IMG/VR virus record: IMGVR_UViG_3300037248_000059
Span: 1 to 40,665 of that record
Origin: a virus
DNA: 40,665 nt
Direction: 5' to 3' (one strand)
The notes under the pieces were generated by a model that saw nothing but the letters and a program-made list of their open reading frames with translations, was not told the origin of the DNA and did no database searches. Positions within the stretch are counted from its first letter, which is position 1; each line of letters starts with the position of its first letter. Shown one piece after another: positions 1 through 40,665 of the stretch. A program made the position numbers and the translations under genes.

Positions 1-546
1 GACGATGGGAGGCTTGTCGCGCTGGAGCCAACGTGTAGACCCGGCGTGCCTGCTACATCCTACGAAATGATTGAGGGGATGGACTCATCTGTCGGTGAGC
101 TTTTGTCGGCAATGGCGAAGGGGATCAACCGGAAGATTGAGATCCACATGGGCTTGGGGATGGTGATGTGCGTGGTGGCGAAACCATTTCCCTTAGAGGC
201 AGATGTTGAGGACGATGCGACCAGCATGGGAGAGCGGCTATGGATTCTGCAGGACGGGGTTCCAGTTTCGGAATTCACCCTCGAGCAACGACGTCACATC
301 CACCTGTACAACTTCAAACTGAAGGAGAACGCGGAGTCGGGCGAGACGTATTATTCCGTACCAACCAAGAGTGGGTATCTTTACACAGTGACCGCCCGCG
401 GGGAGTATATCTCGACTATGCGCGATTCTCTAATCCACTACATCAAGCAGAACACTTTTATCTCTGGCATGAAATTCCGCCAGGATATCGGCAAGCGCGT
501 GGAGCAATTCGAATATGAGCAAGAGATGTCCGGATCAGTATCCTGA
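1..546 (+). CDS. PurD-like ATP-grasp ligase, C-terminal part (5' end outside window)
   Basis: The frame is open from base 1 to the TGA at 544-546, so this is the 3' part of a longer gene; a GTG at 46 is only an internal codon. The C-terminus matches the last domain of phosphoribosylamine-glycine ligase (GAR synthetase, PurD): a KPFPLEAD segment where PurD has GYP, then HIHLYNF, then SGYLYTVTARGEYISTMRDS, then GMKFRQDIGKRV, which corresponds to the PurD ending with VTA.G, an A..Y helix and YR.DIG.R. In bacteria PurD joins phosphoribosylamine and glycine with ATP in purine synthesis. The catalytic ATP-grasp part is not visible, so activity cannot be judged. The stop overlaps the next ATG by one base. 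Family membership is inferred from these motifs alone. Confidence 0.6.
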   Translation, partial: DDGRLVALEPTCRPGVPATSYEMIEGMDSSVGELLSAMAKGINRKIEIHMGLGMVMCVVAKPFPLEADVEDDATSMGERLWILQDGVPVSEFTLEQRRHIHLYNFKLKENAESGETYYSVPTKSGYLYTVTARGEYISTMRDSLIHYIKQNTFISGMKFRQDIGKRVEQFEYEQEMSGSVS

Positions 547-3500
547 TGAATATGAACCGGAACCTTACGAGGATGGGCATGAAGAGTCTTTTGAAATTGC
601 TGGTGATTCTGGGCTTGGCGACGAGCCTCTGGAGTCAGACCTCGAACGTGACGGCGACAATTACGGACCCGGATGGGCAGACCTGGAATAACGGCACCTA
701 CACGATCAGCTTCATCCCAACCCCCGGCAATCCCGGCCCATTCAGTTGGAACGGGAATCCGAACTTCCCGCAGAACTATACAGGTTCGTTGAATGGCGCG
801 GGAGTGTTGACCGTCAGTATTCCGGATAACTCGTTCATCGTTCCCCGCGGGAGTTTGTGGCAATTCACGCTTTGCTCTAGGACTTCTGCTCCATGCCAAA
901 ACGTCCAGTTGTCTGTGACCGGAGCGAATCCGAATCTCTCGACGCCGCTCAGTACTCCCTTAATCGCTCCCCGGTTCAGTGCTGGCCAGTACTCATTTGG
1001 ATACCTCGATGTCGAGGTTAACGCCCCGATCATTAACAGTGTTCTGGCTCCTGGCATCGTCTACTACAACGTGACCAACCAGATTCAGAGAATATGGAAC
1101 GGATCGGCGTGGGCCAACAATTCAGGTGGCGGATCAGGGACGATCACGGGAATCAACACGAATGCTGGGAGCGGTCTGATCGGCGGTGGTCTGAGTGGGA
1201 CCCTGAATTTGTCCCTTACGAATACTTGCGCGGCCAGTCAGGTACTGCAATGGAACGGCTCCGGCTGGGTGTGCTCATCGGCCGGCACAGGCACCGTCAC
1301 TGGATCTGGCGCATCCCCGATATTTCCGATCTGGACAGGAACGAATGCTCTAGGCAGTTCGAATCTGACTAACATTCCCGGTCCTCCTGCCGGCGTGAAT
1401 TATTCACTGGGGAGCGGTCTGTCGTGGCAGATCGACGCGAACAATGTCAATTTCAATTCTGGCTGCGCCGGCAGTTGTAGCATTTTGATCCAGAATAGCT
1501 ACGCTCCGGGGGCAAACAATAACGCTGGTGGGATACTGATCCGCGGGGCTCCTGCTACGGGGAGTGCCAATGCTGGACCAGTAGAAATTCTTGGCGGATC
1601 GACGAATGGCGCTGGTAACGGATCCTCGGTTGTAGCCGGAGCTGGCGGTTCAAACGGTTTCGGAGCTATCGGCGGGAATGTCAATATCACTGGCGGCAGC
1701 ACAACCGCAAGCAACTCCGGTGGGAGTATTTTCCTAACCCCCGGCACTGGTGGATCTGGAAATGGGGCGGTCAATATTTCCGGTCTAGCCAATGGCTGTT
1801 TGAATATCACCGGTGGGGTGGTTGGAACCACCGGTTCGGCGTGCGGGAGTGGTAGCGGTGGTGGGACGGTAACGAGCTTCTCGGCGGGTTCTCTGTCTCC
1901 GCTGTTTACAACCAGTGTGGCCACGGGAACCACAACGCCGGTGCTTTCCTTCACCCTCTCAACAGCCACGCAGAATACGTTGTTCGGGGCAGCAACTAGT
2001 ACTACGCCAGCCTATAACCCCGTTCCCGGATGTTCTGGCGCCCAGAACGCGCTGATCTGGACTACGAATACAGGGTTTGGCTGTAACACAATTGCGACAG
2101 GTGGACCTGGGACTGGTACGGCCAACTCGGTGGCTACATGGGTTTCAAGCTCAAGCCTCGGTAGCATCGTCGGAACTGTCAGCGGTCAGACACTGACAGC
2201 AGTCAACTCTTCGGCTCCGGTGTTTGCCTCCGCTGGCCTGGCCGATAGCGTCAACTCTCCGGTAACGTCGGCGTCGTACACAATTGCTTGCGACAGTTCA
2301 ACAACGGTCATCGATCGCACGCACATCCTCAGATTCCAGTCCGGTGCTAGCACTCCAGTTGTGCCGCTGTCCACCGCCACTGGATGCACGGGTGGGTTTG
2401 TAACGGCCGTGATTGATGACGGTGCCGGGAGTTTGGTGTTCGGTCGTACCAGTCCAGATACATTCAGCGTGTTCAATGGTTCGTCGGCATCGGACGGGCA
2501 AACATCTTTCACACTCACAAATGGTCAGTTTGCGACATTGACCCAAGGGGCTCCGGGAATCTGGGAAGTGCGGGTCAGTTCTTATATCTACCCAGGATCT
2601 GGCATTGCTAACTCGACGGGCTCGGCCTGGGCAACGTCATATGCGACAACTGGCAGCGGGACGAATGTAGTCCTGCAAACCACGCCTACGATCAACGGTC
2701 CTACCATGTCCAATCCGACACTGGGCCTCGCATCGTCGCCGAGCGCGGTACTTCAGAATTACACATCTAGTGTTATTACTCCCGGCCTGATTGTCAAAAT
2801 TGATCCTGGCGTAAACGATACGGTGTTGGCAGTCACGACTTCAGACACTGAGGCGGTCGGCATCGTGCAGGCATCGCCAGCTAGTTCGTCTAATGTCGCA
2901 ATAAGCGGAGCAGCCTTCTGCACGTTTGATAGCACTCCGACCGCTGGGCATTATGTCCAGATTTCGACTACCACATCCTCGAACTGCCATGATGCTGGGG
3001 CAACGCCGCCGACTTCGGGATCGGTCGTGGTTGGCCGGGTGATCGATAGCACGGGAAATGTGGACGTAAGAATCACGCCGTTGGCTGGCAGTAGTTCGCC
3101 TGCTTTCTCTGCGGTGACGTCTGGTACGAACCTAAACACCTTGGCTGTAGGCGGAGTCGGCAGTTTAGTTCCTACAGGTGTTGGACAAATTACTGGTAAC
3201 GGCCTATTCCTGAGCACAGGCGGACTGAGCGGATTGCCAATTCCGTTCACGCCTTCGGTTGCTTCAGTAGCGAGCAGCGGCGGAGGTTTGACTTACAACA
3301 CGGCGTATTTCTTTAGAACGGCATATTCGAATGGTACCCAGACTTCCGTAGGTAGTGAAGAGGTTAGTCTTGAGCCAGTCAATTTTCCAAGTTCGACTTG
3401 CACGGCGTCGTTGACTGTTTGCGAGATGGTGATTACTTCACCTCCAGCGATTCCTGGTGTAACTGGCGGGACCTGGACTTTCTACAGTTCGACTACGACA

Positions 3501-5261
3501 GGCACAGAGAAAGCGAACAGCGCCTGCACGAATCTTTCGATTGGCACAAACTGCACGTTCACGGCGGTTGGTACGGGAGCATCGGTTCCAACAACTCAGT
3601 CGCCTCAAATTCTTCCTCCCGGCACGATCGTGAATGACTGCGGCGTGAATCAAGGTATCCCGTGGCTCTACGGATTCAAGTCAGATGGCGACAATCACGC
3701 GCTGGCAATGTTCGATTCGACTACGAACACAACGCAGTCTCCGAATGGCCCTGTGATCGGCGGCACGATGCATTGGTGTACCCGCACAGTGTTTGATGAC
3801 ACGGGTTATAACGGCGGAAATCTGATGCCGAATAGCACAGGCGGAAGAGCCTCCTTCGTGAATATCTATCACCTTCCCGGCATCAACTCTGGGCAAGGAT
3901 GCTGCCCCACGGGAAGTCAACAAGACGACAGAACGTTGAGCGTGTTTGGTGATGCGCCTGTAGGTGACAATAGTACGCGTACTGGCGCTCAGTTGACCGT
4001 GTATCTTGAAAGCGGACAAAACGGCCATGCCACGCTAATAAACGGTCAGTCCATCACGACCAGTATGGCTTCGCTACGCGCGAACACATTCCTCGATTCG
4101 GACGTAGCCAGCACAACGTTCACTGGCTCGATGTTCGGAGTCGATTCGACAATTGAATTTGAGTCAGGAGTAATTTCCAGTTCGACGGCTGCCGTCCATG
4201 GACAGGTATCTTTTCCGGGTACAATGACTACGGGAACGCAGACTGAAGCGGATTCATTCTTCGCGGATACCCTCGGAACGACCAGCACTCACTTGGCAAT
4301 CTACGCCGGATTCCATGCTCATGCTGCCCACTCTTACGCTTCGACATACAACGCTGGTGGATGGTTCGAGGACTACGGAACAGGCAACACGAATTTCAAC
4401 ATCTTAAGCGATGCCACTTCAAGTAATTTTGCCCACAACTACTTTGGTGGAGTGAGTACCTTCGAGCAAGGCATTACCGGGTCTATTCTGCCAACGGCGA
4501 TCACTGCTCCAACTGGTGGCATTTCTATCGCTCCGACTTGCGTATCTGGTTGTACAACAACGTGGACTTACAAACTAGTGGCAAAAGATGCGATGGGCGG
4601 GTGGGCTTCAGTCCCACTATCGCTGAATACCGTCCTTGGAGCCGCCACACTCAATGGAAGCAATTTCAATACAATCACTTCGGGGGGTGGCGCCGGGAAG
4701 GTTCCTTGGACGGGTTCCACGTTTGGTATCTATTCGTTTGACGTATACCGCACTACGGCAGGCGGGACACCTTCGACTACAGGTTACATTGGCAATTTTA
4801 CTTGCCTGATCTCGGGTGTCTCGTGCACTTTTGTTGACAATGGCCTAGCCATATCGACTCCAAATAACTCTGAGCCCTTGACGCCTCCTACGTGGAATAC
4901 AAGTGGAGCCGGGGGCGGAGTCACAATCAGGACAACGACGAACTGCCAAGGGGTTGGTACAGCGGCTAATCCCAGTGTTGCATCTTGTAGTGCCGCGCCT
5001 GCCGGATTGTTTTCATGCGCTACGAATGCTGCCACTGGTACGTGTGTGGTCAATACTACGGTTGTGACCACGAATAGCGCCATTCATATCGAACCGGATT
5101 CTTCCATTGGCGGAGTTCTGGGAGTGACGTGCAATACGACTGTCGATTCCGGCTTGACTGCGCCTAGAATCTCGGCGCGAACTCCAGGGACAAGTTTCAC
5201 GATCGCGCTCGGTACGTTTACGACAAATCCAGAATGCTTTACTTATACGATCATCAACTAG
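546..5261 (+). CDS. Large secreted-type tail fibre / appendage protein (1571 aa)
   Basis: A very long Gly/Ser/Thr-rich, Lys-poor protein with low-complexity beta repeats, typical of phage fibres (segments such as GTVTSFSAGSLSPLFTT and TGSGTNVVLQTTPT). The N-terminus carries a clear Sec signal peptide (KSLLKLLVILGLATSLWSQ). ATG 546 overlaps the previous stop, but ATG 579 has a better SD (ACGAGG at 568-572) and gives a compact signal peptide, so 579 may be the true start. Cys pairs (GCAGSCS, CVSGC) are scattered and could form disulphides after export. The last ~100 residues (TTNSAIHIEPDSSIG ... PGTSFTIALGTFTTNPECF) look like a C-terminal beta domain seen in acidobacterial secreted proteins. 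Role inferred: host binding or surface decoration. Confidence 0.7.
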   Translation: MNMNRNLTRMGMKSLLKLLVILGLATSLWSQTSNVTATITDPDGQTWNNGTYTISFIPTPGNPGPFSWNGNPNFPQNYTGSLNGAGVLTVSIPDNSFIVPRGSLWQFTLCSRTSAPCQNVQLSVTGANPNLSTPLSTPLIAPRFSAGQYSFGYLDVEVNAPIINSVLAPGIVYYNVTNQIQRIWNGSAWANNSGGGSGTITGINTNAGSGLIGGGLSGTLNLSLTNTCAASQVLQWNGSGWVCSSAGTGTVTGSGASPIFPIWTGTNALGSSNLTNIPGPPAGVNYSLGSGLSWQIDANNVNFNSGCAGSCSILIQNSYAPGANNNAGGILIRGAPATGSANAGPVEILGGSTNGAGNGSSVVAGAGGSNGFGAIGGNVNITGGSTTASNSGGSIFLTPGTGGSGNGAVNISGLANGCLNITGGVVGTTGSACGSGSGGGTVTSFSAGSLSPLFTTSVATGTTTPVLSFTLSTATQNTLFGAATSTTPAYNPVPGCSGAQNALIWTTNTGFGCNTIATGGPGTGTANSVATWVSSSSLGSIVGTVSGQTLTAVNSSAPVFASAGLADSVNSPVTSASYTIACDSSTTVIDRTHILRFQSGASTPVVPLSTATGCTGGFVTAVIDDGAGSLVFGRTSPDTFSVFNGSSASDGQTSFTLTNGQFATLTQGAPGIWEVRVSSYIYPGSGIANSTGSAWATSYATTGSGTNVVLQTTPTINGPTMSNPTLGLASSPSAVLQNYTSSVITPGLIVKIDPGVNDTVLAVTTSDTEAVGIVQASPASSSNVAISGAAFCTFDSTPTAGHYVQISTTTSSNCHDAGATPPTSGSVVVGRVIDSTGNVDVRITPLAGSSSPAFSAVTSGTNLNTLAVGGVGSLVPTGVGQITGNGLFLSTGGLSGLPIPFTPSVASVASSGGGLTYNTAYFFRTAYSNGTQTSVGSEEVSLEPVNFPSSTCTASLTVCEMVITSPPAIPGVTGGTWTFYSSTTTGTEKANSACTNLSIGTNCTFTAVGTGASVPTTQSPQILPPGTIVNDCGVNQGIPWLYGFKSDGDNHALAMFDSTTNTTQSPNGPVIGGTMHWCTRTVFDDTGYNGGNLMPNSTGGRASFVNIYHLPGINSGQGCCPTGSQQDDRTLSVFGDAPVGDNSTRTGAQLTVYLESGQNGHATLINGQSITTSMASLRANTFLDSDVASTTFTGSMFGVDSTIEFESGVISSSTAAVHGQVSFPGTMTTGTQTEADSFFADTLGTTSTHLAIYAGFHAHAAHSYASTYNAGGWFEDYGTGNTNFNILSDATSSNFAHNYFGGVSTFEQGITGSILPTAITAPTGGISIAPTCVSGCTTTWTYKLVAKDAMGGWASVPLSLNTVLGAATLNGSNFNTITSGGGAGKVPWTGSTFGIYSFDVYRTTAGGTPSTTGYIGNFTCLISGVSCTFVDNGLAISTPNNSEPLTPPTWNTSGAGGGVTIRTTTNCQGVGTAANPSVASCSAAPAGLFSCATNAATGTCVVNTTVVTTNSAIHIEPDSSIGGVLGVTCNTTVDSGLTAPRISARTPGTSFTIALGTFTTNPECFTYTIIN

Positions 5262-5274
5262 AGGAGCAACTTCG

Positions 5275-5682
5275 ATGTTAAAAGCAATTGCGGTCACCAT
5301 CATCTGTAGCTTGGCGGCGCTGGCTCAGCACCAAGATGGACCGAGCAACGCGCCAATGCCGCCCCCGCCTAAGTCAGAAGTTCGTGGGCATCTCAAGGCC
5401 ACAGCGCAGGCCGATACTCTCGACAATGTTGGCGTGCCGATGAATTTCGAATACTCGGGATCAACTGGCCCCAATATTCAGCTCTACTGGAATTTTGGCG
5501 ACATGCCTTTGCGCGTTCTCGGGGGAGCCAAACAATCGCATACCTTCAAGAGAGCAGGCGTATTTGAGGTTACCGTCGTCGCTATCGACAAAAGCGATAA
5601 AGAGGGTCGGCAGACTACCGAAAGTTTCCGTGTGAAGATTAACCCGTCATGGGAATTTCCTACTGACCCAGACGCCAAATAA
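5275..5682 (+). CDS. Secreted PKD-domain protein
   Basis: 135 aa. Residues 1-18 form a signal peptide (MLKAIAVTIICSLAALA, then QHQ). After a Pro-rich linker, residues ~45-125 form one PKD/Ig-like domain, recognised by LYWNFGD, a HTFKRAGVFEVTVVAID strand pair and a final strand. PKD domains are extracellular beta-sandwiches used for adhesion or as spacers. SD GAGGAGC precedes ATG 5275. The gene sits between two giant signal-peptide proteins and probably belongs to the same appendage. No catalytic residues are visible. Confidence 0.7.
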   Translation: MLKAIAVTIICSLAALAQHQDGPSNAPMPPPPKSEVRGHLKATAQADTLDNVGVPMNFEYSGSTGPNIQLYWNFGDMPLRVLGGAKQSHTFKRAGVFEVTVVAIDKSDKEGRQTTESFRVKINPSWEFPTDPDAK

Positions 5683-5684
5683 AT

Positions 5685-8600
5685 ATGCGCTGGCTCCTAA
5701 TTCTCGCGCTCGCATTGAGTTTATCTTGCGCTGCTTTTGGGCAGACTTGCCCGAAGGGAACTGCATACGCAGACGGCTGTCTAGGGGCAGCAGTAGGAAC
5801 AGCTCAACTACCGCATCTACTGGATTTGCAGCAAGTTACTGCTTTAAATATTTTGGGTGGGAGTGGCTACACCAACGGCACCTACTCATGGACAAGCACG
5901 GGCGGAGGGTGTTCAATTGCTGCATCGGGCACAGTGACAGTTTCAGGGGGCGCTGTTGGCGGCCCGTATGGGGGAAGCTACACTATTTCAAATGAAGGCT
6001 CAGGGTGCACTTCAGCACCAACTGTCGCAATACCTGGTGGGGCGGGTAGTGGGAGCGGCGCTTCAATATCCGCAACTGTTTATAACGGAGTTCCGCCATG
6101 GAATGTTGCAGGTGTGAACTATGCCGTTGGTGTACCAAGCGGGACATCACTTGCAGATCCTACGACTGGCGGCCTTCCCAGTGGCTGTACTTACGCATCG
6201 AATCTAGTTACCTGTACGGGCGCCAATTTCGATCTAAACGGTTTTGACTTCACCCTCCACAACACTAATCTTTCTATCAACGCATCAGGTAATTGCGCTG
6301 TCAGTAACAATAGTTTCGTCATTAACTCTAACAATCCAAATTGGATCGTCGCCATATCCACTTCTAATACCTGTAATATTACATTCCAAAATAATAGCAT
6401 CAACGGGCTAGCCACAATCGGCGGGAGCGGCAGCGGATTTAATGCTAACCCTACTTGGATTCTTGATCCCGGTGGGAGCGGGGACATTACCTTGCTTTAC
6501 AACTACTGCCACAACATGGATTCCAAGTGCACGCAGATAAGCGGAAATACATCGCGTACTAAGACTTACACTGAAAAATACAATCTGTTTTATGCTTATG
6601 GCGAGTGTTCCACCCCGCCCTGCTCGCACGGCGAAGCGGAGTACACTTACTCCCCTGCATCGGCGACGATAATCCCGGTTTTCTCGTTTAATACGTACTT
6701 TGTCCCATTCCACAATTCACCTGCCAATCTCACGGCTTTGCAGGCGGTGCAAGGGGACACGGTTATTTTGGCAAATGGTTCCATCGATCATAATGTAAAT
6801 TTGGCTCCCGGCCCCGCAGCGAACAATGGGACTTGCGGTACAGCGGGCAACCATGCCTATACTGCGTCGGCAAATATATATGATGGGTTCCAGAGCGGTG
6901 GAGGGTTGAACAACGTCACATTCGACTATAACTACTTGGATGGTTCGGCACTTTTCTTCAACTGGTATCACACCAATGGGTCAGGGCTGATCTATCAAAA
7001 CAATATCGATGCTGGCGGCGGAGGGTTGTGCAACCAGAGCGGAAAGTCTGCGGCCACAGCTCCTGTAGCCTCTCCAGCCAGCGGGACATATAGCGGAACA
7101 CAAACGATAACACTGAGTAATCCTTCTGGCGCTCCGGTAGTCTGCTGGAACACGAACACGTCACCGGTTACGAATCAGGCTACGGGATGCAAGAATGGGA
7201 CAGTTTATACCGGACCGATCACTGTTAACTCTAGCGAGACTCTGTATTATGTTGCCGGAGGAACAGGAGTAGACGACAGCATCCAAGCGTCCTCTACGTA
7301 TACAATCTACACGGCCTATGGCCCTCCGAACTATGCCGGATCGCCGTCCACTAATCCCACGGCAAACTATATCGTTCCTCCTCCTGCTACTCCGAATGCG
7401 AGCGTGGCTTGTGCCGTGGGCGGGCTGAATACGAATTGCCGTTCGTACTCGCTGGGAGCTAAGACGGTATTCACGGATAGCTCTTACTTGACGTGGATGG
7501 GGTTTGCGGACCTGAATACAGCGACGATCTGCACGGGGCCTCTAAGCGCACAGGATCATCTGAACGTGAACTGGACGGCAGGCAAGGGCGGTTCATCTCT
7601 CATCCCGCTGGTGAATCATAATTCAACTTTGGCCGGTCTCGAAACGACATCTGGCGAGTACATTACGATCATCAAGAATGGCTTCTGTGTTGCGCCCACC
7701 TATCAGGTATCTGGTGAACCTGCTGGTGGTCCGCACGATGTAGCCAATAACTCAGCCTGCGGAGTGACAACGGAGTGCTCGATTCTGATTACGCAGGCTA
7801 TGAATCTGAGCAATCCCGGATCAAACTCGACATCGTTTAACTTCGGCGCTCCGTTCATGGATTTACAAGACCCTAGTGTGGCGTGGATATATGGAACGAA
7901 TACGCAGAACACGACATCGAATCTCTGGGTCAATAAGGCAATCTTTGGTGGAACCAATCAGCATACAGCGAGTTTTGTTCCTGATGGCTCGTTCACGTTG
8001 GCCACGACTCCGACTGTGGATTTCCAATACGCCCTTCCGGTCACTTACGCTCCGGTCTATTCCACGAGTCCAGTTGCAGTAGCGGCTGGGGATTACACGA
8101 TTCATCAACTGATTGCCCCTCCGAGTGCAAACGCTGAATTCCTTCAGTACGCTCCGCTCACTGCCTATAATGCTGGTGATATCACCGTTCCTGGAACAAA
8201 TGGAGATGGCGTCACAACCAATCCTGGAGCCTGTATGTATAAGGTTCTAGTTGGCGGCACAACTGGATCGTCTGCACCTAATTTTGGAAGTATCAATCCA
8301 TGTCAGACTCACGCAGTTACGGACGGGACGGTTAAGTGGCAGAATCTATCTTCCACGGCGCAGTTTCTTTATGAGAATACTGGAACCGCTGGCACCACGT
8401 CAGGATCGTCAGCGCAGTGGATTTTAACTCCCGCGACGCTAGCTTCGACTTGCTCTATTACTTCTGGCTCTGTCACGCTCACCTGCCCAAGCAGCACCTT
8501 TGCAGCGGCAGACGATGGGCAGGCTGTCTCCGTGAGTGGAGCGGGGGCTGCGGGCGCAACACTGTATGGAATTATCACTGCACTGTCAGGGACAACTACG

Positions 8601-10757
8601 GCCACGTTGTCAGGGCCAGCCGTAACCTCAGTCACTTCCTCAGCTACGGTTTCACTCACAGGTCATCCTAACCTTCTCGGATTCCATAATGATTCAGGCG
8701 GGATCAAGTGGACGAACGTTGGACCTGCCTATGTTCCCATTTCCGCTGGCGCATGGGATGATGCCTCTGGCGTGAGTTACGATCAGAGTACGTTTGCGAT
8801 GGCCATGTCCACCAACTCTTATGGTCCGTGGACCAAGGGTGGAGATGATTATCTCAGTCAGACGGCAGCACAGCAGAACACTGGACAGTGGATGACGGTT
8901 TGCAAAGTTGCCGATCCGGTTAGCGGGAATCCGGCTTGCTATGTTCTTGACATGATTACAGGCTGGCAATCAAACGTCACGGGCTGCGCGAGCCTGTCGA
9001 ATTGCTCTGGTGGCACGCTGACAGCCATTGGCGTGATGAATGCCGACATCAATCCGTGTCCAACAGGATCGGCGGGATTCAGTCCATGTCCATCTACCCC
9101 ACCACAACCAAACTGTGCGTCCAGTGTTCACAATGAAAAACTATCTCCGAGCGGTAATTTTGTGTTCCTAACGGGCTTTTTTAACTTCTATGACGGAGCC
9201 AATGGAACGACGTACTGCTCTTTGGTGGAGAACTTCTATGGCTGGCTCCCGAATGGGATCAACAATAACAACGTGTTTGATGCAAATGTTAATTTCCAGA
9301 TCGCGGCTAGCGGCCTGCCGCACTTTGCTGTGGGCGCGAGCCATACTTATGGATTTCACAACGGCGGTCAGGGGCAGAATTCTGGCGTGATGACAGCGGC
9401 ATACACGAATACCAATCTCAGTGGCAACGGCGGCGGTTTGCCTCCGGGGTGTGGGAATGGTTCCGGCCAGTTCGCGTGCATCACTCTTAGTGGAGCGGCA
9501 CAACCTTATTTCAACATTCCTTATACATTCTCAATCGCCGGGCAATCGACTGGAGACACGGTCACGAATAACAACTACCTAATCAACGGAATCGCACAAA
9601 CCGTATACGGCACGCTCAATCCTCTCGTTTCTTACAATTGCAGCAATAGCTCCGGGACTTGTCCTGGACTCCCGAACGATGATCTTTTTCCAAGTTGGGA
9701 TCAGCACTTCGATCCTTCGTACAATCCCGGATTTACTGATACGGGATGGCTGATCGGAGTATCAAACACACTTGAGCCAACAATTGCAGTCAGCGTACCT
9801 TGGCAGAATCAGTTAATGGCCTTCCCAATGGTCAATTGTGCAACGAGTACGACAGGAACCCCGCCTAATCTAAATGGCTGTCCGGGTACGACTCCATTTG
9901 GTACAGCCAAACTCTTCTTTCATAGCTTCAGTTGCGTGAACTCGCCATTTTTCTCCACGAATGTTCCGATCAGCGAAACTGGGCAGGATGGCACGGTCAG
10001 CCTATTTGGAACTGACTTCTGCGGTCAATTCGGCTCTACAGGGCCGCTTCCGGGCTCTACAACGGGCCAGGGCGCACCGATGAATGGTTCGGGGCAGTTG
10101 GGCTACCTCCCGGCAACCTACGCCCCCTTTGGGCCTCAGCCAGCCGTAGCTGTTTGTTTCTGCGGCCCACCGTGGCAGGCAAACTACACCTACGCGGTCG
10201 GAAACGTGATTGCGCCTCTGATTGCCTCTGCCGGAGAGTCTGGCACGGGAGCATCGTCTGTCCTGCAGGTGATCGCCGCTTCGGGCGGAACACTGTGTTC
10301 TAGCCTTCCATGTTCCGGCTCGAGTCAGCCAGCGGCGTTTACCAGTTCGAGCCTGATTATTCCTTCGGCAGCGGTTGGAGTAACTTCCTGCTCTGATTCA
10401 GGATCGTCGGCAAGCTGTGTAACTTCTACGCAGGCATTTATTAGTGGTGGTACCTATCCCGCCAGCATTGTCATTGCAGGCAGCGGCACTACGGGCTATA
10501 ACGGGACGTGGGTGCTGACAGGGGCCACCGCAACGAGCGTTTCATTCACGGCCACAGGGCTAGGAACGTGCAGTTCATCTTGCGGGACGGTGTATCAGCA
10601 AGGGTCGCAGATAACGGACAACGGGTTAACGTGGCAGGCAGTGGCGAATGCGCCCAACACCAGGGGGGACGTTGTGCTCGTGAACCTAAATCCCTCGGGG
10701 GCAGTCCAAGTACCGGTCGCGCCAGCACCACAGATGCTCGCAGCGATCGCACATTGA
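5685..10757 (+). CDS. Giant secreted beta-helix / tail appendage protein (1690 aa)
   Basis: Begins two bases after the previous stop. Residues 1-20 are a signal peptide (RWLLILALALSLSCAAFGQ). Residues ~180-450 contain Asn-rich, short hydrophobic strands (such as NCNITFQNNSINGLATI and NVTFDYNYLDGSALFFNWYH) of the right-handed parallel beta-helix or pectate-lyase type. Residues ~458-541 form a chitobiase/hexosaminidase C-terminal-like module (SPASGTYSGTQTITLSNPSG ... YTGPITVNSSETLYYVAGG). The remainder is a long beta-rich, Cys-containing region with several WQ/WTNVG-type blocks. The combination suggests a polysaccharide-binding or depolymerising spike, but no catalytic site is identified. Neighbours suggest joint assembly with the fibre and Fn3 proteins. 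Confidence 0.65.
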   Translation: MRWLLILALALSLSCAAFGQTCPKGTAYADGCLGAAVGTAQLPHLLDLQQVTALNILGGSGYTNGTYSWTSTGGGCSIAASGTVTVSGGAVGGPYGGSYTISNEGSGCTSAPTVAIPGGAGSGSGASISATVYNGVPPWNVAGVNYAVGVPSGTSLADPTTGGLPSGCTYASNLVTCTGANFDLNGFDFTLHNTNLSINASGNCAVSNNSFVINSNNPNWIVAISTSNTCNITFQNNSINGLATIGGSGSGFNANPTWILDPGGSGDITLLYNYCHNMDSKCTQISGNTSRTKTYTEKYNLFYAYGECSTPPCSHGEAEYTYSPASATIIPVFSFNTYFVPFHNSPANLTALQAVQGDTVILANGSIDHNVNLAPGPAANNGTCGTAGNHAYTASANIYDGFQSGGGLNNVTFDYNYLDGSALFFNWYHTNGSGLIYQNNIDAGGGGLCNQSGKSAATAPVASPASGTYSGTQTITLSNPSGAPVVCWNTNTSPVTNQATGCKNGTVYTGPITVNSSETLYYVAGGTGVDDSIQASSTYTIYTAYGPPNYAGSPSTNPTANYIVPPPATPNASVACAVGGLNTNCRSYSLGAKTVFTDSSYLTWMGFADLNTATICTGPLSAQDHLNVNWTAGKGGSSLIPLVNHNSTLAGLETTSGEYITIIKNGFCVAPTYQVSGEPAGGPHDVANNSACGVTTECSILITQAMNLSNPGSNSTSFNFGAPFMDLQDPSVAWIYGTNTQNTTSNLWVNKAIFGGTNQHTASFVPDGSFTLATTPTVDFQYALPVTYAPVYSTSPVAVAAGDYTIHQLIAPPSANAEFLQYAPLTAYNAGDITVPGTNGDGVTTNPGACMYKVLVGGTTGSSAPNFGSINPCQTHAVTDGTVKWQNLSSTAQFLYENTGTAGTTSGSSAQWILTPATLASTCSITSGSVTLTCPSSTFAAADDGQAVSVSGAGAAGATLYGIITALSGTTTATLSGPAVTSVTSSATVSLTGHPNLLGFHNDSGGIKWTNVGPAYVPISAGAWDDASGVSYDQSTFAMAMSTNSYGPWTKGGDDYLSQTAAQQNTGQWMTVCKVADPVSGNPACYVLDMITGWQSNVTGCASLSNCSGGTLTAIGVMNADINPCPTGSAGFSPCPSTPPQPNCASSVHNEKLSPSGNFVFLTGFFNFYDGANGTTYCSLVENFYGWLPNGINNNNVFDANVNFQIAASGLPHFAVGASHTYGFHNGGQGQNSGVMTAAYTNTNLSGNGGGLPPGCGNGSGQFACITLSGAAQPYFNIPYTFSIAGQSTGDTVTNNNYLINGIAQTVYGTLNPLVSYNCSNSSGTCPGLPNDDLFPSWDQHFDPSYNPGFTDTGWLIGVSNTLEPTIAVSVPWQNQLMAFPMVNCATSTTGTPPNLNGCPGTTPFGTAKLFFHSFSCVNSPFFSTNVPISETGQDGTVSLFGTDFCGQFGSTGPLPGSTTGQGAPMNGSGQLGYLPATYAPFGPQPAVAVCFCGPPWQANYTYAVGNVIAPLIASAGESGTGASSVLQVIAASGGTLCSSLPCSGSSQPAAFTSSSLIIPSAAVGVTSCSDSGSSASCVTSTQAFISGGTYPASIVIAGSGTTGYNGTWVLTGATATSVSFTATGLGTCSSSCGTVYQQGSQITDNGLTWQAVANAPNTRGDVVLVNLNPSGAVQVPVAPAPQMLAAIAH

Positions 10758-10767
10758 AAGGACGAAC

Positions 10768-11223
10768 ATGAGAAAAATATTCAGCAGCATCGCATTGTTC
10801 CTGACGGTTATGAGCCTGAGCGCCTACACCTGTGGCCAACAAGGGCCAACGCCTCCAAGCGTCACTCTGACTTGGGTGCAGGGCACGCCGCCAACCGGCT
10901 ATACGATTGCTTTCAACTGTGTCTACCGTGGAACTGCACCGGGGGTCTACACCATTCCCGCTTTGTTCTGCTCGACAGCGCCAATCACATCTTATCTGGA
11001 CTCTTCGGTCACGCGCGGCGATACCTACGATTATGCCGTGACTGCTACCGTCAAGGGATTGGCTGAGTCTGCCTACTCTAATAACGCGGTCGCCGCCGTG
11101 CCTGCCCAGCCTGGCGGGATCACGCCGCCAGCATTGCAACCGCCCGTGGATGCGTCGTTACGAAATCAGGAACGGAATGGCACAGTTACGAGTCTTGTGG
11201 CAAAGGCCGATTATGGTCGCTAG
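10768..11223 (+). CDS. Secreted fibronectin type III protein
   Basis: 151 aa with a signal peptide (KIFSSIALFLTVMSLSAYTCGQ). Residues ~30-113 form an Fn3 domain: SVTLTWVQG, YRGTAPGVYT, YLDSSVTRGDTYDYAVTAT, ESAYSNNAVAAVP. SD AAAGGACG precedes the ATG. The last ~30 residues after the domain look unstructured, whereas the -1 frame is open from 11067 to 11286 and reads a plausible beta-rich end (LWSLAANGAIATGWTAS ... TVTGVQ). The natural protein may therefore be longer and frameshifted here. Role inferred: adhesion module of the same appendage set. Confidence 0.7.
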   Translation: MRKIFSSIALFLTVMSLSAYTCGQQGPTPPSVTLTWVQGTPPTGYTIAFNCVYRGTAPGVYTIPALFCSTAPITSYLDSSVTRGDTYDYAVTATVKGLAESAYSNNAVAAVPAQPGGITPPALQPPVDASLRNQERNGTVTSLVAKADYGR

Positions 11224-11292
11224 CAGCCAACGGTGCTATCGCTACAGGCTGGACAGCGAGTTGTACAATCACGGTCACGGGGGTCCAATAGC

Positions 11293-11589
11293 ATGAATGG
11301 TTTCTTATCAATTATCGGGGACTGGCATTTCTGGCTCCTCGTGCTCATCTACTGGCTGGTTTCAAACGCGATCTCAGCCTTGCCAATGCCTACAACCACC
11401 TCCAGCGCATCCTACGGCTGGTTCTTCAAATTCACGAACGGGTTTCTAGGAAACGTATCTCGTGCTCTGGCGGGTAAAATCCCGGGTACGTCCGATGTTA
11501 TGCCGATTGCTGGCGCTCAAGAGGCTGTCCAGCAGGCAGCGGTAGTCGCAAAGGCTGTAGATATTATCAATAATCCGGGGGTTAAATGA
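11293..11589 (+). CDS. Small membrane protein of the lysis cluster (holin candidate)
   Basis: 98 aa from ATG 11293; an earlier in-frame start at 11233 would add a non-membrane head and is less likely. Residues ~10-30 (WHFWLLVLIYWLVSNAISAL) form one transmembrane segment. A conserved-looking GYRWFF-like stretch (YGWFFKFTNGFLGNVSRAL) and an amphipathic C-terminal helix (EAVQQAAVVAKAVDIINN) follow. Its place ahead of the endolysin suggests a holin or holin partner, but only one membrane segment is seen, so this is positional inference. Confidence 0.6.
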   Translation: MNGFLSIIGDWHFWLLVLIYWLVSNAISALPMPTTTSSASYGWFFKFTNGFLGNVSRALAGKIPGTSDVMPIAGAQEAVQQAAVVAKAVDIINNPGVK

Positions 11590-11622
11590 CGCTCAGCGTG
11601 CACGGGCTCTGGAGGTAGGGAT

Positions 11623-11826
11623 TTGCATTTCACATGGGATATTTCAGCAGGACAGGTGATTGTCAGCATCCCACTGCTTTGGATAATCGCGCAGCTTGCG
11701 AAGATGACCAGCATGTTACTGAAGTTCAGAATCGAGCACGAAACGCTCATGCTCGACTGGGCGGCGAGGCAAACGCCCCCAATTCGGCTGACCGACCTTC
11801 CAACTCGTGCAACGAAATGGTGGTAA
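11623..11826 (+). CDS. Small single-span membrane protein (TTG start)
   Basis: 67 aa. No ATG is available at the 5' end; TTG 11623 has a strong SD (GGAGGTAGGG at 11610-11619), which decides the start. Residues ~12-33 (VIVSIPLLWIIAQLAKMTSM) span the membrane. The charged tail contains RIEHETLMLDWAARQ, a pattern seen in small phage lysis-region proteins whose cytoplasmic tail carries H-E-x-x-M/L-x-x-W. Lies immediately before the endolysin, so a holin/antiholin role is possible; the function is unproven. Confidence 0.6.
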   Translation: MHFTWDISAGQVIVSIPLLWIIAQLAKMTSMLLKFRIEHETLMLDWAARQTPPIRLTDLPTRATKWW

Positions 11827-11830
11827 TCTG

Positions 11831-12163
11831 ATGATTCCGCTAACCAGTTCCGAGATCCAAACCTACGCCGCGAATGCTGGATTTACTGGTGATGATCTGA
11901 ACATAGCCGTGGCGATTGCGCTTGCTGAGAGTTCGGGCAATCCTACCGTGATTGGAGATTTGACGCTCGGAACTTCTGTTGGCCTGTGGCAAATCAATCT
12001 GCGCTGGCACCCTGAATATACTGAAACCATGTTGCTGGCTCCGCAGATCAACGCCAATGCTGCCTACTCGGTTTACAAGGCTGCTGGCAATTCATTTAGT
12101 CCGTGGTCTACTTACAAAACGGGCGCATATCTCGCCCATCTCAAACAGGAGAATCAATCATGA
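11831..12163 (+). CDS. Lytic transglycosylase-like endolysin
   Basis: 110 aa. ATG 11831 is chosen over GTG 11807 because GGTGG lies 7 bases upstream. The sequence follows the SLT/goose-lysozyme core: helix NIAVAIALAESSGNP with catalytic Glu33, then GTSVGLWQIN (51-56), then NANAAYSVYKAAGN and SPWSTYKTGAY. These enzymes cleave the MurNAc-GlcNAc bond of peptidoglycan. No signal peptide or binding domain is present, so release through a holin is expected. Its length is close to the minimal catalytic domain. It overlaps the next gene by 4 bases (ATGA), so translation is probably coupled. Confidence 0.82.
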   Translation: MIPLTSSEIQTYAANAGFTGDDLNIAVAIALAESSGNPTVIGDLTLGTSVGLWQINLRWHPEYTETMLLAPQINANAAYSVYKAAGNSFSPWSTYKTGAYLAHLKQENQS

Positions 12164-12567
12164 CTTGGCTCAAAACTTTTGGTTTGGAAGTACTCAAGAT
12201 TGTCAACGTGGTAGTGGGAATTCTTTCAACCGGGCAGATTCAACAGGCTGCTCCCGGCGCGGCAGGCGTAATCAATACCATCGAAAGCGACCTGACGGAG
12301 TTTGCTTCCATCATTACCGACATTGAGACTGGCTTTGCTGGCGCTCAGGCGTCCGGTGCCGTCGCTCTTCCTACACAGACTGGGCCGCTGAAGCTGGCTG
12401 CTGCCGTCCCTCTGGTATCTCAGCAGGTTCTCAAGTCCGCAGTGATGAAGGGGCAGGAAGTAAAGAATGAGGCTCTGTACAAGACAGCCGTCACAGGCTA
12501 CGCGCAGGCGACGGTTGATCTACTGAACTCGCTTGACCCCAAGACGGTCAAGACTGCGAAGCCCTAA
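12160..12567 (+). CDS. Lysis-region protein of unknown function
   Basis: 135 aa from ATG 12160 (SD CAGGAGA; ATGA overlap with the endolysin). The N-terminal amphipathic or hydrophobic helix (WLKTFGLEVLKIVNVVVGIL) is followed by Ala/Thr-rich helices (ESDLTEFASIITDIETGFAG, LYKTAVTGYAQATVDLL). No family is recognised with certainty. Similar helical proteins occur beside endolysins in phages of soil bacteria. Could be membrane-associated. Confidence 0.65.
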   Translation: MTWLKTFGLEVLKIVNVVVGILSTGQIQQAAPGAAGVINTIESDLTEFASIITDIETGFAGAQASGAVALPTQTGPLKLAAAVPLVSQQVLKSAVMKGQEVKNEALYKTAVTGYAQATVDLLNSLDPKTVKTAKP

Positions 12568-12743
12568 TGCCACACTTCACCTATCAGGACATGGCGCTGT
12601 CAGTCGGGGCATTTGGCGGGGATGTAACTGTGCAGTTGCGGACGCTCAAGACGAAGATCAGTTTGGACGATCTGGCGGCTCTGGTCTATCCCCACTTCGA
12701 TGCTCTAGAGAAATCACAGGCGGAGACCCCGACTTCTTCTTAA
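12567..12743 (+). CDS. Small protein, last gene of the lysis operon
   Basis: 58 aa, beginning MPHFTYQDMALSVGAFGGDV. The ATG overlaps the preceding stop by one base (TAATG), indicating coupled translation. It is a soluble, mixed-charge protein with a DDLAALVYPHFDALEKS helix near the end. No family is recognised. It lies 25 bases before a terminator hairpin, so it closes the operon. Confidence 0.55.
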   Translation: MPHFTYQDMALSVGAFGGDVTVQLRTLKTKISLDDLAALVYPHFDALEKSQAETPTSS

Positions 12744-12767
12744 CTGCTGCTCTGGTCACTCTCTCCT

Positions 12768-12798
12768 GCCGCTCAGAAATTGGGCGGCCTTTTTATTT
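12768..12798 (+). terminator. Rho-independent terminator of fibre/lysis operon
   Basis: Stem GCCGC (12768-12772) pairs with GCGGC (12784-12788), loop of 11, followed by CTTTTTATTT. It lies after the last lysis gene and just before the early promoter, separating the two transcription units. Confidence 0.65.
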
Positions 12799-12809
12799 CG
12801 AGAAACAAG

Positions 12810-12838
12810 TTGACACACTGTGTAACATGTGTAATCAT
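12810..12838 (+). promoter_or_regulatory. Putative early promoter with tandem 9-bp operator-like repeats
   Basis: A consensus TTGACA lies at 12810-12815; a -10 candidate AATCAT follows after 17 bases, with weaker alternatives nearby. Two tandem 9-mers, TGTGTAACA and TGTGTAATC (12819-12836), fill the spacer, and an inverted repeat GTTGC-N5-GCAAC (12841-12855) follows over the start codon. This layout suits a repressor-controlled promoter, perhaps controlled by the RHH protein it drives. Confidence 0.5.
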
Positions 12839-12848
12839 CCGTTGCGTG

Positions 12849-12992
12849 ATGCAACACACAAAACCAATCATGACCAGAATTCCGCTTTCCTTGTACACGA
12901 AGATCAAGGAAATCGCGGAGCGTGAAGAGCGATCAGTCGCTTTTGTCGTGACTAAGATCATCCGAGAATACTTCCAACCAAGAAAGAGGTAG
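12849..12992 (+). CDS. Ribbon-helix-helix (CopG/Arc-type) DNA-binding protein
   Basis: 47 aa from ATG 12849. The core MTRIPLSLYTKIKEIAERE then SVAFVVTKIIREYFQ gives the RHH pattern: a short beta strand with alternating Thr/Arg/Ile, helix A, a turn with Glu-Arg-Ser, and helix B. RHH dimers bind short DNA repeats with the beta strand. It is the first gene after the early promoter, so autoregulation through the tandem 9-mers is a reasonable inference. No good SD is visible; ATG 12870 is an alternative start. The TGCAAATTTGCA palindrome lies 8 bases after its stop. Confidence 0.65.
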   Translation: MQHTKPIMTRIPLSLYTKIKEIAEREERSVAFVVTKIIREYFQPRKR

Positions 12993-12999
12993 CTCGGAA

Positions 13000-13013
13000 C
13001 TGCAAATTTGCAG
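13000..13013. repeat. Palindrome copy 1, abutting the SD of the nuclease gene
   Basis: Perfect 14-bp palindrome CTGCAAATTTGCAG. Its last two bases are part of the AGGAG ribosome-binding site of the gene at 13022. One of five copies of the 12-bp core in the window. Confidence 0.9.
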
Positions 13014-13021
13014 GAGTCATT

Positions 13022-13708
13022 ATGTTCTCGTTTAATGCCGACAAGCACGAGTATCGCAAGGATGATCGCTTGGTTCTGTCCGTGACTCAAGTGCTCGCCC
13101 AGGCTGGAATCTGTGACTTCTCGGCGGTCGATGAGGAAACGCGAATTCGGAGCATGAAGAGGGGGCAGTCAGTGCACTGGATGCTCCAGCTCGAGGACGA
13201 GGGTGCACTGAACTACAGAACGGTCCCTCGTTCTCTGCGGGGATACAGGAAGGCGTACAAACTTTGGAAGCAGCGTAGCAAATTCAATGTTCTGGGAATT
13301 GAGCAGTCGATCTATTCCCCGTTGGGCTATGCGGGAACGATTGACCGCTACGGGACATTCCCTTCGGTTGTGCTCGGCGGTCATGGATCATCTGCGGTAT
13401 TAGATTTCAAGACTGGTCCGGTCGCGGACTGGGTGCGTTACCAGTTAGCGGCTTATGCGGTCATGGTGAGTCCGAGTGTTTCTCTCGCGCGTTTCATGCG
13501 CCGGATCGCTCTGAGACTCAACCCGGACGGGACTTATAGCGTAAAAGAGTTCCACTTGTGCACGTTTGACACAGATTGCAGCAGATTTATTCACGCGCTT
13601 GGAAAGGTAAATGATGGCAGAGTCAGAGCAGGAATTGAAGCAGGAATCGCTGACGGTAGTTCAGCAAGCATCGCTAGTCAAGATCGTGGATCAGCAGAGC
13701 TACGATAA
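13022..13708 (+). CDS. RecB-like PD-(D/E)XK exonuclease
   Basis: 228 aa. Motifs in order: SVTQVLAQAG near the N-terminus, a His in RGQSVHWML (H52), Glu94 (GIEQ), GTIDRYG with Asp108, AVLDFKTG with D128-x-K130, and QLAAY (Q141xxxY145). This is the Cas4/RecB/YqaJ-type nuclease signature with metal ligands D108, D128 and the QxxxY helix. Phage members resect DNA ends for single-strand annealing recombination, and a putative annealing protein lies two genes downstream. ATG 13022 has SD AGGAG, overlapped by the palindrome. The last 98 bases overlap the next gene. Confidence 0.8.
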   Translation: MFSFNADKHEYRKDDRLVLSVTQVLAQAGICDFSAVDEETRIRSMKRGQSVHWMLQLEDEGALNYRTVPRSLRGYRKAYKLWKQRSKFNVLGIEQSIYSPLGYAGTIDRYGTFPSVVLGGHGSSAVLDFKTGPVADWVRYQLAAYAVMVSPSVSLARFMRRIALRLNPDGTYSVKEFHLCTFDTDCSRFIHALGKVNDGRVRAGIEAGIADGSSASIASQDRGSAELR

Positions 13709-14294
13709 CGCAGCATCACTCCTGACAGAGCAGATTATCCCGTTTCGGAAGCGATGGGAAAACTATTGGGCTCCGCTCAAAAAAGCAGCCTGGGATGCCC
13801 ATAAGTCGATCATGGGCCGGTTTAATGAAGGCGATGAACCAGCGGCGAGAGCTGAGCGTCTTGTCAAGGATGCGATCCGGGTTTGGGACGATGAGCAGGC
13901 ACGCATTCAACAGGAACGTCAACGTAAGGCGCAAGAGGAAGCGGAGCGGATGGAGCGCGAGGACCGGCTGGCTGAAGCGGTGATGGCTGAGAATTCTGGA
14001 GCGGCAGCAGATCAGGTTACGGCGATCCTGGAAGCGCCTGTCACCGCGGTTGCTGCTCCGGTACAGCCGACTTACGCCAAGGCCGTGGGAGTTTCTGGGC
14101 GGGACAACTGGAAGTGTCGCGTTGTGGATATGAAAAAGCTCTGCGCGGCGATCGGCAAGGGGCAGGTTCCAGTCTCCTATGTAGATCCCAACGAAGCGGC
14201 GCTGAACGCTCGAGCGAAAGCCGATAAAGAAACTTTAAGCATCCCCGGATGCCAAGCCTACAACGAACGAACGATTACAGGGAGATCCCGATGA
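13611..14294 (+). CDS. Coiled-coil phage protein of the recombination module
   Basis: 227 aa; two adjacent ATGs (13611, 13614) with SD GGAAAGG. Residues ~40-125 are strongly helical and charged (QARIQQERQRKAQEEAERM), predicted coiled coil. The C-terminal part (GRDNWKCRVVDMKKLCAAI ... IPGCQAYNER) resembles conserved phage proteins found next to annealing proteins. It overlaps the nuclease gene by 98 bases and the annealing-like gene by 4 (ATGA), so the three form a coupled unit. Activity unknown; a partner or loader of the recombinase is a guess. Confidence 0.65.
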   Translation: MMAESEQELKQESLTVVQQASLVKIVDQQSYDNAASLLTEQIIPFRKRWENYWAPLKKAAWDAHKSIMGRFNEGDEPAARAERLVKDAIRVWDDEQARIQQERQRKAQEEAERMEREDRLAEAVMAENSGAAADQVTAILEAPVTAVAAPVQPTYAKAVGVSGRDNWKCRVVDMKKLCAAIGKGQVPVSYVDPNEAALNARAKADKETLSIPGCQAYNERTITGRSR

Positions 14295-15394
14295 GCACAG
14301 AACTGGTAACTCAGCAACAGCAAGCTGTCCAGCAGTGGAAGTCTCCGTCGCAGATCAAGCAACGGATCGAAGCCATCCAGGTACTCATGACTCAGGTGCT
14401 CAAGAAGGACACTGATTTCGGGATTATTCCGGGGATGCCAAAAGGGACCAAGCCAAGTCTGTGGAAACCTGGGAGTGAGCAAATTCTTGCCATGTTCCAA
14501 ATTGCGTGCGAGCCCGTGGTGGAGGATTTGTCGGTGGAAGATTGCTACCGCTATCGGGTGACAACCAGACTAACCAATGTCCAGACTGGAGAGTTCTTGG
14601 GCGCCGGTATCGGTGAGGCTTCCACGGACGAGACAAAGTACAAGTGGAAGGCGTGCTACTCCAAAGCCGAGTTCGATGCTACTGATCCCGGCCGGCGTCG
14701 GATGAAGTACAGCAGTTGGCAGGGCAAAGACACGGAGCAGATGCAGGTACGACAAGAGCCGGCTGACCTGGCCAACACAATCCTGAAGATGGCCAAGAAG
14801 CGATCCCAGATTGATGCCACGCTAACCGTTACGGGAGCCTCGAGCATGTTTGAGCAGGATCTCGAGGACTTACCGGAGGAAACTAGACAGGAAATGGCTC
14901 GGCAACGTGGTGGGAAGAAAAAGGCCGAAACTGCTCCGGTGGGGGATACCATGTGCGGGGAGTGCCGCCAAGTGAACGCACACCACCCGCTGTGCAAATA
15001 CTTCAAAGGAACGCCGCCTGCTGCTGCACAGGTGGCTCCTGCTGAGGCCACGCCTGTTCAGCCACAGGAAACCACCACCCAGACAGTAGAGCCGCCCCAG
15101 AAGCCCAGTAATACGAAAATGGCAGTGAAGATAAATTCCGTCTCGGAGCGCAGCAAGGTGAAGGACGGTAACAAGCAGATTTACCTCGTCTTGGGGGTAG
15201 TAGATCCCAACAACGACGAATGGGATCTGTACGTTTGGCACAAGACACTGCAAGAAAGAGCGGCTACCTTGGCCAACAGGTCGGCCTTGATCGAGTTCTC
15301 GCAGAAGACTTCGAACGGCCGGACGTACTGTTCGCTGGAAGCGATTCTGGAAGTTGTTGGCGAGCAGGCGTCTGAACCTGACGATGATTTCTAG
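14291..15394 (+). CDS. Putative single-strand DNA annealing / binding protein with OB-like tail
   Basis: 367 aa from ATG 14291. The N-terminal ~200 residues match a widespread uncharacterised phage family (KDTDFGIIPGMPKGTKPSLW, KPGSEQILAMF, GIGEASTDETKYKW, NTILKMAKKRSQIDATL, SSMFEQDLEDL). The middle holds one Cys/His knuckle (CGECRQVNAHHPLC). After a Pro/Gln/Thr linker, the last ~95 residues (MAVKINSVSERSKVKDGNKQ, EWDLYVWHKTLQE, ALIEFSQKTSNGRTY) look like an OB-fold. Beside a RecB-like nuclease, this suggests the annealing or ssDNA-binding half of a Red-like system. The link is contextual, not a family proof. Confidence 0.6.
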   Translation: MSTELVTQQQQAVQQWKSPSQIKQRIEAIQVLMTQVLKKDTDFGIIPGMPKGTKPSLWKPGSEQILAMFQIACEPVVEDLSVEDCYRYRVTTRLTNVQTGEFLGAGIGEASTDETKYKWKACYSKAEFDATDPGRRRMKYSSWQGKDTEQMQVRQEPADLANTILKMAKKRSQIDATLTVTGASSMFEQDLEDLPEETRQEMARQRGGKKKAETAPVGDTMCGECRQVNAHHPLCKYFKGTPPAAAQVAPAEATPVQPQETTTQTVEPPQKPSNTKMAVKINSVSERSKVKDGNKQIYLVLGVVDPNNDEWDLYVWHKTLQERAATLANRSALIEFSQKTSNGRTYCSLEAILEVVGEQASEPDDDF

Positions 15395-15430
15395 TCACAG
15401 GCGCACGCCATTCTACAAAGGAGAAGGGAA

Positions 15431-15796
15431 ATGAAGTTAAGCGAAGCTTTGATGCTCGGCAGCACGTTAGGAACCAAGGTCGATCCGTGGGACTACAACG
15501 CTTGTTTTCTTGGAATCGCTTGTCATGCGATGGGTAGGGAAAACATAACGCTTAAAGAATCTATTGATCGCTGGCCGTGGTTGCTGGAATATTTCAGACA
15601 CCCAGCCAAGCCGGAAGAAATTCGCCAAGGGGAATACATAGTTAGCGATCTCTGCTTCATGGTTTGCGACGAGAGACTTACATTGGAAGAGGCAGTCGAT
15701 TGCATCCGAAAAATTGAGCCTCAAGACATTCAAGGCGAGCAGACAGACGAAGTGCAGGAAACCAGAATAGCCGTGCTCGAGGCCACCGAAGCGTAG
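15431..15796 (+). CDS. Conserved small phage protein, unknown
   Basis: 121 aa, starting MKLSEALMLGSTLGTK after SD AAGGAGAAGG. The N-terminal pattern (MKLSEALRLGA-like, with CFLGIACHAMG) and LTLEEAVDCIRKIEP near the C-terminus occur in phage proteins of unknown role. Helical and acidic. The final codons are the first copy of a 15-bp repeat encoding ATEA-stop. Confidence 0.65.
   Translation: MKLSEALMLGSTLGTKVDPWDYNACFLGIACHAMGRENITLKESIDRWPWLLEYFRHPAKPEEIRQGEYIVSDLCFMVCDERLTLEEAVDCIRKIEPQDIQGEQTDEVQETRIAVLEATEA
15782..15796 (+). repeat. Direct repeat copy A1 (ATEA-stop)
   Basis: GCCACCGAAGCGTAG, identical at 16339 and 16695. Here it forms the last codons of the preceding gene; a new SD and ATG follow within 35 bases. 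Confidence 0.85.
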
Positions 15797-15828
15797 GCTA
15801 CGGCGAAGAGTTTTTAAAGGAGCAGTCA

Positions 15829-16053
15829 ATGGCAAAAGGTAAGTTGTTTGAGTATGCGGTTATCTACCATCCCAAGGAAAAGAAGGACGCTTCGGGTAAC
15901 CCCTTGGAATCAAAGAAGTCGATCATCGTCACCGACGTAACCCGAGTGTTGGCGACCTCAGACAAAGAAGTTGGCATGCTAGCCGCGAAATCTATCGGCT
16001 CGGAGTACGAGGACAAACTGGACGACGTGGAGATTGTTATCCGCCCTTTCTAG
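15829..16053 (+). CDS. Conserved small phage protein; zero-frame part of a likely frameshift pair
   Basis: 74 aa with SD AAAGGAGC. The sequence (KLFEYAVIYHPKEKK, then LESKKSIIVTDVTRVLATSD, then EVGMLAAKSIGSEY, then DDVEIVIRPF) belongs to a compact conserved phage family of unknown function that usually ends with RPF. The last sense codons before TAG are CCT TTC, forming a C CCT TTC slippery heptamer at 16044-16050. A GGAG at 16029-16032 lies 11 bases upstream. The -1 frame continues for 80 codons. Confidence 0.75.
   Translation: MAKGKLFEYAVIYHPKEKKDASGNPLESKKSIIVTDVTRVLATSDKEVGMLAAKSIGSEYEDKLDDVEIVIRPF
16044..16050 (+). promoter_or_regulatory. Candidate -1 ribosomal frameshift site (C CCT TTC before TAG)
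   Basis: A canonical X XXY YYZ heptamer in the correct zero frame, directly before the stop. An SD-like GGAG lies 11 bases upstream, as in dnaX-type bacterial sites. Downstream, GCCCCTCC (16053-16060) can pair with GGAGAGGGC (16082-16090) with one bulge. Confidence 0.55.
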
Positions 16054-16292
16054 CCCCTCCGAAGGCCGAAGTTAAGCCAAAGGAGAGGGCGAAGGAGCAA
16101 GCGGTAGCATCCTCGCAGTCATTGCAGAAACAAGCCGATTACGGAGAGTTTGTGCGCGACTGGCAGAAACAGTATCCATTCTACGAGATGAGAGTCAACA
16201 ATGCGGTTCAGGCAGGCAACGTGGCGGGCGTGACATACACATTGAACTCGCCAACGAATGCTTCTGTTAGTTACAACGCTGGGTCGCTTTAA
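16050..16292 (+). CDS. -1 frame extension of the 15829 gene (80 codons, no own start)
   Basis: Read after a -1 slip, the protein continues from VEIVIRPF into LAPPKAEVKPKERAKEQA and then a folded-looking part (DYGEFVRDWQKQYPFYEM, VTYTLNSPTNASVSYNAG), ending at TAA 16290-16292. There is no ATG or GTG near its 5' end; a TTG at about 16119 lacks a nearby SD. The composition is protein-like throughout. The fusion would be ~154 aa. A single-base sequencing error is the alternative, but the exact heptamer at the stop argues for regulated slippage. Confidence 0.5.
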   Translation, partial: LAPPKAEVKPKERAKEQAVASSQSLQKQADYGEFVRDWQKQYPFYEMRVNNAVQAGNVAGVTYTLNSPTNASVSYNAGSL

Positions 16293-16311
16293 CCGAAAAC
16301 AAACAGGTGGC

Positions 16312-16335
16312 GGGCAGAGGATGATTCTTCTGCCC
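16312..16335 (+). other. Perfect 7-bp hairpin after the frameshift ORF
   Basis: GGGCAGA (16312-16318) pairs with TCTGCCC (16329-16335), loop of 10. It has no U-run, so it is not a classical terminator; it could protect or attenuate the mRNA. A 10-codon ORF starting at ATG 16321 ends in direct repeat copy A2. Confidence 0.5.
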
Positions 16336-16338
16336 AGA

Positions 16339-16353
16339 GCCACCGAAGCGTAG
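16339..16353 (+). repeat. Direct repeat copy A2 (ATEA-stop)
   Basis: Second exact copy of GCCACCGAAGCGTAG. It is in frame with a tiny ORF (MILLPRATEA, ATG 16321) and followed within 25 bases by the SD and ATG of the gene at 16377. Confidence 0.85.
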
Positions 16354-16376
16354 AGAGTTAGAGCGGGAAGGATTTT

Positions 16377-16694
16377 ATGATTGTGACGATTAAGCGGTTT
16401 CGTTCTGGACTCGGCTACGAATGGGTTGAGGGAGTCGCTACTTCTGCCGAGCATTTCGCCATCACGAACTCGGTCAATCATAACGGGAAGCGATACAGCC
16501 TGACTCACGGGCCTTCTGGATACGCTGTAGCGCACTCGAATAAACATAAGCCTCTACGCCTGTTCGCCGCGATTCTGGTCGCTCTTCCGATTCCGTGGGG
16601 AAAAATCAGAACGCCTAAGAGCCTATCGAAGCACTGGCGGAAATTGCCAATTGAGATTCAGCGGTGGCGAAAAGATTTCATGGAGTCGATGTAG
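16377..16694 (+). CDS. Small basic protein, unknown
   Basis: 105 aa from ATG 16377 with SD GGAAGG. The N-terminal half is beta-like (IVTIKRFRSGLGYEWVEG), there is one hydrophobic stretch (LRLFAAILVALPIPW), and the C-terminal third is very basic and Trp-rich (KHWRKLPIEIQRWRKDF). No family is recognised. The third ATEA repeat follows the stop codon directly and in frame, so readthrough would append ATEA. Confidence 0.55.
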   Translation: MIVTIKRFRSGLGYEWVEGVATSAEHFAITNSVNHNGKRYSLTHGPSGYAVAHSNKHKPLRLFAAILVALPIPWGKIRTPKSLSKHWRKLPIEIQRWRKDFMESM

Positions 16695-16709
16695 GCCACC
16701 GAAGCGTAG
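16695..16709 (+). repeat. Direct repeat copy A3 (ATEA-stop)
   Basis: Third exact copy of the 15-mer, in frame and directly after the TAG of the previous gene; followed by SD GGGAGA and a truncated ORF at 16733. Confidence 0.85.
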
Positions 16710-16732
16710 ACAAAACCAAGGGAGACTGAGAT

Positions 16733-16759
16733 ATGCGGGTGCTGGATTTATGTAGTTGA
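16733..16759 (+). pseudogene. Possible 5' remnant of a DNA methyltransferase gene
   Basis: After a good SD (AAGGGAGACTGAG) an ATG opens only 8 codons, MRVLDLCS, then TGA. These residues are the usual first residues of phage cytosine-type DNA methyltransferases (MRVLDLCSG or MRVLDLFSG, the SAM-binding motif I). Nothing methylase-like follows, so it may be a deletion remnant whose junction lies at about 16757. Eight residues are weak evidence. Confidence 0.3.
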
Positions 16760-16811
16760 CTAGCTATTCCACGGATAAGCAGTTAGGTGCGGGATTAGGA
16801 GAGTGAGCAAG

Positions 16812-16961
16812 ATGGCAAATGAAGTGAAATGTGAAAAGTGCGGAGGTTTGGGAATCGTGGGGGTAGAAGGGAAGGAGTTGGTTGTGCGCTGCCCGGATTG
16901 CGATCCTGACGGTTATGCCGAAGATTGCGCGGATTGCGGACTGACCCCGAAAGAAGGCTAA
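16812..16961 (+). CDS. Small zinc-ribbon protein (DnaJ-finger-like)
   Basis: 49 aa, MANEVKCEKCGGLGIVGV then VVRCPDCDPDG and DCADCGL. Three CxxC pairs give one or two treble-clef or DnaJ-like zinc sites (CxxCGGLG matches the DnaJ CxxCxGxG pattern). Probably a nucleic-acid or protein-binding finger; no partner is evident. First of a long series of CxxC genes. Confidence 0.65.
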   Translation: MANEVKCEKCGGLGIVGVEGKELVVRCPDCDPDGYAEDCADCGLTPKEG

Positions 16962-16999
16962 GTTTCTCTGACGCGCCACGACACTAGAGGGAGGAAACA

Positions 17000-17185
17000 A
17001 TGGCAAGGTATGTAGAGTGTGATCGATGCAAAAAGAGGATTCCCCAAGAGGACCGCGTATACGACGCGCGGATACCTTCGCAGTCAATAGCCAACACCGC
17101 CCGTTCTTATGACGTGTGCGAACAATGCCTATGCGACATTGAGCGTTTTGTGCAGGAACAGCCTGCCACTCAGAGGAACTCATGA
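17000..17185 (+). CDS. Small zinc-binding protein
   Basis: 61 aa from ATG 17000 (SD GGGAGGAAAC). CDRCKKRI near the N-terminus and YDVCEQCLCDIERF in the middle supply four or five Cys for one zinc site, a form common in small phage proteins. It ends in an ATGA overlap with the next gene. Confidence 0.65.
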   Translation: MARYVECDRCKKRIPQEDRVYDARIPSQSIANTARSYDVCEQCLCDIERFVQEQPATQRNS

Positions 17186-17517
17186 CTCAGGTTCTACCGG
17201 ACAGAGCTAAGAAGCCAGATAAATTCCAAGACGCAATAAGGAGAATGAGGATGGCTAAGAAGCAAGAGATCAATTTCCAATGCAACGACTGTGAGCGCGG
17301 ATTCACTAATGAGGCGGCGTGGAATTATCACGGCTCCCAAACCGGACACAACATTGACGGAGATACCCCCTCGGCAGAGTTCAGAGCGCTTCAGGAAGAG
17401 AAGCGTCAGCTAGAAGAGGCTTACCGATTACAGGGCGAAAAACTATCGGAAGTCAATGGAGAACTGAATCGTGCACGGCACAAATTAAATTCAATTATTG
17501 CGGTGGTGCAACTATGA
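17182..17517 (+). CDS. C2H2 zinc-finger protein with coiled-coil tail
   Basis: 111 aa from ATG 17182; ATG 17251 has a better-spaced SD (AAGGAG at 17238-17243) and may be the main start. It holds one classical C2H2 finger: C-x2-C-x12-H-x5-H in FQCNDCERGFTNEAAWNYH and the following GSQTGH. A heptad-rich coiled coil follows (EEKRQLEEAYRLQGEKLSEV). C2H2 fingers are uncommon in bacteria; here it may bind phage or host DNA as a dimer through the coil. ATGA overlap with the next gene. Confidence 0.7.
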   Translation: MTQVLPDRAKKPDKFQDAIRRMRMAKKQEINFQCNDCERGFTNEAAWNYHGSQTGHNIDGDTPSAEFRALQEEKRQLEEAYRLQGEKLSEVNGELNRARHKLNSIIAVVQL

Positions 17518-18392
17518 ACGGAATGACCGACCAATCAGCACCCAAGAGGCCCGATAGTTGCCCGAGTTGCGGAAGCCCAGTGAAAGACCTCCGATTGTAT
17601 GTTCCCGATCCGACCTGTGGCGTCTCGAAGGAATGCGGCCACGACTGGCACGCTACTGTCGCCACAACGACGCCCCAGCGAAAAGTAAATCTGCATGGAT
17701 TAGCCGTCAAAATGCTTGATGAATTGCGATCGTGCATTTGCGAAATCTATGTAGACGAAGGATTCAACGGGCCGATTTATCACTTCTCGTTTGAAGAGAA
17801 GGCGGTTCAAGTGGCAGAAAAATTCCTGCGCACAGCAGAGGAGAATCAAGATGACGGACGAGCAATCAGAGATGATCGGAGTCAGTGCGGCGATAATAAT
17901 AGCCCTGCTGTTAATAATATTAGCAGTGCTCATATCGAAGTAGCCCCACCACTCACAGAAGCGCCCCAGCCCGTGCCAACAGACTCGCATGCACAGGGAA
18001 CACGATACTTTTGTGGTATTTGCGGCGAAACCTCGGAGCCTTGCAGTCATCAGCGAGAACTAGCGCATGCACAGGGAACAACGCCCGCCACGCAGAAATT
18101 CGTTTTGATAGCTCAAGGCGAAGGAGCAATGTGCCGAATCGTCGATGATCTGAGCCAGCAGACGCTCCACGATGTCATGTGCTTCTGCGGGAAGTGGGAG
18201 ACGTGCGAGATGGAGGAAGTGAAGGAAGCGCGCCGAACCGTTCTAGACCGCGATAACTGGAACTGTGATGAAGATGGGATGCAATTCTCCTGCCGGATCG
18301 CGGAATACGAAACTGGGCACATCGACGTGTATGTCCTTGCCCAGCCCAGCGCACCCTCAGTCAGTGAGACGCGCCAGAAGGAGAAAGATTGA
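17514..18392 (+). CDS. Multi-zinc-site early protein (292 aa)
   Basis: N-terminal ribbon CPSCGSPVKDL with CGVSKECGHDWH, a helical part, then a low-complexity linker (residues ~120-160). After that come a second ribbon (YFCGICGETSEPCSH) and a Cys-rich C-terminal part (VMCFCGKWETCEM, NCDEDGMQFSCRIAEYETGH). Two exact 17-bp repeats flank the second ribbon and encode HAQGT each time. The linker overlaps a nested 30-codon membrane peptide gene at 17851. It may be a fusion of two cassettes. Function unknown. The KE-rich C-terminus carries the SD for the next gene. Confidence 0.55.
   Translation: MNGMTDQSAPKRPDSCPSCGSPVKDLRLYVPDPTCGVSKECGHDWHATVATTTPQRKVNLHGLAVKMLDELRSCICEIYVDEGFNGPIYHFSFEEKAVQVAEKFLRTAEENQDDGRAIRDDRSQCGDNNSPAVNNISSAHIEVAPPLTEAPQPVPTDSHAQGTRYFCGICGETSEPCSHQRELAHAQGTTPATQKFVLIAQGEGAMCRIVDDLSQQTLHDVMCFCGKWETCEMEEVKEARRTVLDRDNWNCDEDGMQFSCRIAEYETGHIDVYVLAQPSAPSVSETRQKEKD
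17851..17943 (+). CDS. Nested 30-aa transmembrane peptide
   Basis: ATG 17851 preceded by GAGGAGAATCAAG; it reads MTDEQSEMIGVSAA and then an unbroken hydrophobic stretch (IIIALLLIILAVLIS) ending in K-TAG. It lies in the +1 frame inside the 17514 gene, over that protein's linker. The strong SD and ideal membrane span suggest a real product; the host ORF linker would then be the compromised reading. Confidence 0.45.
   Translation: MTDEQSEMIGVSAAIIIALLLIILAVLISK
17986..18080 (+). repeat. 17-bp direct repeat pair around a zinc ribbon
   Basis: CGCATGCACAGGGAACA occurs at 17986-18002 and 18064-18080, 78 bases (26 codons) apart and in frame. The unit between encodes the CGICGE...CSH ribbon, consistent with insertion or past duplication of a zinc module. 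Confidence 0.8.
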
Positions 18393-18718
18393 TGAGTTAT
18401 TCAACTTGTGTCAAGTGCGAAGAGATGGTTCCGGCGTATGAAAAATACTGCGCCGCCTGCTTAAAACGCCATCCCGATCTCGTGCAAATCGCTGACTACT
18501 GGAAACACCCGTCCCAACCCATCTCGCCCCAGAGCAAGGCATGTAGGAATCCAAATCACGCACTGACAGATGGCACTCCATCGCCCCATGAGATTGGGCC
18601 GAGTTGCATGGCCGAGCAGAGCAAAGCACCCGAGCCGCAGAAATTGACTCAGCACGTTTGTGATTGTGGTCGTAGATTGTTGGTTGAGGGATTAGTAATC
18701 GGAACGGAGCGCTTATGA
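18392..18718 (+). CDS. Zinc-ribbon early protein
   Basis: 108 aa from ATG 18392 (TGATG overlap with the preceding stop; SD AAGGAGAAAG). CVKCEEMVPAYEKYCAACL is a typical paired-CxxC ribbon; ACRNPNH, SCMAE and VCDCGRR follow. Pro/Ser linker between. Function unknown; it overlaps the next gene by 4 bases. Confidence 0.6.
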   Translation: MSYSTCVKCEEMVPAYEKYCAACLKRHPDLVQIADYWKHPSQPISPQSKACRNPNHALTDGTPSPHEIGPSCMAEQSKAPEPQKLTQHVCDCGRRLLVEGLVIGTERL

Positions 18719-19434
18719 GAGTTATTGACCCAGGACACAAGTACGCCCTTTCTCATTTGGATGGCGTCGGTGAAGAAATTCTGACTTTTGTCAAGCGGGA
18801 AGGCGTGGGGTATCCCGGAAATGTAGGCCATTACGAAGGCACAAACTTGCAAGAAATGATTCGGGTTGGCATCCACCGAATGAAGTATTTGGATAATCAG
18901 ATTCACGATACAACCAATAATGACGGTATAGAAGCAGCGCGAGATTGGCTGTGGGCGTTGGAACTGAGAGCAGCGAGACGACATGGGCGAACCCTAGAGC
19001 CAAACTTGTATGAAACCATTGAACATCACCCGGTTTGCAGTCACTGCGGACATGTGGGATGCGAGGCCGGGGCCGCGCTCTTCAGTCCCTCACCCGCCAA
19101 GACGGACGTAGAAGCGGGATCGCAGCCGGACTATATCGTTACGTGCAAGAAATCGTCAAAGCCACACCTACGAGATACTTGCTCGCGTAGAGGTTGCATC
19201 GGTTGGGAATCAGTCAACTCGCAGCAGCCGGACAGCCAGCCACAACTCGGAACTTGCATCTACGAATCGAAGCCGCACCCGTTTAACAAGGGAAATGTGT
19301 TATGTCACAGATGGACGCCTATCGAGCCTGCGGTTTCTGTGCCTGCCGAGTCTCCGGTCAATCCAAAAGCGTTCATGTACGTGGAAAGTATTTGCGACTC
19401 TGCGGCCTCACCCGCAACGGAGAAGGAGAAATAA
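18715..19434 (+). CDS. Conserved phage protein with Cys-rich tail
   Basis: 239 aa. The first ~100 residues (MRVIDPGHKYALSHLDG, FVKREGVGYPGNVGHYEGTN, MKYLDNQIHD, WLWALELRAARRHGR) match a conserved phage family of unknown function. The remaining part is linker-like with CSHCGHVGCEAG, TCSRRGC and other Cys pairs, perhaps a later addition. The ATGA start overlap and a KE-rich C-terminus carrying the next SD indicate operon coupling. Confidence 0.65.
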   Translation: MRVIDPGHKYALSHLDGVGEEILTFVKREGVGYPGNVGHYEGTNLQEMIRVGIHRMKYLDNQIHDTTNNDGIEAARDWLWALELRAARRHGRTLEPNLYETIEHHPVCSHCGHVGCEAGAALFSPSPAKTDVEAGSQPDYIVTCKKSSKPHLRDTCSRRGCIGWESVNSQQPDSQPQLGTCIYESKPHPFNKGNVLCHRWTPIEPAVSVPAESPVNPKAFMYVESICDSAASPATEKEK

Positions 19435-19436
19435 GA

Positions 19437-20005
19437 TGCCCGATAAAGCGGTCGTAATGTTCGACAGCCCCGAGGCTGCGCAGCGCAAAACGGTCACCGG
19501 TTGGGTTTCGCGAGATGGGCGATTCTATGGGGATGACGAAAGAATCGCCCGCTATGCCGGGTGTACTCATCGACAGTGCGAATCTTGCTTGAATGTAGTC
19601 GAGAAGGGACGCATTTACTGCGATGTGTGTACGTCAAAGCAGACGAGGGAAAAATACGAATCGCTTCCAGCCAAGGCATGGGATGGTAACACTCCGCTAT
19701 GCGCATACGATACGGACGACTATTTCTTCGATGAGGATTCCTTGATGGAATATTGCGAAGAAAACGAAGTCGAACGGGAAGATTTGATGCTCGTGATTTG
19801 TGATCCAGTGAAGCCGAGAGCCTACGATTCAGGCGATTTGTTTGCTGATTATTTGGCCGACGATGGAGAAGCTCCAGATGAAGTCGTTGACGCACTGGAT
19901 GCCTTGAATAAGGCGATTGCGGCGGCTCCCCCATTTTCATGGTATCCGGGAAAGTTCCGTCCGATATTCAATCCCTCACTGAGCAAGGAGAATGACAATG
20001 GCTAA
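19437..20005 (+). CDS. Conserved phage zinc-binding protein
   Basis: 188 aa from ATG 19437 (SD GGAGAAGGAG); upstream in-frame starts overlap the previous gene and are unlikely. MPDKAVVMFDSPEAAQ, then TVTGWVSRDGRFYGDDERIA, a zinc site (CESC ... CDVC) and an acidic second half ending PPFSWYPGKF. This matches a widespread family of phage/prophage proteins with no known activity. Near-family length. Confidence 0.75.
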
Positions 20006-20216
20006 GCAAAAACCGCTCTTCAAAACCGGACAAGTTGTGCGACTGGCGACTGAATGGTACGAAGGGGAAAAGAAGGCAGAAAAATATCAGCGCGTCACTA
20101 GAGTATACCCGTGGTTTGCGAGCAAAAAATACCCTTACGGATACATTCTAGCTAATGGCGACCAAGCTAACGAAAAATATCTGCGAGCCCTGACGGAGCG
20201 GGAGGCTGGACGATGA
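19998..20216 (+). CDS. Small SH3-like protein, unknown
   Basis: 72 aa from ATG 19998, chosen because SD AGGAG lies 7 bases upstream; ATG 19992 would be too close. FKTGQVVRLATEWYEGEKKA and YILANGDQANEKYLRAL suggest a small beta-barrel of the kind seen in phage proteins with G-x-x-V motifs. Overlaps both neighbours. Confidence 0.6.
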   Translation: MAKQKPLFKTGQVVRLATEWYEGEKKAEKYQRVTRVYPWFASKKYPYGYILANGDQANEKYLRALTEREAGR

Positions 20217-20884
20217 CCGATCCCAGTTCTTCCACCCCAGCCTCACCCGAAAGTAGATGCAGCGATTGTTGGGCCACGAATTGCGAAGATCGTCCCAAGC
20301 CGTGCCGCTGCACCTGTCATAGGAAATGCCAAGCGGAGGATACCACCCCAGTCTCACCGCCAACGGAGCCGGTGCTAGCTAATGAGCAGCTTAAATCAGA
20401 GGATTGGATCGCTTCGACGCATCCAGAATATCGGGGCGCATGGTCAGCGGCAACGGTTGAAGAATATACCGCCTCTCTCACGAGAGACTTAGAGTTGTAC
20501 AAGCGATGCCTCGCCACGGCTGACAAGGCTCTGGATGCAGTCTGCAATACGATTCCGTGTCCTCCGGGCTACAACGCCGTACAGATCATGCAACTGTTAG
20601 GCGACCTCAGAGAATCACGCGAGAAAATCGCACAATTGGAAACGGAAGCTGCCTCAGTCCGAGCCGCGAGCACGGGGACAGGATGGATTCCAGTTTCTGA
20701 GAAGTTGCCCCCGAAAAACGAACCTGTAATCGTCTTCGATTCGATGTACGACGAGGTTGGAGAAGGACAGATCTCTGCTTACGGATGGGAGAAAAGCATC
20801 GGCAAAGATGATTGCGAAATTACCGCTTGGCAACCGTTCCCAGCCCCACCCGTGGCGTCCCAGAAGGGGAAGGAGGAAGAGTGA
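20213..20884 (+). CDS. DUF551-domain early protein with Cys-rich N-terminus
   Basis: 223 aa. Residues ~14-40 are Cys-rich (SRCSDCWATNCED, PCRCTCHRKC). The middle is helical. The last ~65 residues match DUF551: GWIPVSEKLPPKNEPVIVFD, then ISAYGWEKS, then ITAWQPFPAPP. DUF551 is frequent in phages and its role is not known. ATGA overlap upstream, GTGA overlap downstream. Confidence 0.7.
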   Translation: MTDPSSSTPASPESRCSDCWATNCEDRPKPCRCTCHRKCQAEDTTPVSPPTEPVLANEQLKSEDWIASTHPEYRGAWSAATVEEYTASLTRDLELYKRCLATADKALDAVCNTIPCPPGYNAVQIMQLLGDLRESREKIAQLETEAASVRAASTGTGWIPVSEKLPPKNEPVIVFDSMYDEVGEGQISAYGWEKSIGKDDCEITAWQPFPAPPVASQKGKEEE

Positions 20885-21228
20885 GATTGCGGTTTTTCGA
20901 GAACGTTCGATTCTGTCCGAAGTGCGGAGTGGATGCTCTAGATCGTGACTACTATCATCAGGCTGAGCCGCGACCGGGAGGCGGAGGCGAAACGGGGCGC
21001 AAGCAAATCGGCTCCGGTACTGAATGGGTGTGTCGAATTTGCGGATTCAGTTTCAGGATTGATAAATCAGTTCGCTGGCAACAAGCGGATGAACTTCAGC
21101 GCAGAGATCGCCAGCAACGAGTCGGAAAACCGAGCGATGGAACTACCGAAGAAATCAGAGATGCACACGTTGCGCACATTGAACACTGCGCTACACAAAA
21201 GCGGAACCGGGGGCACACTAATGGCTAG
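20881..21228 (+). CDS. Zinc-ribbon protein (GTG start)
   Basis: 115 aa from GTG 20881, decided by SD AAGGAGGAAGA and a GTGA overlap. RFCPKCGVDALDRDYY pairs with WVCRICGFSFRID across ~40 residues to make one ribbon. The C-terminal half is basic and polar. Function unknown. Confidence 0.6.
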   Translation: MRLRFFENVRFCPKCGVDALDRDYYHQAEPRPGGGGETGRKQIGSGTEWVCRICGFSFRIDKSVRWQQADELQRRDRQQRVGKPSDGTTEEIRDAHVAHIEHCATQKRNRGHTNG

Positions 21229-21448
21229 CGACACGAAGAAGAACAAAATCCCAGGAATCAGATGGATGCCGCCGCTCCGGGCAAAGGTTAGCGGAACATT
21301 TGAAACTATTTACGAGCCTTGCTACTGCAAAGAACTAACTCGAAATGGAAAGCCTGCAAAGAATTGCAGGGTTTGCGGCGGAGCAGGCGGAGTTACCTTA
21401 CTATTTTCCAGCGAGCGACCTTGGTTGTTAGTGCGGGTGGGCCGATGA
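21221..21448 (+). CDS. Small Cys-rich protein
   Basis: 75 aa from ATG 21221, overlapping the previous gene by 8 bases. IPGIRWMPPLRAKVSGTF, then CYCKELTRNGKPAKNCRVCG and a GG-rich turn. The Cys pattern resembles a DnaJ-type half finger. Function unknown. Confidence 0.55.
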   Translation: MASDTKKNKIPGIRWMPPLRAKVSGTFETIYEPCYCKELTRNGKPAKNCRVCGGAGGVTLLFSSERPWLLVRVGR

Positions 21449-21672
21449 CCACCCCATCTTCCACTACAGCAGGGACGCCCGGCATTCCAATGATGAAATG
21501 GTGGGAGATATTGAGCGTGGCGATTATCGGTTGCTGCGTAGGCATCAGGAGCCACGACACGCTTTTCGGTTGCTTTATGGGATTGCTCTTATCGATCTAT
21601 TGGCGGCAGGGATATATTGACGGATACCTAGACGCAAGAATTGCAGCAAAGGAGGCCGATCATGGCCGATAA
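21445..21672 (+). CDS. Small membrane protein
   Basis: 75 aa; ATGA overlap. Two short hydrophobic segments (WWEILSVAIIGCCVG and LFGCFMGLLLSIYW) form a probable helical hairpin, followed by RQGYIDGYLDARIAAKE. Function unknown. Confidence 0.6.
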   Translation: MTTPSSTTAGTPGIPMMKWWEILSVAIIGCCVGIRSHDTLFGCFMGLLLSIYWRQGYIDGYLDARIAAKEADHGR

Positions 21673-22030
21673 GCAAGAGAGCAAGGTAACGTGTTGCGGA
21701 ATCGAGTTCCGCGATTCTGAGAAATGGGTGGATCATCTTCTGTCGAAAGCAGATCATTACGACCCGCTATTTCCTGAAGGCCGAAAATGCCCAGGAGACC
21801 ACCCAGCGCCAAGCAGCGAAGCGATGAAAGCGGCACGTGAAATTGTCAGACAACAGCAGATTTACGATCGCGGCAGTTTCGTCATGATGACTTCTGAGGT
21901 GGCCGAGATAATCGACGCGCAGTTCGCCCCTCTTCGCCGGCAGATCGCAGCACTCAATGAAGCGCTTATGGCTGAGGCGGCGAAACTGCTCTCCCCTACC
22001 GCTACAGAGAAAACGGAGGCTGAAAAGTGA
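21662..22030 (+). CDS. Early protein with N-terminal zinc-like motif, unknown
   Basis: 122 aa from ATG 21662 with SD AAAGGAGG, overlapping the previous gene by 11 bases. CCGIEFRDSEKWVDHLLSKADH resembles a single C..C..H..H knuckle; the remainder is helical (EVAEIIDAQFAPLRRQIAAL). C-terminus KTEAEK carries the SD of the next gene. Confidence 0.55.
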   Translation: MADKQESKVTCCGIEFRDSEKWVDHLLSKADHYDPLFPEGRKCPGDHPAPSSEAMKAAREIVRQQQIYDRGSFVMMTSEVAEIIDAQFAPLRRQIAALNEALMAEAAKLLSPTATEKTEAEK

Positions 22031-22302
22031 ACATGTTTGTGGATTCCAAATGCGATGCCATTTTGCTCCGAGATGTGTTGGGACCGCAACTGTACTGCCG
22101 CGCGTGTCATCACCTGACCTACGAAATTGACGGTAAGCGGTGCGCTTGGTGCAAGAGTCAAAGCATCGGCGTTCAGCCTCGAATTCTCGGCCCAACCAGA
22201 CCAATGGGTCCGATTACCGAGCCTGAGGACCGGGAGCCCACCAAACATCGCAGGCTACAAGAAGGATTCGCAATACTTCACGCTAACGAAGGAGATCAAT
22301 GA
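22027..22302 (+). CDS. Zinc-ribbon protein (GTG start)
   Basis: 91 aa. GTG 22027 is preferred over ATG 22033 because GGAGG lies 7 bases ahead of it. YCRACHHLTYEIDGKRCAWC is a four-Cys ribbon. The C-terminal part is Pro/Arg-rich. ATGA overlap with the next short ORF. Confidence 0.55.
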   Translation: MNMFVDSKCDAILLRDVLGPQLYCRACHHLTYEIDGKRCAWCKSQSIGVQPRILGPTRPMGPITEPEDREPTKHRRLQEGFAILHANEGDQ

Positions 22303-22358
22303 AGCAGCTTTTAGTCTACTTTGTGCGAGGGGGGATCGAATGGGAATCACTATTATGA
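22299..22358 (+). CDS. 19-codon ORF, possibly a truncated duplicate
   Basis: Begins in an ATGA overlap with SD GGAG and reads KQLLVYFVRGGIEWESLL. The next ORF in the -1 frame starts inside it after a run of six G (22329-22334). It shares TAGTCTACTTTGT with the short ORF at 22612, and both encode a VYFV start, so the two look like decayed copies of one gene start. Confidence 0.35.
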   Translation: MKQLLVYFVRGGIEWESLL

Positions 22359-22615
22359 GTGACGGTCGTGAATTTGTGTATTGCGTTTTCGGGGCAGATG
22401 GATATGAGTGCGAGAATCTAGAAGCGATTTTCGGCACAGAACTAGAGGCGATATCCTACATCGCTGATCTGCTCTCTGAACCAATGTTGGAGCACTCTGG
22501 CCATTTTTATTCAGAGAATTGTCGCTTCTACGGGCGTTCCGACTTGCTCGAAGTACGCATGTTGCAGCTTGGAAAATCGACACGAGTTAATGAACGATCG
22601 GAGGCTCAACAATGA
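22340..22615 (+). CDS. Small acidic early protein, unknown
   Basis: 91 aa from ATG 22340 behind a GGGGGG stretch. MSDGREFVYCVFGADGYECE, then helical ELEAISYIADLLSEP and CRFYGRSDLLEVRM. It may instead be the frameshifted continuation of the 22299 ORF. The next ORF starts in an ATGA overlap. Confidence 0.55.
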   Translation: MGITIMSDGREFVYCVFGADGYECENLEAIFGTELEAISYIADLLSEPMLEHSGHFYSENCRFYGRSDLLEVRMLQLGKSTRVNERSEAQQ

Positions 22616-22671
22616 AATTCCTAGTCTACTTTGTACTCACGATGGCTATGGTCGGAGGGATTTACAGTTAA
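22612..22671 (+). CDS. 19-codon hydrophobic peptide ORF
   Basis: ATGA overlap with the previous gene and SD GGAGG; reads KFLVYFVLTMAMVGGIYS, a single short hydrophobic stretch. Either a membrane micropeptide or a truncated copy related to the ORF at 22299. Confidence 0.35.
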   Translation: MKFLVYFVLTMAMVGGIYS

Positions 22672-22704
22672 GAGCTGATTTACAGTTGACAGCGGGTGGG
22701 TATT

Positions 22705-23070
22705 ATGGGTTTAATAGTTGTAGTTCTGAATCGAGAGCCGGGCGTATCGGTCAGTTTCTTGGCAGACGCTCCCGGTCCCCGGCCTTCCGATTCTGAGTGT
22801 CTGCTGAATGTCGATTACTCACATTCCGAGTTCCCAGATATTTTGCACACACTCGACTTCTGCCGAGGCAATTGGGATTGTGCCCAAGAGTGTTCGGTCG
22901 GTGCCCAGAGACGCATACGTTGCGCTCCATCGTTAGGGGGAATGACCCCTGCGGGGGCCGTTAAGCCGAGAAGCGCAGTATGCTGCAAAAGCGAAACGAC
23001 CGACGATGACGGCGTTAACTTTAGCAGAGAGCTGGTAACCCCCAGCCTTTGCTTTGCTCACTCCCTCTGA
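22705..23070 (+). CDS. Doubtful ORF, unknown
   Basis: 121 aa from ATG 22705 (weak upstream GGGTGGG). The first 20 residues (GLIVVVLNREPGVSVSFLAD) look protein-like; the second half (CAPSLGGMTPAGAVKPRSAV) is of mixed, unconvincing composition and spans a G/C-run region. It fills an otherwise empty 430-base gap. Low certainty; the 3' half may be noncoding. Confidence 0.35.
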   Translation: MGLIVVVLNREPGVSVSFLADAPGPRPSDSECLLNVDYSHSEFPDILHTLDFCRGNWDCAQECSVGAQRRIRCAPSLGGMTPAGAVKPRSAVCCKSETTDDDGVNFSRELVTPSLCFAHSL

Positions 23071-23115
23071 ATCAAACGTTGTAGATACAAGAGCAAGATA
23101 AAAAGCGAGGAACTT

Positions 23116-23559
23116 ATGTTAGAAGCTTGGTTCGACGGGTGCTGTGAACCTAAAAATCCTGGTGGCCATGCAGCGTGGGGAGCGGTATTGTGCCGCGATG
23201 GTCAAAAGATTTGGGAAGATGCTGGATATTGCGGTTTTGGTCCTAAGATGTCGAACAACGTCGCGGAATACAGTGGTGTCGCGGCTGTTTTGGAAAGACT
23301 GCAAAGCGAGACCGAATTTTGCATGATTCGCGGCGACTCCAAACTGGTCATCATGCAACTGCAACACAAGTGGAAAATTAACGGCGGTCTCTATATGCCG
23401 TTCTATGCAAAGGCAGCGACATTGTATGAGCGGATCAAAGATCGCATAGGCCTGAAGTGGGTGCCGCGTGACGAGAACTCGATATGCGATGTTCTGTCCA
23501 AGGGTGTCCTGCACGACAAAAACGTTACATTCCGGATTCAGCCTGAGACGGTTGCGTGA
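23116..23559 (+). CDS. rnhA: Ribonuclease HI
   Basis: 147 aa with SD GAGGAAC. The fold and metal ligands of RNase HI are visible: AWFDGCCEPKNPGG with Asp7, NNVAEYSGV with Glu51, IRGDSKLVI with Asp74, and ENSICDVLSKG with Asp125. Length is normal for the family. It would remove RNA from RNA-DNA hybrids such as primers during phage replication in the cytoplasm. GTGA overlap with the next gene. Confidence 0.9.
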   Translation: MLEAWFDGCCEPKNPGGHAAWGAVLCRDGQKIWEDAGYCGFGPKMSNNVAEYSGVAAVLERLQSETEFCMIRGDSKLVIMQLQHKWKINGGLYMPFYAKAATLYERIKDRIGLKWVPRDENSICDVLSKGVLHDKNVTFRIQPETVA

Positions 23560-24047
23560 ACTTCGCCCTCACTCCGCCAGATCCGGATCTAGGTGGGATC
23601 AGGTTTCGCGTGTTCCGGGAAACCGTGCTGAAGTTCTACTGGTGGAAGTGGCAGAAAGAGTGTCCATGGGACGGCAGTGAGTCGAACCAACTGACCAAAC
23701 TACTCAAGTGCAACCCGGCATTGGCTGTCGAGGATTTCGCGCGCTGGCTTTACAACTACGGTCGGAGCGAGGATATATCACCAGGGGAAAGACCACGACG
23801 ATTCTTGCCGCGGATTCACAACTACTCTGTCGGGGTTTTAGATCGGTACGGAAGGAGCATCCATGCGAAAACAGGAGAGACATTCGCCGACCGCGACTCA
23901 ACAAATACTGCTTCGGCCGCTGCAAGAATCAAACAAAATCTTGGACTTGCTGGTGGAAATGTCCTTGCGCATCAACCGGCCGATGAGCGAAGAGTGGATG
24001 AAGCAATTCCTGAAAGACACAAACAACTTCCCGATGCTGGCCGTTGA
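23556..24047 (+). CDS. Replication-region protein, unknown
   Basis: 163 aa from GTG 23556. FRVFRETVLKFYWWKWQKEC, LLKCNPALAVEDFARWLYNY and PGERPRRFLPRIHNYSV form a Trp/Arg-rich domain of ~100 residues resembling replication-organiser-type phage proteins only in general character. The last 185 bases overlap the next gene, which has its own strong SD, so this tail may be a dispensable extension. Confidence 0.6.
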   Translation: MNFALTPPDPDLGGIRFRVFRETVLKFYWWKWQKECPWDGSESNQLTKLLKCNPALAVEDFARWLYNYGRSEDISPGERPRRFLPRIHNYSVGVLDRYGRSIHAKTGETFADRDSTNTASAAARIKQNLGLAGGNVLAHQPADERRVDEAIPERHKQLPDAGR

Positions 24048-24243
24048 GCACATGATTCAGGAGTGGGGATCGACTGGCAAGGCACTGCCTAAACTCGCTG
24101 AGACCAAACAGATAATCGAGATTTACATAGCCGAGCACACGGCGTTAGAGTTGTGCGGCCACTGCGATACGGGATGGGTTCGCGGGTTCAAGGATGCCAA
24201 AGGGAACGACGCGGTTGAGCGGTGCGAGTGTGTGAGCCGATGA
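23863..24243 (+). CDS. Replication-region protein with C-terminal zinc site
   Basis: 126 aa from ATG 23863 (SD GGAAGGAGC). The helical body (EEWMKQFLKDTNNFPMLAV, ALPKLAETKQIIEIYI) ends in CGHCDTGWVRGF ... VERCECV, a DnaJ-like finger often seen at the end of phage replication/helicase-loader-type proteins. Function inferred only from position beside RNase H. Overlaps the previous gene by 185 bases and the next by 4. Confidence 0.6.
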   Translation: MRKQERHSPTATQQILLRPLQESNKILDLLVEMSLRINRPMSEEWMKQFLKDTNNFPMLAVEHMIQEWGSTGKALPKLAETKQIIEIYIAEHTALELCGHCDTGWVRGFKDAKGNDAVERCECVSR

Positions 24244-24479
24244 CGCCAAAATGGGACTACAAAGATCCAGCACAACTACGGGCTTACAAGGCTGGGTGGA
24301 TGGTCGGATCACGGTTGAGGCGGTTCTTTCCGCGTCCAGGGATGTCGCAGCTTGCCTATCAGTGCATGTTGAATCACTTCGAGAGAGCGAGAAGGACGGA
24401 CAAGATCAGGACAAAACGAAAGCCATCTCAATCAGAATGGAACCAAGAATGGAAACAGCTCAGCGCCACGCGGAAGTAG
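24240..24479 (+). CDS. Small basic protein, unknown
   Basis: 79 aa from ATG 24240 (ATGA overlap). AYKAGWMVGSRLRRFFPRPG and FERARRTDKIRTKRKPSQ make it strongly basic, so nucleic-acid binding is possible. No family recognised. Confidence 0.5.
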   Translation: MTPKWDYKDPAQLRAYKAGWMVGSRLRRFFPRPGMSQLAYQCMLNHFERARRTDKIRTKRKPSQSEWNQEWKQLSATRK

Positions 24480-25102
24480 ACAAGATTTCCACCACTGCAA
24501 ATTTGCAGTCCTCGCCCGCCGAAGAATTCAAAGCCATCGATACAATGGTCCGAACCTACGAAAAACAGTGGGTTACGGTCGCCCAGCAATGTATTCGCGT
24601 CCAAGCAGCGGAACTCTGGCGACACGGAGGGTTCCACAGTTACGAGCACTGGTTACACGATGCAGCTCCGAAGTCGGCCAGAACGATCTTCTACCACGTT
24701 GGAGTTGTCAAGGAATTGTCGCCAGACTTCACGGATGCTGAAATGTCGGAATTGCGTCCAGAGGCCGCTAAAACGCTCTGCAGGGTATCGAAGGGCGTTC
24801 GGCATGACCCAGCCGTCAGGAACGCAGCCAAGGCCGGGAAAAAGCACCTGGTTGCGGTTTTAAGCGAGACTCACCCGGAAGAACACATAGAACACACGGA
24901 AAAGATGGAATTGCACTTCGAAAAGTCCTTCATGGGCATATTCCGAACGTTCATTGAGGGAATCAGGATTATCGAGGCTGATCCGGAGATGAGTTACGAG
25001 AAGGCGCTCGAGCTTGCGGTGATTGCGTGGTTTAACGAGCCGTTCGAGGATTCTGGTCACAGCAACCTGCAGCGCGTCAAGCACATTCAGGGGTGGAAAT
25101 GA
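24437..25102 (+). CDS. Early regulatory or replication protein, unknown
   Basis: 221 aa from ATG 24437 (or 217 from 24449); the upstream in-frame stretch is only the shadow of the previous gene. QAAELWRHGGFHSYEHWLHD, then SARTIFYHVGVVKELSPDF and RPEAAKTLCRVSKGVRHDPA suggest helix-turn-helix-like helices; the C-terminal half is helical. Palindrome copy 2 lies inside codons ~20-24 and reads ANLQ. SD signals are weak for both starts. ATGA overlap with the HNH gene. Confidence 0.55.
   Translation: MEPRMETAQRHAEVDKISTTANLQSSPAEEFKAIDTMVRTYEKQWVTVAQQCIRVQAAELWRHGGFHSYEHWLHDAAPKSARTIFYHVGVVKELSPDFTDAEMSELRPEAAKTLCRVSKGVRHDPAVRNAAKAGKKHLVAVLSETHPEEHIEHTEKMELHFEKSFMGIFRTFIEGIRIIEADPEMSYEKALELAVIAWFNEPFEDSGHSNLQRVKHIQGWK
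24495..24508. repeat. Palindrome copy 2 (within a coding region)
   Basis: Perfect CTGCAAATTTGCAG, 46-58 bases inside the 5' end of the gene, read as GCA AAT TTG CAG (ANLQ). Confidence 0.9.
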
Positions 25103-25503
25103 TCCGCTCAAGCAAGAAAGCGCGCGCCCGTCGCTCAGTTGTTATCAAACTTGATGCCCTAGCCAGAGAGGCATGTTTCGAGCGCGATGGTCATAAATGC
25201 GTGCGCTGCCTAAATCGAAAAGTCCAATGGGCTCACGTGATTTCTAGGCGTCACCTGAGCACGCGCTGGGAACTGGATAACGCACTGAGCCTCTGCTACA
25301 CCTGCCACGCTTGGTGGCACTCTTATCCGTCGCTCAGCGGACCTTGGTTCGCCAAAAATTGGCCAGAGCGTCAAGAACATATCCTGAAACTGTTCAATGC
25401 CGGTGCGAAGGTGGATCTCAGAGCGTTGTTGGAACTGATGAGTACACCGCCAGGCAGAGTTTTACCGCTGAGTGAGGAGATCAGAGAACCGCTCCCATTC
25501 TGA
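25099..25503 (+). CDS. HNH-type endonuclease / recombination nuclease
   Basis: 134 aa from ATG 25099. After a basic N-terminus, CFERDGHKCVRC (C34, C37) pairs with CYTCHAWWH (C66, C69) around WAHVISRRHLS and RWELDNALSLC. H46, N61 and H70 or H74 are the HNH residues with a structural zinc. The HVISRRHLSTRW arrangement also recalls NinG/Rap-type phage recombination nucleases. Expected role: resolving recombination or packaging intermediates. ATGA overlap upstream. Confidence 0.75.
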   Translation: MIRSSKKARARRSVVIKLDALAREACFERDGHKCVRCLNRKVQWAHVISRRHLSTRWELDNALSLCYTCHAWWHSYPSLSGPWFAKNWPERQEHILKLFNAGAKVDLRALLELMSTPPGRVLPLSEEIREPLPF

Positions 25504-25506
25504 GAA

Positions 25507-25983
25507 GTGGCGAGGTTAGCAGTGGGGATTCCTAAATCTTACGAACGGCGCTTGGTCAACTACTTACGTTGGGCCACTATCGAATCTGTCGGCGCCACTG
25601 GCTCAGTTCATGGGCTCTGCAAAGCCCATTCTCCCTCTGGACTTTCGCCGGAAGAAGTGATGTTTCGCTGGGAAACGCATGGCACCAAGAACCTTGAATG
25701 TATCGACGTGGAGCGACTTTATCGCTATGCGGCAGGAAAGGCGATACGCGACTTTTATGTTAGTAATTGGGTCAAAGACGTTCGCGACGGATTGTTTGTG
25801 GCAGAAGAATTAGTTTGCACGGGTGGCATGGACATTGAAGAGTTCCATGCTGTTTTCAAGAGGTATCCCGATGCGTGGCTCCTTCGCCGGATATGGGCTG
25901 GAGAAGTGGAACAGAACTTGTCAGGTGAACAATCGTGTTATGAGAAAGGAGGCCAACAACTAGAGTTCAAACAGCCAGATTAG
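25507..25983 (+). CDS. Last early gene, unknown (possible late regulator)
   Basis: 158 aa from GTG 25507. Helical with conserved-looking SYERRLVNYLRWATIES, LYRYAAGKAIRDFYVSNWV and YPDAWLLRRIWAG. No recognised family. Its place at the end of the early operon is where lambda-like phages carry late antiterminators, but that is position only. Followed by a terminator. Confidence 0.5.
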   Translation: MARLAVGIPKSYERRLVNYLRWATIESVGATGSVHGLCKAHSPSGLSPEEVMFRWETHGTKNLECIDVERLYRYAAGKAIRDFYVSNWVKDVRDGLFVAEELVCTGGMDIEEFHAVFKRYPDAWLLRRIWAGEVEQNLSGEQSCYEKGGQQLEFKQPD

Positions 25984-25995
25984 TGTGGAACAAGA

Positions 25996-26028
25996 CGGCG
26001 CAGCCGCTAAGGTGCGCCGATTCTTATT
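25996..26028 (+). terminator. Hairpin terminator between convergent operons
   Basis: CGGCGCA (25996-26002) pairs with TGCGCCG (26013-26019), loop of 10, followed by ATTCTTATTT. It lies between the end of the early operon and the end of the leftward recombinase gene and may serve both strands. Confidence 0.6.
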
Positions 26029-26665
26029 TCTGAGACTTCATGATCCTGAGTATCTGAGCAGGGAACAGTTTTGTACCCTTGAGCGATCGGTGGCCCTCGG
26101 CATTCAGTGTGGCAGTGATAGAACTGGCATTAAATCCCTGCCTGCGTAAGTGGTGTACACGATTTACAATTTCAACTGCGCTAGCAACCTCAGCGTACGG
26201 TCGGCGCCCACCACAACGCTTACCTGAGCGCAACACGCGCTGCTTCCCAGCCTTCATGCGCGATACGAGCATAGACCGATCGTATTCCGCTACAGCTGAA
26301 AGGATCTGGCGCACAAACACTCGGCTAGGATCGGAGCTGCACAAGTCAGGCTCCATCGTTGACAGCAGAGTTAAGCCATTCTTGCGGAAGTCGCCGATGA
26401 ATGTCTCGCTGACCATCAAATCACGAGCCAGACGATCGAGTTTCTCAATCACCACAGTACGCACGCCGTTTGACAGCAAATCGGCGCGCATTTCTCTGAA
26501 CACTGGTCGGTCGAGTTCTTTGCCGGTAATACTCTCTTCGTAGATCTTTACCAGTTCGATATCGTTCTTTTGGCAGAACTCAACAATGGCAGCGCGCTGC
26601 CGCTCGGGACCGCCTTCTGACATCTGGGATATTCCACTAACTCTCACATAGCCAAAGGCTTTCAT
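26024..26665 (-). CDS. Small serine recombinase (resolvase/invertase type)
   Basis: 213 aa from ATG at 26665 on the minus strand. FGYVRVSGISQ carries the nucleophile Ser10; GGPERQRAAIVEFC, the KLDRLARD motif, and EYDRSMLVSRMKAG followed by a C-terminal helix-turn-helix (GFNASSITATLNAEG) complete a resolvase of normal length. Such enzymes act through a 5'-phosphoserine intermediate on short inverted sites. Here it could resolve multimers, invert a segment or integrate the phage; no res or att site was found. ATGA overlap with the upstream membrane gene. Confidence 0.85.
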   Translation of the reverse strand: MKAFGYVRVSGISQMSEGGPERQRAAIVEFCQKNDIELVKIYEESITGKELDRPVFREMRADLLSNGVRTVVIEKLDRLARDLMVSETFIGDFRKNGLTLLSTMEPDLCSSDPSRVFVRQILSAVAEYDRSMLVSRMKAGKQRVLRSGKRCGGRRPYAEVASAVEIVNRVHHLRRQGFNASSITATLNAEGHRSLKGTKLFPAQILRIMKSQK

Positions 26666-26874
26666 CGCATGAACCTCATAGCCAGAGCGGTAATAAGATC
26701 TCGGCCAACCAGCCACAAGATGCGAGCCCAGCATGCCACGATCAGCCCAGCAGCAATCCAGCCAGCCCAAACAAACAGGTCAATGTGGTTAGATTGCTGA
26801 GCCTCTAGCCGTTCCCGGCGCCGTTTGGTTTCCATATCGGTTTCAACAATGCGTATACCCTTCCATATCAGCAT
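26662..26874 (-). CDS. Small membrane protein in recombinase operon
   Basis: 70 aa from ATG 26874. A charged N-terminal helix (METKRRRERLEAQQ) precedes one transmembrane segment (LFVWAGWIAAGLIVACWARI). It is co-transcribed with the recombinase (4-base overlap). Function unknown. Confidence 0.6.
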   Translation of the reverse strand: MLIWKGIRIVETDMETKRRRERLEAQQSNHIDLFVWAGWIAAGLIVACWARILWLVGRDLITALAMRFMR

Positions 26875-26875
26875 G

Positions 26876-27082
26876 TTAGTTCTCCTTGATGCGAGCTAGA
26901 ACAGCGTTGTTTCCCAGAAACTCGCGCCACTCCTCGCCGAGCAGTGTAACCGGATCGGCCGTGACTCGGTTCAACACCGCACTCAGACTCAGCAGTGCTC
27001 GGCTTCCACAGTCACATTGCACGGCGGAAGCGGTTATGTGGTCGTTCCCGCATAGGTAGCTGTGCCTCAGTTCGATCAACAT
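26876..27082 (-). CDS. Small protein, first gene of leftward operon
   Basis: 68 aa from the ATG at 27082-27080, decided by SD GGGAGG five bases upstream, itself abutting palindrome copy 3. YLCGNDHITASAVQCDCGSR contains three Cys and a His for a possible metal site; the remainder is helical (LLGEEWREFLGNNAVL). Function unknown. Confidence 0.6.
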   Translation of the reverse strand: MLIELRHSYLCGNDHITASAVQCDCGSRALLSLSAVLNRVTADPVTLLGEEWREFLGNNAVLARIKEN

Positions 27083-27092
27083 TGTGTCCTCC

Positions 27093-27106
27093 CTGCAAAT
27101 TTGCAG
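27093..27106. repeat. Palindrome copy 3, at predicted +1 and abutting SD (minus strand)
   Basis: Perfect CTGCAAATTTGCAG. On the minus strand it lies 7 bases after the predicted -10 box and directly before GGAGG, so it would form the whole 5' leader. Confidence 0.9.
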
Positions 27107-27113
27107 TGCTGCG

Positions 27114-27143
27114 AATATATCCGAGACGGACAATTACAGTCAA
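27114..27143 (-). promoter_or_regulatory. Leftward promoter of the recombinase operon
   Basis: Minus-strand TTGACT (27143-27138), 18-base spacer, TATATT (27119-27114). The predicted start falls at ~27106-27107, the first base of the palindrome. Confidence 0.6.
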
Positions 27144-27156
27144 GCACAAAATAGAC

Positions 27157-27185
27157 TTGACGGTGATTTATTTCAGCACTAAAGT
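27157..27185 (+). promoter_or_regulatory. Rightward promoter giving a leaderless transcript
   Basis: TTGACG (27157-27162), 17-base spacer, TAAAGT (27180-27185). The ATG at 27192 is only 6 bases after the -10 box, at the expected transcription start, and no SD is present. Confidence 0.6.
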
Positions 27186-27191
27186 ACTAGA

Positions 27192-27374
27192 ATGATTCGA
27201 GAGACTGGGAAAGCCAAGCAATTTACCTGTGACCAATGCGGCAACGTCATGTATGGACCCAAACTCCCAGATCGTTGCACAAAGAATGACTGTCGGCGCT
27301 CTGCAAACTATGTCCCTGGCGTCACCAAGCGCGGTCGGCCTCGTCTTCTGCCTCTCCCTCATCAGCTCCCCTGA
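27192..27374 (+). CDS. Zinc-ribbon protein with AT-hook-like motif
   Basis: 60 aa. QFTCDQCGNVMYGPK then CTKNDCRRSANY makes a four-Cys ribbon; KRGRPR near the C-terminus is an AT-hook core, which binds the minor groove of AT-rich DNA. It is the first gene from the divergent control region, and its start codon coincides with the predicted transcription start. A small DNA-binding regulator is the likely role. Confidence 0.6.
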   Translation: MIRETGKAKQFTCDQCGNVMYGPKLPDRCTKNDCRRSANYVPGVTKRGRPRLLPLPHQLP

Positions 27375-27420
27375 CCTTCTCCTATTGCACTACTCACCAA
27401 TCTTGCGGTACGCTCTAATT

Positions 27421-27810
27421 GTGTCTACAAATTGCACAACCCCCACGCCACAGACTGTTGATCCAAGACTCTCCGCAACTTACAAGCCTCCTCTCATCCT
27501 TCATGACCTGACCACTTCCAACGTTGTTCAGCCCGCTCTCGTGCCACCAGCTTCAAAAGCGGTCAACAGAGCAATACTGTCTGTGCACGAGTCGATGAGG
27601 CAACGCGTAAAACTCCGTGTCGGCGTAGAAGCGTGGACAAGTTGGTCAGGGCAAAGGGCTTACAAGCGTTTGCGCGGTCAGCATGTGCTTGTGTCTTGCC
27701 CCAACGCAGAGCAAGCAGAGCTCTTCATCCAGGCAGTTCATGAGTTTGCTATGTCGTTGAATGGTAAGTGGTTAGCGTCTAAGCCTGAGCAAGAGCATGT
27801 GAAGACTTAA
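27421..27810 (+). CDS. Unknown protein of the control region
   Basis: 129 aa if GTG 27421 is used; ATG 27595 would give 71 aa. The upstream in-frame part to 27229 is a shadow of the previous gene. The C-terminal part (RVKLRVGVEAWTSWSGQRAY, GQHVLVSCPNAEQAELFIQA) is compact alpha/beta; the N-terminal part is Pro/Thr-rich. No SD precedes the GTG. A possible TACGCT (27409-27414) or TCTAAT -10 element lies close to it. Confidence 0.45.
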   Translation: MSTNCTTPTPQTVDPRLSATYKPPLILHDLTTSNVVQPALVPPASKAVNRAILSVHESMRQRVKLRVGVEAWTSWSGQRAYKRLRGQHVLVSCPNAEQAELFIQAVHEFAMSLNGKWLASKPEQEHVKT

Positions 27811-27832
27811 ACAATTGTGCCGACAATTGTTT
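27809..27832. promoter_or_regulatory. Perfect 10-bp inverted repeat after gene (operator or hairpin)
   Basis: AAACAATTGT and ACAATTGTTT separated by GCCG. Each arm contains CAATTG, itself a palindrome. The stem is AT-rich, so a weak terminator or, more likely, a protein site; it starts at the stop codon of the preceding gene. Confidence 0.55.
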
Positions 27833-27988
27833 ATCTCCTTTGTAATCAATCGCTGACATCTGTCCTTGGTAGGACCATCCCTGGCACTGCCGAAACCCCA
27901 CTCCGGGTCCAAAAGAAGCCGGGTAGTGGTGGTATATAGTCACTTCCCCGCTCTCGCGATGGCGGAACAAAAATAAAATTTTGGGAAG
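27833..27988. other. Noncoding control segment
   Basis: 156 bases without a convincing gene. Visible structure: an imperfect hairpin between CCACTCCGG (about 27888) and CCGGGTAGTGG, and an AT-rich stretch (AAAAATAAAATTTT) directly before the promoter at 27989. Confidence 0.4.
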
Positions 27989-28018
27989 TTGACGTGAATA
28001 CCGTGCTTACGGTATATA
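27989..28018 (+). promoter_or_regulatory. Promoter overlapped by 9-bp repeats
   Basis: TTGACG (27989-27994), 18-base spacer, TATATA (28013-28018). The TACGGT array covers the spacer, the -10 box and the leader, the expected design for an autorepressed promoter. Confidence 0.55.
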
Positions 28019-28058
28019 CGGTATACATAAGGTTTACGGTGAATACGGTGAATACGGT
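27990..28058 (+). repeat. 9-bp tandem repeat array (TACGGT core)
   Basis: TACGGT starts at 28008, 28017, 28035, 28044 and 28053, all in one 9-base register; the register positions 27999 (TACCGT) and 28026 (degenerate) fit as decayed units and 27990 may be another. The last unit ends two bases before the ATG at 28060. In the overlapping upstream frame the units encode x-T-V tripeptides. Confidence 0.8.
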
Positions 28059-28059
28059 A

Positions 28060-28422
28060 ATGGCGGATTTGAGTTTGAAGGGTCTTGATGGGGATTTGAT
28101 GGTGAAGGTGAAGGTGCGGGCGTTGGACTGTGGGATGACGTTGAGGGAGTTCGTAACCAAACTTTTAGAGCAGGCAGTGGTTGATGACCATGCAAACTCT
28201 CGTAATGGATGCGAGTTACTCGGAGCACAGGAAGAGACGGGATCACCAGTGCAGTCCGGCGCAGTGGACCGAGGCAACAAACGGATTGAGGCGGGGAAAG
28301 AGCGCGCCGTTGAAGAGGCGGTTAAATTGTGGCAGCCAGTCCGATCTGGAGGTGGGACGTGCGCTCATGGATTTCCTACGCATCCGGAGTGTGGTTTTAA
28401 AGACGGATTTAAGGTGAAGTGA
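28060..28422 (+). CDS. RHH repressor-like protein with Cys/His tail
   Basis: 120 aa from ATG 28060; the GTG at 27994 would translate the repeat array and lies upstream of the predicted mRNA start. Residues 1-40 (MADLSLKGLDGDLMVKVKVR, GMTLREFVTKLLEQAV) match FitA/Arc-like RHH proteins. The C-terminal ~80 residues are polar and end in CAHGFPTHPEC, a possible metal site. RHH proteins bind short tandem sites, and the 9-bp array lies over its promoter. Likely the repressor of the control region. Confidence 0.65.
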   Translation: MADLSLKGLDGDLMVKVKVRALDCGMTLREFVTKLLEQAVVDDHANSRNGCELLGAQEETGSPVQSGAVDRGNKRIEAGKERAVEEAVKLWQPVRSGGGTCAHGFPTHPECGFKDGFKVK

Positions 28423-28423
28423 T

Positions 28424-28807
28424 ATGTTTTGCGATGAAATGGTTTTGCGTCAAATCTTAGAAAAGGTGGATAAACTTATGGCAACAGTACCCCCTGGCCT
28501 CGCTGCACTGCAGACGAGTGTCACAACCGTTCAAAATCTACTCACAACCCAAAACACGGATATTACGAACTTGACGCAGGCGATCACGGTAGCGATTGCT
28601 TCTTTGTCGAGTTCAGAGGATCCACAGGTACAGGCGGCGGTGCAGACGTTAAATGCTGCGGTAGCAGGCTTGCAGACGAACGAGGCTACGATTGAGGCGC
28701 AGACGACTGCTCTCAGTGGAGCGGAGGCGCCGACAGGGCAGGTGGCTGCCGCTTTGAAGCCGACCGGGACAACGAACATCGGTAACACTGGACAGAAGAC
28801 GGTCTAA
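28424..28807 (+). CDS. Coiled-coil structural-type protein
   Basis: 127 aa from ATG 28424; later ATGs at 28439 and 28481 are possible. Long heptad-like helices rich in Ala, Thr, Gln and Leu (ALQTSVTTVQNLLTTQNTDI, VQAAVQTLNAAVAGLQTNEA) predict a trimeric or dimeric coiled coil. Such small proteins are common in late phage operons; the exact role is unknown. Confidence 0.6.
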   Translation: MFCDEMVLRQILEKVDKLMATVPPGLAALQTSVTTVQNLLTTQNTDITNLTQAITVAIASLSSSEDPQVQAAVQTLNAAVAGLQTNEATIEAQTTALSGAEAPTGQVAAALKPTGTTNIGNTGQKTV

Positions 28808-28820
28808 GGAAGAGGGGGCA

Positions 28821-29624
28821 ATGGCTGATCCGGAGTTGGGGAATAGGGCTAGCGAGCAAGGGCAGTACGAGCGGGGTGCGGACTTTGAAGGGATAAACAG
28901 GAGCACCCTGCCGGCTGCCGGGCCGATACTGGAGGTTGATGTCAAGTCTGACGGTGCAAATTTGCAGTTGTCTAGACGAAACGGTAGGGCCGCGCGGTCG
29001 CTTGAACTTCGCCACTCCGAATCAGACATACTGTCCGCACAGTTGTTGGACGATCCCGAGATGACGGCCTTTGAGGTTCCGAATGTAGGGAAGGTGGAGG
29101 CTTCTCCGTCCAGGATCTCAAAGGCGTTGTCGCGGAATGCGAACAGGGAGCAGTTGATCTGGTTCGGGATTGACTCGGCGAATAAAAGCGCAGTCATAGG
29201 GGATAGGATTATTGTTCGGCGGGACACGTTGGAGTCGGAGTACATTTGCAGGTCATGCAAAGGAAAAGGACATACCGATGAGGAATGCGGCCACTGCGGA
29301 GGAAAGCAGCAACGGAACGGAGAGCACTGTAAATCCTGCACCTGTCTTGGGTATGAAGCGGAAACGCCGCACCCGAGCGGATTCGCTCGTTGCGAAGATT
29401 GTCGAGGTTCTGGGTGGAAAAACGGAATCGTCGTCCCGGAAACTGCTCAAGGTAAGCCTGTTACTGGAGTTGTCGTCAGCCTTGGACCGGAAACGAAACT
29501 CCTGAAGCTCGGAGACCGGGTGTTGCATTCAAAGTTTGCGGGGCATACTTTGGATATGAAGCAGGAGACGTACACGTTCATGCGCGAGTCCGAGGTTATT
29601 AGCCTGCTGAGGGATACGGTGTGA
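28821..29624 (+). CDS. GroES-like co-chaperonin with DnaJ-type zinc finger inserted in the mobile loop
   Basis: 267 aa with SD GAGGGGGC. Residues ~126-267 follow GroES/Cpn10: AVIGDRIIVRR (first strand), the mobile-loop tripeptide IVV in KNGIVVPETAQGK (203-205), TGVVVSLGP, KLGDRVLHSKFAG (as GD.V.F....G) and TFMRESEVISLL (as ..REsDILA). Between strand 1 and the tripeptide sits a ~55-residue insert with four DnaJ-like motifs: CRSCKGKG (143), CGHC (156), CKSC (170) and CEDCRGSG (191). The first ~120 residues match nothing known to me. Phage GroES homologues (T4 gp31) help host GroEL fold the capsid protein; terminase, portal and capsid genes follow here. The zinc finger could bring unfolded substrate to the chaperonin. 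Palindrome copy 4 lies in codons 46-49. Confidence 0.75.
   Translation: MADPELGNRASEQGQYERGADFEGINRSTLPAAGPILEVDVKSDGANLQLSRRNGRAARSLELRHSESDILSAQLLDDPEMTAFEVPNVGKVEASPSRISKALSRNANREQLIWFGIDSANKSAVIGDRIIVRRDTLESEYICRSCKGKGHTDEECGHCGGKQQRNGEHCKSCTCLGYEAETPHPSGFARCEDCRGSGWKNGIVVPETAQGKPVTGVVVSLGPETKLLKLGDRVLHSKFAGHTLDMKQETYTFMRESEVISLLRDTV
28955..28966. repeat. Palindrome copy 4 (12-bp core, coding)
   Basis: TGCAAATTTGCA, flanked by G on both sides, so the outer C-G pair is absent. Read again as ANLQ. Confidence 0.85.
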
Positions 29625-29938
29625 GCCAATCAAAAATCAAATCTCGTATCCCGGCCTTTGACGTAGTGGAGTTCTCCGAGGACTCCTACACTGAGCGCGG
29701 CGAGCGGGTGTATAAGACGATGCGCGTTACTCTCAAGCCTCTGCTTGATCGTCCCTTTGTGAAGGTGCTCCGGTGCGACAAGGGAATCGGAATCACGGAA
29801 GAGTGGATCGAGGACACGATCAAAGGTCTTTGGCAGGCTCTGGACAGGGATTACCCGACAGACGAATTTCGACTCGTGCGTCACGCTCCGAACGATGTCA
29901 GTTTTGAGTACTGCGGGACGAAGGGAGCGGTGCAGTGA
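29621..29938 (+). CDS. Late-operon protein, unknown
   Basis: 105 aa from GTG 29621 (GTGA overlap). KSRIPAFDVVEFSEDSYTER, MRVTLKPLLDRPFVKVLRCD and a helix (EEWIEDTIKGLWQALDRDY) give an alpha/beta protein. No family recognised. Confidence 0.6.
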   Translation: MSQSKIKSRIPAFDVVEFSEDSYTERGERVYKTMRVTLKPLLDRPFVKVLRCDKGIGITEEWIEDTIKGLWQALDRDYPTDEFRLVRHAPNDVSFEYCGTKGAVQ

Positions 29939-30129
29939 TGGAAGTTTGTAAGGATTGTCGCTACTTTGTGCCTATGTACCACCATGTCGGTCGCTGCGTT
30001 CACGCGGAAGGTTTGAACATGAATGCCAAGATGTTCACCGACGACGGCAAGGCAAGAATTCTTGTTCACATCACATTCGCCTGCAATCAGTTCGAAAAGA
30101 TCGCTGCCGTTGAATCGGAGTCCCTGTGA
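29938..30129 (+). CDS. Small zinc-site protein
   Basis: 63 aa from ATG 29938 (one-base overlap). CKDCRYFVPMYHHVGRCVHA is the N-terminal Cys/His cluster of many small phage proteins (CxxC...C.H); a second Cys in ITFACNQFE may complete the site. Function unknown. Confidence 0.6.
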   Translation: MEVCKDCRYFVPMYHHVGRCVHAEGLNMNAKMFTDDGKARILVHITFACNQFEKIAAVESESL

Positions 30130-30617
30130 GACTATTTGAGCTTGAAGCACGACCGGACTGGCAGAAGATAGCAACCGCTGTTCCTTGTCCGGTAGAAGGT
30201 GGCTGTGGAGTTGGTGTCGGCCAGATGTGCATCGAGTTGGGCATGGCTAACAGAAAGCAGCGTGCCGACTTCCATGCGGTTCGTAAGCAGCACGCCAAGA
30301 GTGTTTGGGAGACAGGAGTAGCAGATGCCGAGCAACCCAGCGAGATCGGATGCGAAGACCCTTCAACTGGCAGCAATGGACTTCGCACTGGCGCCAGCGG
30401 AGACGATCCGGAAGGAACTAGGGATAAGCCAGTCAGCGATCAGCCAGCGCCGACAGTCGGAACTCTACAAAACGACAGTCGAGGAACTGAAACAGGCATT
30501 CAAGGAAAAGATGCTTCAGACTCCGGGCTCAACGGAGATACGCAAGACAATCAGTTGGGCGCTGTCAATCGCGGTAAAGAAGATCCTGGGAATACTATCC
30601 TCTCCAAAGACAAGTAA
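30126..30617 (+). CDS. Zinc-finger protein whose tail overlaps terS by 293 bases
   Basis: 163 aa from GTG 30126 (GTGA overlap). Residues ~16-55 (ATAVPCPVEGGCGVGVGQMC, ADFHAVRKQHAK) fit the phage finger CP..C....G..C ... H..R that binds DNA. From residue ~67 onward the reading overlaps terS in another frame and is disordered (Ser/Gly/Asp/Thr/Gln-rich). The finger is credible; whether the full tail is translated is uncertain. Confidence 0.55.
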   Translation: MRLFELEARPDWQKIATAVPCPVEGGCGVGVGQMCIELGMANRKQRADFHAVRKQHAKSVWETGVADAEQPSEIGCEDPSTGSNGLRTGASGDDPEGTRDKPVSDQPAPTVGTLQNDSRGTETGIQGKDASDSGLNGDTQDNQLGAVNRGKEDPGNTILSKDK

Positions 30618-30777
30618 CCGGGATGTCATCGGCGCCGCTCGCCTCGTTGCGCAGATGGACGGCAGATTCCTAGGAACGGCGGACGAAGATGGTCACGGCA
30701 AAGTCAATGACAATACTGAGTCCCTGGCCGCGGAACTCATGAAGATGGTCAACCGGCCAAAGGATAAGGTTCAGTGA
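30325..30777 (+). CDS. terS: Terminase small subunit
   Basis: 150 aa from ATG 30325 with SD AGGAG. An N-terminal helix-turn-helix (ETIRKELGISQSAISQRRQS) recognises the packaging site; helical oligomerisation segments follow (ELKQAFKEKML, ISWALSIAVKKILGIL) with a C-terminal tail. It directly precedes terL with a GTGA overlap, the usual order. Confidence 0.75.
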   Translation: MPSNPARSDAKTLQLAAMDFALAPAETIRKELGISQSAISQRRQSELYKTTVEELKQAFKEKMLQTPGSTEIRKTISWALSIAVKKILGILSSPKTSNRDVIGAARLVAQMDGRFLGTADEDGHGKVNDNTESLAAELMKMVNRPKDKVQ

Positions 30778-32654
30778 GTGTTCCGGAAGGCTTGGAGTCG
30801 GAACGAGACTTTGTTCAGGAAAACTCCCCAACCGCCTGGCATGAAATCGTAATCTGCGATACTGACTCATCCGAGGCCAAAGTAGCTGCCATGCGGCTCA
30901 ATGCTCTCGGCAGCCTGTTTTTCTTCTCCTATCACATCCTGCGACACTTTAGACTTTCCCGGAACCTCCACGCTTACATGTGCAAGGAATTGGAGAGAGA
31001 CACCCTCCGGCTAGGCATGGAGATCCCGCGGGACCACTTCAAAACAACGGTAGCGTCTGTTTCCGCCCCGATGTGGTGGGCTCTCCCGTTTACGGCCGAG
31101 GATGAAGACCTGATGTGCGCGCTCGGGTATTCCGAGGAGTGGATACGCTGGATGCACCGCGCACACCACTCCTCGACTCGCACCATGATTGCCTCTGAAA
31201 CCATTGGGAATGCCCGCAAGATTGGTGTTAAGATCGACGGCCACTACAGCTCAAACCGCGTCTTTCGAGACCTATTTAAGAGCATCCTCCCCAAAGACAC
31301 GGCGCGCTGGAATCAGGACTCGATGACTCACAACCGTCTAGACGGTGAGTATCACGGTGAGGGTACGTTCGACTTCATTGGGGTCAAAGGAGCTTTGCAG
31401 TCACGCCACTACAACCGCCAGGTGATTGATGATGCGGTAGGTGAAAAAGCGATCAACTCTGAAGTCGTCATGGAAACGACGATCGATTGGGTAAAGAAGC
31501 TGCCGGGCGCCTTCGATTCGGATCCGCGCCGGCCGCACGCGATGGCAGATCAGTTGTTTATTGGCAACCGTTGGTCGCACCGTGATCTTGGGACTTGGCT
31601 CAGAAAGAATGACCCTTCTCTCCAGTTCATTACCCATTCGGCAGAAGGTGGATGCTGCCCCCTGCACCCGATCGGCCAGCCGATATTTCCGGAAGAGTTC
31701 ACAATGGAGAAGCTGGCTGACATACGGAGGATCGAAGGAGCGTACAACTACGCTGCTCAGTTCAGGAATAACCCAGTTGCTCCCGAAGCGGTGCGGTTCA
31801 AGGAAACATGGCTACGGAACTACCACATTGATGCTTGGAAGGAACCAAAAAGTTCGAACGAGATCAAGCCAGAAGAACGGATGAAAGTGGCCAACTGGGG
31901 TCAGTTGACCGACAAAAACAGGTTGGAGGCTTTGGGAATCATAGAGGACAAGGCAGAGGCAATGGGTGCGACTCCTGAACGTCTGAAGAAGGCGATGATT
32001 CACGAGGTCAAGGAAGGAGAGGCCATTGGAGACATCAGAGCTGGGGAACTCGATCGCTTTGCTTTCATGGACCCTAACCACTCGGGAGAGTTTGGGAGGG
32101 CGCGAAACGCAATACTTGTCGTTGGTGTCTACAACCGACCTCCTGCCCAGCGAAGAATCTATCTTCTCGATTGTTGGGCGAAGGCTTGCAACCACGAAGA
32201 GTGGCTCGATGCTGCGCTTTCGACGAAAGCTGGTAATCGCGGTCTGGTTGTTAAATGGCGATGTCACAGCCTCTATATCGAGAGTGAGGTCGCTGGTCAG
32301 CAGGGTTGGAAATATGCCATTAAAGAGCGGATGAAGAATATGGGAATCGATGCCTGCTTCTCCGTTCGTGGCCTGAAAACTGACCGCTCGGAGAACGCTA
32401 AAACCAACCGGATTATCGGAATGGAGTCGATCTATGAGAACGGATTCTTCTGGGTCAGGCGCGTAGGATGCGAGGCTTTCCTCGAGGAATATAGCGAGTA
32501 CCCGAACGGCGCGACGATGGATTTGCTTGACTTGGCTGGATACCTGCCTCAGACTTGGAGCGGAAGTTCGCGCGCTCAGGCACGTGAGTTTGTGGCGGAA
32601 GAGATGGACCGCCGAAAGAAACTGATGTCCAACGTCTCGATCGCAGGATACTGA
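30774..32654 (+). CDS. terL: Terminase large subunit
   Basis: 626 aa from GTG 30774. The ATPase motif is EIPRDHFKTTVAS (85-95), a terminase Walker A variant in which Arg-Asp-His-Phe replaces the G-rich loop. The C-terminal RNase H-like nuclease begins near residue 430 (FAFMDPNHSG with the metal Asp) and continues with LLDCWAKACNHEEWLDAAL. It cuts and pumps DNA into proheads at the portal. Length is typical. The one-base overlap with the portal gene indicates coupling. Confidence 0.85.
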   Translation: MSVPEGLESERDFVQENSPTAWHEIVICDTDSSEAKVAAMRLNALGSLFFFSYHILRHFRLSRNLHAYMCKELERDTLRLGMEIPRDHFKTTVASVSAPMWWALPFTAEDEDLMCALGYSEEWIRWMHRAHHSSTRTMIASETIGNARKIGVKIDGHYSSNRVFRDLFKSILPKDTARWNQDSMTHNRLDGEYHGEGTFDFIGVKGALQSRHYNRQVIDDAVGEKAINSEVVMETTIDWVKKLPGAFDSDPRRPHAMADQLFIGNRWSHRDLGTWLRKNDPSLQFITHSAEGGCCPLHPIGQPIFPEEFTMEKLADIRRIEGAYNYAAQFRNNPVAPEAVRFKETWLRNYHIDAWKEPKSSNEIKPEERMKVANWGQLTDKNRLEALGIIEDKAEAMGATPERLKKAMIHEVKEGEAIGDIRAGELDRFAFMDPNHSGEFGRARNAILVVGVYNRPPAQRRIYLLDCWAKACNHEEWLDAALSTKAGNRGLVVKWRCHSLYIESEVAGQQGWKYAIKERMKNMGIDACFSVRGLKTDRSENAKTNRIIGMESIYENGFFWVRRVGCEAFLEEYSEYPNGATMDLLDLAGYLPQTWSGSSRAQAREFVAEEMDRRKKLMSNVSIAGY

Positions 32655-34606
32655 TGCCCATTCCGGCCGAAGTGCCAATTTCGCATGTATTCTCAGACAC
32701 CCGAGTCGCTGATATTGAAGGCTATGCGAAAGACAGAATCCAGTCTCTAGTCCGCGGCCTGCGTGGTATCCGGGAAGAAAAAATCAGTAAGTGGCGCAAG
32801 GTCTACGCTGGCACGCCGCGAGAGAAAACGAAATCCTTCCCTTGGCAGAACGCCTCAAACGTCGTCATCCAGTTGGTCGGATCTTATGTCGATCAGCTTG
32901 TGGCCAAGATCGTCATGGGTTCGGTGGCGATGGAACCGCTGTACGTTGCTGAACTGGTTGGGGAATTTGACCAGCAGCAGCGTGCGGAGATGCAGCGGGT
33001 AGCGGTTGAGGAGTGGCTATCCTACCGAATGCTCGAGCCGTCGCAGGTCAACTACCTACCAAAGGCCGTGATCTGGATTCGCAACATGGTTCGCTACGGA
33101 TTTGGGTCTATTAAAGTCATTCCGGAGAAAGTAGTCGAGCAGGTGGTCACGGACGGCGGTGGGTTCCGTGAGTATGTCCGCCACAACGGACCAGTGGCCT
33201 ATCCGATCATGTTCGAAGACTTCCTGATGCCATCGACAACGATTGAGATTGAGCGCGCGCCATTCATCGCCCAGCGTGCGCGGTGCGAACGATTTGAGAT
33301 TGAGGCAATGCTTCACGATCCCAGTTACAACCGAAAGCGTATCCAGGAGGCTTTGAAGTCACCTACTCGCCAGGGTCCGGATCGTAACCAGCAGCAGATC
33401 GAGAATGAGACCGGCGCCAAGGTTGATATGGGCAACCCGGTGGTCGATCAATGGGATGTGTATGAGTGTTATTTCCCGTATCAGGTAGGAGGGAAGAAGT
33501 TCCAGCTTGTAGAAACCTGCATCACGGACGACAACGCGGAAAATCCGCAGTGGATCAAAGGGGTATTCAACTGGCTACCAGATAACTCGTTACCCTACAT
33601 TGGGGCTCGTCTAGGCTCGGATGGTGAGCGCGCCTATGGATTTGGCTTCTGCGAGATGCTCAAGGATTATCAGGAGGAAGTCACTGCTATCCATAATCGC
33701 CGCGGAGATGCTTCCACCTTGGCGAACACGAATCTGATCCGGATCGACACCGGCCAGCAGATTGACACCCAGTTCTCGATCTTCCCGAATGCCACAGTAC
33801 CAGCGGCGAAAGATGCCATCGAAGTCATCCCATTAGGTCGCACGGCCAACGAGACGATCGGTGACGAAAATATGACTTTGGAGCTGGCGCAGGATCGCGC
33901 CGGAGTCGGGCCATCTTCATCTGGTGCTGGTGGAGGGACGGTTAACAAGAAAGGTTCCTACTCGGCAATGGGGACGATGGCGACCATGCAGGAGGGAAAC
34001 TCAAGGTCGAACTTGAACGTGACTGAGTTCCGGCAGAGTCACTACTGCTTTGGCCGTCTGACGTTGCTTTACGACGCCCACTTTGGCGTGGATGAACGCG
34101 ACATGAAGGCGCTGGGGAAACAGGCGCAGTTCCTGCAGAAGGCTCTCGATAACGTCAAAAGTGGCAGCATCATTCTTCCGATCAGGGCCGCGACGGGCTC
34201 AGTCAACAAGGAAATCGAAAAGCAGAACTTAATGCTTTTGTTGAACAACTGGCGCAGTCATGTTCAGATGGTGACGCAGTTGATGCAGCAGATGTCGAAC
34301 CCACTGGCACCGCCTGAGCTGACAGATTATGTGGGGAACGTAATTCTGGCGTCCAATGTTCTGATGACGAAGATTTGCCGCGACTTCAATTTCACGGACC
34401 CGTCAGCCATCCTACCGGAGCCATTGGGGATTCAGGATAAGATCGATGAGATCGAGGATCAGGGCCGTATCAAACAAATCCAGAAGGCTTTGCAGTTGTC
34501 GATGCCAGCTTTACAACAGCAGTCGCAGGGACAGGGGCAACCGGAAGGAGGCGCGGTCACGAGTGCCGGAGCGTCTCCTGCGGCTGTCCCAGAGGCAGTC
34601 CAATGA
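32654..34606 (+). CDS. Portal protein
   Basis: 650 aa. A W-rich N-terminal clip region (KSFPWQNASNVVIQLV), a long alpha/beta wing (FRARLG-like YIGARLGSDGERAYGFGFCE), the stem helices (MLKDYQEEVTAIHNRRGDAS) and a Gln-rich C-terminus (QQQSQGQGQPEGG) are typical of large portal proteins. It forms the dodecameric DNA channel. Position directly after terL supports the call. Confidence 0.8.
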   Translation: MPIPAEVPISHVFSDTRVADIEGYAKDRIQSLVRGLRGIREEKISKWRKVYAGTPREKTKSFPWQNASNVVIQLVGSYVDQLVAKIVMGSVAMEPLYVAELVGEFDQQQRAEMQRVAVEEWLSYRMLEPSQVNYLPKAVIWIRNMVRYGFGSIKVIPEKVVEQVVTDGGGFREYVRHNGPVAYPIMFEDFLMPSTTIEIERAPFIAQRARCERFEIEAMLHDPSYNRKRIQEALKSPTRQGPDRNQQQIENETGAKVDMGNPVVDQWDVYECYFPYQVGGKKFQLVETCITDDNAENPQWIKGVFNWLPDNSLPYIGARLGSDGERAYGFGFCEMLKDYQEEVTAIHNRRGDASTLANTNLIRIDTGQQIDTQFSIFPNATVPAAKDAIEVIPLGRTANETIGDENMTLELAQDRAGVGPSSSGAGGGTVNKKGSYSAMGTMATMQEGNSRSNLNVTEFRQSHYCFGRLTLLYDAHFGVDERDMKALGKQAQFLQKALDNVKSGSIILPIRAATGSVNKEIEKQNLMLLLNNWRSHVQMVTQLMQQMSNPLAPPELTDYVGNVILASNVLMTKICRDFNFTDPSAILPEPLGIQDKIDEIEDQGRIKQIQKALQLSMPALQQQSQGQGQPEGGAVTSAGASPAAVPEAVQ

Positions 34607-34905
34607 CGGAAGAGATCAAGAGCAAGGCATGGAACGAGGCAATCACCCCCCGATTGGAAACTCTCCGTGCCTGGTTCGGTAGTTCTGAGTGGAAAGATGG
34701 GGTTCGCGCCTACTTGAACGAAGTCCTCTCGCAACGCCGAGAGCATCTGGAAAACAAGGGCAACGAGCACGGCTCAGACCAGTTCATCAAGGGCCAGATC
34801 GCGATGTTGAAAGAGATTATTGCTATACCAACGGTGATCGACAGGCACATTGAACTGGCTGAGAAAAACAAAGACGGCGCTCCAAAAGGAGACGCTGGCT
34901 ATTGA
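34603..34905 (+). CDS. Small head-region protein, unknown
   Basis: 100 aa; ATGA overlap with the portal gene. Helical and charged (AWNEAITPRLETLRAWFGSS, QFIKGQIAMLKEIIAIP). Many phages carry a small helical protein here, sometimes a head-completion or scaffold partner. No family recognised. Confidence 0.6.
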   Translation: MTEEIKSKAWNEAITPRLETLRAWFGSSEWKDGVRAYLNEVLSQRREHLENKGNEHGSDQFIKGQIAMLKEIIAIPTVIDRHIELAEKNKDGAPKGDAGY

Positions 34906-34922
34906 CCACAAAGGGATTGTTC

Positions 34923-34951
34923 TTGACAACGCTGCAATCTTTGTTCTAAGT
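34923..34951 (+). promoter_or_regulatory. Promoter before scaffold/capsid genes, leaderless start
   Basis: Perfect TTGACA (34923-34928), 16-17 base spacer, TCTAAG/CTAAGT. The ATG at 34959 is 8-9 bases after the -10 box, so the transcript would start at or next to it; no SD exists. This gives the capsid genes their own promoter. Confidence 0.6.
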
Positions 34952-34958
34952 TCCGCTC

Positions 34959-35654
34959 ATGGCCATCTTCAACCAGCAGGTTGATCCCGAGAAAATACTT
35001 GGCATGAAGCCGGAAGATTTGAAGACGAAACTCGAGTCTGCGGCCAGCAAAGAAGACGTCACAAACCTTGGGAAGCAGTTCGAAACAATCAGTAGCGGAC
35101 TGCAGGAATTAAAAAACTCTCTCGCCGCGCTGAAACCAAAAGAGCCAGAAGCTGTCATCGTGGATGAAGGCGATCCCACGACCAATCTTCTACTGGATCC
35201 CAAGAAATTTGTTAAGGATGAAACCAAAGTGTTGCAGAGCCAGCAGATTGAGACGCAGGCGCAGCTTCAAGAGATGCGCGCGAGGCAAAACCCAGCATTA
35301 GCCGGGATTTTCTCCAAGTACGGATCGGAGATGGTTGCTCTGGCTGAAAAGATGCCGTTGGCGCAAAGGGCTCAGCCTGGATTCTGGGAATGGCACGCGC
35401 GGACTTTTGTTGGTGATAAGGTGGTCACCGGTAAGCTCGACCGGGAATCCTATCCATCCCTTATTGGTTCCTCGACTGTAGGCGTCCGGTCAGACGGTGA
35501 CCAGGGTGACCCGAACATGGGATTTGATGCACCCGTTGCCGAATGGCTGAAGGGTCGCAACATCCCGCTAGCCAAAGCCGCTAAGATCCATCAAATCATG
35601 GGCAAGGACGGCGATACGATCTCGATTGCGAACTATAAGGCTGGCAATGCCTAA
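34959..35654 (+). CDS. Scaffold-like head assembly protein
   Basis: 231 aa. The N-terminal half is coiled-coil (KLESAASKEDVTNLGKQFET, LQEMRARQNPALAG), acidic and Lys-rich; the C-terminal half is more compact. Its place between portal and capsid genes and its helical character suit a scaffolding protein, though no protease or known family motif is seen. Confidence 0.55.
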   Translation: MAIFNQQVDPEKILGMKPEDLKTKLESAASKEDVTNLGKQFETISSGLQELKNSLAALKPKEPEAVIVDEGDPTTNLLLDPKKFVKDETKVLQSQQIETQAQLQEMRARQNPALAGIFSKYGSEMVALAEKMPLAQRAQPGFWEWHARTFVGDKVVTGKLDRESYPSLIGSSTVGVRSDGDQGDPNMGFDAPVAEWLKGRNIPLAKAAKIHQIMGKDGDTISIANYKAGNA

Positions 35655-36321
35655 CCAAGACGACAAGCCCTACAATATTGACGATCTGATTAAGCAGTCG
35701 AAAGTTCAGACTGTCTCCACTCCTCCTCCGGTAACCGAAAAACCAAAGCCACACAACGGGATGTTCAAGGGGCAGGACGGTAGAAACCTTTGGCGCTACG
35801 AAGTGGATGGAGAGACGTACATCTACCCGAAGCCGATCGAGGAGATGACGGAAGATGACGTCTACAAACTGACTCCGCGATTCTCCGACATCACCGCGGG
35901 CAGACTTCCCCAGAACCTGAACGCGACATTCAAGGATCCACAGTGGGCCGGGTATTGGTTCAATAAGACAGCTCGGAGCGGAGTCCGCGTGCAAGAGGCG
36001 CGTGCGATGGGGTTCGTCCCCGCGACTCGGGATGATGTCAAGGAACTCGTGGCCGGTTTGGATGATGCGAATGGAGCGATCGAGCAGCACGACGTCGTTC
36101 TCATGAAGATCCATAAGGCCAAACTGTTCGGCCGGTACGCCACGCTGATTGCTCAGGCGAAGGCGCGCGGCGGGATTGAGCGGTACAAGCAGGCGGCAGA
36201 GAATGAAGTCATGGCCCACGGCGGCGATCTGACCAAAGGCCGGTACTTCCACACTCCGCAGGCGACGGACGAATTTCAGGGACTGGGACCAGTAGTTAAC
36301 ATGCCCACAGTGGCGACATAG
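35647..36321 (+). CDS. Head-region protein, unknown
   Basis: 224 aa from ATG 35647 (8-base overlap). MPNQDDKPYNIDDLIKQSK, then WRYEVDGETYIYPKPIEEMT, an aromatic central part (WAGYWFNKTARSG) and long helices (IERYKQAAENEV). Function unknown; conserved position within a head operon suggests a structural or assembly role. Confidence 0.6.
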   Translation: MPNQDDKPYNIDDLIKQSKVQTVSTPPPVTEKPKPHNGMFKGQDGRNLWRYEVDGETYIYPKPIEEMTEDDVYKLTPRFSDITAGRLPQNLNATFKDPQWAGYWFNKTARSGVRVQEARAMGFVPATRDDVKELVAGLDDANGAIEQHDVVLMKIHKAKLFGRYATLIAQAKARGGIERYKQAAENEVMAHGGDLTKGRYFHTPQATDEFQGLGPVVNMPTVAT

Positions 36322-36330
36322 GAGAACGAC

Positions 36331-36975
36331 ATGGCTGTTCTTTCAACACACTTGCCGATCATTGCGGTGCAGACGGTATCCGGGAACCAAGAAGATATTT
36401 TCAACTACTTGGAGGGCGCGACCCAGACTTTTAACAATGGGACCCCGGTTGTCGTTTCCTCGGGCGCCGTGATTGCTTCCACTTCCCCCCTGAGTACCAC
36501 GAACCAGTTGGTTGGAATCGCCATGTATGCCGGCCACAATCTCGCTAGTGCTGGGAAGGGTGCATCCCCCCTGTACGGATCGATCGGTTTCCCTGGCGGC
36601 GCACCGACTTACGGGACAGTTCCGAATCAGACTTCCGCTGTGAACTTGCTTCATGGCTCGCCGTTTGTTGATGGGTTGATGCCGGTTCAGATCGCAGTGG
36701 AAGATACGATTTTCGAAGTTCAAGTGGACAACTCCACCGGTTCGAGCCAGGCAGCTACAACTTCGGCGATCGGCAAGTATTATGCCTTAATCACGGATGC
36801 AAATAGCTGGTGGTACTTGGATTTAAATACCGCCGCTACCACGCCGGGGACGCTGCCTTGTGTTGTCGTTTCGCTGAATCCGCAGGACTTGGTGGCTGGC
36901 TCGACAACGACTCAGGTGAACAATGGGCGCGTCAGAATTCGCTTCCTGCCCGGAGCAAGCCAGTTAGTAGCGTAA
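36331..36975 (+). CDS. Head decoration / stabilisation-like protein
   Basis: 214 aa with SD GGAGAACG. Beta-rich, Gly/Thr-rich: FNNGTPVVVSSGAVIAST, LVGIAMYAGHNLAS, MPVQIAVEDTIFEVQVD and RVRIRFLPG. This strand pattern and its position just before the capsid gene match phage decoration or head-stabilising proteins (gpD-like). Assignment by character and context. Confidence 0.6.
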   Translation: MAVLSTHLPIIAVQTVSGNQEDIFNYLEGATQTFNNGTPVVVSSGAVIASTSPLSTTNQLVGIAMYAGHNLASAGKGASPLYGSIGFPGGAPTYGTVPNQTSAVNLLHGSPFVDGLMPVQIAVEDTIFEVQVDNSTGSSQAATTSAIGKYYALITDANSWWYLDLNTAATTPGTLPCVVVSLNPQDLVAGSTTTQVNNGRVRIRFLPGASQLVA

Positions 36976-37046
36976 CTGCAATGACACTAAAGTTCAGGGT
37001 GATCGAACATCCTGTAATGTGTTGAAAAGAGGGTATCTATATCACG

Positions 37047-38000
37047 ATGGTTCGCAACCAGTTCTTTCAAGCAATGAGCATCGACGTCGCGCATAATTTT
37101 ATTGAATTTCTGGACCTTCGCCAGAAGGCGGTGCAGTTCCGCTCGATATTCAACGTGCATCCGTCCAAAAAGGCGTATGAGGATGCGGTGCACTACGCTG
37201 GGTTCGGTCCGGCGCAGCCGAAGAACGAAGGCGAAGCGGTCGTCTATGACAACCTAATCCAGGGCGGTACTCGCCGGTACGTTCACCAGACTTACGGGTT
37301 GGGCGTGCGGATGTCCTATGAGCTGATGCAGGACGACCAGACGGGGATGATGGAACAGAGTCCCAAGGGTCTGGTGCAGTCGCACATCTTCGCCCAAGAG
37401 CAGACGGCGGCAAACGTGTTCAATTTGGGGTTCTCCTCGACTGGAACACTGACCGATGATGGGGTGTCGCTGTTTAATAACCAACACCCGTTGCTGGGTG
37501 GGATTGCGGCTACGAACATCGCTCCAGGAGTTGGGTCATTCTCTACGGCTTCCGGGACCTATCCGAATCGGCCGGCAGTGGACGCTGATCTGTCATTTAC
37601 CGCATTGCAGTACGCGACGATGACTTTCCAGCGGATGCCGAACGCGCGCGGCTTGGTTGTGGCCGTCCGTCCGAAGCATCTTCGGATTCCGCCTGAGCTT
37701 GAGTTCATTGCCATTGAACTGCTGGGATCGGCTGGAAAGCCATACACTTCTGACAACGAAGTGAACTCACTTCTGGCGACAGGCCTGAGCTACGAGTTGA
37801 ACTCGTATTTCACCTCGCCGTCCGAGTGGTTCCTGACTGGGAACAAGGACGAGCACCGTCTAATGTTCTTCGAGCGGCAATCGATCTACGGTGACTACGA
37901 TCGAGACTTCGACCAGCAGGCGCTCAAGTTTCTGGGTATTGCGCGGTACAGCGCCGGCGCGGATACGTGGTTGAATACCTTTGGAAGTCTCGGGCCATAG
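37047..38000 (+). CDS. Major capsid protein (Mu gpT-like, HK97 fold)
   Basis: 317 aa. VAHNFIEFLDLRQKAVQFRS, an E-loop-like region (GEAVVYDNLIQGGTRRYVHQ), GLGVRMSYELMQDD, LFNNQHPLLGG and a basic turn followed by RYSAGADTWLNTFG fit the gpT/HK97-fold capsid family. Forms the head shell. SD is weak (AGAGGG 14 bases upstream); a TATCTATAT element just before ATG is noted but not called. A likely folding client of the co-chaperonin encoded upstream. Confidence 0.8.
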   Translation: MVRNQFFQAMSIDVAHNFIEFLDLRQKAVQFRSIFNVHPSKKAYEDAVHYAGFGPAQPKNEGEAVVYDNLIQGGTRRYVHQTYGLGVRMSYELMQDDQTGMMEQSPKGLVQSHIFAQEQTAANVFNLGFSSTGTLTDDGVSLFNNQHPLLGGIAATNIAPGVGSFSTASGTYPNRPAVDADLSFTALQYATMTFQRMPNARGLVVAVRPKHLRIPPELEFIAIELLGSAGKPYTSDNEVNSLLATGLSYELNSYFTSPSEWFLTGNKDEHRLMFFERQSIYGDYDRDFDQQALKFLGIARYSAGADTWLNTFGSLGP

Positions 38001-38006
38001 GATAGA

Positions 38007-38282
38007 ATGTTCTCTATGTGGGCCGCGAAACATGCCGATCATGGAGCTTGGTTCACCTGTATGCGGTCTGGCATTCGTTCTAACCTGGATGAAATGATCT
38101 GGGAGCAGGGTAGGCTGATTTCGCCGGAGTTCTCAGACATCATCGCGGGTGGGGCGTTCGGACTGCTCGGCGCAAGGGATGCGGATATAGCACGCCGGAT
38201 CAAGCAGAACGTGAGCGACCTACAACCGCATCCTAAACTGGCGCAGGGAAACTTGCCGGACGACGAGGTCTATTTCGACTGA
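38007..38282 (+). CDS. Small late protein, unknown
   Basis: 91 aa from ATG 38007, with GGAT close upstream. FSMWAAKHADHGAWFTCMRS and GGAFGLLGARDADIARRI; helical with a conserved-looking GLLGARDADIA motif. No family recognised; the position after capsid suggests head completion. Confidence 0.55.
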   Translation: MFSMWAAKHADHGAWFTCMRSGIRSNLDEMIWEQGRLISPEFSDIIAGGAFGLLGARDADIARRIKQNVSDLQPHPKLAQGNLPDDEVYFD

Positions 38283-38539
38283 TGCTGATTACTCCCAAAG
38301 CAGGAACGATGGATCCGAACGCCGGCAAGAGCGTGGAGGAGCTGACGAACTACGATTTTAGCCAGCAGCCGGAGAGTATGCGGTTCCACCATCACTCGGA
38401 GCTATTGAGTCATTGCAAGGATAAAGATCCGGCCATGCCTCAACAAGATGACGGTGTGTCGAATATGAACAATCCGATGCCGGATTCTGGATCAGCACGA
38501 AAGCAAGGTGGACCGACTTCACGTCGCCACAGGCCGTAA
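38282..38539 (+). CDS. Small polar late protein, unknown
   Basis: 85 aa from ATG 38282 (TGATG overlap); ATG 38309 is an alternative. Asn/Pro/Gln-rich with a His cluster (MRFHHHSELLSHC) and a basic end (TSRRHRP). Likely disordered; function unknown. Confidence 0.5.
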   Translation: MLITPKAGTMDPNAGKSVEELTNYDFSQQPESMRFHHHSELLSHCKDKDPAMPQQDDGVSNMNNPMPDSGSARKQGGPTSRRHRP

Positions 38540-38593
38540 CCTCGACTTAACCCATGTGCCGGAGAGCTTGGTATAGGCCCGGTGGGAGGATAA

Positions 38594-39496
38594 ATGCCAC
38601 GTAATCAACGGATACTGCAAGCCGATACCCCAGTTCCAGACGGAATGATAAGCATTTCTGCGCTGGACTTCGATACGACAACAGGGACAGGGACATACAC
38701 CCGAATCGCGGCAGGCGAGATTTCTCTTCGTATCTCAACCACCACGCCGAGTGTCAGCCTGGCTTCACTGTCTGGTTTTCCAATGCGGTTTGGGATGCAG
38801 GATGATCTACAGGAGAGGTTCGGTAGCGGCATTCCGAATGGATCTTCCGGGAGTCCGATTGGCTTCCCGACAACGCTCTCAACAGCGAACGCTGCGGCGG
38901 GGAACGGGGTCAACATCGCGGTTATTAGCAGCGTCAATTTTTCGGTTGGCATGTCAGTTGTCATTGACACGGTGGCCTCGACGGTGCAGGAAAAGACTTC
39001 CGTGACGGCAATCCCTGATAGCACCCATATCACGGTGCAGACTTTGGCGAATGCCCATACAAGCCCGTTCCCGATTTCGGCTCATGTGTTTACCACTCCG
39101 GCTGGCGTCTCTGGATCCCCGCCGTATGCTGGGATCACACAACTCACTCCCGTGACCGCGCCGCGGCCGAAGGGGCTACGGATCAAGCAGATCAACGCGA
39201 TCTACATTATCAATACGACCAATGCCACAGCGAACACGATCGGCCTATCGCTCATTCAGTACACCAACAATGTGGTGGCGCCGACCGCGACGGCCTTGTT
39301 GACTAATGCCCAGAATGGCATGTCACTGACGGCATCGGCGAATCCCTACGTGACACCAATCCCGATTCCGGTTGCGAACCAAACGTTCATAACGGGACAG
39401 AATTCGCAATTGATTCTGGAGTGGGACATCACTGCAGGAACCACGGTGGACATCTTGGGTGTTACGATCATCGCAGACTTCAACCTGGATAACTAG
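38594..39496 (+). CDS. Virion protein, beta-rich (300 aa)
   Basis: 300 aa with SD GGGAGGATAA. Strand-rich and Thr/Ser/Ile-rich (ISISALDFDTTTGTGTYTRI, GISQL-like AGITQLTPVTAPRPKG, INAIYIINTTNATANTIGLS, LILEWDITAGTTVDILGV). The second half is a jelly-roll-like pattern seen in phage virion accessory proteins. Role unknown. Confidence 0.6.
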   Translation: MPRNQRILQADTPVPDGMISISALDFDTTTGTGTYTRIAAGEISLRISTTTPSVSLASLSGFPMRFGMQDDLQERFGSGIPNGSSGSPIGFPTTLSTANAAAGNGVNIAVISSVNFSVGMSVVIDTVASTVQEKTSVTAIPDSTHITVQTLANAHTSPFPISAHVFTTPAGVSGSPPYAGITQLTPVTAPRPKGLRIKQINAIYIINTTNATANTIGLSLIQYTNNVVAPTATALLTNAQNGMSLTASANPYVTPIPIPVANQTFITGQNSQLILEWDITAGTTVDILGVTIIADFNLDN

Positions 39497-39497
39497 C

Positions 39498-39692
39498 GTG
39501 TACCATTACGGTCGGCAATCCGAAGCTCACGAGTATCTGAATGGCCAGTGTCTGCATTGCCAGATGTACAAGGTCAATGTGGACCGATTGAGCCATGTGT
39601 GCACCCCGGCGCGCGAGAAGTTCATTGACGACCAGTACAAGGAGCGCGCTGCAAATTTGCAGGCTGGGGGTGTGTCATCGCCAACGACATAA
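39498..39692 (+). CDS. Small zinc-knuckle protein; zero-frame part of a likely frameshift pair
   Basis: 64 aa from GTG 39498, two bases after the previous stop. YLNGQCLHCQMYKVNVDRLS then HVCTP gives three Cys and nearby His for one zinc knuckle. Codons for ANLQ near the end form palindrome copy 5, which contains the slippery heptamer A AAT TTG. Only ten residues follow in the zero frame, while the -1 frame runs on for 97 codons. Confidence 0.55.
   Translation: MYHYGRQSEAHEYLNGQCLHCQMYKVNVDRLSHVCTPAREKFIDDQYKERAANLQAGGVSSPTT
39649..39662. repeat. Palindrome copy 5 (contains slippery heptamer)
   Basis: Perfect CTGCAAATTTGCAG inside the end of the small gene; its centre is the A AAT TTG heptamer (39653-39659). 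Confidence 0.9.
39653..39659 (+). promoter_or_regulatory. Candidate -1 frameshift site (A AAT TTG)
   Basis: Correct X XXY YYZ phase in the zero frame. AAGGAG (39639-39644) lies 8 bases upstream as an SD-like stimulator. The surrounding palindrome could add RNA structure around the site. Confidence 0.5.
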
Positions 39693-39952
39693 CTGGCGCG
39701 CAGTGGCGGATTGATACTCTACCGTTTGCCCAGACTGGTCCGGTCTACATCACCGGAGCCAACTGGACAGATCAGGTTACGGCTGGTGACTCGTGTGTTT
39801 TCCAGACCACTGCGTCAAAGCCGATCATTGATTCCAAGGCGCAAGAGGCGAATTACCAGCAGAACTTTGGGAAACTCGGCTGGCAGAATGGAATCAAGGG
39901 AGTCACGCTGACCTCTGGCGTTCTGACAATCTCAGTCGGCGCAGGTAAGTAG
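39659..39952 (+). CDS. -1 frame virion-type ORF without start codon
   Basis: 97 codons read after a -1 slip: AGWGCVIANDITGAQWRIDT, then VYITGANWTDQVTAG, then FGKLGWQNGIKGVTLTSGVL. This resembles small phage virion proteins with an N-terminal WRIDT strand and a C-terminal NG..V..L.SG.L.V end. The frame opens after TGA 39626-39628 and has no ATG, GTG or TTG before the domain. Made either by frameshifting, from a non-standard start such as ATC, or after a sequencing error. Ends 2 bases before the next ATG. Confidence 0.6.
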   Translation, partial: AGWGCVIANDITGAQWRIDTLPFAQTGPVYITGANWTDQVTAGDSCVFQTTASKPIIDSKAQEANYQQNFGKLGWQNGIKGVTLTSGVLTISVGAGK

Positions 39953-39954
39953 CT

Positions 39955-40665
39955 ATGCCCGCAAAGGGCGAGTTCGAAGTTCAGTACTTTGGAGGCCCCG
40001 ATAATCCCGCCCCATGTGGCGGTGTCAACTACGCAGCGCCGTACACCGCCATCCCGCCGAACGATTTAGCGCCTGGTTCCGTCAACACGCAAAATATCAA
40101 TGGTTTCCTTTGCTCCAGCCCCTGGGTGGCTCAACCGCCATACAATCTGACTCTTGCTTCTGGCGAGTTCATTATGGGGGTATTTGAGGCAACGAGCACG
40201 GCGGCATTACTCACGACATTTGTTCCGGCCTACTCGTCGGCGCACTTTTCATCAACCTTGGTGGTTACGAACATAGCGGTATATCTCTCCCAGCAGAGCG
40301 GGTTCACGTACCCCCCAGCCACGCAACTGGCAAAGCTAAATCCTACGGTCGTGCACACCTGGACGGTTGGTCAAGTTAATCAGAGCTTCGCCTACCCAGG
40401 ACAGGCTGTGACGTTTATCCAGAGTGGTGGGATTGTGTATTTTACTGGCCTCATGTTGGCTGGGGTGTTTGCTTATGGCAACTTGCCTTCTGGTGGTGGA
40501 AATATTCCTGGATTCATCCAGTGCACGGCGTATGTCTGCGGTAGATACATCGCTGAACTTGCTGGGAGGTTAGTGATCGGCGAATGCCTCTTTCCCGGTG
40601 GCGGTGGGACCGGTGGCGCACCGAATCCAACGGTAGCGTGGTCTGGGGTTGGAATTTTCGGCCAA
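39955..40665 (+). CDS. Late virion protein, partial (3' end outside window)
   Basis: At least 237 residues from ATG 39955, open to the last base. MPAKGEFEVQYFGGPDNPAP, then PPNDLAPGSVNTQNINGFLC, WTVGQVNQSFAYPGQAVTFI and a Gly-rich part (FPGGGGTGG). The APGSVNTQN.NGFL beginning resembles large phage tail or baseplate-type proteins that start with an A-P-N-N-V-D/N-N-G motif. Thr/Ser/Val-rich beta structure. Exact role unknown. Confidence 0.6.
   Translation, partial: MPAKGEFEVQYFGGPDNPAPCGGVNYAAPYTAIPPNDLAPGSVNTQNINGFLCSSPWVAQPPYNLTLASGEFIMGVFEATSTAALLTTFVPAYSSAHFSSTLVVTNIAVYLSQQSGFTYPPATQLAKLNPTVVHTWTVGQVNQSFAYPGQAVTFIQSGGIVYFTGLMLAGVFAYGNLPSGGGNIPGFIQCTAYVCGRYIAELAGRLVIGECLFPGGGGTGGAPNPTVAWSGVGIFGQ

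Follow-up and report, generated by a model that had tools for sequence, protein, structure and literature searches.

The window analysed here, i.e., the whole 40,665-nucleotide stretch of viral DNA in IMG/VR record IMGVR_UViG_3300037248_000059, carries on its plus strand an open reading frame whose product is, judged by its sequence and predicted fold, a co-chaperonin of the GroES fold with a cysteine-rich module set into its mobile loop. The frame runs without interruption over the coordinates given in the original prediction, and the features of the gene and of its downstream neighbours are as follows:

28807-28818, plus strand: strong Shine-Dalgarno-like sequence, AGGAAGAGGGGG, directly 5' of the ATG (direct sequence reading)
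28821-29624, plus strand: coding sequence of the putative zinc-finger co-chaperonin, 267 aa (open reading frame and Pfam; architecture conserved in related contigs)
28821-29132, plus strand: N-terminal extension, residues 1 to about 104 (window's subfamily only; Pfam and NCBIfam silent)
29199-29225, plus strand: first GroES barrel strand, GDRIIVRRD, residues 127-135 (alignments A2 and A6; a strand in the AF2 model)
29247-29402, plus strand: cysteine-rich insert, C143 to C194, with four CxxC pairs (eight invariant cysteines; pLDDT about 72-91)
29247-29258, plus strand: CxxC motif 1, CRSC, C143/C146 (translation and alignment)
29286-29297, plus strand: CxxC motif 2, CGHC, C156/C159 (translation and alignment)
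29328-29339, plus strand: CxxC motif 3, CKSC, C170/C173 (translation and alignment)
29391-29402, plus strand: CxxC motif 4, CEDC, C191/C194 (translation and alignment)
29418-29609, plus strand: C-terminal four-fifths of the GroES domain, without the roof hairpin (Pfam, PHROG and PDB matches; 8-residue turn in 19/19 members)
29427-29435, plus strand: putative GroEL-contacting tripeptide IVV, residues 203-205, in a low-confidence loop (hydrophobic in 19/19 members; pLDDT <50 at 203-210)
29621-29938, plus strand: overlapping downstream gene, kept in part of the clade (open reading frame list and clade comparison)
30325-30777, plus strand: conserved small gene before the large terminase, a candidate small terminase by position only (no family match)
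30774-32654, plus strand: large terminase subunit (phrog_38, E = 2.9e-46)
32654-34606, plus strand: portal protein (phrog_1216, E = 5.5e-8)
37047-38000, plus strand: major head protein, 317 aa, the favoured candidate client (phrog_371, E = 6.3e-12; relatives in named phages)

A profile search for Cpn10, one of the checks originally suggested, matched residues 200-261 of the window protein to PF00166 at 46.6 bits against a cut-off of 21.1 (E = 3.4e-12), and the same residues were matched by PHROG 3188 (co-chaperonin GroES) and by solved co-chaperonins in the PDB; the NCBIfam GroES models also matched, but below their full-length cut-offs. Cpn10 scores exceeded the cut-off in the members scanned (the window protein and a five-member scan), and PF00166 was matched by all members of an 11-member alignment (A2). 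Every GroES landmark that the original prediction had quoted was present and in the stated order, i.e., GDRIIVRR (127-134), IVV (203-205), VVVSLGP (217-223), GDRV (231-234) and TFMRESEVISLL (252-263), with the GDRIIVRRD strand lying about 65 residues upstream of the remaining GroES domain. The hydrophobic tripeptide that follows the finger was retained in 19 of 19 aligned members, as was the length of the segment from xxG (xLG) to GDRV, 8 residues. The roof hairpin of E. coli GroES is 17 residues long, and since the 8-residue segment is too short for it, the phage protein has no such roof. The N-terminal extension was indeed present, at about 104 residues where 120 or so had first been proposed; it is conserved within the window's subfamily and absent from the second subfamily, and a search for relatives of it returned nothing convincing.

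Structure prediction of the protein alone led to the same fold. An AF2 model of residues 104-267, built with 19 diverse sequences, had a pLDDT of 79.9 and a pTM of 0.52, with confident barrel strands, an insert mostly at about 72-90, and values below 50 at residues 203-210, tripeptide included, as expected of a mobile loop. The GroES beta-barrel was present in this model, and its best Foldseek matches in the PDB were Cpn10 structures (E = 2.3e-4), with T4 gp31 (1g31) at E = 5.2e-3, while the best viral matches were phage GroES proteins. These independent matches concern the GroES part, the fold of the finger itself being unmatched separately. The full-length model (13 sequences) was poor, with a pLDDT of 48.6, and its fold search gave no match.

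The central claim of the original prediction, that a cysteine-rich finger with four CxxC motifs interrupts the mobile loop, was borne out: the module, 50-60 residues long, follows the first barrel strand and precedes the hydrophobic tripeptide, and IVV starts 8 residues past the last CxxC pair, a distance identical in both main subfamilies. In the window's subfamily the cysteine spacing of the finger is 13, 14 and 21, and finger length and the spacing between motifs 2 and 3 (8-33 residues) are highly variable among members. The cysteines are conserved as pairs, rather than being placed so that no zinc site could form, and it is highly probable that the insert binds structural zinc. Its description as a DnaJ-type finger held up in part, i.e., in the four CxxC pairs and a general resemblance, but the cysteine spacing is its own, and with the DnaJ_CXXCXGXG profile (PF00684) the window protein reached 11.4 bits, short of the Pfam cut-off of 32.7. 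The best score among five members scanned, 22.7 bits in the second subfamily, was still below that cut-off, and the best E-value, 1.4e-5, was that of another member. We regard the relationship to the DnaJ and BSD2 zinc fingers as one of resemblance, not of proven homology.

Two IMG/VR contigs encode proteins that are 72-73% identical to the window protein and keep all eight cysteines. Other members were collected with a degenerate DNA pattern that combined the last knuckle and the tripeptide; nearly all of its 15 matches were genuine, a variant without the tryptophan found the second subfamily (three contigs), and a looser pattern lacking the knuckle glycines gave chance matches only and zero new members. 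The eight cysteines were invariant in 11/11 members of the 11-member alignment and in 13/13 after the addition of two second-subfamily members, and 18 of 19 members kept all eight in the wider alignment, the exception being L136. This contig belongs to a branch (L136, L137, L139 and L140, all with the same gene) whose insert is a single knuckle of just two CxxC pairs; this may be a reduced form or an ancestral one. Among the three closest members synonymous sites were saturated and pN/pS for the insert was 0.20-0.33. A pattern scan of the genomes of 84,980 species returned eight matches, none of them a GroES, and since it covered one spacing only it leaves room for rare cellular copies of the finger GroES; plasmid tblastn matches, among those listed, were ordinary GroES genes where annotated. 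A further contig, L150, has overlapping open reading frames on both strands (561-1046, minus, and 602-997, plus) with dense tandem cysteine-rich repeats, about 30 CxxC in number.

The survey of phage genomes for the insertion showed it to be clade-wide. Relatives were collected through the large terminase regardless of GroES (best 80 of 226), using a terminase alignment derived from finger-bearing phages, and whole records were then searched with PF00166 and with the family alignment. All 13 records of 34 kb or more that the terminase had selected (G007-G019) gave a GroES match, and in all 13 proteins a cysteine-rich insert lies at one site, C-terminal to the first barrel strand and N-terminal to the segment carrying the tripeptide. 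Some of these inserts have four CxxC motifs, others have CxxC, CxC, C-x5-C and CxxC, and that of G016 and its near-identical relatives has two CxxC only. Together with the window and six records first found through GroES, 20 of 20 carry a finger GroES. The terminase-selected records that gave no GroES match were all shorter than 30 kb and are for that reason probably fragments. An earlier impression from a first HMM pass, that many terminase relatives have no GroES, was discarded when the whole-record search placed the gene elsewhere in those records; in several clade members the co-chaperonin gene does not adjoin the terminase.

Within the window's subfamily the gene order is GroES, small gene, large terminase, portal and head protein, and in the second subfamily GroES adjoins a terminase that is only 32% identical. 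One lineage (L028 at 5690-9864, and also L029 and L091) carries an inversion of the terminase-portal block with respect to the co-chaperonin gene. Conservation is much higher in the major head protein than in its neighbours: over the part seen in L020 its identity is 98%, against 73% for the co-chaperonin there. Elsewhere in the window are two very large open reading frames, one of 1571 aa (546-5261) without a family match and one of 1690 aa (5685-10757) with only a short match to CHB_HEX_C_1, at the cut-off, as well as two genes (14249-15394 and 19295-20005) that strongly match PHROG families of unknown function, phrog_10048 and phrog_11053.

Named phages with a related head protein or terminase provided a point of comparison. 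A Cpn10 gene was found in 9 of 11 such records, and none of the eight proteins read from these nine had a CxxC-rich insert in the loop; the finger protein itself was not found in any named phage among 50,697 records. Where both positions were compared, the named phages encode GroES on the same strand as the head protein, about 2-2.5 kb upstream of it, and this proximity to the same capsid-protein family lends partial support to the originally suggested link with the capsid protein. In HTVC023P-type phages GroES is a core gene (PMC9599517). The simplest reading of these sequences is that a plain GroES is ancestral and the finger was gained within the window's clade. Alcaligenes phage vB_Af_QDWS535 (L207) has a Cpn10 match with an unusual loop in which there is no clear hydrophobic tripeptide.

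How might such a protein act? A search for Cpn60 (GroEL) genes, whose control was positive in 14 of 14 genomes, found none in 17 records (the window and 16 clade records), which makes host GroEL the most likely partner of the phage co-chaperonin. On its sequence and model, the window protein is very probably a GroEL co-chaperonin. The overall scheme, to which we give an even chance, is that the protein serves host GroEL as a gp31-like lid without a roof, and that its zinc modules hold or position phage proteins, the capsid protein first. The synteny of GroES with terminase, portal and head protein, and its place beside the same capsid family in named phages, were counted in favour of this scheme. 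By extension from GroES biology, the protein would form a heptamer that caps host GroEL in place of host GroES, with the IVV tripeptides docking into GroEL, and, as each mobile loop would bear a double zinc-knuckle module, seven finger modules would thus be arrayed at the rim where lid meets chamber. Resemblance and position suggest that one zinc would be bound by the outermost CxxC pairs (1 and 4) and a second by the inner pairs (2 and 3). On the same grounds, the fingers may hold or position phage proteins while these are loaded or released, the major head protein being the likeliest; a comparable case is the chloroplast, in which Rubisco subunits are held by stand-alone fingers of the DnaJ type. 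The precedent is ZnJ2, a DnaJ-like finger without a J domain that prevents aggregation of the Rubisco large subunit, itself a chaperonin client (PMC5818400). By this analogy we favour contact of the fingers with a phage client, i.e., the holding or positioning of the head protein, at a little under an even chance. More tentative, and less likely than not, is a reading of the protein as a two-in-one chaperone, in which the seven-finger ring would capture phage proteins and pass them into the capped GroEL chamber, dedicating host GroEL to capsid assembly. Counted against the overall scheme were the size of the head protein, which at only about 35 kDa should not need an enlarged chamber, and the clade members whose co-chaperonin gene lies away from the terminase.

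The main rival to client holding is that the finger makes no client contact and instead either touches host GroEL a second time, at the outer face of its apical domain, or anchors the mobile loop rigidly, with a gain in affinity that would let the phage lid win out over host GroES or pick one of several host GroELs. The location of the insert, within the GroEL-contacting loop and at the same short distance from the tripeptide in both main subfamilies, argues for this, as does the similar knuckle in anti-TRAP that makes specific protein contacts (its Pfam match here is sub-threshold), but a finger so variable in length and in motif 2-3 spacing, and in one branch reduced to two CxxC pairs, is loose for a defined docking surface, and we consider the rival unlikely. 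Still less probable is that the GroES fold now serves, independently of GroEL, in assembly or in the virion, e.g., as an adaptor on the terminase, portal or head protein: in the window's subfamily the gene lies directly 5' of the packaging genes, which, like the long unexplained N-terminal extension, fits such a role, but the flexible loop and its hydrophobic tripeptide have been kept throughout the 19 aligned members, and most relatives sharing the head protein have an ordinary mobile loop. A redox or zinc switch, in which oxidation or zinc loss unfolds the finger, alters loop mobility and tunes the lid to host stress, would make use of the eight conserved cysteines, and thiol-redox activity is possible for DnaJ-like fingers (PMC7865324, PMC4428491); nothing in this analysis favours it, however, a cysteine-deficient ZnJ2 mutant had similar holding activity (PMC5818400), and we think it very improbable. 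That the architecture reflects an error of assembly or gene prediction, or a fusion that arose by chance in a single phage, is refuted by its recurrence, uninterrupted and under purifying selection, in many independent contigs from many metagenomes, and has next to no likelihood.

The literature searched (most subscription papers lay outside it) yielded no description of a GroES with a zinc finger, nor of one whose GroEL-gripping loop houses a folded domain of its own, in keeping with the first impression that the architecture was not a known one. Its retention by a whole phage clade shows that the GroES mobile loop tolerates a putative metal-binding module and indicates that these phages probably need it there. 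The finger GroES also makes it possible to test directly how the host folding machine might be turned by a virus to its own proteins, for which the second subfamily and the single-knuckle branch are natural variants for comparison.

Set beside known systems, the window protein shares with GroES/Cpn10 (PF00166) the barrel, the strand order, a mobile loop with a hydrophobic tripeptide and the GD(R/K)V motif, but differs in the module within that loop, in having no roof hairpin, in its 104-residue N-terminal extension, and in lacking a continuous match to the N-terminal fifth of the profile. The DnaJ cysteine-rich domain, BSD2 and ZnJ2 likewise have four CxxC(xGxG) motifs, and the weak profile matches are clearer in the second subfamily; unlike the DnaJ domain, the window finger has no J domain, is embedded in a GroES loop with its own spacing, and has only two full CxxCxGxG motifs of four (1 and 4, CRSCKGKG and CEDCRGSG). 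Anti-TRAP (PF15777) has a short CxxCxGxG zinc knuckle similar to motifs 1-2, but it is a small stand-alone regulator, and its match to the finger family is below the cut-off. The plain GroES proteins of HTVC023P-type and related phages accompany the same head-protein family and are encoded near it, but the eight sequences read lack the CxxC insert. T4 gp31 has no roof loops and a mobile loop of 22 residues compared with 16 in GroES (PMC6318259); its loop has no metal module, whereas the window insert alone exceeds 50 residues, but like the window protein gp31 is phage-encoded and roofless, with an enlarged mobile loop and a fold to which the model was matched.
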